In this document: piece by piece, positions 1 to 64,000 of the stretch
How the letters are laid out: each line of letters begins with the position of its first letter
Position numbering within the stretch: position 1 is the stretch's first letter
Assembly (NCBI RefSeq): GCF_963678975.1
Contig: NC_089272.1
Span: 62,260,574 to 62,324,573 of the forward strand
Direction: 5' to 3'
Source: Dysidea avara
Lineage: Eukaryota; Porifera; Demospongiae; Dictyoceratida; Dysideidae
Length of the DNA stretch: 64,000 nucleotides
The notes under the pieces: model-generated
Database searches by the model: none
Seen by the model: the letters and a program-made list of their open reading frames with translations, nothing else
Told to the model about the DNA's origin: nothing
Position numbers and translations under genes: made by a program

Positions 1-1204
1 AGTCAAAGTTGTGTACATTCACTGCTAGATCTATTCTATGCTAGGCACTCATTGTATTAATAAAATTGAGGCCTGAGCACCACAACAGTAATATGACTGT
101 TCTATTACAGTATATTGATTGACTGCTTATCTATGAAGTACCGTTTTGATCTATGCGTTCTCCAAATGTGACCGGATTTGCGAAAAGGGGTCTTCCATAA
201 ACATATCCAATTCTATGAACTCGGAAGACCATAACTCATTGTTCAAGAAGTAAATTAACCTGACAATTTCTCCATACACTAAGCACTGTTGGTACTCGCT
301 ATAATTATACTGACCAAATTTCAAGGCAGTAGCTATTTCCAATCTGAAGTCAAAATTGTTAAATTGAATGTGTGGGGAAACCCCTTTTCGCAAATCCATG
401 TGCTACCAAATTATAGATGAATGATGCTGTGAGCAATATGACAATATTTTAGTCAAACTGTGGTATCTGTTTTTGATACTGTCCAATATTTGACTACTGC
501 AAATACCGTGGATTCTAAAACACAAATTTTAAAATAAATTAGCCTGTACATAATTATGAAGATGTGTACTTGTAGTACATATGAATGGATATGTATCAGA
601 GGAGGTTGGACGCGTTCACATGAGCTGTACTTTAATTGCATTCTTTGATTTGGTGTTTCACATGATCATCAATAGTTGCAATACAAAACTGAAAAACGGT
701 GGGGATCATTAGATATTCAGATCGTCCTTTGTGTAAGCTTCAAGGCAATGTACTTTCTTTTGTAATCAGTGCTTGAATTCCGGGTGAAATTAATAAGTTG
801 TGGTTTGGTGTACACTACTTCACTAGCCTTCACGTACGAATTCTATTAACGAAACATGAAATGACTCAGTGAGATCGCGATGTATTAACTTCCTCTACAA
901 AAGGGATTTTGTGTAATTTGTTTTAGTGGTGCGTAAAGTGCGTCCAACCTCCTCTGGTTATGTATATACTGCAGTCGGCTTTCAATGCAATTCTACCATT
1001 ACTGAAAGTGATCAGGGTCTAACTCTACAACTACAGAACATTCAATTTAGCCATGCTACAATATCAAGTTGACAATACCGTACTGTTTATGGAATATCAC
1101 AATCGCTCAGCACTATATGCATGCGTAGCACATGAAAGACAGCAAACACATGAAAATAAAAGGAATGGTAAATTTTGTTATTAAGATGATGTTACGTCAC
1201 TTAC
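1..1204. other. Left edge, expected downstream part of copy A
   Basis: Besides the MITE at 167-401 nothing is recognised. The DEATH exon that should follow the mini-exon of copy A was looked for on the minus strand and not seen. Confidence 0.5.
167..401. mobile_element. MITE, TGTGACCGG family (diverged copy)
   Basis: Same terminal GACCGGATTTGCGAAAAGGG and AACCCCTTTTCGCAAATCC arms as the copy at 50079, with a diverged centre. Open frames across it are accidental. Confidence 0.75.
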
Positions 1205-4200
1205 CAGGCTGCTGTTCTATATCCACAATAGCTGTTATACTCCCCTCTGAATGTGATTGCTGATTATAACCAGTAACCTACAATGTGTAATACACCTATT
1301 AATATTAACATTTGAGTGTACAATGCAATGTAGTGCGTTAAGGTACTTCAGCAAAAAAGTTCAGTGGAAGGGAACTGGTTAACTAACAGCAATCAGACAA
1401 ACTTATATGAAATAGCATCAATCAGTTTAAAGTGCAGGGATCATAGAGATAAAAGCAGGAAACAAGGGAGGCCTGTACTATACTAGTTAATTCCTAGAGT
1501 ATTTTGAAATAGGGATTAATGTCAACCAGTATTATCTGCAGCTCCTGTATTTTATTTCTATAATCCCAGGGCCTACTCAAATATAAAACTTCTCTTACAC
1601 TTGTTTGCTTACTTTTGCTACCAGCCAGACATAAAAATCAATTAAGCAATTTGCAACTCGGTGCATGCTGCTACTCTCTATGACTGGAAAGTGATGCAGC
1701 CATTCTGCTAATTCAGCCTTTTATATTACAAACAAAGAACAGTACAAGAAGCATCTCTGTGATAAATCCATTCACCACGGAAATCACCACAAGCGCAAGC
1801 TTGTCAATGAACCATCATCACGTAAAATAGCCACTCTGCTTCATTGTATTTTCTACTTGTTGCAAAATAGTAACAGTACAAGAAGCACTTGTTTAATATT
1901 ACGGACAATTCTTGTGACAGCCAGCTGACTGGCGTTACTACAAATCAAAACCTACACGGTAGTGGAGAAAGAAACAGGACACAAAGGAGGATGAAGGTAA
2001 TTCCATAATGCATGCACTGTTACGTAGATGCTGCAGGCATGTCTCTGGCCAAAGTGACATCGAACAGTGAAGAAATAAACCTCATAGCATTAACTATAGA
2101 GTCAAGTTATGCTTGACTGGAGACATGAGCCAGTTAGTAGAAAATTCAGTTAAATTGTAAACTTTTAAAATCTCTGAAGGCATTTTTGGGCTTGGCTATG
2201 CCTAACCAATGCTGTCAAGCTGTTATTAAAGGCAAATGAGGTCAGTTTTGGGTAAAAATTTGGACAACCTTCCATGATATAGCATGATAAAAGTAGTGTT
2301 ATTATTGAATTTGAGATTTAGAAGGATTTTTAGGTAGTGCTACTCTGAATCATTTGCAATATGGATTACATCTTGTCAACCTTCCTAATGTGCATGTACT
2401 CTAGTATGTATATGTATACATGTATTTATACTGGTGCAGCTGTGCTTGTTAGGAAAAATCTAGCCTTGTAAATGTCTTTAGCTTATTTGTGATTAGAGTA
2501 ACAACCATGGCAAGACAGACGGATTTACTAAAACCAGCACTGCCCAGGACACAGTTGCTCATAAGCCAAAAGTCATTGTTTGGATAGTGTGTGAATGCAG
2601 GGGCGGATAAAGGTGGGTGGGGGGGTTAAAGGGGGCTCTTGACCCCTCCAAAATTTTTAGTATACCAAGATCGAGATACTCTAATAGAGCAGTCACTCTA
2701 ATAAAGCAGTCACAGTATTAGAGCATGCTCTAATATAATCCTACTGTGATGCTTATGGGCTCCCGATATCAATGAATGTTTATAGCAAAATGCATTAACA
2801 ATGTTTAGAAGTATACTTGTACACATTAGAACTGTACAGAATATCATAATTAGTTACCAAGCAGATTATAACTGTTGGTTATCCACTTTAATTTTTATGC
2901 TGCACAAAGCATGTAAGCTGCGTACTATTAACATTTTGTCAAGATTGTCCAAAGTATACAATTATAGGCACAAAGTGATTATATACCTATAGCAGAATCC
3001 TACTAGAAGTGTAATATCAATAAAGCATGACAAAATATCCAAACACACATTTTGAGTGAACATCTTAGAGATTGGTTATTCATTTTTGCAAAAAAGCTGA
3101 TAACTGGAATACCCGGCCAGTTAATCACTATACATTGTGGTGGATAGTATGAGCAGCAAATTTGGTGTACACTTATATAATATTAGGAGGGGTGAAGAAA
3201 CATATCAAGGCACTGTGCTTATGTGGGTTCTGTATTACAATGCACAAATGATCACCTTTTTTGTGACATCATTTCCATCAATCTTATTATCACTTGTACA
3301 TTTTCTCAACTCTTCATACTTCGAAACAAGTGCCTCATAAATCACATCATGTCCAGTTCCACTAGTGGATTGTTTTAAGCACCACAAGAAGGATTGAAAC
3401 CATCCCTTTTGTTTTCTATGTAAATTATTCACCAAGTATTCTGCTATTTCTTCGTGTGTCCTGCTGTCGCTTAGTAAATACTGGCAGTCATCACCAGTTA
3501 AGAGCTGTTTCTTCTGTAACTGTTCAAGGATTACAGCATTTAGTTTTCTAGTTAGTATTGGGTGACAAGTTTCTAAAGTTCTTTTTTGTATATCATCATC
3601 ACGTAAAGCATCCCAGATATTTAAACAGTGATCTGGTTCACTGAAAAAAGAACACATATACACATGTACATACCGCACAAAGCAAAAATTGCTACTATAC
3701 GTAGTTGGGAATTATAGTGTTTCATTGGTGGACTGTCAGTGGGTTGTCATGCAGAGGGTTGTGATGATATTGGGAACGGTAACATTAATTTGGTAGATAC
3801 ACCATTTTACCAAACTACTGTAAGTTCCTCACCATAATAAACCACCTCAATGGTATATGTACACTCATATGATAAAGCATTACATAGACACATACTTTGG
3901 CAGAACTTTGCTATTCCTGTTCTCATTCTCTTGTAGTTTTATAGTGGGAAGTTTGATGCATGCCCTTTTCTCTGTTGCTTCATCACTTTTTATCGGACCT
4001 GGTTCAAATGCACATGTGCCACTAGCAGTTGATAATGGGCTTTTTGGAGAATTTCCTTCTTGAATGGGACTAAGAGCTTTTGAAAAGTTTGGTAGAACAG
4101 TGTCATCAACTATAGCTTCATTATCACATGATATCATTTCAGACAGATTTTCCCCTGATAAACTTGAAGGACTGCATACAGGCGAATGCTTTTCAATTTG

Positions 4201-5349
4201 TGAATCATTACATTTAAGCTGTGTACTTTCTGTTTGACTGTCACAATCAATGTTACTCTTATTCACACTTTCAAGGCTGGATAAATGCAAGTCTACTGAA
4301 GAATCACTCCACTCACAACTACTAGAGCGTGATATAGTCCCAGTTGCAGAGTGTTTTAGCTTGTTATGCACAACATCAGTGGGCTTTGATCTAGGATGAT
4401 TACATGTACTTGACATGCTGTTATTTGATTTCTTTTTGTTTGGTCGATTAGTGTACATGTTTAAAACGACATTTGATGAATCTTTGCCAAATAAAACTGC
4501 TTTGTAGCCACTGTTTGTGCGAGGAATAAGAGACTCCACTATGCCAGAATCACAAGAGCCATGATTATTTCGAGAGCCATGTCTTTGGGACTCATGTACT
4601 AAACTGAAAACAAGCATATGTGATTTACGTTTAAATGTATCCACATTAACTAACTTATTAAGATGTGTACAAAAGCTTGCAGCTTCTGAAGTGGGATAAC
4701 TCATCCACAAAATGCTATGACCTCTCAATTCTTCTCCTTCAGCCTCCAAATAAACAATAGATCTAACATATCCAGATCCAGTGATTAACTGTGAGTTCCA
4801 GCTCAGTAAATGTTTCTTATCAAGGCAGTCATATATGTTGAACGTCAAGTCACTACCAATAGTTACAATGTACAATCCTTCATCAAGTTCGCACACATTC
4901 TCTCTACGGATGATATGCGTAACCCAAATGAGCTCTAATAAGAAGAAATAAGGAAATGTAACATGTATACAGCAAGACAGTATTAACTTACCGGCATCAA
5001 ATTCTGTGGGATCCTTGAATCTATCAATAAAGTTTAGAGGGACTAGATTGTAGTTGGGCTCTTCAGGAACATAATAATATGGAATAGTTGACAACAGATT
5101 ACAATACTGAAACCATTCTTTAAGTTCGTCAAGTATGTCTGCATAAAAGGAGAATTCACTACCATTAGCTAGCTGTAGGTTAATTGATCTATCTTCATGT
5201 ATGGAAATATCACTAACAGTGTGAAAAGGAATTTCTTGTAGTTTTGATTTCCCTTTGGCTGTTGATTTGGTATCTGTAAACAGCTCCAGCCTAGCTGGCT
5301 GTGTTTCACTAATTCCACATGTAGCCTTTAAGTGTCTTTCCTTGTTGAT
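1205..5349 (-). CDS. Copy A: DOK-like PH-PTB adaptor with CARD (partial at both ends)
   Basis: Exons read on the minus strand: 5349-4992 (most of a PH domain, ending in a DPTEFDA peptide), 4934-3896 (IRS/DOK-type PTB then Ser/Thr/Asn-rich linker), 3640-3256 (CARD) and 1277-1205 (73-nt mini-exon). All junctions have GT/AG ends and matching phases, and three exons have the same or similar length as in copy B (358, 385 vs 376, 73 nt). Known family role: PH binds phosphoinositides, PTB binds receptor peptides, CARD makes homotypic contacts in apoptosis or immune signalling. The PTB keeps the SW and later glycine positions but not the usual Arg pair. PTB and linker are one exon here, whereas copy B has an intron between them. 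A first exon at 7587-7537 (17 codons, GTAAGT donor) is possible but weak. The DEATH exon expected after 1205 was not found before the left edge, so the gene may run out of the window or lack it. Confidence 0.8.
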
Positions 5350-8300
5350 CTGTGTAAAGGCACATCCATATTAAACAGCAAAAGTGCATAGCTATGCATA
5401 ATACCATCAGATTTATCTATGAGATCAGCTACCCACAAGTATGGTTCCCATATTATTAGAGTACTAACCAGCAATCCAAACAAACCTTACAAGGCAAAAG
5501 ACATGTTAGACACAAAAATCTGATAAATAATTTTGGTCTAATCTTGCACAACTTGAAACATCATAACTTGTGTTGTGAATAAGATTACGTTGCCAGCTTA
5601 AAGCTAATGCATAGCATTAAGTTTCAAGCAGAGTTATGAGTTATCAAACTTGAATATATCTGGAAAGACAATAATAATAATAAGACTGCTTTTATCAGCA
5701 GGTGACAAAATTCTATACTCCCACAATAGGTAGCTACAGTAACTATATCAACTGCTGTTTTGAACTGTAAGTAAGTCACATTGATGATACAGTACATAAC
5801 TAAAAGTTGGTAATGTAATGTTTACTAATAATAACAAGAGCTCATAACTCTTGGCAACATCACAAATTCTTTCACATCGCAAAAGTAGCAGACTATATCA
5901 TATCCCACATCCTGCTCTAGTTATATAAGGGAAACTATACCCACACAATTTGTGGGATATTGCTAAATATGTATATATACAAGTCCAGACTGTGTGTAGG
6001 ACTACTATAACTACCTGTAATTTGCACTATTCCATAAAGGTTAATGGCATCATTATCTTGTGCTTATCACACTGATGGATGAAATGGATACTACATCTAC
6101 AACAATACACTACTGGTGATTGGTATTGCTGACACTAATACTAGCTATGAGTCTATTTGCTGTACAGTAAAGTAATCATCATACATTGTAGTAGCTAGTG
6201 ACTCACAGTCTCACATACGTACAACTACATGAGGTTTACTGTATGTATGACAATAACTCTGAAAAGTTAATGAGTCCACATTTCATCAACCATGATGAAT
6301 AATTGCCTGACAAATTTAAGTTGCCAAATGTAGCTGATTCGTCAAATTTGCAACTTTTCCTTCCAACAAAACTTCCTGCTATACAGTATAACAAATAAAC
6401 AGCATGCGTCCGATATAAATACACAATCATGATAAAGACATTAAACTGCTTCCCATAAATGATATCGTGTCATATGTAGCTACTTTGCTGGCGATAAATT
6501 GTCAAACACAATAACAAAACAAATTTAATGCTGTTGAATCTTATAAATGTATGTGAGGCACATCACATGCACTGTACTTGCTTTTATGTCATTATTATAT
6601 TTGTGCCTATAAAACTCTATGGATAAAAGGTCACAATTACTATTTTTATGTACAATATCATGATGTCCACCAGAAATATGACTAAGTTTCATACCAGTAA
6701 TAATGATAATTATACAGTATAATTGCTAAAGTACATGCACCAAGTCAACCATTTTAAGGTGGTAGTATCAACAATAAGTACACATAGCTAGGCAACAGCA
6801 TTGTATCATTTATGATGACATCAGAATTGACAATTGAATATTAGAAACAATTGTACGTAAGCTTTTAGCATGAAAATGCATTGTTCAACAAAGTAAAAGA
6901 ACCAGTAAATTCGGATAAAGGATAGCTACGTATAAGGAGGTCATGCACTTTATACATTTCTATCACTTCCTTTTATGTACTAAATTTATTGATTGAATCA
7001 TACATAGCTATTTATGTATCTTATAGTAATAGTCTCACTGCCCACCCACATGACAAAAGCAAAAAACTAATAAGACAAGACAAGACTGGCAAGACTAATA
7101 TAGCATCATGCTACATCATTGACTATCCCATCAAACCATTGTGTTATTAGCTAACATATTAGGTGTTATATGCTGAACTGGCACATGCTTATATAGACAC
7201 TCCATGTTCCATCTCCATTTACCAGTGCACTTGGGCTTCTTGTTTACATGCACTTAAGTTGCCAATAAAGCATTGAAACAAATATAAATTTCTGTTGTTT
7301 AAGTATTAAAAATCTATTGTACTTGTGCTACTTTAATTCTACCAGTATAATATATGTAGCTGTGTAGCTGAACTTGTGGGTCAAAAGAATGAGGTGAGCT
7401 ATCAGAATGAGGATTGGGGATGCAGTTGCTGCTGTACTTAGATCTTACATATGTCCCTTTTCTTCAATTGAGACCACCAACAACAGAAAGATCAATTTGT
7501 ATAGTTACAAACTTTTACTAAACGATTGTAACTTACAAGCACAATGCTGTACAGAGTTGAAACCTGTACCATCATGTTCGCACGCATGAAGAGGAGAATC
7601 CATTACTGGATATTATACATTTTTCTCACATTACTTTTTATCAATACATACCATAGAGTTAAGTTAAGTGCATGTGTCTATTAAGTGCATATTACTAATT
7701 TTGTTATGTGCATACACATTTTTCTTGTGATTAACGCGATGCTTACATGTGACAAAGCTACACAAGGGAAGAAAAACTGGAAATATTGGAAAATTAATGT
7801 CTCCTCAAGTGCTTACATCTCACTTGAGGTCTCCCTTTGCTATGTATACAGAAAATCAGTGCCTTCTGGATTGCGATATTCTTGCTAATCATGAAGGATT
7901 TCACCCAGAAATGGAGTCAACTATCCTTATACAGGAGCTGATGTAGTGACCACGAATTACTCTATTACAACATAGTGCTAAACATACCATAATTATTAGA
8001 TGTAGCTATGTGCTAGTATTATTTTTATAAAAGTTTTTCTCCGAAAATTATAAGCACATGCGCTTGACAACCCAACTCTGTGGTACAAAGACAAAACCAG
8101 TGAGGAAAGATTGATCGAGCACTGATGTCATCACTGATATCATCACTTATGTTTCTGTTGGTCTACTGCAATGAAACAAAGATATTTGAACTCTTGAGTA
8201 GGAAAATAAGATGATATCTGCGTTTTTATTATTAGACCATTTATTCACAAGGTGCTAAATTTAATACGGATTTTTTAATAAATACACTTATCTATTGCAT

Positions 8301-10984
8301 CCAATGCTTATATTATTGTAAAATTTAGACCTGCGCCATTATGTCAGGCTTTTGCAGATCCAGTCGCATAATTAGCTATAGCCACTTGTAGCCATATGCT
8401 TAAATTTGTTGATTGCTTATGTTTTATGGCAAGTAGAAAACAGACAGATATCATGCTGCTGGTATGTCAATAATTCATTTTGTATGGAAAGCCATTTTGT
8501 CATAGAAAGAGAAACCATAGGGAATCAATAATACTGTAATTACAGTACGTACATATACAGATTTACGTGTACGGTGTACCTGTATGTGTATGGCTACGTA
8601 TACACAGTGTGCATGGAATATACATAGACAACTGGCATTAGCTATAAGCTGTCTAAATGCTTAAATATTGTAGATTGTATCCAATAGTTAATGTGGTTCA
8701 TCATATTATTAATAAGAAACACGGCAGCCTCGTTGGCTCATTACCAAGCTCATGACCGCCAGGCAATACATACAGGTTTGCACTAATTTCACAATGCTTC
8801 ATGCCTGTGGTCACCCCTGCTCATTATGCTCATATACTATACCACAATTGGTTCCAGACTAATGCATCCTAAGGAATCATTTCTCATGATTCTAGCAGTC
8901 CAATGTTAGGGCTAATTAGGGTCTACTAAATCCAGAGGGTTCAGCCATATTCTTTATTATCTTGCATCTAAAATTCGGGGTTCCAGCAGCTGGCAGCGTA
9001 GCATGGCGCCAAACTACTACTGGCAGTGGTAGTCCGATGTAGTACAAGTCTCGGGATTGAGCTCAGAATCTCGCACTTTAGTTAAAGTCACAAAAGCGTG
9101 AAAAGACATATGACATCAAGCATTGTGAATAGTGCTAGCTACCCACAATATATGCATGCAGCCGGTGTATTGATCGTGGGCCGTACTGAGCTATATGCCG
9201 TATGAATATTAATCAACCTGGCGAACTAACCTTTCCTCCACTCTTTAAACATACTTTTCCACTACATACTATTCGCCCAGCTGTGTGCTGTTTGTCATTG
9301 TCTGAGAGTCGATGTCTTAGCATGGCGCACTTCTAGGTACATCGTTGCGCCGACCAGTAATCTGGGTAGTGAGTAGTAGTAGTAGTAGTAGCTGATGTCT
9401 GTAGTGAATCTATAATCTTCCCAATCCTTACGTGTACCACAGCTCAATGTTACTGGCGAATACTGACGTTTCTGTATTCAAACAAGAGAGGAAGTAACAA
9501 ATGATCACGTGATTATAGCTACATACCAAGTGTATTAGGTCACTACCTATCACCTTCTTTGTCATCCCTTCAAAACTGTATTAATGTTGTTGATGAGACC
9601 ACCATGATATCTAAGCCAAGCTGGAGGAGAATTCTTGACTTGGCAGCTTCAATATCTATCTCCGCTTCCAGAAGAATATTTTTGGCTAAGAATTGCTCTA
9701 AATGGACTCTTGAATGTTTACACTTAATTATACGTATATTATTATTTTTTCTTTGCCACACCCACTCTTGGAGCATAGCCCCGTGGGTGGCAGTGTGTGT
9801 CCGAGGACTTATCTCACATTATTGTTGTAAAACCATAGATAATATACCTACTGACTAACTCAATTTTCATCAATGAAATGATGGTCTCTCTGTGAGCTTT
9901 CAAATAAGGTAATTTTTGTTAAGACTTTACAGCACAAGTGTGAAGGTCCAGTTTGAAGGCATTATATTAAAAAGGTGCAGAAAGCCCAAAATCCATGGGC
10001 AGCCTTGAACCTGACACTTACAGGAGTCTGCCAGGCAGTAAGGATATATGTTTTCTCCTTGTCAATCTATATGCATCCAGAGGAACTCTAGAGTGACTTA
10101 TTATCTCAAAGTACCTCTCATGGAACCACTGAAATGGACATCAGTTTAGCTTACAGCACAAGTGGAGAAGGTCTGTACGACACCTGCCTGTTTAAATATT
10201 AAGCATAAGTCTAGCTATGTAAACATACATGTGCTTTTACAGAGTCACTCATTGTCACCACTCCTACACTGAATGCATGCTGACAGAACAATGTATATAG
10301 CTAAGATATGAATCAATGAGCAGGAGTCACTATTTAAGGTCAAGTGCTCCTAAAACATAGTGAACAGTCTTGGGTTCTCATCAGTCAGCATGCACATGAC
10401 AGAAAGAAACTATTAATGCTGCAACACATCAGTAGCTATAAGCATGATCCTCTTGTTTATGTATAGCTGATATGTCTGTTAATGGGGAAACATCAAAAGC
10501 AGAACCAACTTTTATCTTTCTGCTGAATGTTCTATTTTATATATATGTATTTGATAGTTATTCTAACAGGGAGACAGCAGCACCACTGCATCAGCCAAAG
10601 CTGTTTTTCCGCTGTGCCTTGAACAAACAAACACACAACTGACATGGTTACATACATGCATAAAGTATAGCTACAGATTTAAACATGGCAAATTATTTAA
10701 CTAATTCAGTTATTAGGTGACTGAGTATCAATCTCATGTACTCCCAATACTATTCCATTCTTGCATAACCATAGAAGTGTTCTATTAGAGTGACTATTCT
10801 ATTAGAACACATCAATTTTTCTGCAAGCATTGTACAGTACAACCTCACCACAATTAAACAAAAATTACACAAAGGCACACATTTGTGGAATTATTTGCCA
10901 GCTGAAATTAAAGAACTTTATTCTTTTAGAGGCTTTTGAGGCTGTGTGAAAAATCCATTTCTTGTAATTTATGTAATTTAGTGT

Positions 10985-11004
10985 TGTTTGTTTGTGTGTG
11001 TGTG

Positions 11005-11046
<42 letters not shown>

Positions 11047-11085
11047 TGTGTGTAGTGTGTGTGTGTGTGCATGCGCGTGTGTGCA
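10985..11085. repeat. (TG)n microsatellite
   Basis: Nearly uninterrupted TG dinucleotide repeats; Cys/Val or Thr/His open frames across it are artefacts. Confidence 0.95.
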
Positions 11086-11389
11086 GGGTCTTTCTTGATC
11101 CAAGAAACTTATATGATGTATGCACATCATTCCATTCCACATTGTCAAAATATGTGGGAGGTCATGAATTATATTCATTAATTAGTGATATGGTTGCCAA
11201 AACCTTCTACATACATATTAATGTTTATTATCTTTAGCCACAAATCAAGTTGAGTTGGAAGAAATATCATTTTTCTTAGCCTAAAGGTGCCTTCAGTTAT
11301 TAGCTTATAGCATGACTTTGTATTACATAGTAATGAGTCAAAAAGATATTGTAATAGTTTTGGATCCCAATATGTAAGTGGGGCCTGCA

Positions 11390-11632
11390 AAAATAGGGCA
11401 TGTCACCGCATGTGGGCACAAACTACACCTTATCACATACATAACAAGTCAATCTCAGTACTGGGAAAGGATATTAGCATTCGTGTTATAATGTCAATTA
11501 AATGTTTAATTAGCACTGAAAATTGCATGACCATAGCTATAATAACAGAATAAAAAGGTATGAGTCATTGAAGTTTGAAAAAGCAGGCAAATTTTATGTG
11601 CCTACATGCCCTATTTTCACAGACCCAGTCAC
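11390..11632. mobile_element. MITE with CTGCAAAAATAGGGCATG ends
   Basis: CTGCAAAAATAGGGCATGT at the left pairs with ACATGCCCTATTTTCACAG at the right. A matching single end occurs at 45880-45925 in the opposite orientation. Confidence 0.6.
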
Positions 11633-13548
11633 ATAATTTATAGAGACGGCTTAGCGCATTATTCATCTAGCATTCTATGATGCTGCTTTCATGTGTACCA
11701 GGTGTCTTGCTTGAAATCCTTGAAACTCTTCTGGTTATGCAGGGTCTGGTAATAATGTCATGCACAATGAACTGATGTCAGGAGAAAATCATTTATTTAA
11801 ATAGCCAGAAAAAGTCTCCATTATTTACTGTGGCTTGCATGACCATTAACACAACAACTTAGGTGTGCAATTTGTAAAAGTAGGTGGTCAATCGCAATAC
11901 AAACAATGTTGATTCAAGTAGCACAACATTGTTTTGGTTTCACTCATTCAAAGTCATATCATTAGATCAGATGATCTCTTTTGGTGAAGAATAACCTATG
12001 CATTAGTTGAATGCTACAGTATAATGCTTTACAATGAATGCATTTTTGGCCTGTGCACTTAATGGTGGTCACTGAGAGATATGGTCAACAGCTCTTTGAA
12101 TCATTACTTTACCCTTTTAATGCTGCATGGTCTCAGTGGTCTGTTATCAGAACAGTCCCTAGTTTTAAGGAAGTCAGACTAAATAACCCCAGCTACACTG
12201 TATTTGGGTGTCAGTTTCTGAAGTTTAGAACAGCAAATATGATTGCTCTGTCAATTAATACCTATAAAAACTGCTATTGTTCATTCTTTGTGCCTTATAG
12301 TACTGTCAATAAATAGTGGTATACTTAGGCCAGCATCAAATATGACAGCATAATAAAAAGCATAACAGGCTGGAGTGCTACACCAGCATATTGCTAGCAT
12401 ATTAGGTGGATATTTCAAATTAATTCCATAAAAATAGATCAATACTCCCTAATAGAGCAGTCAGTGAAACTGCAAGCTGCAATAGAGGCATTGTACCTAC
12501 GTAGCTATATAGACACTCTCTAATAGAACAGTCACTTTGTAGTGAAATACTCTAATAGAGCATTCACTGATTAAAGTGCTCCAAGATAATTGTAACAAAT
12601 GTTGCTAACTTAGAAACATAATGCAAGCATAATGGGAACACCTGAAGAGCATAATAGGTGAAATTTATGGGAAATTCCAGAAAGCATTTTGGGCAAAATT
12701 TTGAGCATATTTGACTCAGATCATACTGTACATAAACCCCAGGTAGCTCTTCAGGGGCTTGGTTATGTGCGGTTCCTTGGCCAGTACATACAATTACACA
12801 CTACTAAGATTTGAAAACCAATAATACAATATTGAAAAGAAGTTGCTTCCAAACTCAGTAGATAATAGTTCATTTTTCAATCCTCCCTTTCACTATTTCC
12901 TAAAAGTTGCAAATCTAATCTTTGCACAATTTTTCAATCTGTTTTTTGGTTATGTCTGCTTTCAGGGTAAATCTCAAGATATCTATTGTTCAAACATTTT
13001 CTAGGGAGAGTGTATAATAATATATGCCCACATTCAGAGTCTAGATCTCCTAGCAGAGCGTGTGTAGTAATGGTTACAAAGGTGAGTCAGCCTAGCTACC
13101 CCTTCCACAGACACTTTACCACACAAGCCCTCTGTTCACTATAACTACTTGGATGTTTGAATCACGAGACTATTATAGAGTACAAAATACCTCAATGATA
13201 GGTGTAAATTTTAATACCAACGATACCCATCTGCCTACCCCCACCTCCTGTTCTTAAGTTGTAAAAGTAGTTTTTAGCTATCAATATATTACTGTGATTG
13301 ATTGACCCCATCCACACACCACACACTTCAAAGGGAGCTACTGGTTGTGCATTCAACAGTAAATTCATCTGACTTTAGACTTGGGGTGTATTATTATACA
13401 TATCTACTGGTATAGACTGAATTAGAGATTAAAATAATGTCCACTAGTATATATCTGCAGGTGTAGGCAACCTTCCACTAAGTGCAATGTATACCCCATA
13501 GGCCATAGCCATGGTTCACTAGAATATTTTTAAAGTATTGATTAAAAA

Positions 13549-13735
13549 TAAAGTAGGGATACAAGTGATAAAAGTAGTGAAACAAGAGATGAATGATGGT
13601 ATTATCGCATACAGTATGTAGCTATGTGATAAAATCCTTATATTGGCATGTTATTTTGTTGAATTCCAAAGTATGGATTTTCCCACCGAGCTATCCTGTA
13701 AAAATCCCTTGTTTCACTACTTTTATTGCTTGGAT
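13549..13735. mobile_element. Fold-back element, diverged copy
   Basis: Shares AAGTAGGGATACAAGTG, GTGAAACAAGAGATGAATGA and the CCCACCGAGCTAT inner block with 56111-56342, and the same right-hand flank. Confidence 0.7.
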
Positions 13736-16720
13736 CCTACACCTCACTTTTAATCTAATTAAAAATATACTAGTTTGTTCAGTGTTTTTGTTATACAGTT
13801 ATGTACATGTGACTGTTCTATTAGGGTGATTGCTGTATTAGAGTATCTCAAGTCAGTCTCGCCTACCAAGACTGAGGCATGGTCACTATGTTCCTTATTT
13901 TCACTGTCCTAATACAGCTAAAGCAATAAGGAGTGTGGCCATCGTGTTATAGTTAAAAGGTGTACTCTCTATGCTAAATTGTTATTAATCAACTGACAAC
14001 CATGATTGTTAATGGACGTAGTCTTGATCCTATCATGAATTTACAAGCATCTACTGAGTGTCTGGTATCTTTTACTATGTAACACTCCACATTGAGGCAA
14101 CACTTGGTTGCATCACTGATATATGATACATCATTAATCGCTGTGTCAAGAGTTTTACAGGACTATGCACTAGTGTGCCAATTAAGGCTAAGTAAATGGT
14201 GTGATTTTTAATTCTTGACACTGAAAAGGGAATTGTCTAAACTACTTGGCTATGCCCCTGGAGTTTCACTGAAGGCATGTTTGAGCTTGATTATATTGCC
14301 AAACCATATTCTGTGACTGCATGGTTTCTGGCAGTCTTTATTCTAGGGTTGTTATCTCAGACTTCCCCTGAGTGACAACTACACTGTGTACTTAGTTAAA
14401 ATGGCATGTAAAAATATTAAAAATGCCCTCAGATTTAATCTCAGACAGTTTAATGTGTAAATTTTCCTATATTATAAATTGTATACCAGTATAATTATAC
14501 ACAAATTTCAAAATACTCTCAGATACAGTCTCAGATGGTCTAAGTTTTTAGAAACTTCCTAGGATAGACGTGCCTATACATTTATTTATTATTTTTATTA
14601 TCAAATTTTCCAAAGAAGGGTTCCACAAAAGGCTAGTTAGCCTGTACTAGGCGGTCCCCAACAAAGAACATACATACATATACACATACAGAGCATACAT
14701 ACATACACAGAACATACATAGATATACATGCATCATAAGGTGCAACTATCAAAAATTTCAGTGATGGCTATTCAATATCTGAGAGCTTATAAGTTTACCC
14801 TTTCTTAGATGAAGCTAAATGGCACACTTACTGTAAATTCAATCTCTCAGAAAATGTAAAGTTTACATTTTAAGCTGGACTTGGCTGGCTTGCTTTCAAA
14901 ATATGTAGCAAGCATATATATACCCTCAGAATTATGTAATCTCAGAAAGCCTCATAAAAACATTTCCTTACTTGAGTAAGCACCAGCCTATTATGCTTTT
15001 CATTTGACCTATTATGCTATGCTGCAGTGCTCAAAAAGTTTAATCATTATGCTCTCAATTATGATCAAACTTTTTGCCTCAACTTTCATGTTTACTATAA
15101 CAGTTTTGCAATTTTTGTAGTTAAATGGATAAAAATAACTTTTGGCTTGTGAGAAGATAGCTATTTAAAATAATTCATTTAGCAGCTTATTATGTCAAAT
15201 GTTTAAATTATGTAGCTCAATGGTTCATTAGAATTACTAATAAGGCTACACACCACATTATTTTAATTCACATTGTGTGTGAAGAGAATGTATAGGAAAG
15301 TACACAAGGCTATAAATAGAGTAGCTAAGCATGCCAATCTTTTCCACTGAAAACAATTATAGTATGGCAAAAATCTACTCCTTGTGCTAGCGTTATGCTT
15401 CATGCTTCAAGGCACCTATTGTGCTCCAAATTGTGCCAACGTAACAGGCTGGTACCTAGTTTTGAGAATGGCTCTATAGCCATGAAAAATCCCCTAATAT
15501 TCAATCTCAGATAGCTTAATTTTAAACGTTTTCTATAAAATATACTATGTAGGCCTTGTGGTATCATACCATTGTGGCCAATACAATGTCTCATATGCAA
15601 GTTGTTTATTCAACATATGCAGTGTCGTGTACAAGAGGTGCACATGGTTGTCCTACTGTAGTTATTACATCGCTATGTCATCATCATAACAGTCATGCAT
15701 CAAGCTCTAGCAGCCATAGGATCTGGCTTCACCCAATCATAAGAATCAACCTTAGTGACACTTGTATGTTTTTATTGTACAGAAACCTCCATACTGAGCA
15801 TGTAGTACAACAATGATTCCACTACTATTATTAATTACTTAGCTAAAAGGTGATTCAACAACACCACTGGATAAACCATTCTATAACCAAATTGTGGAGG
15901 GATAATAAGAATAGAGGTAAGCATCAATTCATCTTGATTGTGGCTGTAACAATTGTTCCTGTATACAGCTTGCTGTTTGGATTAGGTGGCTTCCACTTTC
16001 AACTTGGACTTAACACAACCTTGACTAGCTAGTCAGACAACTCCATCAACTGTTTATATGGTTGTGAACTTGGATAAGTGTAGCATTTACACTTCAGGTA
16101 ATTGGTCCCCCCTCTCCCCCCACAAATTCCTGATTCTCCCCACCAAAATGAGAAATCCTAGAATAAACACTGCTTGGTTTCTGGTTGGTATTGTTCAATG
16201 GAAACCATACATTAATACTATAATGAATGATATCATTCTCATGTGATCAACTAGTTCAATGATGAAAGGGTTCACAAAACCTTTCAAGTAAGGTAACTAC
16301 GTATTTACAGCTGACTCCCTAGGGTAACTTTGTGTGCAAAGGATTTCCAATTCAATATCTTGGGTCTTTTAATAACTGCACTTTGTAGTTACATAATGCC
16401 ATGTAAATCAATCCATTGGTGATATAATAGCAAAGTTCATGAACTATTAAGGGAATTCCTCAGTTACTCTATACCACAAGACAATTGCTTGTTGATTATA
16501 TAATATATTAAAATAACCCCACATTACATATTGCAAACAAATATGTGTACAAAAATACTGTACATACAACAGAGTATAAGTATATGGAAAGAAAGAATAT
16601 TATATAAATATACATAATTTGTAGTTATTCACGACTATTTAGAATATGTGCAATCAATACAATCAACTGTACTGTATTAAAATATACCATATATACATTT
16701 TGTGCGCATGCATTTTAAAA

Positions 16721-19700
16721 CTACTTCAGTTTTTTGATCAAAGTGCTAGCTAAACAGCTCTCACCCACAGATTGGCTTTGTAAAGCTTCTAAAAGTGATT
16801 CCCAAGATTTTTCTTTTTGAGTGTTTCTTAGCCATTCTGTAAACATCATCCTAGCAGCTGTCTTACTGTCACTATTATCATGTTTTATTGTTTCCAGTTC
16901 ATTTTCGTCAATGCCAAGTTGGAGACCCATTTCAAACCATTTAGGGGCCATGTTTGGAATCACCAGTTCTGTAATATTCTTAATGTTGGGTGGAATTGGT
17001 GAATGACCTATAAATCATGTAACATCTAGTGAGGTACAGCAACTTCATTGTGCATAAGACTGCAGAAGTTCTATATTCACGATATCTTATGAGCCACATT
17101 AAAGGACTATATGGTTTAAAATTTGTGACCTTAAGGATTCAGGTTACAGTTATACTGAAACTGTCATGGTCATTTAGGCATTCACATCCCTACAAGTTTA
17201 TGCTTTAGTGGTTGAACTTATGAGGCATTAGAAAATTTCCCAATTGGTAGTAGCTGAAATTGCAAATCCAAAAAATGCACTGATACTATTAATAGTAACA
17301 CAATATATTCTATGTTTGGGAACAATGCTTACTGTGAGGTCGCATGATAGTGACACTGACTGGTGTAGCTTCATCTGAGTGTGACCAATCTTTATCATGA
17401 GTGTCCTGTGGTAAAACACATAATATATTGTTTGTATGTATGAAATCTTGCTGTTACAATCTATTGGTATAATACATCCTGTACATAACTGTCAGTGAAC
17501 GACAGAAATACAGTTGAAAAAGTTTTAAGTAACTCACTACAAAGTCACAAATCTTACAACAGTTGGCTACTATTATTATATAAATAATATGTACATAATT
17601 ATGCACAATATACAAGAAGTTACCTCTTTAGTTGTACTTTTATTGTCAGGTAGATGTGTACTGGTCAACTCATTATGCTTTGAAACAAGTGCTTTGTAGA
17701 CCATATCATGTCCAGTTCCACGAGTAGAGCATTGCAAGCAGTCCAAAAAGGACCAAAACCATCCCTCTTGTTTTCTAGGTAGAATTCTCACCAAATAATG
17801 TGCTTTTTCTTCATCTGGTCTGCTTTCATTTAGTAAAAATAGACTATTAAGATCAGTGAGCAGTTGCTTAGCACATAACAGTGGATGAAGAGTTACAGCA
17901 TCCAGCTTAGCCTTTATGACAGACAAACACTGCTCTAATGCCATTGTCTCTATCTTTTCACTGCGTAAAGTAGTCCACACATTCATAGCAGTATTAAGCC
18001 TGTAGAGCATTTTAAAACAATGTAATTTATGAGTGGGTTTGCAAAAAAGGTTTTCCACCCACATCCAATTTGCTAACTTGATGATTCATAACTTTAAATT
18101 AGAAAAAGCTAGTGACTTCACAGCAAAAAATATGAATTTTCCTTTTATGTGCTACCCTATCACAGGTGAAGCATATGTAGTCACCTTTTTTGCTATACAT
18201 TTGTGCACTGTGCACATGTGTAGTGAAGTTGCAAATATGTATGTGCTACTGGAGGAAATGTGTTGAAATACCATTTCCATCATACGTGGTCATGATTTGC
18301 GTAGTCACAAATTTGACCTATTCTACACATTTCTGCAAACACATATGTTGCAAATTTGACCTATTTACACATGTGCTTAATATGCCATTGGGTGTGTAAA
18401 TCCAAGTTTTTTTGCAGTGCTTGAAATTTGGTCTGCAGTGAGTACCAACACAGCTTGACAGGTGGAGAAAATTTCAGGTTTATATGTTATCTAAACACTA
18501 AGTTATGGTCTCTTAAATGTATAGAATTGGATGTGTGTGGAAGACCCTTTTATGTAACACGCGATGATATACATATATACGAAGGATGTGATACACACTG
18601 TTACCTATTCTACACACCATACCCATCTATATCTGATGAAACCTGAACATTGTTGGCCAGGCTTTCTTGCAGTTTAGGAATAGAGTTTGCATCATTTCTT
18701 CGTTGCATGGTTTCTGTTGTATGAAAATTTTGTTTTGATATGTCTGCTGTAACTTTTGCACATGTCTCTAATAGTTCATCTGTATCATGAGAATAAAACA
18801 CTTCCACTGAATCTGAAGATTCATGTCTGCCAAGATTTGGCAATGTATTGCAGTATACCACAGACTGTTTACTTTTTACCACATTGATAGTGTGGTTAGT
18901 TGGGTCTGGTAAAGATGAACTGCTAGTGCTAGAGCTTCTGACTCTTTGCTTCCGGAATGGTGGATGAATTTCATGATGTGATTGACCAGTAGCACCTGTG
19001 TCATGTTCGATTTCTGCAGAATCTTCCAAACCTGAATCACTGAAATGACGGTTACGTTGTGGGTTACACAACCTGCACAGAGATTGGTATCCTGTTACGT
19101 ATGTACAATGTATATACATGGCTTGATATAATTACAATGAAGCCAAAAAGTAGTTCTGTTTGCATGGCTTATCATGTTGACAAACTAAATGAACTCTCAC
19201 AAGAGCATACATGAAAAGTATATAATTATCTAACTCTTTTCTTGAGGAACACAATGCATTAAGAACTGAACTAACTTGAAAAGGCATTCACAGATGTCTG
19301 AAGACTGTTTACAATCCATCCATAACAAACTTGATCCCTCAGAATATTCCCCTGTAGTTTCAATAAAAACAAGAGACTCAACATGACCAAACCATTTGAT
19401 CATGACTGAGTTCCAACTATAAACAGCTGAACTTTGATCATGATATGAGCAATCATATAGCCTGAAGGTAGAGCCATAGATAGCTGCGATATACAATCCT
19501 TCATTTAGACATAATCCTGCTCCCTTATGAATGATATTGACAACCCATATATACTCTAAAGTGAATAAATGAAACACGAGCTATAGGTACATGTCTATGT
19601 ACATACCAGCATTAAACTCTGTTGGGTCATCGTATCTGGTGACAAAGTTCCTTGGAATTAGGTTATAGTTTGGAGTTTGAGGGATAAAATAATATGGGAG

Positions 19701-21772
19701 ATCATGCAACATTGTACAGAACTGGATCCATTTTTCTTGTTCATTATGTGATTCTGCACAAAACCAGAGTTCAGTACCATTAGATGTCTTCAAACTAACT
19801 GATCTATCCTCATGTATACTCATGTCATCAATAGCATGGAATAGAATTTCTTGTGCTTTAGACTTTCCTTTGGCTGCAGATTTAACATCTGTGAATAGCT
19901 CTAGTCTAGCTGGCTGCTCTTTGCTTATTCCACAGGTAATCTTTAAGTATCTTTGTTTACTGGTCTGTATGTTTTAAATATACAGTATTATACTATTTAT
20001 GTATAAAACTTAAACTAACAATGTATTATTTTTGTTTGCTTCACAGCATATTAAGCTATACATACAAAACTCAACGATGCTTTGGTTGTAATCCACTATA
20101 CTGACCTCTCATATTCAGCGCTATACTTGTATGTCAAAATAAGTCAACAACTAGCATAATAGGCAAAATAAAAAGCACAATTGGCGGGTCCCTATACCAA
20201 CAGCACACATCAACTGTGTTACATTTCATAGGTAACTGTAGCTTATAAGTAAAGAGCATAGCACTGGATATGAGAGGTCAGTATAGTTTGAATCTTGAGT
20301 TACAACCAAAGCAGGGTTATTGTATGTATACATACACAATGTGTATTACATTGACCAAGTAACTTGCCTAACACTGAAAGATTTAGCACAAAAGCCATAT
20401 TGCTAGTTACATCCTAACAACACAAGTGTCATATATCATTATGTGGGACTTATGCAAGTAGCTATAGCAATGCATTTGTTGCATGTCCTGCAACAATGAA
20501 GGGAAAACACCTTGTCACATAAGGGGATTCACCATTGAAGAGTTTCTGTATTTTGTAGCTGCATGTACGTACATGCTGTATAGCTTCAACTTCTTTATGT
20601 ACTTCATTAGTTTAATAAGCTCATGTCTATAGTGTAGGCTAACAATTCACAAAAATGTCAATCTCAAATATTCCGTTAAATATGTGTGTGAAGTGTGGAC
20701 TATACTATTATCATAACTCAGTGGTAGATAAAGATGGTTTCATGTATATACTATGTATATACTATTACATATGTATATACTATTACATATGTATTTCAAT
20801 TGCCATTTGATATAAGCAAGAGTTGAGGAGAGTATCCTACTCTCATATGCCCCTGTAGAAGGGCGTATCGTGAAGTTATGTGTACCTAACAATGTCGCTA
20901 GCAACCAAATTAACTCCAGTTCTAAGCATTTCTCACCGAACTACAATCATTCCTTCATGTGATACGATCACTTCGTAGGCGTTTCTTGCAAGGCCATTTG
21001 CGAATACGGCTATCCTGAGCATCACGAGTGTGAAATGGTGCTAACAATTCTTGCACTTTTATCGCTGCTCATACAGCACAAACCATAACATCTTGTTTTT
21101 TTGTCATAACTTCACAATACGCCCTTCTATAGGATATATGAGAGTAGGATACTCTCCTCAATATAATATATTATGAACTCTTGATATATTAAGTATACTA
21201 CATATAATATTATAACGGTTGCAAACAGTTCATGCATGCATGCATGGTCCTTTCTGTTGTGATTAACGGTCATGTGCAAAATTATAGTCATTAGGTTTTT
21301 ACAGCAGAATTATTATGTATTACACAAAGTCAAACACATAATACTTGTAACAAAAGTTGGCTGAGGGCTGCATGCATGGGAGCATCCTGAAAAGGTTCTC
21401 TTGCATAACTAGTTGGCCAGAGAAAAAAGAACCACACTATTAACACACAAGCTGAAAAGGTAGCTAGCTATTGACAAAATTGAGAACAATGTCAGCTAAA
21501 ACTGTAAAAGAAAAAATGTGGGCAGCAATAGATTAGCCAAATTACTGTAGCTGTAGCTATGTGCTGTTTTCTGACAAGTATACTGTATAGCAAGTATTCA
21601 GCTACATATATAGATGAATTAAGATTCGCATCGCCGGCATGGCACGTGTGACTACAGTAGCTAGCTTAGCTACATATGAAAATTACAGTCAACTAACTTT
21701 CTTCAAGAACACAGTAACTGTTCCACACTGTATCACTTGTCCATTCTTCCTCGCCGCCATCATTTTAGCCAT
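16721..21772 (-). CDS. Copy B: complete PH-PTB-linker-CARD-DEATH adaptor, 652 aa
   Basis: Seven exons on the minus strand: 21772-21698, 19964-19607, 19555-19235, 19091-18623, 17999-17624, 17405-17333, 17007-16721. They sum to 1959 nt (652 codons plus stop) with all phases compatible. An in-frame stop lies just upstream of the first ATG. Domains: PH about residues 14-110, ending in the conserved helix Trp (EKWIQF); IRS/DOK-like PTB 145-251 with LNEGLY and YSWNS; Ser-rich linker 252-408; CARD about 409-515 with LLT and a GWFWSFLDCL helix; mini-exon 534-557; DEATH 558-652 with MAPKWFEMGLQLG and MFTEWLRN. Such adaptors are expected to be cytosolic or membrane-recruited and to bridge receptor tails or lipids to death-fold complexes. 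The intron at 18622-18000 holds a palindromic MITE. Donor GTTAGT at exon 1 is weaker than the rest. The combination of PTB with CARD and DEATH is unusual to my knowledge; naming a vertebrate orthologue is not justified. Confidence 0.87.
18031..18556. mobile_element. MITE, TGTGACCGG family, in copy B intron, with a secondary insert
   Basis: The outer parts (18031-18120 and 18420-18556) match the 50079 copy, including GAATTGGATGTGTGTGG. The middle 300 bp begin and end near GCAAAAAA and its complement and look like a second, nested insertion. Confidence 0.7.
20823..21161. mobile_element. TIR element (339 bp) in copy B first intron
   Basis: Starts TTGAGGAGAGTATCCTACTC and ends with its complement; the inverted arms extend about 60 bp through a GAAGGGCGTAT block. 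No clear target duplication, no ORF. Confidence 0.75.
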
Positions 21773-22338
21773 GACTTCATTAGCTACCAGCACTAGCACG
21801 GGTAGCTACTTTCTGTCGGAAATCTACACGCTTATACGGTGGTGAGTTGTGGACTATAATGCCGACTACCCCTGGCCAGTGATAAACGATAGCGACTTTT
21901 ATAACTTACTGGCACTTTCCGTTGCACCATTAATCACGTGAGCCTTCATGAAATGGCTTTAGGGGAGACAATTTCCGGTATTTTTTGTTATAGGAGAAGC
22001 AAAGTGAGTGTATTTTGCCACAAGCACCCACCACAACAAGAGGTCACACAATGAAATTATTCAAGCACCACACAAATTTATACACAATACACCTGAAGAC
22101 AATCAAGTCAGTGATTTACTAACACCTTTGGAATAATTTTACAGAACGCTCCAACCCATGTACAGTACTTATGTATCATTTCCTTTGCACCCCGCTATAT
22201 AGTTGTTGTAACATTGCTTCTATATCCCTAATTTCAGTAGTTAATTAAAGAATTAATCAGTGTAATTATTTTCTTTAATGAGGCTGCTACCACAGGTTGC
22301 TTGCAGACTTTCAGTGCAGCATAAGCACAGCTAATCTC

Positions 22339-24147
22339 AGGGGCGGATCTAGGATTTCAGAAGGGGGGGGGGGGGCTAACATAGTGGTTGATTGGCTAAG
22401 AAGTGACAAGTTAATACAACTAGCTATAGTGCTCAGCATGCAGAGTATGCATGCTCTATCTAGGGGGGTTTGGAGGCATGCCCCCATAGAAAAAGTTTGC
22501 AAATTTAGCCTATTCAGTATTAAAATTTGGCAATATTTTTGACTGAAAAATGATGCCACTTTGTTTAAGTGATTCACAATGCTTTCATGCACAATGCTTG
22601 TAAAGCATTGTGAGTCACGTTGCACCTCAGTGTAATAATGATGAAATGACACCATTATTCCAGAACAGTTGTAATAGCTACTAGCTGTCATATAAGGGCA
22701 CAGCCAGTAACTAAAATATATTCTTTACATAAAGAACAGGAAGGAGAAGAATGTAGCTACACATGATCAATACTTGCCATTAATTTTGTGTTGAAATACC
22801 TTAATTTAATGGTACATTAAATTTAGCAATTTTAGAGTTTGGTTTTATAATTTAGCAATTTTAGAGTTTGGTTTTTTGCTAATTGATTACTATATTATAA
22901 TAAAATTTATATGGTGAATCCATCAATATACAAGATTGCTAAATTTAGTGCATTGCTTGGCTAAAGGTATAGCTAGTGTGCTTTACAGTCTCATGGCTCA
23001 AACTATAACGTCCAAACAGTAACAATGAAGAGAGGGCATACACTCACCATGTAGTGTATAGAGTATGCATACGTAGAATTTTCCAGCTAGGGGGGTCTGG
23101 GGTGATGCTCCCTCTGGAAATTTTTGGAATATAGCTATCACAAGATTGAATCTGGAAGCTATTTTTAACCAAATACTCTATTGTACTGAAAGATTGTGGG
23201 GGTACAAGATGGATGAGTTCAGTTGTAAGCAATTTTAGAAAAACAGAACTACACTTTAAATGCTATTGGATTATAAGGCAATACATAACAGTGGATTGCC
23301 AAAGACATACACAGGATTAGATCTTAAGGTCACTGTAGAGATTTAAAATGTACACAAAAATAACTTCAGTTTTGTAGTATATATAGCTACAGACTGTTCT
23401 GTTACTATTTCAATCTGACTTTTTAAACTATATGGCCCCATCAGCATATTAATTTTTTACAATCAGAGTCCAAAGTCACTTACATATACAACTAGACAAC
23501 TAACCCCCTTATAATGTGACAGTGTAAATGCTGTGGTATCATTTGAGCTTATAAAATTGAGCTTCAAGGTTTGGGAGTGCAAACCTTGTATATAATAATA
23601 CATTATGACATTAGCTTCAATTGATGCTAGATTCAGATAAATGCAGCATGGAACTTTGGTACTGATAAAACAAAAACTAACAGTTCTAAAATAGTACAGC
23701 ATTGTTAATTGTATACATGCTAAGAAATTAACTGTTTTACTTAAGTGTGTCAACCCAAGTATCAACGTAGCAACAACTGAAATTAACTATTTGACAGAAG
23801 TTGCTCTCAGAAAGTGATTAGTATATGGCAGGATGTTTGGAGGACAGCAGTGCACAGGTCAAGAAAACACACTGGCAACTTCTTGAAAAAACATTATGAT
23901 GGATGTTCTATTAGAGTAGTTGACTGTTCTATTAGAGTATTTCGATTTTTAGCAGCGTTTTGCACCAAAAGTATAATTTGAACCCCTCTTAGTAATTCTA
24001 AGTAAAGATTATAGCCATTTTCCCTTCTCTTTCCATCTTTTCATTGCCCATGCATACGAGCTTCCTAGCTTGCACATGGTAACATTGTGGAGGGGGGAGC
24101 TTCAGCACCCCAAGCACCCCCCCCCCCCCTCCTAAATCCGCCCTTGA
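22339..24147. mobile_element. Probable 1.8-kb element with CAGGGGCGGATCTAGGA ends
   Basis: CAGGGGCGGATCTAGGATTT at the left pairs with AAATCCGCCCTTG at the right, each next to a G or C run. Inside are two GGGG-TTTGGAGGCATGCCCCC-like segments (22460, 23085) and the CTATTAGAGTAGTTGACTG motif (23908). No target duplication recognised; it may be composite. Confidence 0.5.
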
Positions 24148-24363
24148 ACCTATCATTATATTTTGTAAATGTATTTTATTGAGGCTGTACTGTAATGCTT
24201 CTATTACTAGTAACAGGTTATTATTGGCTTTTAATACCCCAATTTATTGTTGATTCTCTCCTTCCATTGCAAATGATTTTAAAATGTTGCTGGACAGATG
24301 TTACAGTAATCATTTATCTGGTTTTGTATAGTAATTTGTAGCTACAGCTCATATTTTATTCAG

Positions 24364-24430
24364 GCTTGGCCTGTACACCCATAAACAAAAATTATATATA
24401 CAATTTTGTTGAAGGGTGTACAGGCCAAGC
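24364..24430. repeat. Perfect 17-bp inverted repeat hairpin
   Basis: GCTTGGCCTGTACACCC and GGGTGTACAGGCCAAGC, with AACAAAAATT/AATTTTGTT pairing inside. No element boundary recognised. Confidence 0.75.
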
Positions 24431-25571
24431 TTTCATCCTTATAGTTTAATAATTCCAGTACCATGCACTAGGGGTGGAGCCAGGGAGGTTTATTTATTTC
24501 CATCAATGTACAAACTCAGATATATAATATTATATGAGTATTGTGGTGCATGTGTATGTAAGTGTGATAAGTAAGTAGTATAATTAGTGTAGATTATAGG
24601 TTCCAGAAACTGGTCAAGTATATTCAGGCAATTAAAATTACATTTTGCATTGATTTGCAAAAGCAGATTGAAATACTGTGATAGACCAGTCAACTACCCT
24701 AATAGTGCAGTCACATTTTATAATCGTACTTTTTAAGTAATCAAACTGCTTAATACTATGTGTATTCCTAATGTATCCTGTAGTTGATAGAGGATCATTT
24801 TTCTTAGTTTGATGATACAATTAATAGGCAGCAATGTTGTGTGGGTATCAGCGTATAAAAGTGAAAGTGATAAGGCAGTTGTATGATGTATACACTATAC
24901 AGGATACTGCTGAAGACAGTTAGTTTAGGGCGGTCAGCTTTCTCCACCTCAATATAATCCAAAGACAATTTCAAATTTTAGTATTTCCCTTTCTCTACCT
25001 CAATCACGTTTTGCCATCTACAGGCAAGATTAGGATATGATAAAACATGGCAGTAAACGCACCTTTACAATAGTGCTTAACTATATTCTAAAACATTTCA
25101 GTTGTGTTACAAAGAGATAAACTGTAAGGGAAGTTTAGAAAGCAGCCACAAAAGGAAGCAAAACAATGGCTACAGTAATTTGGTTATTAATTTTTGATAC
25201 ACTGAACATGGATGGAATTGACGCTAAATATGTTCTATAGGTTTATGTTATTTCTGTTGATCATTGCTATAAAGTACTAAGTATGTACTGCATATTCAAA
25301 ACATTTAATATTCATCAAGTTAGAATATAAACTTCAGTCAAATAAAATAGTGAGGCTCTTACCTTAATTGTTGCACCTACTCTGACGCTACCTTTGCATT
25401 ATAATGCTTAGAAACAAATAAATCCTTACAATGCATACTGAAGTGCAGCCAGCAGTGATGTGAAGGGGCTGGCCTTACACTAGCTACTATAGGGATAGAT
25501 ACAGGGTATCTTTCATTGTGGCATGGATTTAATTCTCATTGTGTGTGCGTGTTTGTGTGTAGGTGTGTGTT

Positions 25572-25770
25572 TCTGTAGCATAGAATCAGCTTGGTAATCA
25601 AAATGATCCAGGTTCGATGCCTCAGGCTGGTTATGCCAAATTGGTGTTGTTGTTTCCTTGAGTAAGAAACTTTAATGTCTCACATTGCTCCTGTCTGAGT
25701 GTCTATCCAGCTGTATGGGAAGCATCCCATGGCCACTCAGCAGTAACATCAATGGGAACCTGGTGTTTAC
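25572..25770 (+). repeat. tRNA-derived SINE
   Basis: AATCAGCTTGGTAATC resembles an A box and AGGTTCGATGCC matches the B-box consensus about 20 bp on. The body shares TTGTTTCCTTGAGTAAGAAA with the copy at 42420. Confidence 0.6.
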
Positions 25771-25819
25771 TGCAAGCATGTAAATGCCTTAATGTTCTTG
25801 TCTCATTTAGTGATGTTGG

Positions 25820-26400
25820 GGTTGTTGTGGAACTTGCAACCTCTTTCTGTGAGACCTGGACAGTCCTATGCGGGTTACTAGCCCTGCCCCAGGAGGATTT
25901 TCCTGCACAAGGCTCAAGCGCCTGGGTGGTGATCCCAGTGCTGGTTTGCTGGGTGGAAATAGCTGTGTTTCACATGGCTGCATAGGCTTTGCTTGTTTGT
26001 TTGTATGCGTGTGTGTGTGTGTGGCTATGTGACTGTGTGTACATGCCAACTGTTCATGACTCACATAATGAGTGAAGGTCTAGGTGGGAATTCAGGTGCC
26101 CACACCTACACCTGTTAGATATGGTAGATCCTGCTGTGGGCTACTACTCCTGCCCCAGTGGCAGGAGGATTTGCCTGCACTAATTTAAAATCTTCCGAGC
26201 AGCATATCCAAGGACTGGTTCACTGGGTAGGCATGGCTGTTTAACATGGTAGCCGAAGGCTTGCTTTTATGTGTGTGTATGTGCATGTGTGTGTATGTGT
26301 GTGTGTGTGTATGCGTGCACGTGTGTGTGTGTGTGTGTGAGTGCGTGTGTGTGTGTGTGCATGTGCATGCGTGTGTGTGTACTTGTGTGTGGTATGAGGT
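25820..26400 (+). repeat. Duplicated ~170-bp unit, each followed by a TG tract
   Basis: The units at about 25830-26000 and 26110-26270 share CCTGCCCCAG...GGAGGATTT.CCTGCAC, CTGG.TT.CTGGGT and GGCTTGCTT and each ends in a (TG)n run. The second run (26268-26400) is the larger. Confidence 0.7.
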
Positions 26401-27519
26401 CATGTGTGGTTGGTGTACATATGTGCGTGTGTGGCATATGATTTGTCAAAAAGATAGTCATCTAACTGTATCTTCTATACAATGTAGCTGCTGTTCACAC
26501 TTCAAGCATTATGAATTCTTAATCAGAGCTTTGGCTGAAATCTAATATACAGCATGTTTTTGGCTTCATCCATTCAAAGCTACATATTACAAAGTCTTGT
26601 ATAGTCTGTAGTAGCTGAAGGGCTGAAAGCTTGACAATCACACTGTGGAGTATACAGAATTGTACCATTAGTTAAAATAACAGTGAACTGAATGAACTCA
26701 CTGGGATACCTCTCTAAATGTTGATGTTATGTGTGCTAGAGCAAATTTGGGGCTAAAAGTTTTTGTGATTTTGGCCTGGAAAAATAAATCAAAACTGATC
26801 TCAGCTAGAAGTCAAGTCACAAATTTTATTATGATAACTATGAAAGAGGTCCAAAACAAAGCCTAGCTATAGTTTGAATCGAGACCCCATTTATTGTAAT
26901 AACTGCATCGGGCATGCAACATTTATGTGCAGTCACTCCAATTGGTCATCAAAAGTAAAATTTCCCTATTACATAGCAAAATTCATGCAAGAGTTGATGA
27001 TAGCTAAGTGTTTTGTAAATAAGTCTTTATTTAGTTGAAATCCAATAGTACATCCTCTATGTGGCTTTGTTCATTCAAAGCTAATGCAAAGTCATGCACA
27101 GTCAATAATACACTAGCTGTAACTAAACAGACTTCCTTAGGCATAGACAATGTCATAGTGCTTCAGGTTGGACAGTATGTGGAAAGTATTGTTGATATCT
27201 TCCATCCTTTGGAGTGTATGGAGGTGAGAGATATTAGTCAATATTCTTTTGTATCATATACATTGTCACAAGTACAGATATCTATTAGTGAGCCCTGTTT
27301 AAAGAATACTTAAAGATCAGCGAGAAATGAGAGGGATGTATATCCTGACAAAAAAGTCTTGAGGCTTACCAATGTACACAAGTTACATGCTTTCTTGGAG
27401 AGTTGAATAAATACTGGAGTGCCTGATGCTGTTGTTAAATTTATTGGATATTTACCACCTCCATGTATTTTGATACATGGAGGTGGTAATGGAGGTGATG
27501 CTTCCCATACTCTAAAGTT

Positions 27520-29167
27520 TCAACTTTCACCCACAGACTGGCATTGTAAAGCTTCTAAAAGTGTATTCCAAGATTTCTCTGTGTCAGTGTTATTAAACCA
27601 TTCTGTAAACATCATCAAACAAGCTATTTTGCTGTCATGATTGCCATGTTTTATGTTGGTCAGTTCGTTCTGGTCAACACCAAGTTGGACACCCATCAAA
27701 TACCACTTAGCAGCCATATTAGTAATCGCCATTTCTGCAATGTTTTTAATGTCCAGTGAAACTGAAGAATGTCCTGCATGGTGATATATGTAGAGTGACG
27801 TACATACCAGTTGACAGTTAAAAATTGAATTGGTGTTTATTGTCTTGCTTGATATTTACCATTCATGTCCTGGATTATGGCACTCTTCCATTTAAAATAT
27901 CTACCATAATTATACATTATAGGATTTGTACAATTAGATAGTAGAGCATAATCCAGGCAGTTAGGTATAAGGTATTGAAGTATCACTTATTACATACATT
28001 ATGCTAGTATACAAGTCTCAACACCTTGATACCTAGGAAACTATATTATATTACACACTGTGTCATATTTATTGCACATTCACCTACCAATTGAAAGCTG
28101 ATGTGTTATTGTACTGGTGCTGGCTGTATCTGAGAATAGCTGACTATCACAAGAGTGCTATAGGTGTCATGTGGAAAAAGACACAACTAATTTTGACTAT
28201 CATAACCCCATACATAACTATGCCATGAAATAACTATGACTTTACCATGAAGAGTTAAATTGTCCCCATGGAATGTACCATGTAAGTCATTTCATGGTAT
28301 ACCATGGATTGTTTCATACGCTATGAAATGCTTATGCACATCAGAATTTCATGACATTTTCATTGCATGTGAAATATAATTAGAACTTCACAAATCATTG
28401 TGTTACTACGTATTAAGAAAATTTATGTGTTTGTCAGATCATTTCACGGATTTTTTTTTGTAATTCATGGTATGGATTAATGTTTTTAATTACTGCAGCA
28501 CAAACTGATAACAAAAAGTATCACAATTGTTCAAGTTGACAAATGTGATATTAATTAAGACTGATTTTTAAGTTGCATATTTGTAACCATGCATGCATAC
28601 ACTGTCTCCAGTAATACAGTACACTTGTTATAGGAAACTTCCACTATAAATATACATTTTAAGCCCAACATGCAGGGTATGTTAATTAATATGCAGGTGC
28701 ATGAGGTCAGTTCTTAATTGTGAGTGTCACATTGCACTATGTAGCTGCAACCAAGAGTGAATAATCACTCTTGCTGCAACTGATAAGATAATTAAGTATT
28801 ATCGTATAATGTGTTATATACCTCTTGAAATTCATTTTGTGCACTGGCCAACTTTTTATATGTGGAAATCAGTTCTGTGTAGATCACATCATGTCCAGTG
28901 CCAAGGGTGGATTGTTGCAAGCAGGATAAGAAGGACTAGAACCATTGTTTATGTTTTCTAGGTAAAGGGTGCACTAAATAAGCTGCTTTTTCATTATGTG
29001 TCTTGTTTTTGTTGAGTAAAAATTGACCATCAGCATTCATAAGTAGCTTTTCAGAGCACAATAGTGGGTGAAGGGCTTCAGCATCCAGCTTTGCACCTAC
29101 GATTGGACGGCATTGTTTCAATGCCTTTTTCTTTATCTGTTCACCACCAGTAGTATCTGTATCGGTC
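27520..29167 (-). pseudogene. Copy C: CARD-DEATH remnant of the adaptor family
   Basis: Three minus-strand exons match the last three of copy B in order and phase: CARD 29167-28822, mini-exon 28157-28088 (70 nt) and DEATH 27773-27520. Splice sites are intact. The CARD reads through LHPLLCSEKLL and LPRKHKQW, then meets TAG at 28938-28936 where copies A and B have Gln or Trp; after it the frame resumes with SFLSCLQQSTLGTGHDVIY. The DEATH exon also stops eleven residues before copy B does, at the position of a Cys codon (TGC to TGA). No PH or PTB exon exists upstream; that space holds GACCCGG-type transposon copies and then the divergent kinase gene. Most likely a 3'-end duplication decaying as a pseudogene. 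A DEATH-only or readthrough product cannot be excluded from sequence alone. Confidence 0.8.
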
Positions 29168-29266
29168 CTATAATATGTAATAGAGTTACGTAATAATGTA
29201 ATGTCATGATGTGACATGATGTAATATGATTAATTTATGCATATATTAGAGTGTACCTGTAACAAC

Positions 29267-30165
29267 GTTGAAACCGGGTCACTACTGCTGACCCGGATGA
29301 CCCACTGACCCGGATTTGACCCGGATGTGACCCGGATTAATTAAAGTCGAGATGTGTTTCGGCTAGTCTCGAGCGAGCGAACGAGTCTACATTTTGAGCG
29401 TTTGATTCGTGTTGAGTAAATATTGCAACATCAGCCTAGCTAGCTGTAGGTTGAAGACAAAAAAAAAAAAAAAAAAAAGGTCTTCACCTACAGTACTGAC
29501 AATAGCTACCCCTCACCATAGATTTTTTTTTCTTTTTCCCGGGCTTGATGGACTGCCCTTTCCTACCACCCCCAGCACAGATTGCAAGTGCTGGACAACT
29601 GAACAAAATTAAGCAAAAAAAAAACAAAAAAAACCCTCACCATAGATACCAATGTTGAAACCGGGTCACTACTGCTGACCTGGATGACCCACTGACCCGG
29701 ATAGCAATCCAGGTTAGACCCGGATAGCAATCCAGGTTAGACCCGGATAGCAATCCAGGTTAGACCCGGATGTGACCCGGATGTGACCCGGATTAATTAA
29801 AGCCGAGACGTGTTTCGGCTAGTCTCGAGCGAGCGAACGAGCTACATTTCGAGCGTTCGATTCGTGTTGAGTAAATATTGTAACTTCAGCCTAGCTGTAG
29901 GTTGAGGACCCACCCCCCCCTCCCCCCCCCCCCCCCCAAAAAAAAAGTCTTCACCTACTGACAATAGCTACCCTCGCGTATGTTGGTAATGCGATAAGTG
30001 GGGGTGGCTCACGAAAGAGCTACGCGATAGCGTTTCTCCTTATAAGTTTCCACGTCGTCAAACGAACAATTTCGTTTCTCACGTGATCCATTGTAAACCG
30101 GGTCAGACCCGGATGACCCGGAGAAAATGTGACCCGGATGACCCGCGACCCGGTTTCAACTCTGA
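29267..30165. mobile_element. Two GACCCGG-rich TIR elements in tandem
   Basis: Each starts GTTGAAACCGGGTCACTACT; the second, at about 29653, runs to GACCCGGTTTCAAC at 30165. The first is cut off at about 29652. Multiple GACCCGGAT direct repeats lie at the ends, and a 23-bp unit (GATAGCAATCCAGGTTAGACC plus) is repeated three times at 29696-29768. Interior holds a poly-A/poly-C tract and a TTAATTAAAG(C/T)CGAGA block. A third copy at 38364-38805 is inverted. Confidence 0.75.
29524..29637. mobile_element. Small poly-A retroposon inside the first GACCCGG element
   Basis: A roughly 110-bp insert starting in T/C and ending in an A-rich tail is flanked by the direct repeat CCCTCACCATAGAT (14 bp). 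The copy at 38.4-38.8 kb carries the unoccupied site (TCTATGGTGAGGGGTAG at 38552-38570). Confidence 0.72.
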
Positions 30166-30379
30166 CCTGTAATATAAATATTGTGTACTGTAGAGTTAGT
30201 TGCTATTGTGTGCTTTCAGTTATTGATTAATGCTTACATAAATTAGTGATAGCATAAAAGTGAGTGCGACTCAAGCCACATCTGCAGTCTTGGTAGTAGC
30301 TAAAAAGAAAATCTGTTGAGTTCGCTGAGCGGGTTAGCTGCTGATTGTCCAGCGTGCAGAAAGTTATGGGTCAGCGAGT

Positions 30380-33300
30380 ATGTCATGGGAATGGGATGTT
30401 GTGATACCAGCACCCCAGGTTGCCGTGATGCCATGCAGTCGCATCGTCCAGTTGTGTGATCGATCACCCAACGACGACCTTGACTCCCATGAATTCGACA
30501 GTCATTCAATTTATTTGTTCCCAAACTTGGTGCGTGGCACTATTCGATTCATTTGCTTCAGCTACCCACTCTTGAAAGAGTATTTGCTTCGTGTTTGCAT
30601 GAACTGGCTGACGATTTGGACAATTGTTCCCCAGAAATTTGGAGGCGCTGGTGGTTGTGATAATCGATTAAAGATACCTCGTACAAAACAACAAAAGACG
30701 TTAGGCTACAGCTATACAGTGTTGGAATTATCTGAAGTGTTTTTTGCGAAGTACAGTGTTGGCAGTGGTATTGATCTATTTTGTCGTATTGCTAGTATTG
30801 TACTTTTGTTTTTAGCGATTAAGCTATTGACATGGGCCTGGAAAAGATACAATGTTGGACTAGACAGTCTCTTTGAACATATGACACTCAACGTACCAGT
30901 GGAGTATGAGAACGATGTGATAGCTCTTGATGAGAACCAGTGCAGTGATTGTTTCAGAACATCTAGTGAGTGGCACTGTGATGAGCCTCAACCTCAGCCT
31001 CAACAGTTTTTACGTGGAGACAAGCCCCTTAACAAACAGTCTTTAACAAATCAGTTACACAGCAAGTCATTTCTCAGTGTTGATAGTGGAAGGAGCTATA
31101 ATGAAACCACCGTGGGTTCATCTGGTTATGGTTCGAGTGTAAATTCTAATTATAGCCAAAATACTTTCAAATCCCAGATAGTTGGTTTGCAACATTCAAA
31201 TCTTTCAGGGATTGATAGTGTCCCTGATAAGGCAACTGACAGCGTGCAACTTAACAAACTACAAAATGCACTAGATAACACTGCAACACGTCATAGCTAT
31301 AGAGAACCATGTGTGTCTCTTGGCCATCATAACCAACGAATTACAAATAATTGGGATCCACCTGCAAATGTCAGGAAGAAGGAAGAAACAGTTCGTGAAC
31401 CTGTAACTAAGTCAGGATACAGCAAGCCAACATATGCAGTACTTATAGGGAACACTGTGACAGTATATGATACAAGTAGATTTGCATCACTACCAAACTA
31501 CAGCAAGTTTATGGTGAAGGAGAGACAAAGAGATTCTTTTGGAGTAACTAGAGTGAAGCTAGCATTGAAATATTGTGAAGTGAAAGAAGAGAAAAGGTAA
31601 TAAATACATTACAAGAAGGCTCTTGTATATAATCTTACACAACTCATCATGCATGTAATGGTAAAGTCCCAGGAAACATGAATAGAGTTGCAGAGTGATT
31701 ATGTAAAGGGAGTGGCTGAGGGAAACCTTACATACATCATACATAATGTGGTAATGCTGTAGTCCCAGGGAAAGTGTTATTGTTATACTATGGCTTTGTT
31801 ATGCACATTATGTTATAGTTAGCTATATCCCGGTACGAGGGTGATATCATTGTTATTACACGAGTCCGAGGCGGAGCCGAGGACGAGTGTAATAACAATG
31901 ATATCATCCGAGTATACGGGATATAACTGTTTTATATCCCAGTGCGCGGGAGTGCGCAGAAGTTTGCGGATAGTAAATTAAGTTCCGGTTTGAGTTCCTG
32001 TCACTGTGCTCAATATTTCGTCCGAATTGTGTGGAGATTCTACTTCGTAGCCACAAGAGAGACCTTACATACTGCCTACAAACTGTAACGAAGGGCGGTG
32101 TTATGAAGCAGCGGTTCCAGGTACGATTCGCCTTTGTCAGAAATTGGTATAGTGGTGTCGCGTGTTGTGCAAGAGAAAAATAAAGACCAACAAGTGGCTA
32201 CCATAGTCCAAGATAGAACGATGAAGCTAGAGGAAGTTAGTTCTTCACCATAGTGGCCGTTGGGAGTGGTTGCTGGAGCGAAAATCGTCACGTACTATTC
32301 TTGACATTTGTTAAACTATCGTATTGGTAACTTGTAGTGTTATTGTGTAAAGGATTAGCTAACAGTTTTCTAGATTTAGGGAGTGTATAAACAGTGGAAT
32401 GGACTACTGGAATGGTGGAATGAATTTTTTAAAAGTTCAATATCATTTTTTACATCCAAATAAGTACAACTCCTCCCCTTATGTAAGCAAATAAATAGGA
32501 TTCCCCTTGAAGTCAGCTTATTTAGCATAATTCACCTCACCATAGACAAAGTTTACCAATGTAATGATGTAAAGTCAGTTATGAACATGCACAATAGCAG
32601 TTTATTGGGAACATCAAGAAGACTCCTGACTTAACCCTTGTTCCCAAATGATAAAAAGTTAGCTAGCTAGTTGATTGCTTGTAAAAGTACATTCACTGTA
32701 TAATGGTATTCATTTATTATCAACTTTACCAGTTAGGCACTGGAGGACAAACATAGAAGGCAGAGCCTGTATGAGCTGTTTACCATTAACCTAGAAACCT
32801 AAGTGAAAATCTTTGGGAAAAGTGAAATGCGACTATCTTGTAAGCATTTACAATGAGCCTTTTCCACAATTATGTCAGAACAAAATTTAAGCCAAACTTC
32901 ATTGTGGCAGTGCCATGTTGCACACTGAACTGAACCACAGTTAGTTTCAGACAATTAATAAAGTATTGAGTTATAAGTCATACAAGTGTTGTGGTGAGGA
33001 AAAGTATGCTAAAAGAGCTGACTTTGAGGGGAATCCTATTTATTTGCTTACATAAGGGGAGGAGTTGTACTTATTTGGATGTAAAAAATTATATTGAACT
33101 TTAAAAAATTCCATTCCAGTATTCCACCATTCCAGTAGTCCATTCCACTGTTTATACACTCCCCTAGATTTAGGTAGTTTTAAGAGCTGTATTGGTGTGT
33201 TTTGTATCAATATTTCCTTATTTGGCTCTTTGTTCCATTGGTAAACAATGCCTTGCGCGGTTATTATGATGTCACGAAAGAGACTGAGTGGCTCCGCAAC

Positions 33301-36300
33301 AGGGTGATAAGTTAGTTATCACTGGGTGATAACTAATATATTGTACAGTAGCAGCGCCGCTCTGTCTAGCTGTATGGTAGTTATAACCCAGCTCGGCGCT
33401 TTGATACTCCCACGCACTGGGGTTTAAATGGTCTTGTAAGGCTGCATGTGAATGTATCACCCTTTTCATATAGGAAATGACTAAAACACGGAAAGGACTG
33501 GGAAAACGGACTGGGAAGAACTTGCCTGAAAACGTTTTTGGCCATAGAAATTCACTGTATAGCTGCTAGAAAGAATATAACACGCAACAATGACCTGAAA
33601 CAAACCTCTGAACTGCTCTGAACACGATGTCGAAGTGTACTCAAGCCGATACTAAGCCCTGCGCTTAAAGATAGTCTGATAAATCCATTTTGTGTTTAAG
33701 TAAAAAGCACTCTTTCCGTTTCGCATTTGTAAACAAGAAGCTTTAAACCTGTTAAGACACTATGTTACTTGGATTTCGTGGTCTGGTTTATTGCTGCAAT
33801 TAGTTTGACGGCTGATCTTCAGTTTTACAGGTGATAGCCGGGCTTCGTGGTGAGACCACGTTGTATTTAAAGGCACTGGCTACTATAAACCCATATTCTG
33901 TGGTGATGGGCTGGCTCCGTTATAGTTTGGGGTTTTCCTTGCTCTGTTCTTCAGTTATGTGCATCAGGGGATCACGCTCAATATCCAAGTGTCTGTGTGT
34001 GCCTCCAGCAGTTGATCTTGCTGTTGCTGAGGGGCACCTGCCTGCCCAATGAACCCTGGGCATGCTGTAGGTTCTGTGTAGGTTCTTTTCTGTAGGTTAT
34101 AATTTTTCAAATATTTTCTTAGCATTCTATAGAGATGTGTGGGAGGAAGGGAGTGCCATTAGGGCCGGAGGATAAAAACAAGTAAAAAAAAACTGGCTAC
34201 TATAAATACAGTCTGTGTTATTTTGTTTGTTAAACAACAACTTTGCTGTCACAGGCGCTCACACTGGCAGACTGGCGCTTTGTAAGTTATCCCAGGGTTT
34301 AATGGCGTCCAGAGGTTTGTTTAAGGCGGTTGTTACGTGTTATATTCTTTTTAGCAGCGATATAATGAGTTTCTATGGCAAAAAAAAAATTCAGGGAAGT
34401 TTCTTCCAGTCCGTTTGTGAGTCCGTTTTCCCAGTCCGTTCCGTGTTTTAGTCATGTCCTTTCATATGGTCACTTTAAACCAAGTTGTGTCAACCCTAAA
34501 GCAGTAGGGTTGAACATGGTGGGTTGAATTCACTTTATGGCTTCAAAAGCGAGTTGTGTGAATACAAAAAATGCTTAGAAGACAATTATCACTCATCATG
34601 TGATGATAGCTTATGAACAGAAACTGGGTTGACTTTTGGGTGTCCATGTGAAAATGGTGTAAATTTTTATAGTGATCACTTACCACAAGACAAAGTAGAG
34701 AAAGATGGAATTTGGAGAGAACATGAGGAGGAAGATAATGGAAGTGATGAAAGGATGCATTTTCGAGAGAACACTAAAAGCACAGGCTTCATCATATATA
34801 CTGTAGGTTTAGTGTTCTAAAAGTTGCTGAATGTCATTCGTTTGAATATATATTAGTGTGACAAAAGATTTTGTGGCAGTATAAAATATCCATTACCCAC
34901 TGAAAGAGCTACTGATTCTAAGATAGGTAAAGGCGGCAATGGATTTGTCTTTACTATTTACCATGAAAGAAAGCAGTATGCTGTGAAAAAGGTTGGTACC
35001 AATGGTTGCTAATCATGATATAAAACAACCATCATACTTTCTTTTATTTTTCTATAGACTGTTTACCGTTCCAATGAAGTCAATGTCCACTCAGCACTGA
35101 ACCATAAAAACATTTTACCTCTTTTGGCTGTACTAATGGGAGAGAGACATGAACGTCATTCAGGAAGGTTTTACTGTTTTCATTTCATGCCCAAAATGGA
35201 TTATGACTTAAGACAAATATTATCTGCCAGAGAAGTTGGTTGCTTAAAACACTTTTACAATCACTGCTCGAAAGAAATTGAAAAATGGCAAAGAGGTTTT
35301 AACAATATAAAGTTTATACTTGCTGGGACACTTGAAGCTCTCAAATATCTTCATGCTAATGGTTATGTACATAGAGACGTGAAAGGTAAATGACGTCAGA
35401 TGTATAGAAACTGAAATGACAAATCTGTTACATGTTTTACACAGCCAGCAACATAATGATCAAGATGAGATGCAAGTGTAATCCACTCTACTGTAATTGT
35501 AGTTCAAAGTTCCAAGTCAAACTTGGAGACTTTGACTCTGCTGGTACTGTACCAGGACTTGGTATAAAAGAGCCTACTGACCAGATGATCAAGTTTGCCT
35601 CCATCCTGCCACTAGGAACACCAGGGTATCGGGCTCCTGAGGTGATGCTGTGCTTGTAGTGTTGTAGTTGGTTGATAAGTGTATTAACTACAGGTATCCA
35701 TGCACATCACCCTATCAGGACCTTATGAAACACTGTACACATTTGCAGTTGACATGTGGTCATTTGGATGTCTGTGTTTGAATATTTGTATTGGGAAGAC
35801 TGCAGCTTTGAAACAAAGGGAAGAAGCTTCTTTATTGTTGTCCAGAACTCATCCATGTGGTACCGAGCTATGGGAGAGGACAACTAAAGTATGTTATTAA
35901 TGAAATTTTAAAACACGTACATCACATACTATACCATATAGCATATTTTTCTCAAGAGAACTTTAATTTTGCTTTTTAGAAATTAAAATTTGCAACATGT
36001 TTCATCACGTGTGGTATGTTGTTTGTCAAGTTTTGTTTGTTTCTTTACCAATTATTGTTGGACAGCTGTTATGCTACCCTGTTTCCTGGCGAAATTCAGA
36101 CGGCTGTGTAAATTCATCACAGATACAGGAAACATGGCTAACTTTCAAACTGCTTTCCATCCCATATGCACAAACACTTATTATAATAATAAGTAATAAA
36201 TCTGTGTGAGAAAGTTATTATCGTGAATTTGTCACCTTGCGAGATTAAGTGTCACATGATTTTATTTTCATAAGTAAATTATTTATCTGTGAGAAAAACC

Positions 36301-36521
36301 TGCTATATGGTAGTTTGCACATTTAGTTGGTATGTATCTTGTAAGTGCTACATATAAGATAATCTATGTATTCTTAATAGATCAAGGAATTACAAAACAC
36401 ACAGCCATTTACTACTGAAAAGGCATTTGTCACTCTGGTTAGCAGCTGTTTGCAAGTGAATGGTGAAGATAGGCCTTCAGCAGTGAGTGCTTTAGAAACA
36501 TTCAATAAAGTATGGAATTAA
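30380..36521 (+). CDS. Single-pass membrane protein with C-terminal protein kinase domain, 780 aa
   Basis: Exons 30380-31596, 34673-34802, 34857-34991, 35058-35385, 35445-35641, 35694-35888, 36381-36521 total 2343 nt in one frame. An in-frame stop precedes the ATG. A hydrophobic helix at about 131-153, followed by WAWKR, suggests a membrane anchor; no clear signal peptide is seen. Residues 160-450 are Ser/Asn/Gln-rich, then acidic. The kinase begins near 470: glycine loop GKGGNG 473-478, AVKK Lys about 493, HRDVKASN 599-606, DFD at 632-634 instead of DFG, GTPGYRAPE ending 669, DMWSFG near 689 and a late DRPSA motif. An insert between catalytic loop and DFD holds a CKCxxxYCxCSS cluster. Lys, HRD Asp and Asn are present, but DFD may alter Mg2+ handling. 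The junction of exon 1 to exon 2 spans 3.1 kb of nested transposons and is the least certain part; exon 1 could be a separate gene. Subfamily not assigned. It sits head-to-head with copy C. Confidence 0.82.
31816..31930. repeat. Long hairpin with GAGGCGGAGCC centre
   Basis: Left arm from about TATATCCCGGTACGAGG through TGATATCATTGTTATTACAC pairs with GTGTAATAACAATGATATCA and CGGGATATA on the right; the centre is CGAGTCCGAGGCGGAGCC. Likely a small transposon, at the left edge of the transposon cluster in the kinase-gene intron. Confidence 0.75.
31938..33422. mobile_element. TIR element with CCCAGTGCGCGGGAGT ends, hosting a second element
   Basis: CCCAGTGCGCGGGAGT at 31938 pairs with ACTCCCACGCACTGGG at 33406-33421. 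Flanks show no convincing duplication. About half its length is the 785-bp element at 32379-33163, so the original was about 700 bp. Confidence 0.6.
32379..33163. mobile_element. 785-bp TIR element with 9-bp target duplication
   Basis: Starts GGGAGTGTATAAACAGTGG and ends with the complement; arms of about 140 bp pair almost completely. Flanked on both sides by CTAGATTTA (32370-32378 and 33164-33172). A 9-bp duplication fits Mutator-like elements; no transposase is encoded. Confidence 0.87.
33472..34460. mobile_element. 989-bp TIR element with 7-bp duplication
   Basis: AGGAAATGACTAAAACACGG and CCGTGTTTTAGTCATGTCCT form terminal inverted repeats differing at one position. Both flanks carry TTCATAT (33465-33471, 34461-34467). 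The interior is GC-richer and has short open frames on the plus strand (33831-34052, 34215-34451) without recognisable domains. Confidence 0.82.
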
Positions 36522-37084
36522 ATGACTACCAACTGAGCCAAGGCTGTACGTTGCTATGCACTGAATAAGATTGCATTGAAGAGGCACGAAAAAGACACAC
36601 AAGGCATAGTAGCATGGTTTAAGGCAATTGTAAATAATGACTATGGACTCTAAACTTATACAGTGACAGACTGTGCAATGAGGAGGCACAAATTTCACTG
36701 AGTATAAGCATATATCTAAGTATATACAAGCATTAAGCAGTGTGCTGGCATAGCTAACAGATACTTGTACATATATGACAGTATACATCATCTATAATGC
36801 ACAATACATGTGACATTTAACCTTCTGCTTTATTTAGTATAATTAACACACAACCTGATAATTTTAATTGCTTTAATTTTGTTTGTATGTACAAGTAATT
36901 AGTGGTATGGTTTATTTCCATTTTATAACATTTATAGCAGACATAATTCATGTAAATTGTATTTTTCTGGTATTGTAGCTACTATTACATCATGTTTTTC
37001 TACAATTTGCATTGTATGGATACCAAACACTCTATGTACCAATCCCTGCTTCAAGTTTATTTAAACAGCTGTATGTCTAAGCAT

Positions 37085-37450
37085 GCACCAACTGTATGGG
37101 CTGTGTCTGTGGGCAACTATTATTTGTCATTTTCATCAATGATCTTCCAGAGAGTATTCACTCTTCTGTTTGCTGATGATACTAAATGAGCTCAGATTAT
37201 CAACTCATTCAATGACATAAACCAACTTCAAGAGGACATTAACAACTCACTCTGGAGCTGCAAAATTAATATATATTCCTTTTCAACGAAGCTGAATTTA
37301 TTCATCTATACAATTCTGGCCAAGAGCTTAATTCAACTACCGGTACTCCATACAGGGTCAATGGTAAAGAAATTCTCCCAAAAGAAATTGCACAAAGACC
37401 TCGGTATTACCTTTAGTGACGATCTCCAATATAGTCAGATATATATAAGA
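37085..37450 (+). mobile_element. LINE reverse-transcriptase fragment (CR1/Jockey-like)
   Basis: Interrupted reading frames on the plus strand give FINDLPESIHSS, then LFADDTK (the RT catalytic box), a following INSFNDINQLQEDINNSLW segment in another frame and KDLGITFSDDLQYS. This order is that of CR1/Jockey-clade non-LTR retrotransposons. Frameshifts and loss of both flanks show a dead fragment. Confidence 0.75.
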
Positions 37451-38363
37451 TCTGATTGCAGGGAAAGCCTACTAAACCCTGGGACTTTTCTATTCAGTGA
37501 CGATTTTAGACCTGACCTACAGGGGGAAGTAGGGAACAGCATATATAACTATTATTATTTGGCTGTAGTATAAAGTAGAATTTCTGGGGGTTGCACCCCC
37601 AGAAGCTGCAGCAATTTAAAGGCTTGAAAACAACCTAAAAGTTATGTTAAAAACATGTAAAATGCTAAAAATAACAATGTCAATCTATACTGCAACTTTT
37701 TCCCAAGATTGTTTAAAAGTTATTTCAGCAGGGGGGGGGATCGCCTATGTCTCTATTGTACCTTTAGGACAAAACAATATCCTAGTGAAAAACAATGATT
37801 TCCTTAGTCAGATCTCAGTTGCTCTATTCAGTTATCAGCTATGGAATCAAGGGCATACTCACATTGAACTGATAATTTACCCTGCACCTTTCATACTGTC
37901 TGTCCCTGTTATCAATGCTCAGCCATTCCAGTTACAACTATATAATTCCCATACTTTTAACACAATCAACTCTGATCAGTGACTCAACCCAACTTATTTG
38001 TAATTCACTCATACACACACTGTATGTATATCTGCTTGTAGTTTGATTTGTTTTCAGGCTACAGAACCATCGAGTCCTGTATACTTTCAGATTTTATGCT
38101 GTGAAAGTTTGATAGATAAACAAATATTTTAGACTGACTGTAGGATGAGAACCTGGTTGTACTAAGTTGTAGCTTGACTGCTCTACTATTGATTAGAGTG
38201 ACTGTTCTTATATTAGGCTTTATAGCACAAGTGTTCTATTAGAATATCTCAATCACTTGCTATAGATCAATTCAAAAGTAAAAGTGTTGTTGGAGGTTTA
38301 ATAGCTAAAATGGGTGCTAGTTTAGATCCGCCACTGAAGTAAAACCCATCATGTGCATACCTC

Positions 38364-38805
38364 TTACAATTTATCCGGGTCTGACCCGGATTGGATCACG
38401 TGAGAAATGAAATTGTTCGTTTGACGACGTGGAACTTATAAACGCTATCGCGTAGCTCTTTCGTGAGCTACGCCCACTTATCGCATTACCAACATATGCT
38501 CAGCCACGCCTATTTGTTAGTAAGTGCAGTATGTAGTACGAAACTGAGGGTATCTATGGTGAGGGGTAGCTATTGTCAGTAGGTGAAGACCTTTTTTTTT
38601 TTTTTTTTTTTTTGGTCTTCAACCTACAGCTAGGCTGAAGTTGCAATATTTACTCAACACGAATCAAACGCTCAAAATGTAGACTCGTTCGCTCGTCCGA
38701 GACTAGCCGAAACACGTCTCGGCTTTAATTAATCCGGGTCACATCCGGGTCAGTGGGTCATCCGGGTCAGCAGTAGTGACCCGGTTTCAACGTTGGCCTA
38801 CAAGC
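38364..38805. mobile_element. GACCCGG-rich TIR element, inverted copy
   Basis: Starts ATCCGGGTCTGACCCGG and ends GACCCGGTTTCAACGTTG. The interior shares the GTGAGCTACGCCCACTTATC, poly-T and GTCTCGGCTTTAATTAA blocks with the pair at 29.3-30.2 kb, in reverse order. Confidence 0.8.
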
Positions 38806-39929
38806 AATGTAGCTTAACTTCCACAAAAACCTTCAGTATTAGAACCAAAAAAGTCTGTAAAACTTTGGATAGTTATGTAGTTGTGAACACTTGTGTCACG
38901 TGATCATTCTTACATGATCCCTGGTATTTAAACGAGGAAATGTGGGATTAATAATCTATGGTCATAGCACTAGATTAAGACATAGCTGGGGACAACAGAG
39001 TGAGATGTAAATAAAAGAGTAAAAGAATGTTTCGGACTGCCTGGCACCCAAGTGTTATTTGAGCTGTGTTGGGTTAAAATGATCACGTGATGCCATGGAT
39101 ACACTGCAAGACGAAAATAGAATACAAGCGACCAAAATGTGACTAAAAATGAAATAATGGAAATGGACCGCCCGCCCGCATGCAAATATGCCCGAGTCCA
39201 GGAAACATATCCAACAATTAAGCGACTTTTAATAAAAAAAGTTTTATTGGCAAGATACACGCGTCTACACTGGAAGCAGGTTTTCAAGGCTCTGTTATGG
39301 AGCGTCAGATAACTTTTAAACCTTTTCCAGGTTCTAGCAGGAATGGCCAGCATGACATCTACTTTCACGTAAAATGTAACAGCTTAATACGGCCTTCTTC
39401 ATGATACAAAGTAGGGGGTTTAACATTACACATAGAACCATTGGCAATGAAAGTATTGGCTCACCCCAACAATCCAGGCGCGAACTTTTTAACGATTCCA
39501 GGTTATACCAGGCTAGATCTATCCTTTCTTGAATACTTCAGCTAGCTATACCGTTCGTGACGAACGTTTTACACGGTACAAATAATTTTATAAAAATCAC
39601 CATCTCAATCCAATAGTCGCATACCCTGGCCGAGCACTGATTATTAATGACGCGCGCGCTATATTGCGTGGGCGAGTTGCAATGGAGAAGTATTACGTTC
39701 TTGAATGTTTAATTCATCAACTTTTCAATGGTCAATAGTCCTTGTACATCATGCTAATAACTTATTTTGATCACGTGATACATCTTTGTATTTTGTACAT
39801 GTAATCAAATAAATATTTTGAAAAATGGTCATTATAAAAATTTCAAGTTGTTTGTTTGCAGTTCTCCAACGTATAAACCTGTGGAAAAAACAGTCACATT
39901 TAAATTGGTGAATTTAAAAAAATCTTTAT

Positions 39930-40015
39930 CACGCACACATTACACACACACACTACACACACACACACTACACACACTACACACACACACAAACACACTA
40001 CACACACACACTTCA
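39930..40015. repeat. (CA)n / ACACACTAC microsatellite
   Basis: CACACACTAC variants repeated for about 85 bp. Confidence 0.9.
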
Positions 40016-40068
40016 CTACATATTCACATAAAAATAAAACACTACAAGGTATGGTAATGGTTGTTTAC

Positions 40069-41272
40069 CAGGGCCGTAGCCAGACTTTTATCTGGGTAGG
40101 TTCTTTTAGAAGAAAAGTGGACCTTTTTTGAGGCCCTTTTTATATGGATTACATTATGGTGTGTGAAGCACACCCAGCATGTGAAGCACACCCAGCATGT
40201 GAAGCACACCCAGCATGTGAAGCACACCCAGCATGTGAAGCACACCCAGCATGTGAAGCACACCCAGCATGTGAAGCACACCCAGCATGTGAAGCACACC
40301 CAGCATGTGAAGCACACCCAGCATGTGAAGCACACCCAGCATGTGAAGCACACCCAGCATGTGAAGCACACCCAGCATGTGAAGCACACCCAGCATGTGA
40401 AGCACACCCAGCATGTGAAGCACACCCAGCATGTGAAGCACACCCAGCATGTGAAGCACACCCAGCATGTGAAGCACACCCAGCATGTGAAGCACACCCA
40501 GCATGTGAAGCACACCCAGCATGTGAAGCACACCCAGCATGTGAAGCACACCCAGCATGCGAAGCATGCTGAAACTAGGGGGGTCTGGGGGCATGCCCCC
40601 CCCAGGAAATTTCTTGAAAATAGACACTAAAAGGTTGAATTTAGTGGCATTTCAGTCAATAAAAATAACAATTTTTAGGTAGGCTTAAGACCAGCTATTT
40701 GGATGACATCTGGGAAATATCTCTACTATACTACTGTAATTATACCATCTGTGTCTATAATATATTGGAATGTCACAGTGAATAAGAATGGGAAAGATTG
40801 AACGCTCTGTTGGATCGTGCATTGAAGCATGGATGCTATTTATGGGCTCTGCATGGGGGGGCTTGCCCACCAAAATTTTTATATTATGAAAGTTCTAGTT
40901 AAGGCAACAAACATGGTTTTGTAAATAAATTAAGTAATTACATACAGATTTTAGAAGAAAACATAATTGTGACCGTTCTATTAGAGTGATTGTTCTATTA
41001 GGGTGGTTGACTGCTCTATTAGAGTATCTCGATCTTGCAGTGCATTACAAGCACTGAATGAGCCAGCTACTCGGAGCACTTAATTTAGCTTCTTATTAGT
41101 GGTGTTTATTAAACTGGAGCTAATGGACTTTTGCTACTGAAAATTTGGACTTGTATACTAAAAATGTGGACCTTTTTGCTAAAATTGTGGACCTTTTTAC
41201 TGAAATTGTGGACCTTTTTCCCAAGAGGGCGGTTCTTCCGAACCCCCCGAACCCCCCCTGGCTACGGGCCTG
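40069..41272. mobile_element. 1.2-kb CAGGGCCGTAGCCAG element carrying a minisatellite
   Basis: Starts CAGGGCCGTAGCCAG, ends CTGGCTACGGGCCTG, flanked by TTTAC on both sides (40064-40068, 41273-41277). It contains the 18-bp minisatellite, two GGGGGTCTGGGG/TGCCCACC segments near 40580 and 40850, and the CTATTAGAGT motif cluster at 40978-41032. Confidence 0.8.
40162..40557. repeat. Minisatellite, 18 bp x 22
   Basis: The unit TGTGAAGCACACCCAGCA is repeated exactly 22 times (396 bp) with essentially no divergence. Because the period is a multiple of three, long open frames exist on both strands; none is a credible gene. Confidence 0.95.
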
Positions 41273-42419
41273 TTTACATTGGTTAATTTTGTGGTGTGCC
41301 ACATATAGCAACAAGGGAAATGTGTATCTGTGATCAAGAATTTAATTTAGTTTGTAATATCAATCTTTGTCAACTAGAGATGAACTGGCTATTGGTAAAA
41401 AGCGAGGGGTAGCCAATGCCTTGGGACTCTTGTATGCTATGTGAGAAATCCAATCAGAAATACACAAATATATTTGAATCCAAATCCTAAATCCAAAATC
41501 ATGTAAAAATAATGGAGAAAGTGAGTTTAACAAAGTAGACAATGATCGATCATGAATAACTAGAACAAGATGTAGATCAACAACTATACAGGTAGTTACT
41601 AGTTAGCAATATCACTAAATGCTTTTAAAAATACATAAAGATTGGGAGTCTCGTATATGCCAGTTGGGTGCTTTGCGTGGGCGTTGGCAACCCCTCTGGT
41701 ACACCATTTCTGTGTTTTGCGTGGGCGTTGGCTGCCCCTCGGGAAAAATAAAATAATGAAAGACTATACAGAAGCTGATCTGTACAGAAGATGAGCCCTG
41801 CACAGCTACGTGGGCTTCTTTTTACAAAGCATACACTCACCTTATTTGCACATTGCCCAATCATCATCATGGACGCTTCCACCTCCCACCGTGCACTAAA
41901 GTAATAGAAACAAACATCATTAAATAATATAAGCATTAATATTATTATAGCATAACACAGCAGCACAATATTACAGCATGATAAACAAACCAAAGTATTT
42001 ATACAGAAAACTATGTCATAGACATTTAATCGTCTTTGAGCAAGGCCATTTTAACGAAGGCGCAAATTTGGCGTGGGCGTGGGCGGGCAATTCATTACAT
42101 TCTTTTCGCCCTTTATAACTATCACTGGCAAACTAATGCATATACAATATCAAAGAACGTATATATTTAAACAGTTGTATGATACTTATAGACTGTTTTT
42201 TCACTGTCAACCACTTCTTGTTACAAACGGCGTTCCATACTGGCTCGTGAGTGTGACTGATGACCTTTTACCTTGGATTCTACAATATGAAAGGTAGCTA
42301 AAGCACTTCAGTACATTTTCATACTTGCATTTTTGGTAGCCTTATAATACCTAATGTTTAGCATTGCTATCAGGTGGCAATTTACAAACCAATGTTATGC
42401 AATTTACTTATACAAGGAT

Positions 42420-42625
42420 GACAGCATCAGCCAAGACTGTTCTTCACTGTGCCCTGAATTGAACATATACAATATGTTCCCGGTTTAACAACTGGGTGGC
42501 TGGAACAATGGGGGCAAAGTTTCTTGCTCTAGGAAACAACAGTAGTAGTAAGTCCTTGCTCTAGCATCAAACCTGGGACTTCTCGATCACCAGCCGATGG
42601 CCTACCACCTGGGCTACTATACTGC
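42420..42625 (-). repeat. tRNA-derived SINE
   Basis: On the minus strand TAGCCCAGGTGGTAGGCC is a good A box and CCCAGGTTTGATGC a B-box relic. The body (GTTTCCTAGAGCAAGAAACTT, then a CAGCCAAGACTGTTCTTC tail block) is shared with 25575-25770 and 10565-10615. Confidence 0.6.
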
Positions 42626-43214
42626 ATTCCTATAATCCGGTTATTATTATGGGACAAGGTCAGGACTTGGATTTTGATGAGTACGAACCCTGCTTTGTGC
42701 TGGTGATTGTATAATACTTTCCTACAGGTGAAGCAACATAGTAAAAATTTCTTATAATTATTATGAACTTATATCTAATTCTTGGTACTGCTTATATACA
42801 CTTGTCACTTGAGATGTAATGTTATGACTATACTTAACTGGATGTGTGAAGGTGTTTGCTTGTGTTAACCAAATACTGTGATAGTGTGGTGTTTTATACA
42901 AATACCATACCATCTTTAAAATCTGCCCAGCTCTACTTGGATATTTTTGATTAAATATCACTTCTTTTTGTAATTTCATACTTAAAGCCAGCCTATGGCC
43001 TAGGGGGACGCCCACACAAAAGAAAAGTAGTGGTCTGGCTACGTGAGACTACTTATGGCCAACTTTAGGTATTTCTTTTAATTTGCCTTTTTCTTTATCA
43101 CAGAGAGAAGATTATCATGAAGAAGGAGATTTTAATGTTTTGTTTAGCTACATGTACAGTACTTTAAACAATAATTTATAATTGTGTAGATTGATCATAA
43201 AAATATGTCACAAA

Positions 43215-43545
43215 GGTTGAACTGTTCACAGCTGAATGCTCTACAAGGAAATGTGTATGTAGCTGAATATTCTACAGGGAGCCTCATAATGTAGTTGTAC
43301 TTTTTGGTGAATGGTTTGTAGTTGAACTCACCACAGGGTGGCCTATTTCTAGCTGAAACATTCTATGAAATGTAGCTGAATTCTCTCTTGTTTCTTGATC
43401 TCTCTACAAGGTCACTTGTTTCTAGCTAATCTCTCTATAGGGTGTTTTGTTTATAGTCGACCTCTACAGGGTGAATTGTTTCTAGCTGATCTTTCTAAAG
43501 GGTGACTTGTTTACAGCTGAATTCTCTACAGGGTGACTTTTTTAT
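43215..43545. repeat. Imperfect tandem array, about 30-bp unit
   Basis: At least eight diverged units of the form TCTCTACAGGGTGACTTGTT followed by TCTAGCTGAA. Confidence 0.75.
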
Positions 43546-44481
43546 ACAAGTGTTTAGCTAGCTACCAAGGACTGTGGGTGAGGCTACCCACAATTACCAA
43601 GGCTGCACATAGAAACCTTGTTGGCTTGTTCTAACTGTATTTCAAAGGCAAGCAAAACGTGTTGCATTAAGCTTATTTTTAATGTATGTAGCTGCTTTAC
43701 ATGGTTGTGCAATTTACTACTGTGAGTCATCATTAATAGCCAACACTTAATCTGCCTTTAATAATCCAGTACACAATTAAAGGCATGTTCAAACAATTTA
43801 ACTAAATTCCCACAAACTAATAATTATTATCTTTGTCTCCTTTAGTGAGTTTTATACAATACTGAAGTTTGGCCATGACCAAAAAACTTCAGTCACCAAT
43901 CAGATTTGAGAATGCCTCTAACATCAGGTAATCACGCTTACTTTATTCCTTTCATTGTCTCCTTTGCTGGTGAACAGTCTTTGATGCTTCATTAAGGGAT
44001 GTAGCTTAAGCAGTGCCCAATTATCAATGGATATTGAGCACAGACACCATGATTATGTAATGTATAAAGGAGATGTCACGTAAGAACGTATACGTACTGT
44101 GGATAAATCTGCGACCGCGATCAAAGTCTTGACTAAGCAAAATTCCACTTTGACTTGCAACTAAGAACCCTTTTCAATCATTGACTGGTGACTTAATGAT
44201 GATATTTCAGTACTTTTCAATTGTGCGTTGGAAAGACTTACACTTGGCCATTGACTTTATATTGACATTTGACTTAAGACCATGGTCGCAGATCGACCTA
44301 CAGTGAGTGCCTGTGTGTCACTCCCTTGTGTACGGTGTCATGTCATGTTTAAAAGGGTTCAAATTATACATCCAAGTGTTCATATTGCATGATCCAAGAC
44401 TTTTGGGTCAGATTTGTGTGTCACCCCTGCATGGGGAGTAGTGGCAGATAGATTGTTAGAAATTAGACAATCCCTTATGTC

Positions 44482-45236
44482 CAGTGTTGGGCAAGTTATT
44501 TTGTAAAAGTAACTAGTTACATATTACATATTACTTGCAACTGAACTATTTAGTTACATTTACATATTACCCATAAAATAAAGTAACTATAATAATATTA
44601 CATATTATATTACTTTGTGTCCACAGCCGTAAGCTGTCACTTGTGAAACTACCACTTTATCACGTGACATGATTGCGTTTTTGGACAATGTGCAAATCTT
44701 GGTTATAAGCAGGGGCGTAGGAAGATATTTAACTTATGGGTGCCCAGTGTTAAAGCTGAAGACAAAAAAAAAGGTCGCAAGTGTACGTGACTGCTTTATT
44801 AGAGTTATTGACTGCTCTATTAGAGTATCTCGATCTTTTCAGTAATATATAGTACAGTGTGTGCTGACACCCATTAGTTATGCAACTGGAAATATTTATG
44901 GGTGCCCAAGCACCCATGGCACCCATGCTTCCTACACCCCTGTATAAGTAAGAAGCTGGTGAATAAGCTTCATTCAGTAGGCTTCGTTAGTTCGTTGTGG
45001 CTAGGCTTTACTTAGAGGATAACTAAACGCGAGATTAGTAACTTCGTTACTTGTAGTAATAATATTACGCAATATTAGACTCGTTACGGTAACTATATTA
45101 CTTAGGTAACGCGTTACATTTGTAAGTAAAGTAACTTGAGTTATATTACTCGTTTTTATAGCGCATTTCGTTATATTACTTAATTACCACAAAAGTAATA
45201 ATATTACGTAACACGTTACTATTACTCCCAACACTG
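44482..45236. mobile_element. hAT-like TIR element (755 bp)
   Basis: Ends CAGTGTTGGG and CCCAACACTG, flanked by a perfect 8-bp duplication CTTATGTC (44474-44481, 45237-45244). The interior has the GTTACT/AGTAAC-rich, near-palindromic texture common in hAT MITEs. It hosts a further insertion at 44710-44942. Confidence 0.88.
44710..44942. mobile_element. 233-bp CAGGGGCGTAGGAAG element nested in the hAT MITE
   Basis: Ends CAGGGGCGTAGGAAG and CTTCCTACACCCCTG; flanked by TATAAG on both sides (44704-44709, 44943-44948). Carries the CTATTAGAGTATCTCGATCT motif in its centre. Confidence 0.83.
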
Positions 45237-45934
45237 CTTATGTCCCAGTACTAGTAGCTTCTACCCTTACTAGCTGACAACCCCCCTTCAAGACCCATAT
45301 AGCCCATTCTGGGTTGGGTAGGGAGGGGAAGAAAAATGGTTTTATAATGACATAGTTGATTAACAATTAATTGTTTGATACAGACTGGGACACAGTGACA
45401 AAGTGCTTACCCACTAGTTGATGCGCATCACTATTTTCATCTGTTGGGTGAATGGGATGAGTCGCTGTGCTCTAAACATAATCACCTTGAAACTAGACTC
45501 CTGACCCCTTGTAATTATATTGTTCATGTAATTGTCAAAATATTATGACGATCTCTCTCTAGTAAGCCACTTCGAATTCCCCTAGGGTCCTCTACACATT
45601 CACCGCACTACCGCCCGGTAGCAGAATACTAGGTCTACGTGAAGTAACGTGAGCAACACTGATTATGTAATCCACATGGGATTGGGTGAAAGTAGTGATT
45701 CCCACCTAAAAAATGATGCGGCTGGTGACGGGAAACAAGGAATTTAATAATGATGGCCTAACCTATGAGCATACAATTTTCAGCTCTACTTCAAACTTTA
45801 ATTGGCCTTATAATAATAATGCAAGTTACAGTATGCAACTGTCTTATTACAATACTGAGATATGACCCATTGTGCAATGGGGTGTAGTTTGTGCCCACAT
45901 ACTCTATTTTTGCAGGCCTGGTCACAAATGGCCA

Positions 45935-46185
45935 TGCTTTTCGTAAATAACCATGCTTTTGTAAATTTTAATAACTATGCTTTTCATAAAAACCATGCTT
46001 TTCATAAAACCATACTTTTCATAAATAACCATGCTTTTGTAAATAACCATGCTTTTCATAAAACCATACTTTTCATAAATAACCATGCATGCTTTTGTAA
46101 ATAACCATGTTTTCATAAAACTGTAAATAACCATGCTTTTGCAAATAACCTTGTTTTTGTAAATAACCATGCTTTTCATTAAACC
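45935..46185. repeat. Imperfect tandem repeat, AACCATGCTTTTCATAA
   Basis: About a dozen irregular units of AACCATGCTTTT followed by CATAA or GTAAAT. The same units continue at 47612-47680, beyond the inverted-repeat element. Confidence 0.8.
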
Positions 46186-46191
46186 AGGAAT

Positions 46192-47597
46192 TCACCTAAT
46201 ATTGGACAGGTTCACCCCAGACATGCAATTATACAGAGATGGATTACAATATTTAAATACTTCATACTTACTCACCTAGGTCAAGGTTTTAAGAGTTTGC
46301 ACACCAAGTATCAGCCTTCCTGGATTCCTCGTCTCATCACAGCAGCCTTCCAAAGATTTATCCAATTAATACGTATAATCGGAAAAAAGTCGAATCACGG
46401 ACACTCACTATCCAATCAACAGTTATATATTTTTAAGTCATAGAGAAACTCATCTAATTTCTAAATATCCCTAGTTTATTTAATCAAATCCTTTTAATCA
46501 CGAATTACAAATCAAACAAAATGAGACATCACTGCAGTAATAATCGGTAATCACACCATAAATTTAAGTATATGGAAACTTGATTAAGTATACGTTTACG
46601 GGATATGTGTACCATAGGACCTTGGATTATCGGGGTTCGAACATTCATCAACTAAAGTTCACGAATCTTTCGAACTTTTAAATGGAGCTGGTTCCTGTTT
46701 ACAAATTATAAACCACAGCATATTAAATGCTAAATGTATATCTGTTTGTAATGTACACATGCAGTTGTACTGACTCAACAGTTTTACTGAGAAAACTTGA
46801 AATTGAATACCACAAGTAAAAATACTTGTGATTACTAGGTTTTAAATACATTTTACTACTGCTATACAGTTGATACAAGTGACTGGCACCACATAGAAAC
46901 CTTAAAACCTTATAGAGGCATGGCCTGTGACCACCACCACTAAACCATCAACACATAACTTAATTAAATGCCAAATACCATATGTCTAGCTTCTCCCACA
47001 TCATTATGGAAAGCAGCAAGGTGGATGGCTTAACTGTATCACTATCTAATTAGTAGCTATAGTTCGGACCGCTCTACCCGCATTCGAATGTTCATTCGTT
47101 CGAACGAATCTTCGAATTCACCTAAGTTCGTTTGGGCCCTAGCCCCTAGTGTACCATATACTTTTACAAATACTGTACACTTCCGTACACTTAAATTCAT
47201 GGTGCAATTATTACTCTAGTGACGTCTCATTTATTTGATTTGTAATTCATGATTTAAAGGATTTGATTAAATAAACTAAAGATATTTAGAAAGTAGATGA
47301 GTTCCTTTATGACTTAAAGATATAAAACTGTTGATCGGATGTATAGTTAGATTTGTAGACAGTGGTTGACCGTGAATTGACTTTTTCCGTGAATTGACTT
47401 TTTTCCGATTATACATATTAATCAAGAAATGACTTTGCAGGACTGCTACCACCAGACAAAAAAGCCGAGAAAGCTGATGCTTGGTGTCCAAATTCCCACA
47501 GCCTTGAACTATCTATAGACATATAAGTTGTTCAAAAATTCATGTTGTAGCTCAAGTAATCGCATCTGATTTTGGAGCCCGTCCGATATTAGGTGAG
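46192..47597. mobile_element. 1.4-kb large inverted-repeat element
   Basis: TCACCTAATATTGGAC at the left and GTCCGATATTAGGTGA at the right begin arms of roughly 400 bp; for example the AAGCTGATGCTTGGTGTCC block at 47480 is inverted at 46290, and TTTGATTTGTAATTC at 47235 is inverted near 46500. It interrupts an ATAACCATGCTTTT tandem array. The core (46600-47130) has a second pair of TTCGAACATTCAT-type repeats. Confidence 0.72.
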
Positions 47598-48362
47598 TTA
47601 CTCTAACCATGCTTTCATGCTTTTCGTAAATAACCATGCTTTTCATAATTAACCATGGTTTTTATAAATTAATAATCATGCATATTCTACAGTTATTTGT
47701 GAATAATCATGAAATGTATGTAAATATATATAACCATGAAAAACACTACAAACCTATATGTCTATATTAAAAAGTGGAGTTTTGACACAAACAGTGCCCC
47801 ATAGTAGTCATGTAGATGTGACAATCTGCAATTACTTTCAAAACTGCATAATCAAGTTTTGTGGGTACCTGATAGTGTAATATTGTTATGCAAACACTTT
47901 ATACTGTGATATGTACAGTAGGTATATACACAAAAGATGCTTGTACTATGTTTTTCAACATTTTAACAACTTAAGAATCTTTAACTTTAGAGCTAATTAT
48001 TCTACTTTCTTAAAGCAGAAAAGTCTGTTTTGAGTAATAGGTATCTCCTCCTACTGATCATAGGCTATGAATGTGTGTAAAAATTTCTATAGTACAGATT
48101 TGTTTAGGAAGTCAGCAGAAATGAAAAAATTCCTATACAAATTCTGAAATTTCCCAGTATTGTCTTGGTAATATGCTAAGTTATAATATACCTTAGCCCT
48201 CTGTCTGCCTACACACAAGTGGCATATTTTTCCATCCTGTGACTACACTTGGTTTACATTGCAAGGTTGATAATATTAATAACATTTTTTGGAAAACACA
48301 CATTATCGACAAAAGTTAACTATCAGTTTTAAGTATCTACAAACAGCACTACATGCACACAA

Positions 48363-51300
48363 TTAAAACAATGTGTCCACAGCAGCGTCAGCATTAACCT
48401 TCTCCAGCATTTTTAGCATTGCATCAAAGTCATTATCATTGTATACATCTACACAAAGTAATTTCATATTATGTCACAAAAATAATTGTATATATATACG
48501 CTGTACTAGTACAGTATAATTATACATTTACACTATATGTAGATATAACAGATTGTTTCCAGTATGGAAATATACAACATACTCTTGAAGATAAAAAGTG
48601 CACTAAAATGTAGTACTGATGATATGAGTGATTGATAGCTATATAGACCTATATGATCATTGCAGAATTCCCTCACAGCTTCATTGTATTAATGTTACAG
48701 AATTATTAAATTGGTATTTCATATACGCTTTGTAACAGGAAAACTAACTGTATTCACTGTGCACCAAAGAAACAGCAAACATATGTGCCAAAACTACCAC
48801 TGGAACTATTAGTCCAAAATACTACCTACACTAAGAAAACCAGACCACCTGTCCATACATTCTAACAGAACAATCAAGTAAAGTATACTCTACAGTAGTG
48901 CAGCAATAATTTTCATGAAACAGTCTGATGTTATACTAACCTAAATAGCTACAAATGAACCTCAAACCTTTTGTTGTTCGAAAGAAATTGAACTAAAGAT
49001 CACAAAACAACAAAAAGACCAACAGTGTGTAACAATTATATACGTGATCAAGATTAGGCCAAAGTACTTATTATGGGACTGAATAGCTGTCTCAGTGATG
49101 TTTATCTCAAGAACGGCATTTAATGCATTACTTTTTTTTCACAAAGGTGCAAATAATATGTGAGTTGTTTATGCTTACTTTGACTTTAGAAAACAGTCTG
49201 TGGGGTTGGAGCCAACGCTTTAATCATAAACCAGTACTGGGTACACTGAATGTATACTACAAAGAAAGTAAACTGGAAGGCAATTGTGACAAGAATAGCC
49301 AGCCAAATTAACTCAGTCAAAAACTTAAGGAATTTTGTGCAGTGTGTGTGGGGCAAACATTATGGCAGACTGCCACAAGGAGGCTACTGTGAACATCAAT
49401 AAAGTGCATGGATTCATTAACACTGCAGTGGACTAATGCCAGCAGTGAGTTAAAATTTTTCTGTTGTACAAATTAAAGGGCTTGCCAAGTCTTCGACTGC
49501 TGGTCTTGAATCAATACTTGAGACTCCAAGATCAACCAGATCTCCTACATAAGCCTCTCATGCATGTACCATGCTCATAGCCACCAGACCTTGATTTGGA
49601 CCAAGATGTATGCAGGATATCAATTTGTCCAGTCAGACCTAAAATGGAATGCTTGTGTTAATTACTTATCAACTACAGCCAACAGAAGCCTAGGATTTCT
49701 TTAGGGTACCATTTCACATGCTTTTCTTCATACAAAAGCATATGCTATATTAATTTGTCCCCCACTTGAATATGCTGCAACAGTGTGGTCTGTGTGGGTA
49801 CCCGGGCAGTCTACCTTGAAATCTCAACAACAGCAGATCCAACATAGAGCAGCACACTTTGTAACAAATACATGAATTTGTGATCCCACTGGACCAGCTG
49901 GACTGGGAATCACTTGAAAATAGGTGAACAAATTGGCGGTTATCTATGTTGTACACAACATGATGAAATTGATATCATAATATTTGATTTGTACATCCAC
50001 TTTGCAACATATTCAAGAGCAAGAAATTACCACTCTTTTAATCTCCAACCCCTAACATCATCCAAGACCCGGCTCATATGTGACCGGATTTGCGAAAAGG
50101 GGTCTTCCACACACATCCAATTTACCAACTTTGACAATCTATAACTTCAGAATGGAAAGAGCCTATGACTTGAAATTTGGTCTGCAGTGAGTAACAACAT
50201 AGCTTAATAGATGGAGAAACTTTCAGGTTTATATGTTACTTAAACACTACATTATGGTCTTCTATGTTCATAGAATTGGATGTGTGTGGAAGACCCCTTT
50301 TCGCAAATCCGGTCACATATACCAATCTCTTCATTTTTTCCATCTATGATTTTGCTTTTGAACTATATATCTAACCTAGCCAACAGTAGTGTAGCTACAC
50401 TGGGGCCTTTCCTCACCATCAGCTTTCCAGGCCCCATTATCAGTAAATGTTGTAACTTACATGACCCGACATGACAATCTCTCACAGTGCTATCCTATAG
50501 CTATTTATATGATTATCACCGCTGCATGTATGATTTTCTTGTCATTTCACCATAAACAACATAAATAGGCAAATAAAACTTAAATTTCCACCACTATCAA
50601 ATGATTTTGAGTTCAAATGTAAGCGAGTTGGAGGAATGTAAGCGAGTTGGAGGAATGTAAGCGAGTTGGAGGGAAGTTGTTAGTCGCCTCGCTGTCACTA
50701 AGTGAGTATCGTAATTATATCAAGTCAAGGTCATAACACACTACTCTATAACTGAGGTCCTGAGTGAGGTGTTCTTAATACAGATGTGCAAGTTATGTAA
50801 AATATTCCTTTTAATGCCCGCTATGACAAAGATTGTGAATAGCGAGTTGATAAATACAAGTTGCTAGCCGATTGAAGATTGGATCAAGAATTAATCCATA
50901 AGAGCTGTGGAAGAAGAAATCTGGTAAAGTTGCATGCTGATTGTGCAATAGTGTATACATAGGTTGTAGTGTCAATTAGCTGAAGTAACTGGGAGAAAAA
51001 TTCAGCTTGCCATTAAAATTGTAGTCCACTGCAACAAACATTCGATGAATTAATGCATCTCATCAATCTTCACATTGGTGGTCTGAATATTCTGAAAGTG
51101 ATACTTCACTCTCTCTCAGTCATGTAGCTATATTATGCTCAAGTTATACTGAATGATTAAGTTATGATCTACTAGCTTTTTCCTATCACCAGTGTCTTTC
51201 TGGGTTCTTGGAGGCAATTTCTCTGCGGACATTTTACCATGATTGTGCTCTGAAACTGATGAAAATGATTGGCCTTCTATATATCTTATTAGCTCGTCTA

Positions 51301-53631
51301 TATCAGCAGAAACAATTAACTGACATCAATCTGCATTGCAACAATAACAAACTCATCTCGGTCATGTAATAAATAAATTGAAGAGCACTGCTTGGTATTA
51401 TATCAGGGAGGAGAACAATCACCGAGACAGCTAATCCCACAATTAAAATTTTGTTGCTAATGGCAACTAACAAGAACCCACAATCAATCCTATAATTGTT
51501 TTAACCCTTTTGGGGGTATGTTTGATCACCCGCTGGAGGTATACAGATAAAATAGGGCAGTTTCAGTAAGGTAAGCTACAAGCTTTAATTTGAGAAAGCA
51601 TTCCGTTCCATAGTTTAGTCCATCATTCTGTTCTGTTCTATTCCGTACCACCTAGGTGTGACAACATATTGCAGATATACCAAGTCTCACGCATTGGGCA
51701 TGAGTCTCACTCATCGTGATGCAATCTCACACTCACACACATGGAACTGCTAATCTCATGCATTGCAGAATGCAGAGTTAATATACTCTTCTTCAACATT
51801 TTCCATCAGTTACAAGCTTCAAGTCCAACTACATGCGCTTATAACTGAATACAGTAATTATGCCTATAGACCTTACTTCTATTTTTAAACATTTAAGTTG
51901 TATATAGCACTACAGTAGGCATTAGATTGAGTTTGGTGGGCTTACAAGGATGGAGTGTGTGGCAGCACTACCATTCACTATGTGATGAGTTCTGTCTAAA
52001 GCTGAGAGTTAGTTAGATGTGAAGTGACTGTAGCTGAATTTGAGGAAAAGTAAATGAAGCTAGTTTAGCTATCCAACTGCACTAATATAATAGATGCATC
52101 GAGTTGTTTATGTATTGAGGAACTGTCAGCTAATATGCATTACACCATTACATCCTGTAAATGACAATATTACTCTATTAACTTGCATGTTGCTTTGTGC
52201 ATGGTAACTTTTGTGCAGAGACTTCCTAAGATACCAATGCAGGCTCTGTGACGTATTAATTGTAAATCTACTTTAAGTCAGGGAAATCTCACTCCTAAGT
52301 GATTGACTGATTGTGAACCTTGGCATCTCTGCATATTGGTGTTATTTTTTTGCGAATAATTACTAGTAACTCCTTGACTGTTTATCATATTCCAGCCAAA
52401 CTTGGTATCAAGATGTGCCTTTATACCCCTTTTGTGTGCCAAATTTCAAGACAATCGGATATGGCCTCAAATATGGCGTTAGAGTTTTATGGCAGTTTTT
52501 GTAAGTGTGCAAAAAGAGGAAGAAAAATAATAAGAAACTAAGTCAAATTTTGAAGTCCCATATCTCAGGAATGCTTGAAGCAATTTTGCTTAAATTTGGA
52601 ATGTGGAGTACTGATGTTGGCGAGTGCTTCGTAAATGGAGCACAGACTTATTACGGATATATAAAAATCACATTTTCTTGTCAATACACTCACGGTGTTG
52701 TGTGCTGGCTTCTTGGGCCGCATGACACTACCGTGTGTCTTGATTATTTAACCCATAATATTATGTGAAATTGTTAGAAAAATTAGGCACACGTAAAATA
52801 CATCACAGTTTGATACTGTAGACTTTAGCTATGTGCGATATTTACCTTCACTTTTATATATTGGATTTTCTGTGGATTTTTCATCATTAGCATATGTCCA
52901 TTGAGCATGCTGCAATTCATTTTCCACCATATCCGGCATGCCTGTTTCCCACTCAGAATATGTCCATCCTAAACAAACAATATTAGTTATTTTTGTGTAG
53001 CTAGATGTTTTGTGTAGCTAACTTGCGTTATATGTATGCATGCTTCGCTTATGTACAGTATCATACTATAAACCTATGCAGTTAAATTACAGGGAGCTGT
53101 AAAAATCAGTATGAAATGAAACTTCATACTATTCATAACATTGACATTTCTATGGAGTTTACAGATCACAAAATAAGGTACAGTTACTGTACTTCAGCCT
53201 TACCCATGTCATCAAGTTCTTTGTTGGAAAATGCAGTGTCAACAACATCATCTACTACAGGTCATGATGATATTACAATAAAAGATCTATGTGCTTTATA
53301 TATGACAGCATTATCTGTATTCACCTGACAAAATATTGTTTTTAAAATTCTTACCTGATTTACTTGATTGTGATTTTAATGTTGATTGTGATTTTAATGT
53401 TGATCGTGATTTTAATGTTGATCGTAATTTAAAAGTTGATTTCATAGTCGTACGTCTCGTTATAGATTCCTATTAAAATGCATTAGCAATAACTAAACTG
53501 CATTTGATGTTTAAACACACTATCATATTGTTACGTTATATCTCTATGTGGTAAAAGTGTATATAACCTATTTCCTTGCATACCGTATAGGTTGTATCTG
53601 TTTGTTTTCGGATGGTGTGTTTCCAGATGTG
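48363..53631 (-). CDS. 3' part of an unrecognised gene with STLKS(R/Q) repeats
   Basis: Exons on the minus strand: 53631-53584, 53469-53355, 52968-52846, 51297-about 51190 and 48448-48363 (stop at 48365-48363). Phases fit throughout. The second exon encodes a basic low-complexity stretch made of a 7-residue unit (STLKSQ or STLKSR plus variant) repeated about four times, coded by a 21-bp tandem repeat. The third exon encodes WTYSEWETGMPD and ends NPIYKSE; the fourth starts DELIRYIEGQSF; the last encodes DNDFDAMLKMLEKV. Exon four has two phase-compatible donors (after EHNH and after QKDT) and otherwise reads to its own stop at 51128, so alternative 3' ends are possible. Upstream exons were not found; a 1.3 kb inverted-repeat element lies directly upstream at 53854. 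The tyrosine-containing, charged tail could be a cytoplasmic region of a receptor or a scaffold, but no domain is recognised. Confidence 0.55.
49615..50440 (+). mobile_element. LINE ORF2 C-terminal fragment (CR1/Jockey-like), split by a MITE
   Basis: The plus strand reads SDLKWNACVNYLSTTANRSLGF, then PPLEYAATVWS, QQIQHRAAHFVTN, LDWESLENR and RARNYHSF, the typical segment after the RT domain in CR1/Jockey elements, with several stops. The homologous reading resumes after 50318 (YQSLHFF), so the palindromic MITE at 50079-50317 was inserted into it later. Confidence 0.75.
50079..50317. mobile_element. Palindromic MITE, TGTGACCGG family
   Basis: A 239-bp fold-back element with ends TGTGACCGGATTTGCGAAAA and its complement, flanked by TA on both sides, which suggests a Tc1/mariner-type target. 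Inner arms (CTTCCACACACATCCAATT) also pair. It sits in the LINE fragment. Confidence 0.85.
50617..50672. repeat. 19-bp tandem repeat x3
   Basis: AATGTAAGCGAGTTGGAGG three times without change. Confidence 0.85.
53385..53440. repeat. 21-bp tandem repeat inside an exon
   Basis: TTAATGTTGAT(T/C)GTGATT units, in frame on the minus strand, encoding STLKS(Q/R). Confidence 0.8.
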
Positions 53632-53853
53632 CTGCAAATACTTAATCACCTAAAAATTAAGAACACTTGTTAAGAATTATTTGGCTTATAGATAGATGAG
53701 CATCCATATACAGCAGTAACTATACTGTAAATCTATACAAAACAGTCAAGCTGAAAAGGTGTGCTTCCTTCCAAAAAATGTAAGGTCAAACAAAAATAAC
53801 ACTACTTTAGTTTCATAAAACAGTAAAGGCGTGAACTGTACCTTATCGACCAA

Positions 53854-55165
53854 GGGTCATTCCATGTCAAATCAACAAGGAATTTAGGGTCACCTCTCGG
53901 ATTTTGACGAAACTTGGTGTGTTTGTAGTACGTACCTGTGGTGTTTATCACTCATGCAAATTTTTAGATTCATACATTCCATAGTTTCTGATTTATGACC
54001 ACAAATATTTTGAATATTTCATGAAAATTTGGTCCATCTCTAGTTACAAAATCAACTGCAACTTTGTACTGTGTAAATATTTTTAAACACAATTTTCACT
54101 GATGGAAGACTGTTGATTGACCTTTCCAGTGATCCCTAAATTATGGGATATCTAGTTAATTATGGTTCAAAAGTACTTCATTAAAAACTTTAATTCTTTA
54201 TGTTTTGAAAAATGCTGCTTGAAAATTTTCAAATTCTTTTGTGAATAATGCTAGTGACTTGACTTTACTGACTGAATAAGGTGTCACAGAAAAGGGGCCA
54301 AAGTAAGGAAAAAATCCCTCCAACCCCAGGATTCGAACTGCAGGTCACCCAATGTCTAGTCGGGGCCACACTCAGTCTTCCTCCAGGAGGGATGGATTTT
54401 CTTCCTTAAACCTAAAGTATTTATTATTAGCACTTTACAGTGACCAGCACTGAAGGTCTGACAGCAACATGTGCTGCAGCCTTAGGATTACCTAACCTAC
54501 ATTTTATAGTCAACCTGTCTAATAAGGACCATTTTTGGATTTGCTAGAAAGGGTTGATGCTTTGGTGCTATACATTAAAGAAGTATAACTTAACTGCAGC
54601 ACATAGATGGCCTTTCAATACAGGTGGTCACTAATACAGGTTGCAATGTACCTAGACACCTTCACTCTGTAAGACAAACTAGACACCGACACCACCACAT
54701 ATCACAACATAATTCATTATATCTCTTGAGCCCATCGTGATCCCACCACAAACATTTTATCAAACATAGACTATGACCTAATCATTATTCACAAAAGAAT
54801 TTGAAAAATTTCAAGAAGCATTTTTCAAAACATAAAGGATTAAAGTTTTTAATGAAGTACTTTTGAACCATAATTAACTAGATATCCCATAATTTAGGGA
54901 TCACTGGAAAGGGCAATCAACAGTCTTCCATCAGTGAAAATTGTGTTTAAAAATATTTACACAGTGCAAAGTTGCAGTCAATTTTATAACTAGAGATGGA
55001 CCGAAATATTCAAAATATTTGTGGTCATAAATCAGAAACTATGGAATGTATTGAGCTAAAAATTTGCATGAGTGATAAGCACCACAGGTACTACAAACAC
55101 ACCAAGTTTCGTCAAAAGCCGAGAGGTGACCCTAAATTCCTTGTTGATTTGACATGGAATGACCC
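53854..55165. mobile_element. 1.3-kb large inverted-repeat element
   Basis: Starts GGGTCATTCCATGTCAAATC and ends with the complement. Arms of about 390 bp (53854-54245, 54782-55165) are nearly identical. The unpaired core contains a tRNA-like segment at 54300-54420. No clear target duplication. Confidence 0.85.
54318..54415 (-). repeat. tRNA-like (SINE-type) segment
   Basis: On the minus strand CAGTTCGAATCCTGG resembles a pol III B box, preceded about 35 bp earlier by a weak A-box-like GTGGCCCCGACTAG. The outer GGAGGGAT and ATCCCTCC pair as a stem. It is too degenerate for a functional tRNA. Confidence 0.4.
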
Positions 55166-56110
55166 CCATGTTAATATCAAAGCTTAATAAGGTATAGTTA
55201 TGACAATAATTAAAAATCAGCGCTTTCTTTATAAGGACCTCCGCTACAGCTAGCATCACCGACACTCAGTAATCAGTAGCTTAAATGCTAGTGTTAATGT
55301 GCACCTGAAATATTAACATGTATACAATTCAAGCAGCACCAAATTCACCTGAATTGTTCTTATTAAAATTTTTATCATAAACCTACCATCACAGCCATTT
55401 CTTGGCTGCAGCCTTATATTTCACATATTTTTCACCATGGTCTTTTGGGGGCCGTACTCTTTTTTTACAGCTTGAATGTTTTGGATTAGATATCATCTCT
55501 TTTTGTTTGTATACTCCAAAGCCAGCCTAAGGCCAGCTTTGGGGCTTTTTTAACCCATATATTCTTTACCACAGAAAGGAGAAAAAGATTTAAAGCGATC
55601 AATTTTTTTCTTCACAAAATTTCGCCTTTGCATCCAGTGAAGAAAGGTGATAAAAGGACAAACTTACTCAGTAAATGATTCCCCTATTCATGGCGAACAC
55701 AATGGTGAAAAGTTCAGTCTAGTACATCCATTCTTTCATAAGTTACAACCGTTTTAGTAAGTGCCTGTAATTTATTTTCCCAATACTTGCTGTATAAATC
55801 GATTTTTTTTTGTTGTTGCTACTTTGTAGGGCTGTAACTCTGAAAGTTATTGGCATATGAGGCTGAAACTTTGCTAGAGAATACACTTGGCTAAGTAGAT
55901 TATAAATACTTAATAAACAAACAGGAATTTTAAAAATTCACTATTGTGTCGGTTTTCGCAGATCCGGTCACAAATTTGATGAGTAGTGTTTCATCAATAT
56001 TTACAGTGGAACCTTTCTTATCCAGGAAGTCTGGTAAATACGTACTACTGTCCGTATTTCAGAAATATCCGTAACTAATAAATATATTAAAAATTATAAA
56101 TTTAAAATTT

Positions 56111-56342
56111 AAGTAGGGATCCAAGTGGTAAAAAATAGTGAAACAAGAGATGAACGATAGTAGCTATTACAGCATAGCTCGGTGGGAAATCCCTACTTTG
56201 GGATGGTACTATAGCAATTATTTTGTGTCCAATGCCAAAGTAGGGATTTCCCACCGAGCTATGCTGTAATAGCTACTATCATTCATCTCTTGTTTCACTA
56301 CTTTTTACCGCTGGGATCCCTACTTTATTTTTAAATTTTAAT
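56111..56342. mobile_element. Fold-back element with AAGTAGGGATCC ends
   Basis: Nearly perfect palindrome: AGTGAAACAAGAGATGAACG and its complement, with CTCGGTGGGAAATCCCTAC inner arms. A diverged copy lies at 13549-13735. Both are followed about 70 bp on by the CTATTAGGGTGACTGC motif, so the fold-back may be part of a longer element, possibly reaching AATCCCTACTTAA at 57176. Confidence 0.75.
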
Positions 56343-57716
56343 ATACTAGTTTGTTTAATTTTTGTTAAAACATACAGCTAACTATAAGCATGTGACTGTT
56401 CTATTAGGGTGACTGCTGTATTAAAGTATATCAAGTCAGTCTGCAAAGATGTGCGCTTGCCCAAACGGGGCGTGGTCATCGTCATTTCGATCAATTATTA
56501 GAGTCAGCCTTCCAACTTGAAGGTGCATGGTCACTGACTAGTTATTCCATCACCTAGTGTAAAAGGGGTGTGTCATCGTGGTTTCAATCAATAGATCGAT
56601 AATGAGTAGAATAAAGAATGGGCGTGATTATTATTATTATTTGATCTTGTGACCTATCGTACAGATACAGGTAGCTATCTAGTACCAGTACCTCCGTACA
56701 GTAGCATAGCATAGTCTAAGCGCTTTAAATAATCTTGTGGCGTCTATTATGCTGCTTAAAGAAAGTGTTGGTACGGAAAATTAATGCCTCAATATGGTTT
56801 CGTTGCATGAAGAAGACAAGTAGCCTGATTGAAGATGAAAGAAGAGACAAGACACAGAGGACCTACACTTGTCGGAACCCCAAAAGGCATATCCCACTGG
56901 TGAGTTTGTTATTGTGGCGTAATATGGTGGCCATGCGCTACTTCGTTTGGCCTCTAGCCTTGCGACTGTGGTCAGTGAGTGAGGCAGTGAGGCTAAAATT
57001 CGAGTTTTGGCAATTTTTAAAAATTTTATATCCAACCACCTGTAAGTGTTTTGTTGCATTTGATGCATTATATGGACTAGTGCTATTCCTTAAAAGTGAT
57101 TTTTGTCGTGTAAAATGTCTCTAGGGTGATTTTTAAAGGCGGAATTTTGGGCGGCGCACGAAAGTTTCACTGCAATCCCTACTTAAACGGTACCACCGTA
57201 CCGTTTGACATGCTATGACAGCTAATATGCTGAAGTAACTGTTTTAAATGCAAACAATGTTATGATTATATACATCAGTTATACTATTAGTTTAGTGGGC
57301 AGAGGGGGAGGTTACTACAGAGCATTCATGGTCACTCCCCTGGACTGTAAAAATGTTTTATCATCCAGCAACTGGGTAGGCAAAAACAGTGGACCCGGGG
57401 ACCAAGGACCCAGGACCAGGTGGCCTGGGTACCTGTGGGTATCCAATTCTTCTTGGAATTTTATACATTTCACAATATTTTATACTTGTACTAGGTACTT
57501 CTGCAAGTAGTCTTGCATGTCCAATTCACCTTTTTCCCATCCAATAGTCTCACACAATGTTTAAATCAATTAGAAATAATAAATATAAGCACCTCTGAAA
57601 AAGTGTCTGATGACGCTGACTGCATTTATATAGGCTACTCGCTAGCTGCACTACAAGCATATGTCGACTAGCTACTAAAGTTTAGAAACACTATGCATAC
57701 AAATATTCAGGTAAAA

Positions 57717-57958
57717 TGTGAGCCGGTCTGCGAAAAGGGGTCTTATAGCCTTTTCAATTGCATGTACTTGGCAACCTGTAACTTTACCTGTGAATGTGGT
57801 ATCTCCCTGACATTTGGTCCCCTTATACCCCTAACATAGCCGAGCACTATGGCTTGGTGTAATATGAAGGTGATAGATTGAAAACATGAAGAGTTATGAT
57901 AAGTCAAACTTGACAATTTGGAAAGGCTATAAAACCCATTTTCGCAGACCAGGTAACA
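57717..57958. mobile_element. MITE related to the TGTGACCGG family
   Basis: Ends TGTGAGCCGGTCTGCGAAAA and TTTTCGCAGACCAGGTAACA pair with each other, and the adjoining TTATAGCC/GGCTATAA extends the arms. A subfamily of the 50079 element. A lone similar end (TTTTCGCAGATCCGGTCACA) lies at 55954-55973. Confidence 0.7.
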
Positions 57959-58026
57959 AAACTACAAATGCTGAGAAATGTACACCAGTAGGTAGCTTCA
58001 GACACTATTTCAGAGCTACTTATAAT

Positions 58027-58402
58027 TAGTGCTGTGTGATAATCGTGAATAATCTATTATCACAAAAAATCATTATCGTTATCGTGAAAATTTTTATTAT
58101 TGCATTATATTGATAATAGGAAGTTTCCGGATACTTCTGTAAACTACATGTGGCCAACCTGAAATGAGACAATTTACAATTCCAGGTATAATTCTAACTA
58201 CTACTTTAATTTTTTGTCATGATACCGGTTTCCAGATATAGCTATACAACAAGCACAACAGCATAATGAGTGACACAGTGATAACGTAATAGAGACATTT
58301 ACAGTATCTAATTAGTAATTACGTGTGTAGTCAAGTATCGTGATAATCGTGACAATGAGGTACATTATCACAATAATAAAAATTTCATTATCGCACACCC
58401 TA
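58027..58402. mobile_element. hAT-like MITE (376 bp)
   Basis: Begins TAGTGCTGTGTGATAAT and ends ATTATCGCACACCCTA, with a perfect 8-bp duplication CTTATAAT on both sides (58019-58026, 58403-58410). The arms are rich in TCGTGATAAT. Confidence 0.85.
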
Positions 58403-59631
58403 CTTATAATAATTTCTAATTGGTTAACATCGTGTGAGACACTGTGCCAGGAAAGACTACTTGCAGAGGTATCTAGTACAAGTATAAAACAATGAAATGT
58501 ATATAATTACAAGAAGAGTTGGATACCCATGGGTCCCTGGGTTCACTGCTTTTACCTACCCCTAGCAACCAAGTGATAGCTACTATCAGTAGAATAAACA
58601 AGCCACCAAACAGGCAAACAGCAACCTTTAGGCTCTCTCCTTGTGCTGTTATCTAACCCAAACTTCATTATTGTCAATAGCAGGGCACATGACTACTTTG
58701 GGTTGTCCAGATAATGGAGGTGCCCAGAAAATAGAAGTCTGAGTTCCACTGTATATCCCACCAAATCTTTAAAGTAATTTTTTACTAAATAAACTTTTTT
58801 TCTACCATCTCCTACACTATAAAGTAACCCTACACTCATACAGTATACTGAACAACACTCAAATGTACAAACCTCTCTGTTTCTCAAAATATGGAAATAA
58901 AATATTGCAACACCCTAAAGAGAAGAAAAACACATATACAATGTATCATAAATAGGATAATGATGTTTCATGTCAGATAAAAGCTGCACAGCACATTGAA
59001 ACAGACATAGAAACAGTAATATTATAAAATATTTGTGAATTTACATATCATACAGTGCTGTATAGTAGGGCTCACGATGGTTTACACTCTTCTAAAAGCA
59101 ATTATTGACTAGAAATAGCTTTGCTAAACCATTGGAAAAAGCAAGCACAAACTTGCCTGTAGTGCAACCAAAAGTGCTTCTGATAAGTAGCTGCAAAATC
59201 TAAATCGTGGAATTTTCTGCTAGCTGATTGACTGAATGTCTGACTGACTGCCACACAGGCTATCTGAATTACTGGCCAACTGACTGACTGACTGACTGAT
59301 TGACATGTTCAGATAAATGGCTAATGCAGTGGACTTGATTTTTTCAGTTAGATATTGCTTCAAGTTCCTTTTCCAATTATGATACATTATGACATTATGG
59401 ATATTGCTTATTGACATAGAAAGAAAATGAAATTTTAGGACATAATTATGCAGATGTATAATCACTTATCCAAATGGAACAAATTTTACATGGAGCTGGT
59501 GTAACATATTAGGCTATTACGTGTATGCATGCATGTACAGTATCATGTGATGTATGTATGCAAGGATTTAATTAAGAATATTACAATCGCCACATGGTGT
59601 CTGAAGTGTGAAACTGAGAGCACAAGTCACA

Positions 59632-62600
59632 ATGAATCTCTGTAAACCACTTGGTCCTATATCGTTCACGGGAAACATTGCCCAGAGCTGGAAGGATTTT
59701 GAAAAGTAACTTCAAACTGCAACCAAATTTCGACAAAACAAGGATTGGAATAATGCTTTCACACGCTGGAAAAGAAGCGAGAGAAGTGTACAAAATGCTT
59801 CCGTGAGTTGCAGTAGACGAATTGAAATTCGACAAAGTGATCCAAGAGCTCCGATCTTACTGCGAGCCACGCAAAAATGTCTTGTACATACATCATGGCT
59901 TCTGGAACCTACAACAGCTAGAAGAATCAGTGGACACCTACCTTACTAGATTAAAGATCAAGGTTGACTCCTGTGACTACAACAAAGAGGGTTGGCCTGC
60001 CGCAGTCTGTATGGAAATGCTTCATGACAGATTTGTATATGGGCTACTTGATGACACTTGAAAGAAAGACTATTGCATGAAACTGAACTAAACCTGGCAA
60101 AAGTAGTAGAAATCACACAGAGACAAGAATCTTCAAAGAAACAGACAAAAGATACGTCGTCAAAAGCACCAATTAACACATTGTCATAAGGTCAGAAACA
60201 CCGACATTGTCCAAGGAGTGGTACTGACACACACATCACCTTCTGCTGCTGTGGACAACAACATAAGCCAAAGCACTGTCCAGCTTATGGCTAGAACTGC
60301 ACATGCTACAAAAAACCAAACCACTTTGCCAGAATGTGCAAGACTATAAACTTGTCGGTGCACAAATCCCAGAAAAGGGCAGATATGGACATTCAAGAAA
60401 AATTCATGTGGTTGAAGAGCCAGAGCAAAACGCATAGTCACATCACATCCAGCTCCAATGACAGTTGCACACTGGGCATGGACCCACTAAGAATTGATGG
60501 CATAGAGAAGCCAATGCAGTGGCTATCAACAGTTAAGACACAAAGTGGAAAGTTCACTTTTAAGTTGGATACTGGAGCTGAAGCCAATGTAATCCCAGTT
60601 GAGGTATTAAATCAACTGACTAACATTCCAACAATCCAGTCTAACAAGACAAAGTTGACAGCTTATGGTGGAACCACAATATAACCTCTGGGCACTTGCA
60701 TGCTAAGTAAGCACAAATCAAATTCTACATTGATAATGCTGATTCTCAGCCCATCTTGGGTCTTGAAGGTTGTAAAAAATTAGGCCTAGTGAAATGGGTA
60801 AACAACATTGAGGTGGAAGAGCTATCTAAAGAAGCTCAACAAGTCAAATACAAGCAAGTATTTCATGGCCTTGGAAACCTAGGAAAATACCACATAACCC
60901 TGAGAGAAGGCTGTACACCAGTAGTACACTTAGCACGCCATGTTCCACATTCCTTGAAGAAACAGTTAAATCAAATTCTAGATTTGAATGTGAAGTCAGG
61001 AATTCTGTGCAAAATTGACCAGCCTACTGATTGGGTAAATAACCTAGCAGTTGTTGAGAAAGCGAATGGGTCTCTCAGACTCTACCTAGATCCAAAGGAT
61101 TTGAACAAGGCTATTAAATGAGAGCATCATAAAATTCCCATAATTCAAGTAGAGGTGTACCAGTATGGGTTCTTGGCATGTACCGATATCCGATATTGAT
61201 GCCACCAAAAGAAGCCAATAACCAATAGTCAATCCGATATTTGCATTATAGTTTTAAGCAAACAAAAGTGTACATTTACCACAACATGTACATGTACTCT
61301 GCCTGTGGTGGTATACAGCTTGGGTTTTTATTGTGCAATCCAGACAATTAGGTACCCATAAACATTTTTATGTGTACTCCTATGAATCCTTATACAGATA
61401 GCTATTTCTGCATTACTCTGCATTCTAATGGCTTGTGAGAAAGCTGGTACAGCAAGTTTCCAAGGTTATCCTGTGACTCTTCTTTTTATTACAAAGGTAC
61501 TCTGTAACTGCTTCATTTGTAGACTATGATAAGCTTTCCAGAGACAAACACTAGAATCGCATGTATTTGTATGGCTTCTCATAGCGTAGCGCTTGTTGCA
61601 GAGTGAACAATAAGCCACTGGCACTAAAGAGTTACATGGATAACGTAGAAAACCAATGTATAATCCGTTTATGTACAAACTATTGCTACTGTAAAAATAT
61701 CGGTAGCGATATTGGTCCTCCTGCTGTTCTGTACATATCGGTGGCCAATATTTTAGCCGATCCAATTATCGGTACACCTCTAATATCAAGTGAGCTAGCA
61801 GGAAAGAATGTGTTCTCCACACTTGACCTGAAGGACAGATATTGGCAAATTGAACTGGACAAAGATAGCTCCTTGCTGTACACTTTTGCATCTCCTTTGG
61901 AAGATACAGAATCACCTGAATGCCTTTTGGAATATCTTCTGCCAGTGAAGTCTTCCAAAAGAAGAATGAAACAGTGTTTTAAGGTATATCAGGTATTCAC
62001 ATTGTTGCTGATGATATAAGTATTGTAGCTTCCTCAGTGCAATAGCATGACCGTATCTTACGCCAAATCCTGGAAAGAGCTAAAGAGCACAATTAATTTT
62101 AACAAGCTACAGCTAAGAGTCCCTGAAGTCAAATACCTGGGCACCATCATCACAGCAGATGGAATGAAGCCTGATCCTGACAAGGTCAAAGCAATAGTTG
62201 ACATTCCAACTCCCACAGACAAAGCTGATGTCAGATGTTTCTTAGGTATGAGGTATGATTAACTTTCTTGCTAGAACATGTCAGCTACCACCGCTCCATT
62301 AAGAGACCTTCTGAGAAATGATGTGCACTTTCAATGGGATTCACAGCATGAAGCAGCTTTGACCAAGATTAAGGAAGTGATATCCTCTGCACCAGTTCTA
62401 TGTTGCTTTGATCCAAGCAAGACCAGCACAATTCAAGCTGATTCCAGCAAACATGGTCTAGGAGCATGCTTACTCCAGCAGGGGAAGCTGATCGCTTATG
62501 CATCATGAAGTCTGAGTCAAACTATGTTTAAATTGAGAAAGAGCTGCTGGCAATTGTTTTTGCTTGTGACAAGTTCCATCAGTTTATCTACAAATTTCCA

Positions 62601-62909
62601 ACTAAAGTGCACTCAGATCACAAACCTCTTGAATCAATTGTTAACAAGCCACTTTGCTCTGTTCCACCAAGACTGCAAAGAATGTTGTTGAGACTCCAGA
62701 AATACGATATAGCAGTCAAGTATGTCAGTGGCAATTCGTTACATGTAGCCGACACACTATCTCGTGCACATGCCACCAACAATTTTCAATCCCAAACTCA
62801 TGATCATGACATGGAACTGGCAGTTCATCACTGTGTTTTACATCTCCCAATAGGTGAGTCTCAGAAAGAAGAACTACGAACAGCTACCTCCACAGACAAA
62901 GTGTTATAA
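59632..62909 (+). mobile_element. Broken Ty3/Gypsy-type LTR retrotransposon (gag-pol relic)
   Basis: In order on the plus strand: a Gag-like stretch beginning at an ATG at 59632 and clearest at 59822-60061 (YCEPRKN, ESVDTYLTRLK); a CCHC zinc-knuckle region near 60200-60330; aspartic protease with LDTGAEANVIP near 60565; reverse transcriptase from about 60830, with LRLYLDPKDLNKAI, then FSTLDLKDRYWQIEL after an insertion, and a VADD-like catalytic box near 62010 in another frame; RNase H with QADSSKHGLGACLL and HSDHKPLE near 62450-62640, ending with ADTLSRA. Frame shifts, stops and deletions separate these blocks, so it is not functional. No integrase and no paired LTRs were seen. A TGGTGTCTGAAG stretch at 59595 could be a primer-binding site, which would put the 5' LTR end near 59590, but this is weak. 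Confidence 0.88.
61150..61782. mobile_element. hAT-like non-autonomous element inside the Ty3/Gypsy RT
   Basis: A 633-bp insert begins TAGAGGTGTACC and ends GGTACACCTCTA. It is flanked by AATTCAAG (61142-61149) and ATATCAAG (61783-61790), an 8-bp target duplication with two differences. It splits the reverse transcriptase reading between the HHKIP and LAGKNVFS segments. Inner ends carry CCGATATC-like repeats typical of hAT termini. No transposase ORF. Confidence 0.8.
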
Positions 62910-64000
62910 CAACTCTTGCATATTAATTCTTGAATGTAAGAAATCACCCTGTAGAACGTTCAGCTACTTTTAACAATTAAGCCATATTGTAGTACATTCA
63001 AACCCTTATTTTCCCAAGTATTGCACAATCGTTTTATACTGCTTTGCCTTATATGAATCTCCTACATGCATTAAGCAATAATGATTTTAAGGACTGTATT
63101 AATGGTTAAAACAGTCAACCAGAGAGCATGGGCAACATAATTCGAGACACTCTAATAGAGCAGTCAAGATAGAGATGCTCTAATAGAGCAGTCACAGTAT
63201 TCAGAGAAGCAGTGTAGGAATCTACGTATGTAGTTATAAATAGGAAGATATCATTGGTGGAGGGCAGCCAGGTAGTTACCTCTATGTAGGTCCTGGCATC
63301 ACAAAAAAGTCTGGCTGCGCCCCTGCATTCAGTTACTATAGCTACACGATTTCTACACTTCCAATTTTATTTTATACACTATACACGACAAAGAGACTAT
63401 AATTATTACAAATAAACAATCTTTAATTTCTTCACTCTTCCTCATTTCTGTAGTAAAGATTAAGGACAAGCAAAAACAGCCTTTGTACATACAAAAAGAA
63501 GTGATCTATACAATGTCCAAACTGTAAAAAGATGCAGCCCTCCCAAAAATGACAAGTGAAAAAGAAATCAAAGGCAGCGGCCAAGAAATGGCTGTGATGA
63601 TGGTAGGTTAAAGACAAAAATTTTAATAACAAAAATTCAGGTGAATTTGCTGCAGAATCCTTGGAGGAAGCAAGTTTCAAGCAACACTAATTCAGCTAAA
63701 TTATTGTTATTAATTTTTTCCCCATTAACCTTCAAGCACAGCCATTTTTTGGTGGCTACCTAATACATATTTCACTGCTTTTTCACCCTGGCCTGAGCCA
63801 CAACCTTTGTTTACAGCTTGGCTGTTTAGGTACAGATATTATATGCAACATCAATTCAACAGTCATACTTGTAATGTGTTCAGCAAAGTGAATATCCATG
63901 CCAACGCTTCTGATTCACTGTCAATCACAAAGAACAAACCCAATATCCAGGTACCACCCATTAAGGGTACCAATGTCAGAATGCTCATCAGAATAGTACT
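62910..64000. other. Right edge, repeats only
   Basis: CTCTAATAGAGCAGTCA motifs at 63148-63196, an end similar to CAGGGGCGCAGCCAG at 63308-63326 (inverted), and two inverted pieces of the CACAGCCATTT repeat at 63575 and 63720. No gene seen. Confidence 0.5.

Follow-up and report, generated by a model that had tools for sequence, protein, structure and literature searches.

A clustered gene family in which docking domains of PH and PTB type are predicted to share one chain with CARD and DEATH domains

The gene at positions 16721-21772 on the minus strand of the window (the whole stretch of 64,000 nucleotides of Dysidea avara DNA analysed here; C1:62260574-62324573 of a surveyed genome of 550.8 Mb in 108 contigs) is modelled with seven exons and six introns, and its predicted single open frame of 652 codons, closed by the stop codon TAG, encodes from the N- to the C-terminus a PH domain, an IRS/DOK-type PTB domain, a Ser-rich linker, a CARD and a DEATH domain. 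Comparison with its relatives makes it one member of a clustered family, and not a lone chimera. We read its product as an adaptor that would dock at membranes and, by a CARD-DEATH tail resembling that of RAIDD, join or nucleate a death-fold assembly, and we give this reading a probability of about one half; sequence supports the gene model behind it, as it does the domains and the existence of the family.

All six introns of the focal gene begin with GT and end with AG, and their phases (0, 1, 1, 2, 0 and 1) are consistent at every junction. The earlier note had placed these seven exons by hand, and its borders, phases and terminal TAG are all as claimed. Exon 1 (21698-21772, residues 1-25), the least certain of the seven, supplies the start codon and the first PH strand (VIQCGTVTVFLKK); exon 2 (19607-19964, residues 26-144) holds the remainder of the PH domain and the joint between PH and PTB; exon 3 (19235-19555, residues 145-251) holds the PTB domain; exon 4 (18623-19091, residues 252-407) holds the Ser-rich linker, with DSGLEDS at residue 270; exon 5 (17624-17999, residues 408-533) holds the CARD; exon 6 (17333-17405, residues 534-557) is a short linker; and exon 7 (16721-17007, residues 558-652 plus the stop) holds DEATH. 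This gene model and architecture are, very probably, about as good as sequence alone permits.

In an exon-by-exon scan, DEATH was the sole focal domain above its Pfam cut-off (E 5.8e-9; 36.4 bits against PF00531, for which the cut-off is 22.6), and PH (E 0.029), IRS (E 0.005) and CARD_2 (E 0.031) stayed below theirs; on the full 652-residue product, too, Death exceeded its cut-off (1.4e-7), and neither CARD_2 nor IRS did. The identities of the focal PTB, PH and CARD are settled by comparison across the family, not by the focal copy alone. CARD and Death exceed their Pfam cut-offs in several family members. A 12-row profile of the PTB matched the IRS-1 PTB in PDB (5.3e-7) and also FRS2, DOK5 and DOK1, with Tako8 rows (0.0005) ranking between IRS-1 and FRS2, and with weaker rows of WD-repeat type that match a short part only. 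IRS was the best Pfam family, always below its cut-off, in six of the seven PTB-bearing pieces scanned; a Pfam scan of the long PTB-bearing piece of paralog A gave no IRS match. A 13-row PH profile matched the PH domains of beta-spectrin (5.4e-4) and IRS-1 (1.4e-3), and the Pfam PH model matched two of the seven PH-bearing pieces scanned, both below its cut-off. On a single IRS-1 chain, 1qqg, the PH and then the PTB profile matches fall in that order.

Exon 5 belongs to the CARD superfamily by its sequence and by its helical-bundle fold: the AlphaFold2 model of this exon has a mean pLDDT of 85.2, and most of the rows that Foldseek and VIA-align list for it are CARDs. The AlphaFold2 model of the PH-PTB part of paralog A, built from three rows with the first exon left out and with intron-encoded residues included as read-through, is poor (pLDDT 40.6), and its fold rows, which begin in Foldseek with the PH-PTB of Dok7 and barely test the PTB part, are therefore taken as supporting evidence only. 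Neither model gave a Foldseek row as good as E 0.001; this result, the poor PH-PTB model and the sparse matches of the Pfam PH model all count against the docking-adaptor reading. A phmmer search of PDB with the whole focal protein returned two chance rows only; phmmer with the PH-PTB part of paralog A found no match, and a two-row PTB profile found none either. The DEATH profile placed THOC1 first among PDB chains (0.017), interspersed with dUTPase and ferritin-like chains, and because this list is mixed we claim no subtype for DEATH. Taken together, the profile searches do not reject the PTB or death-fold assignments of the earlier note, the PTB profile reaching IRS-1 and Death standing above its Pfam cut-off.

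Two paralogs lie within the window, both on the minus strand. Paralog A (about 3256-5352) has a PH exon (5349-4992) of 358 nt, equal to that of the focal gene, a single exon of 1039 nt (4934-3896) for PTB and linker, and a CARD exon (3640-3256) whose acceptor fits the phase-2 donor of the 1039-nt exon; the intron phases around PH, PTB and CARD are also equal to the focal ones. Its first exon would sit further upstream, and its DEATH exon is found just left of the window (L031:9712-9972, which is C1:62260285-62260545). Paralog B (27523-29145) consists of a CARD with an in-frame TAG, followed by DEATH, and the domain map has no PH or PTB beside it. Over aligned codons the focal gene is 59, 41 and 49% identical to A in PH, PTB and CARD, and 52 and 65% identical to B in CARD and DEATH (tblastn aligned spans give 43% for the PH-PTB of A and 61% for the DEATH of B). 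Nei-Gojobori dN/dS ratios are 0.27 for PH, 0.67 for PTB and 0.36 for CARD between the focal gene and A, 0.41 for CARD and 0.35 for DEATH between the focal gene and B, and 0.32 for CARD between A and B. By these ratios purifying selection acts on PH, CARD and DEATH; constraint is weakest on the PTB, which we count against the docking-adaptor reading. Retroelement and foldback sequences are also present in the window.

The focal CARD has 38 matches in the genome: 26 between C1:62.09 and 62.60 Mb, around the window, a single match at C1:63.4 Mb, and a further 11 on C2, C8, C10, C11 and C12. Domains were surveyed in the window, in 20 stretches around CARD matches and in one stretch beside copy C, which together cover 26 of the 38 matches. 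The resulting map (E 1e-4; L049 left out; queries including rows from the same loci) contains 26 CARD, 17 PTB, 15 PH and 8 DEATH stretches. PH, PTB and CARD follow one another in this order and on one strand at 13 of the loci so covered (the focal gene, A, C in L033, D in L032, E in L035, L031, L037, L038, L040, L042, L043, L047 and L048). DEATH comes next at five of them (the focal gene, A, C, D and E), its absence from the others holding for the fetched stretches only. L037 and L038 have two CARDs each. Other arrangements are a PH interrupted by a stop and followed in order by PTB and three CARD pieces (L034/L041); PTB and CARD (L039, L050, with its PTB at the edge of the stretch, and L049, on C8); DEATH ahead of CARD without PH-PTB (L045 and L046); CARD only (L036 and L044); and a lone CARD at C1:62204539 (L034).

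At 12 of the 13 loci examined, L048 being the exception, a pyrimidine-rich acceptor leaves a single base ahead of the CARD frame, and several loci also show CARD acceptor sites of other phases; in L040 the CARD frame meets a stop soon after the CARD. The seven DEATH exons that were compared by eye all start in phase 1. Exon 1 of the focal gene, used as a tblastn query, found no match in any paralog. Candidate first exons (phase 0, with a G-hydrophobic strand at the end), chosen by eye out of a pattern list, lie upstream in seven of 12 paralogs (A, D, E, L031, L037, L040 and L047), and the same list held none upstream of C, L038, L042, L043 and L048. Monophyly of the DEATH-bearing genes was not recovered: they are placed in three separate groupings, the focal gene with A and D (support 100), C with L042 and L043 (95), and E with L031, L040 and L048 (67), and this separation suggests that DEATH was gained or lost more than once. 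When the genome was searched with PF02174, the 13 matches among the best candidates scored were all off C1, and none was in the cluster. Since the cluster PTBs also fall below the Pfam cut-off, routine annotation probably misses them and shows these genes only as CARD or DEATH genes or as uncharacterised.

Relatives were found in other public assemblies. A full-length search of 5.8 billion proteins gave no match, and single-exon profile searches of public genomes and metagenomes gave 12 CARD and three PH proteins. Five of these (P0001, P0002, P0008, P0012 and P0015) match the surveyed genome's own copies. P0003 and P0004 share 72-74% identity with A, and P0009-P0011 share 68-70% with B; for P0013 and the focal PH the figure is 74%. 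These values suggest that the A, B and focal types predate the species. B-like CARDs without the stop are present in other assemblies. For P0004 (CARD) and for P0014 (PH) the length given for the longest contig is 3155 bases, suggesting that PH and CARD lie together on one small contig elsewhere. The PH profile found no relative in a single scan of viral_contigs.

We take R212 and R227 of IRS-1 to be the Arg pair that grips phosphotyrosine. In an alignment assessed by eye, in which copy C was not included, the corresponding residues are K/G in the focal PTB, T/G in A and K/G in D. Both Arg residues are retained in five of the 12 PTBs compared (L031, L037, L039, L040 and L047), and the pairs elsewhere are K/R in L049, I/R in L048, T/R in L043 and K/K in L035. 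YxN is the motif for the Grb2 SH2 domain and PxxP that for SH3 domains, both being features of docking proteins. The focal linker has one YxN (YCN), and it has no YxxM, no NPxY and no proline run of the PPLPPR/PPLPPK type. In L031 and L040 the longest open frame from PTB to CARD contains PPLPPR or PPLPPK along with tyrosines in NNYEN and YEN; L048, in which one Arg remains, is without the YEN and proline motifs. In addition to the focal DSGLEDS, a form that is presumably that of the beta-TrCP degron, DSGIVES in A and DSGILS in D follow shortly behind the PTB, and no DSG-type motif was found in L031, L040 or L048 in any frame searched. These differences in pocket and linker suggest that input and control have both changed in the branch that unites the focal gene with A and D. 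The missing pair counts against the docking-adaptor reading, and the connection to receptor tyrosine kinases drawn in the earlier note is weakened for the focal copy, being a better fit for some other members.

In the docking-adaptor reading, the PH and PTB half would bring the protein to a phosphoinositide-bearing membrane and to the tail of a receptor or scaffold. The focal PTB would probably bind its partner without phosphotyrosine, or else serve in a structural unit of PH and PTB. The Ser-rich linker would be a regulated tether, and the CARD-DEATH tail would nucleate or join a death-fold assembly, DEATH engaging a DEATH-bearing receptor or partner and CARD engaging a CARD caspase or kinase adaptor, with an output that may be of the caspase or NF-kB type. 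The clustered, multi-copy nature of the family is the sole ground on which an immune or self/non-self role might be considered. Somewhat short of even odds, in our judgement, is the wider proposal that a CARD-bearing IRS/DOK docking family, expanded in this animal lineage within a cluster of half a megabase, wires receptors directly to CARD and DEATH assembly, with pocket-keeping members taking tyrosine-kinase input and the focal branch taking phosphotyrosine-free input and adding DEATH. If true, death-fold signalling in the earliest animal branches would have another entry point in addition to NLRs and death receptors. One chain with both halves may serve to test how membrane signals seed CARD or DEATH assemblies, and bears on how early animals linked receptors to cell death.

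The pocket-less branch might instead be a decoy or brake, binding membranes, soaking up CARD/DEATH partners and damping the phosphotyrosine-reading paralogs, a proposal that we consider unlikely. In its favour, the Arg pair that five of 12 PTBs keep is gone from the focal gene, A and D, and the YEN and proline motifs that accompany the pair in L031 and L040 are missing from the focal linker. However, L048 is likewise without these motifs though one Arg is kept, the selection on PH, CARD and DEATH is purifying, and binding of phosphate-free NPxY-like peptides is common among PTBs. A brake has a counterpart in mammalian Dok3, a negative regulator of Card9 (PMC10383035). Somewhat less probable is that the focal gene has no distinct signalling role and is simply one of a domain-shuffled family confined to this lineage, partly decaying as copies are born and die. 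The in-frame TAG of copy B, the PH stop of the L034/L041 copy and the window's retroelement and foldback sequences are in its favour, but dN/dS is far below 1 for PH, CARD and DEATH, and proteins closest to A, B and the focal PH are present in other public assemblies.

Very improbable, in our estimate, is a merger by hand splicing of two adjacent genes, one for a PH-PTB docking protein and the other for a CRADD-like CARD-DEATH protein, even though copy B has CARD and DEATH without PH-PTB and L045 and L046 have DEATH and then CARD without them. The phases agree across every focal junction; in paralog A the phase-2 donor of the exon that carries PTB and linker fits the CARD acceptor; and the CARD acceptors with one leading base at 12 of 13 loci fit an internal exon, sites of other phases in several loci notwithstanding. 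Separate genes, and misassembly as well, were set aside because PH, PTB and CARD recur in the same order and on the same strand in 13 loci. The order of PH, PTB, Ser-rich linker, CARD and DEATH in one gene, as first proposed, is upheld by splicing phases, paralogs and profiles.

The N-terminal half of the focal protein resembles the IRS/DOK proteins (IRS-1, DOK1-7), with which it shares an N-terminal PH domain, an IRS-type PTB directly after it and a long tail. It differs from them in that its tail ends in CARD and DEATH, and in that K/G replaces the phosphotyrosine Arg pair. The C-terminal half resembles CRADD/RAIDD, an adaptor of the PIDDosome in which CARD is followed by DEATH; to our knowledge CRADD has no PH or PTB, whereas the focal gene adds both in the same frame. 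Weak rows from the profile and fold searches include chains of the RAIDD CARD, the CRADD DEATH and the PIDD DEATH, the PIDD rows of the DEATH profile having E 0.031 and 0.045. Death-fold repertoires of sponges are large: for Dysidea avara, PMC12909245 gives 39 CARD and 128 DEATH domain-containing genes, and the architectures worked out there are those of NACHT-LRR receptors; the word PTB is absent from its main text. The view that this order belongs to no standard family agrees with open-licence PMC, which at the level mostly of titles and starts of abstracts, and including PMC12909245, PMC10055258 and PMC10383035, gave no description of PH-PTB joined to CARD or DEATH, but the gene is part of a clustered family and not a single oddity.

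Docking proteins of the growth-factor type and adaptors with death folds are customarily regarded as distinct systems, and in the one meeting point considered here they meet in trans: mammalian Dok3, a PH-PTB docking protein, acts on the CARD protein Card9, its PH and PTB domains binding the coiled coil of Card9 instead of its CARD (PMC10383035). As the contact is the coiled coil, this nearest functional parallel found is one of logic only. Dok3 and Card9 are two chains, whereas the focal gene would place both halves in one polypeptide, and in this lineage receptor docking and death-fold assembly may thus have been wired into a single chain.

Around the window lies a cluster with 26 of the 38 CARD matches of the genome, and two of its loci each carry PH, PTB and two CARDs (L037:2668-6278 and L038:2149-6026, numbered within the fetched stretches). 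These loci are very similar and lie about 26 kb apart, and the pair is likely to be a recent duplication inside the cluster. Close to the two ends of the cluster, the loci at L045:1690-5452 and L046:3081-4190 exhibit the reverse order on one strand, with DEATH first and then CARD; the domain map shows no PH or PTB in either fetched stretch.

Upstream of copy B, the CARD-DEATH paralog of the adaptor gene within the window, the expected place of its PH-PTB is occupied by a 420-codon open frame (window 30338-31597, plus strand) with no Pfam match; one segment of this frame is hydrophobic, and one part is rich in Ser and Asn. Also upstream of copy B, a 23-base tandem array (29694-29771; 3.4 copies, 100%) is surrounded by GGGTCA-rich sequence that, by eye, resembles the array. 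Several frames are open through a second, 18-base tandem array (40162-40566; 22.5 copies, 99% matches).

Within intron 1 of the adaptor gene, there is a foldback sequence (20823-21161) in which one pair of inverted arms measures 26 nt (100%) and another 29 nt (93%); an additional pair (33 nt, 91%) is located at 20095-20287.

Pieces of an LTR-type retroelement were recognized at 60295-62906 on the plus strand, where separate frames give a protease-like match (0.008), one to reverse transcriptase (0.0054) and one to RNase H (2.2e-12). Protein kinase gene pieces exist at 35058-35897, on the plus strand, opposite to the adaptor genes, as three open stretches with Pkinase matches (E = 2.4e-8, 0.093 and 0.0023).
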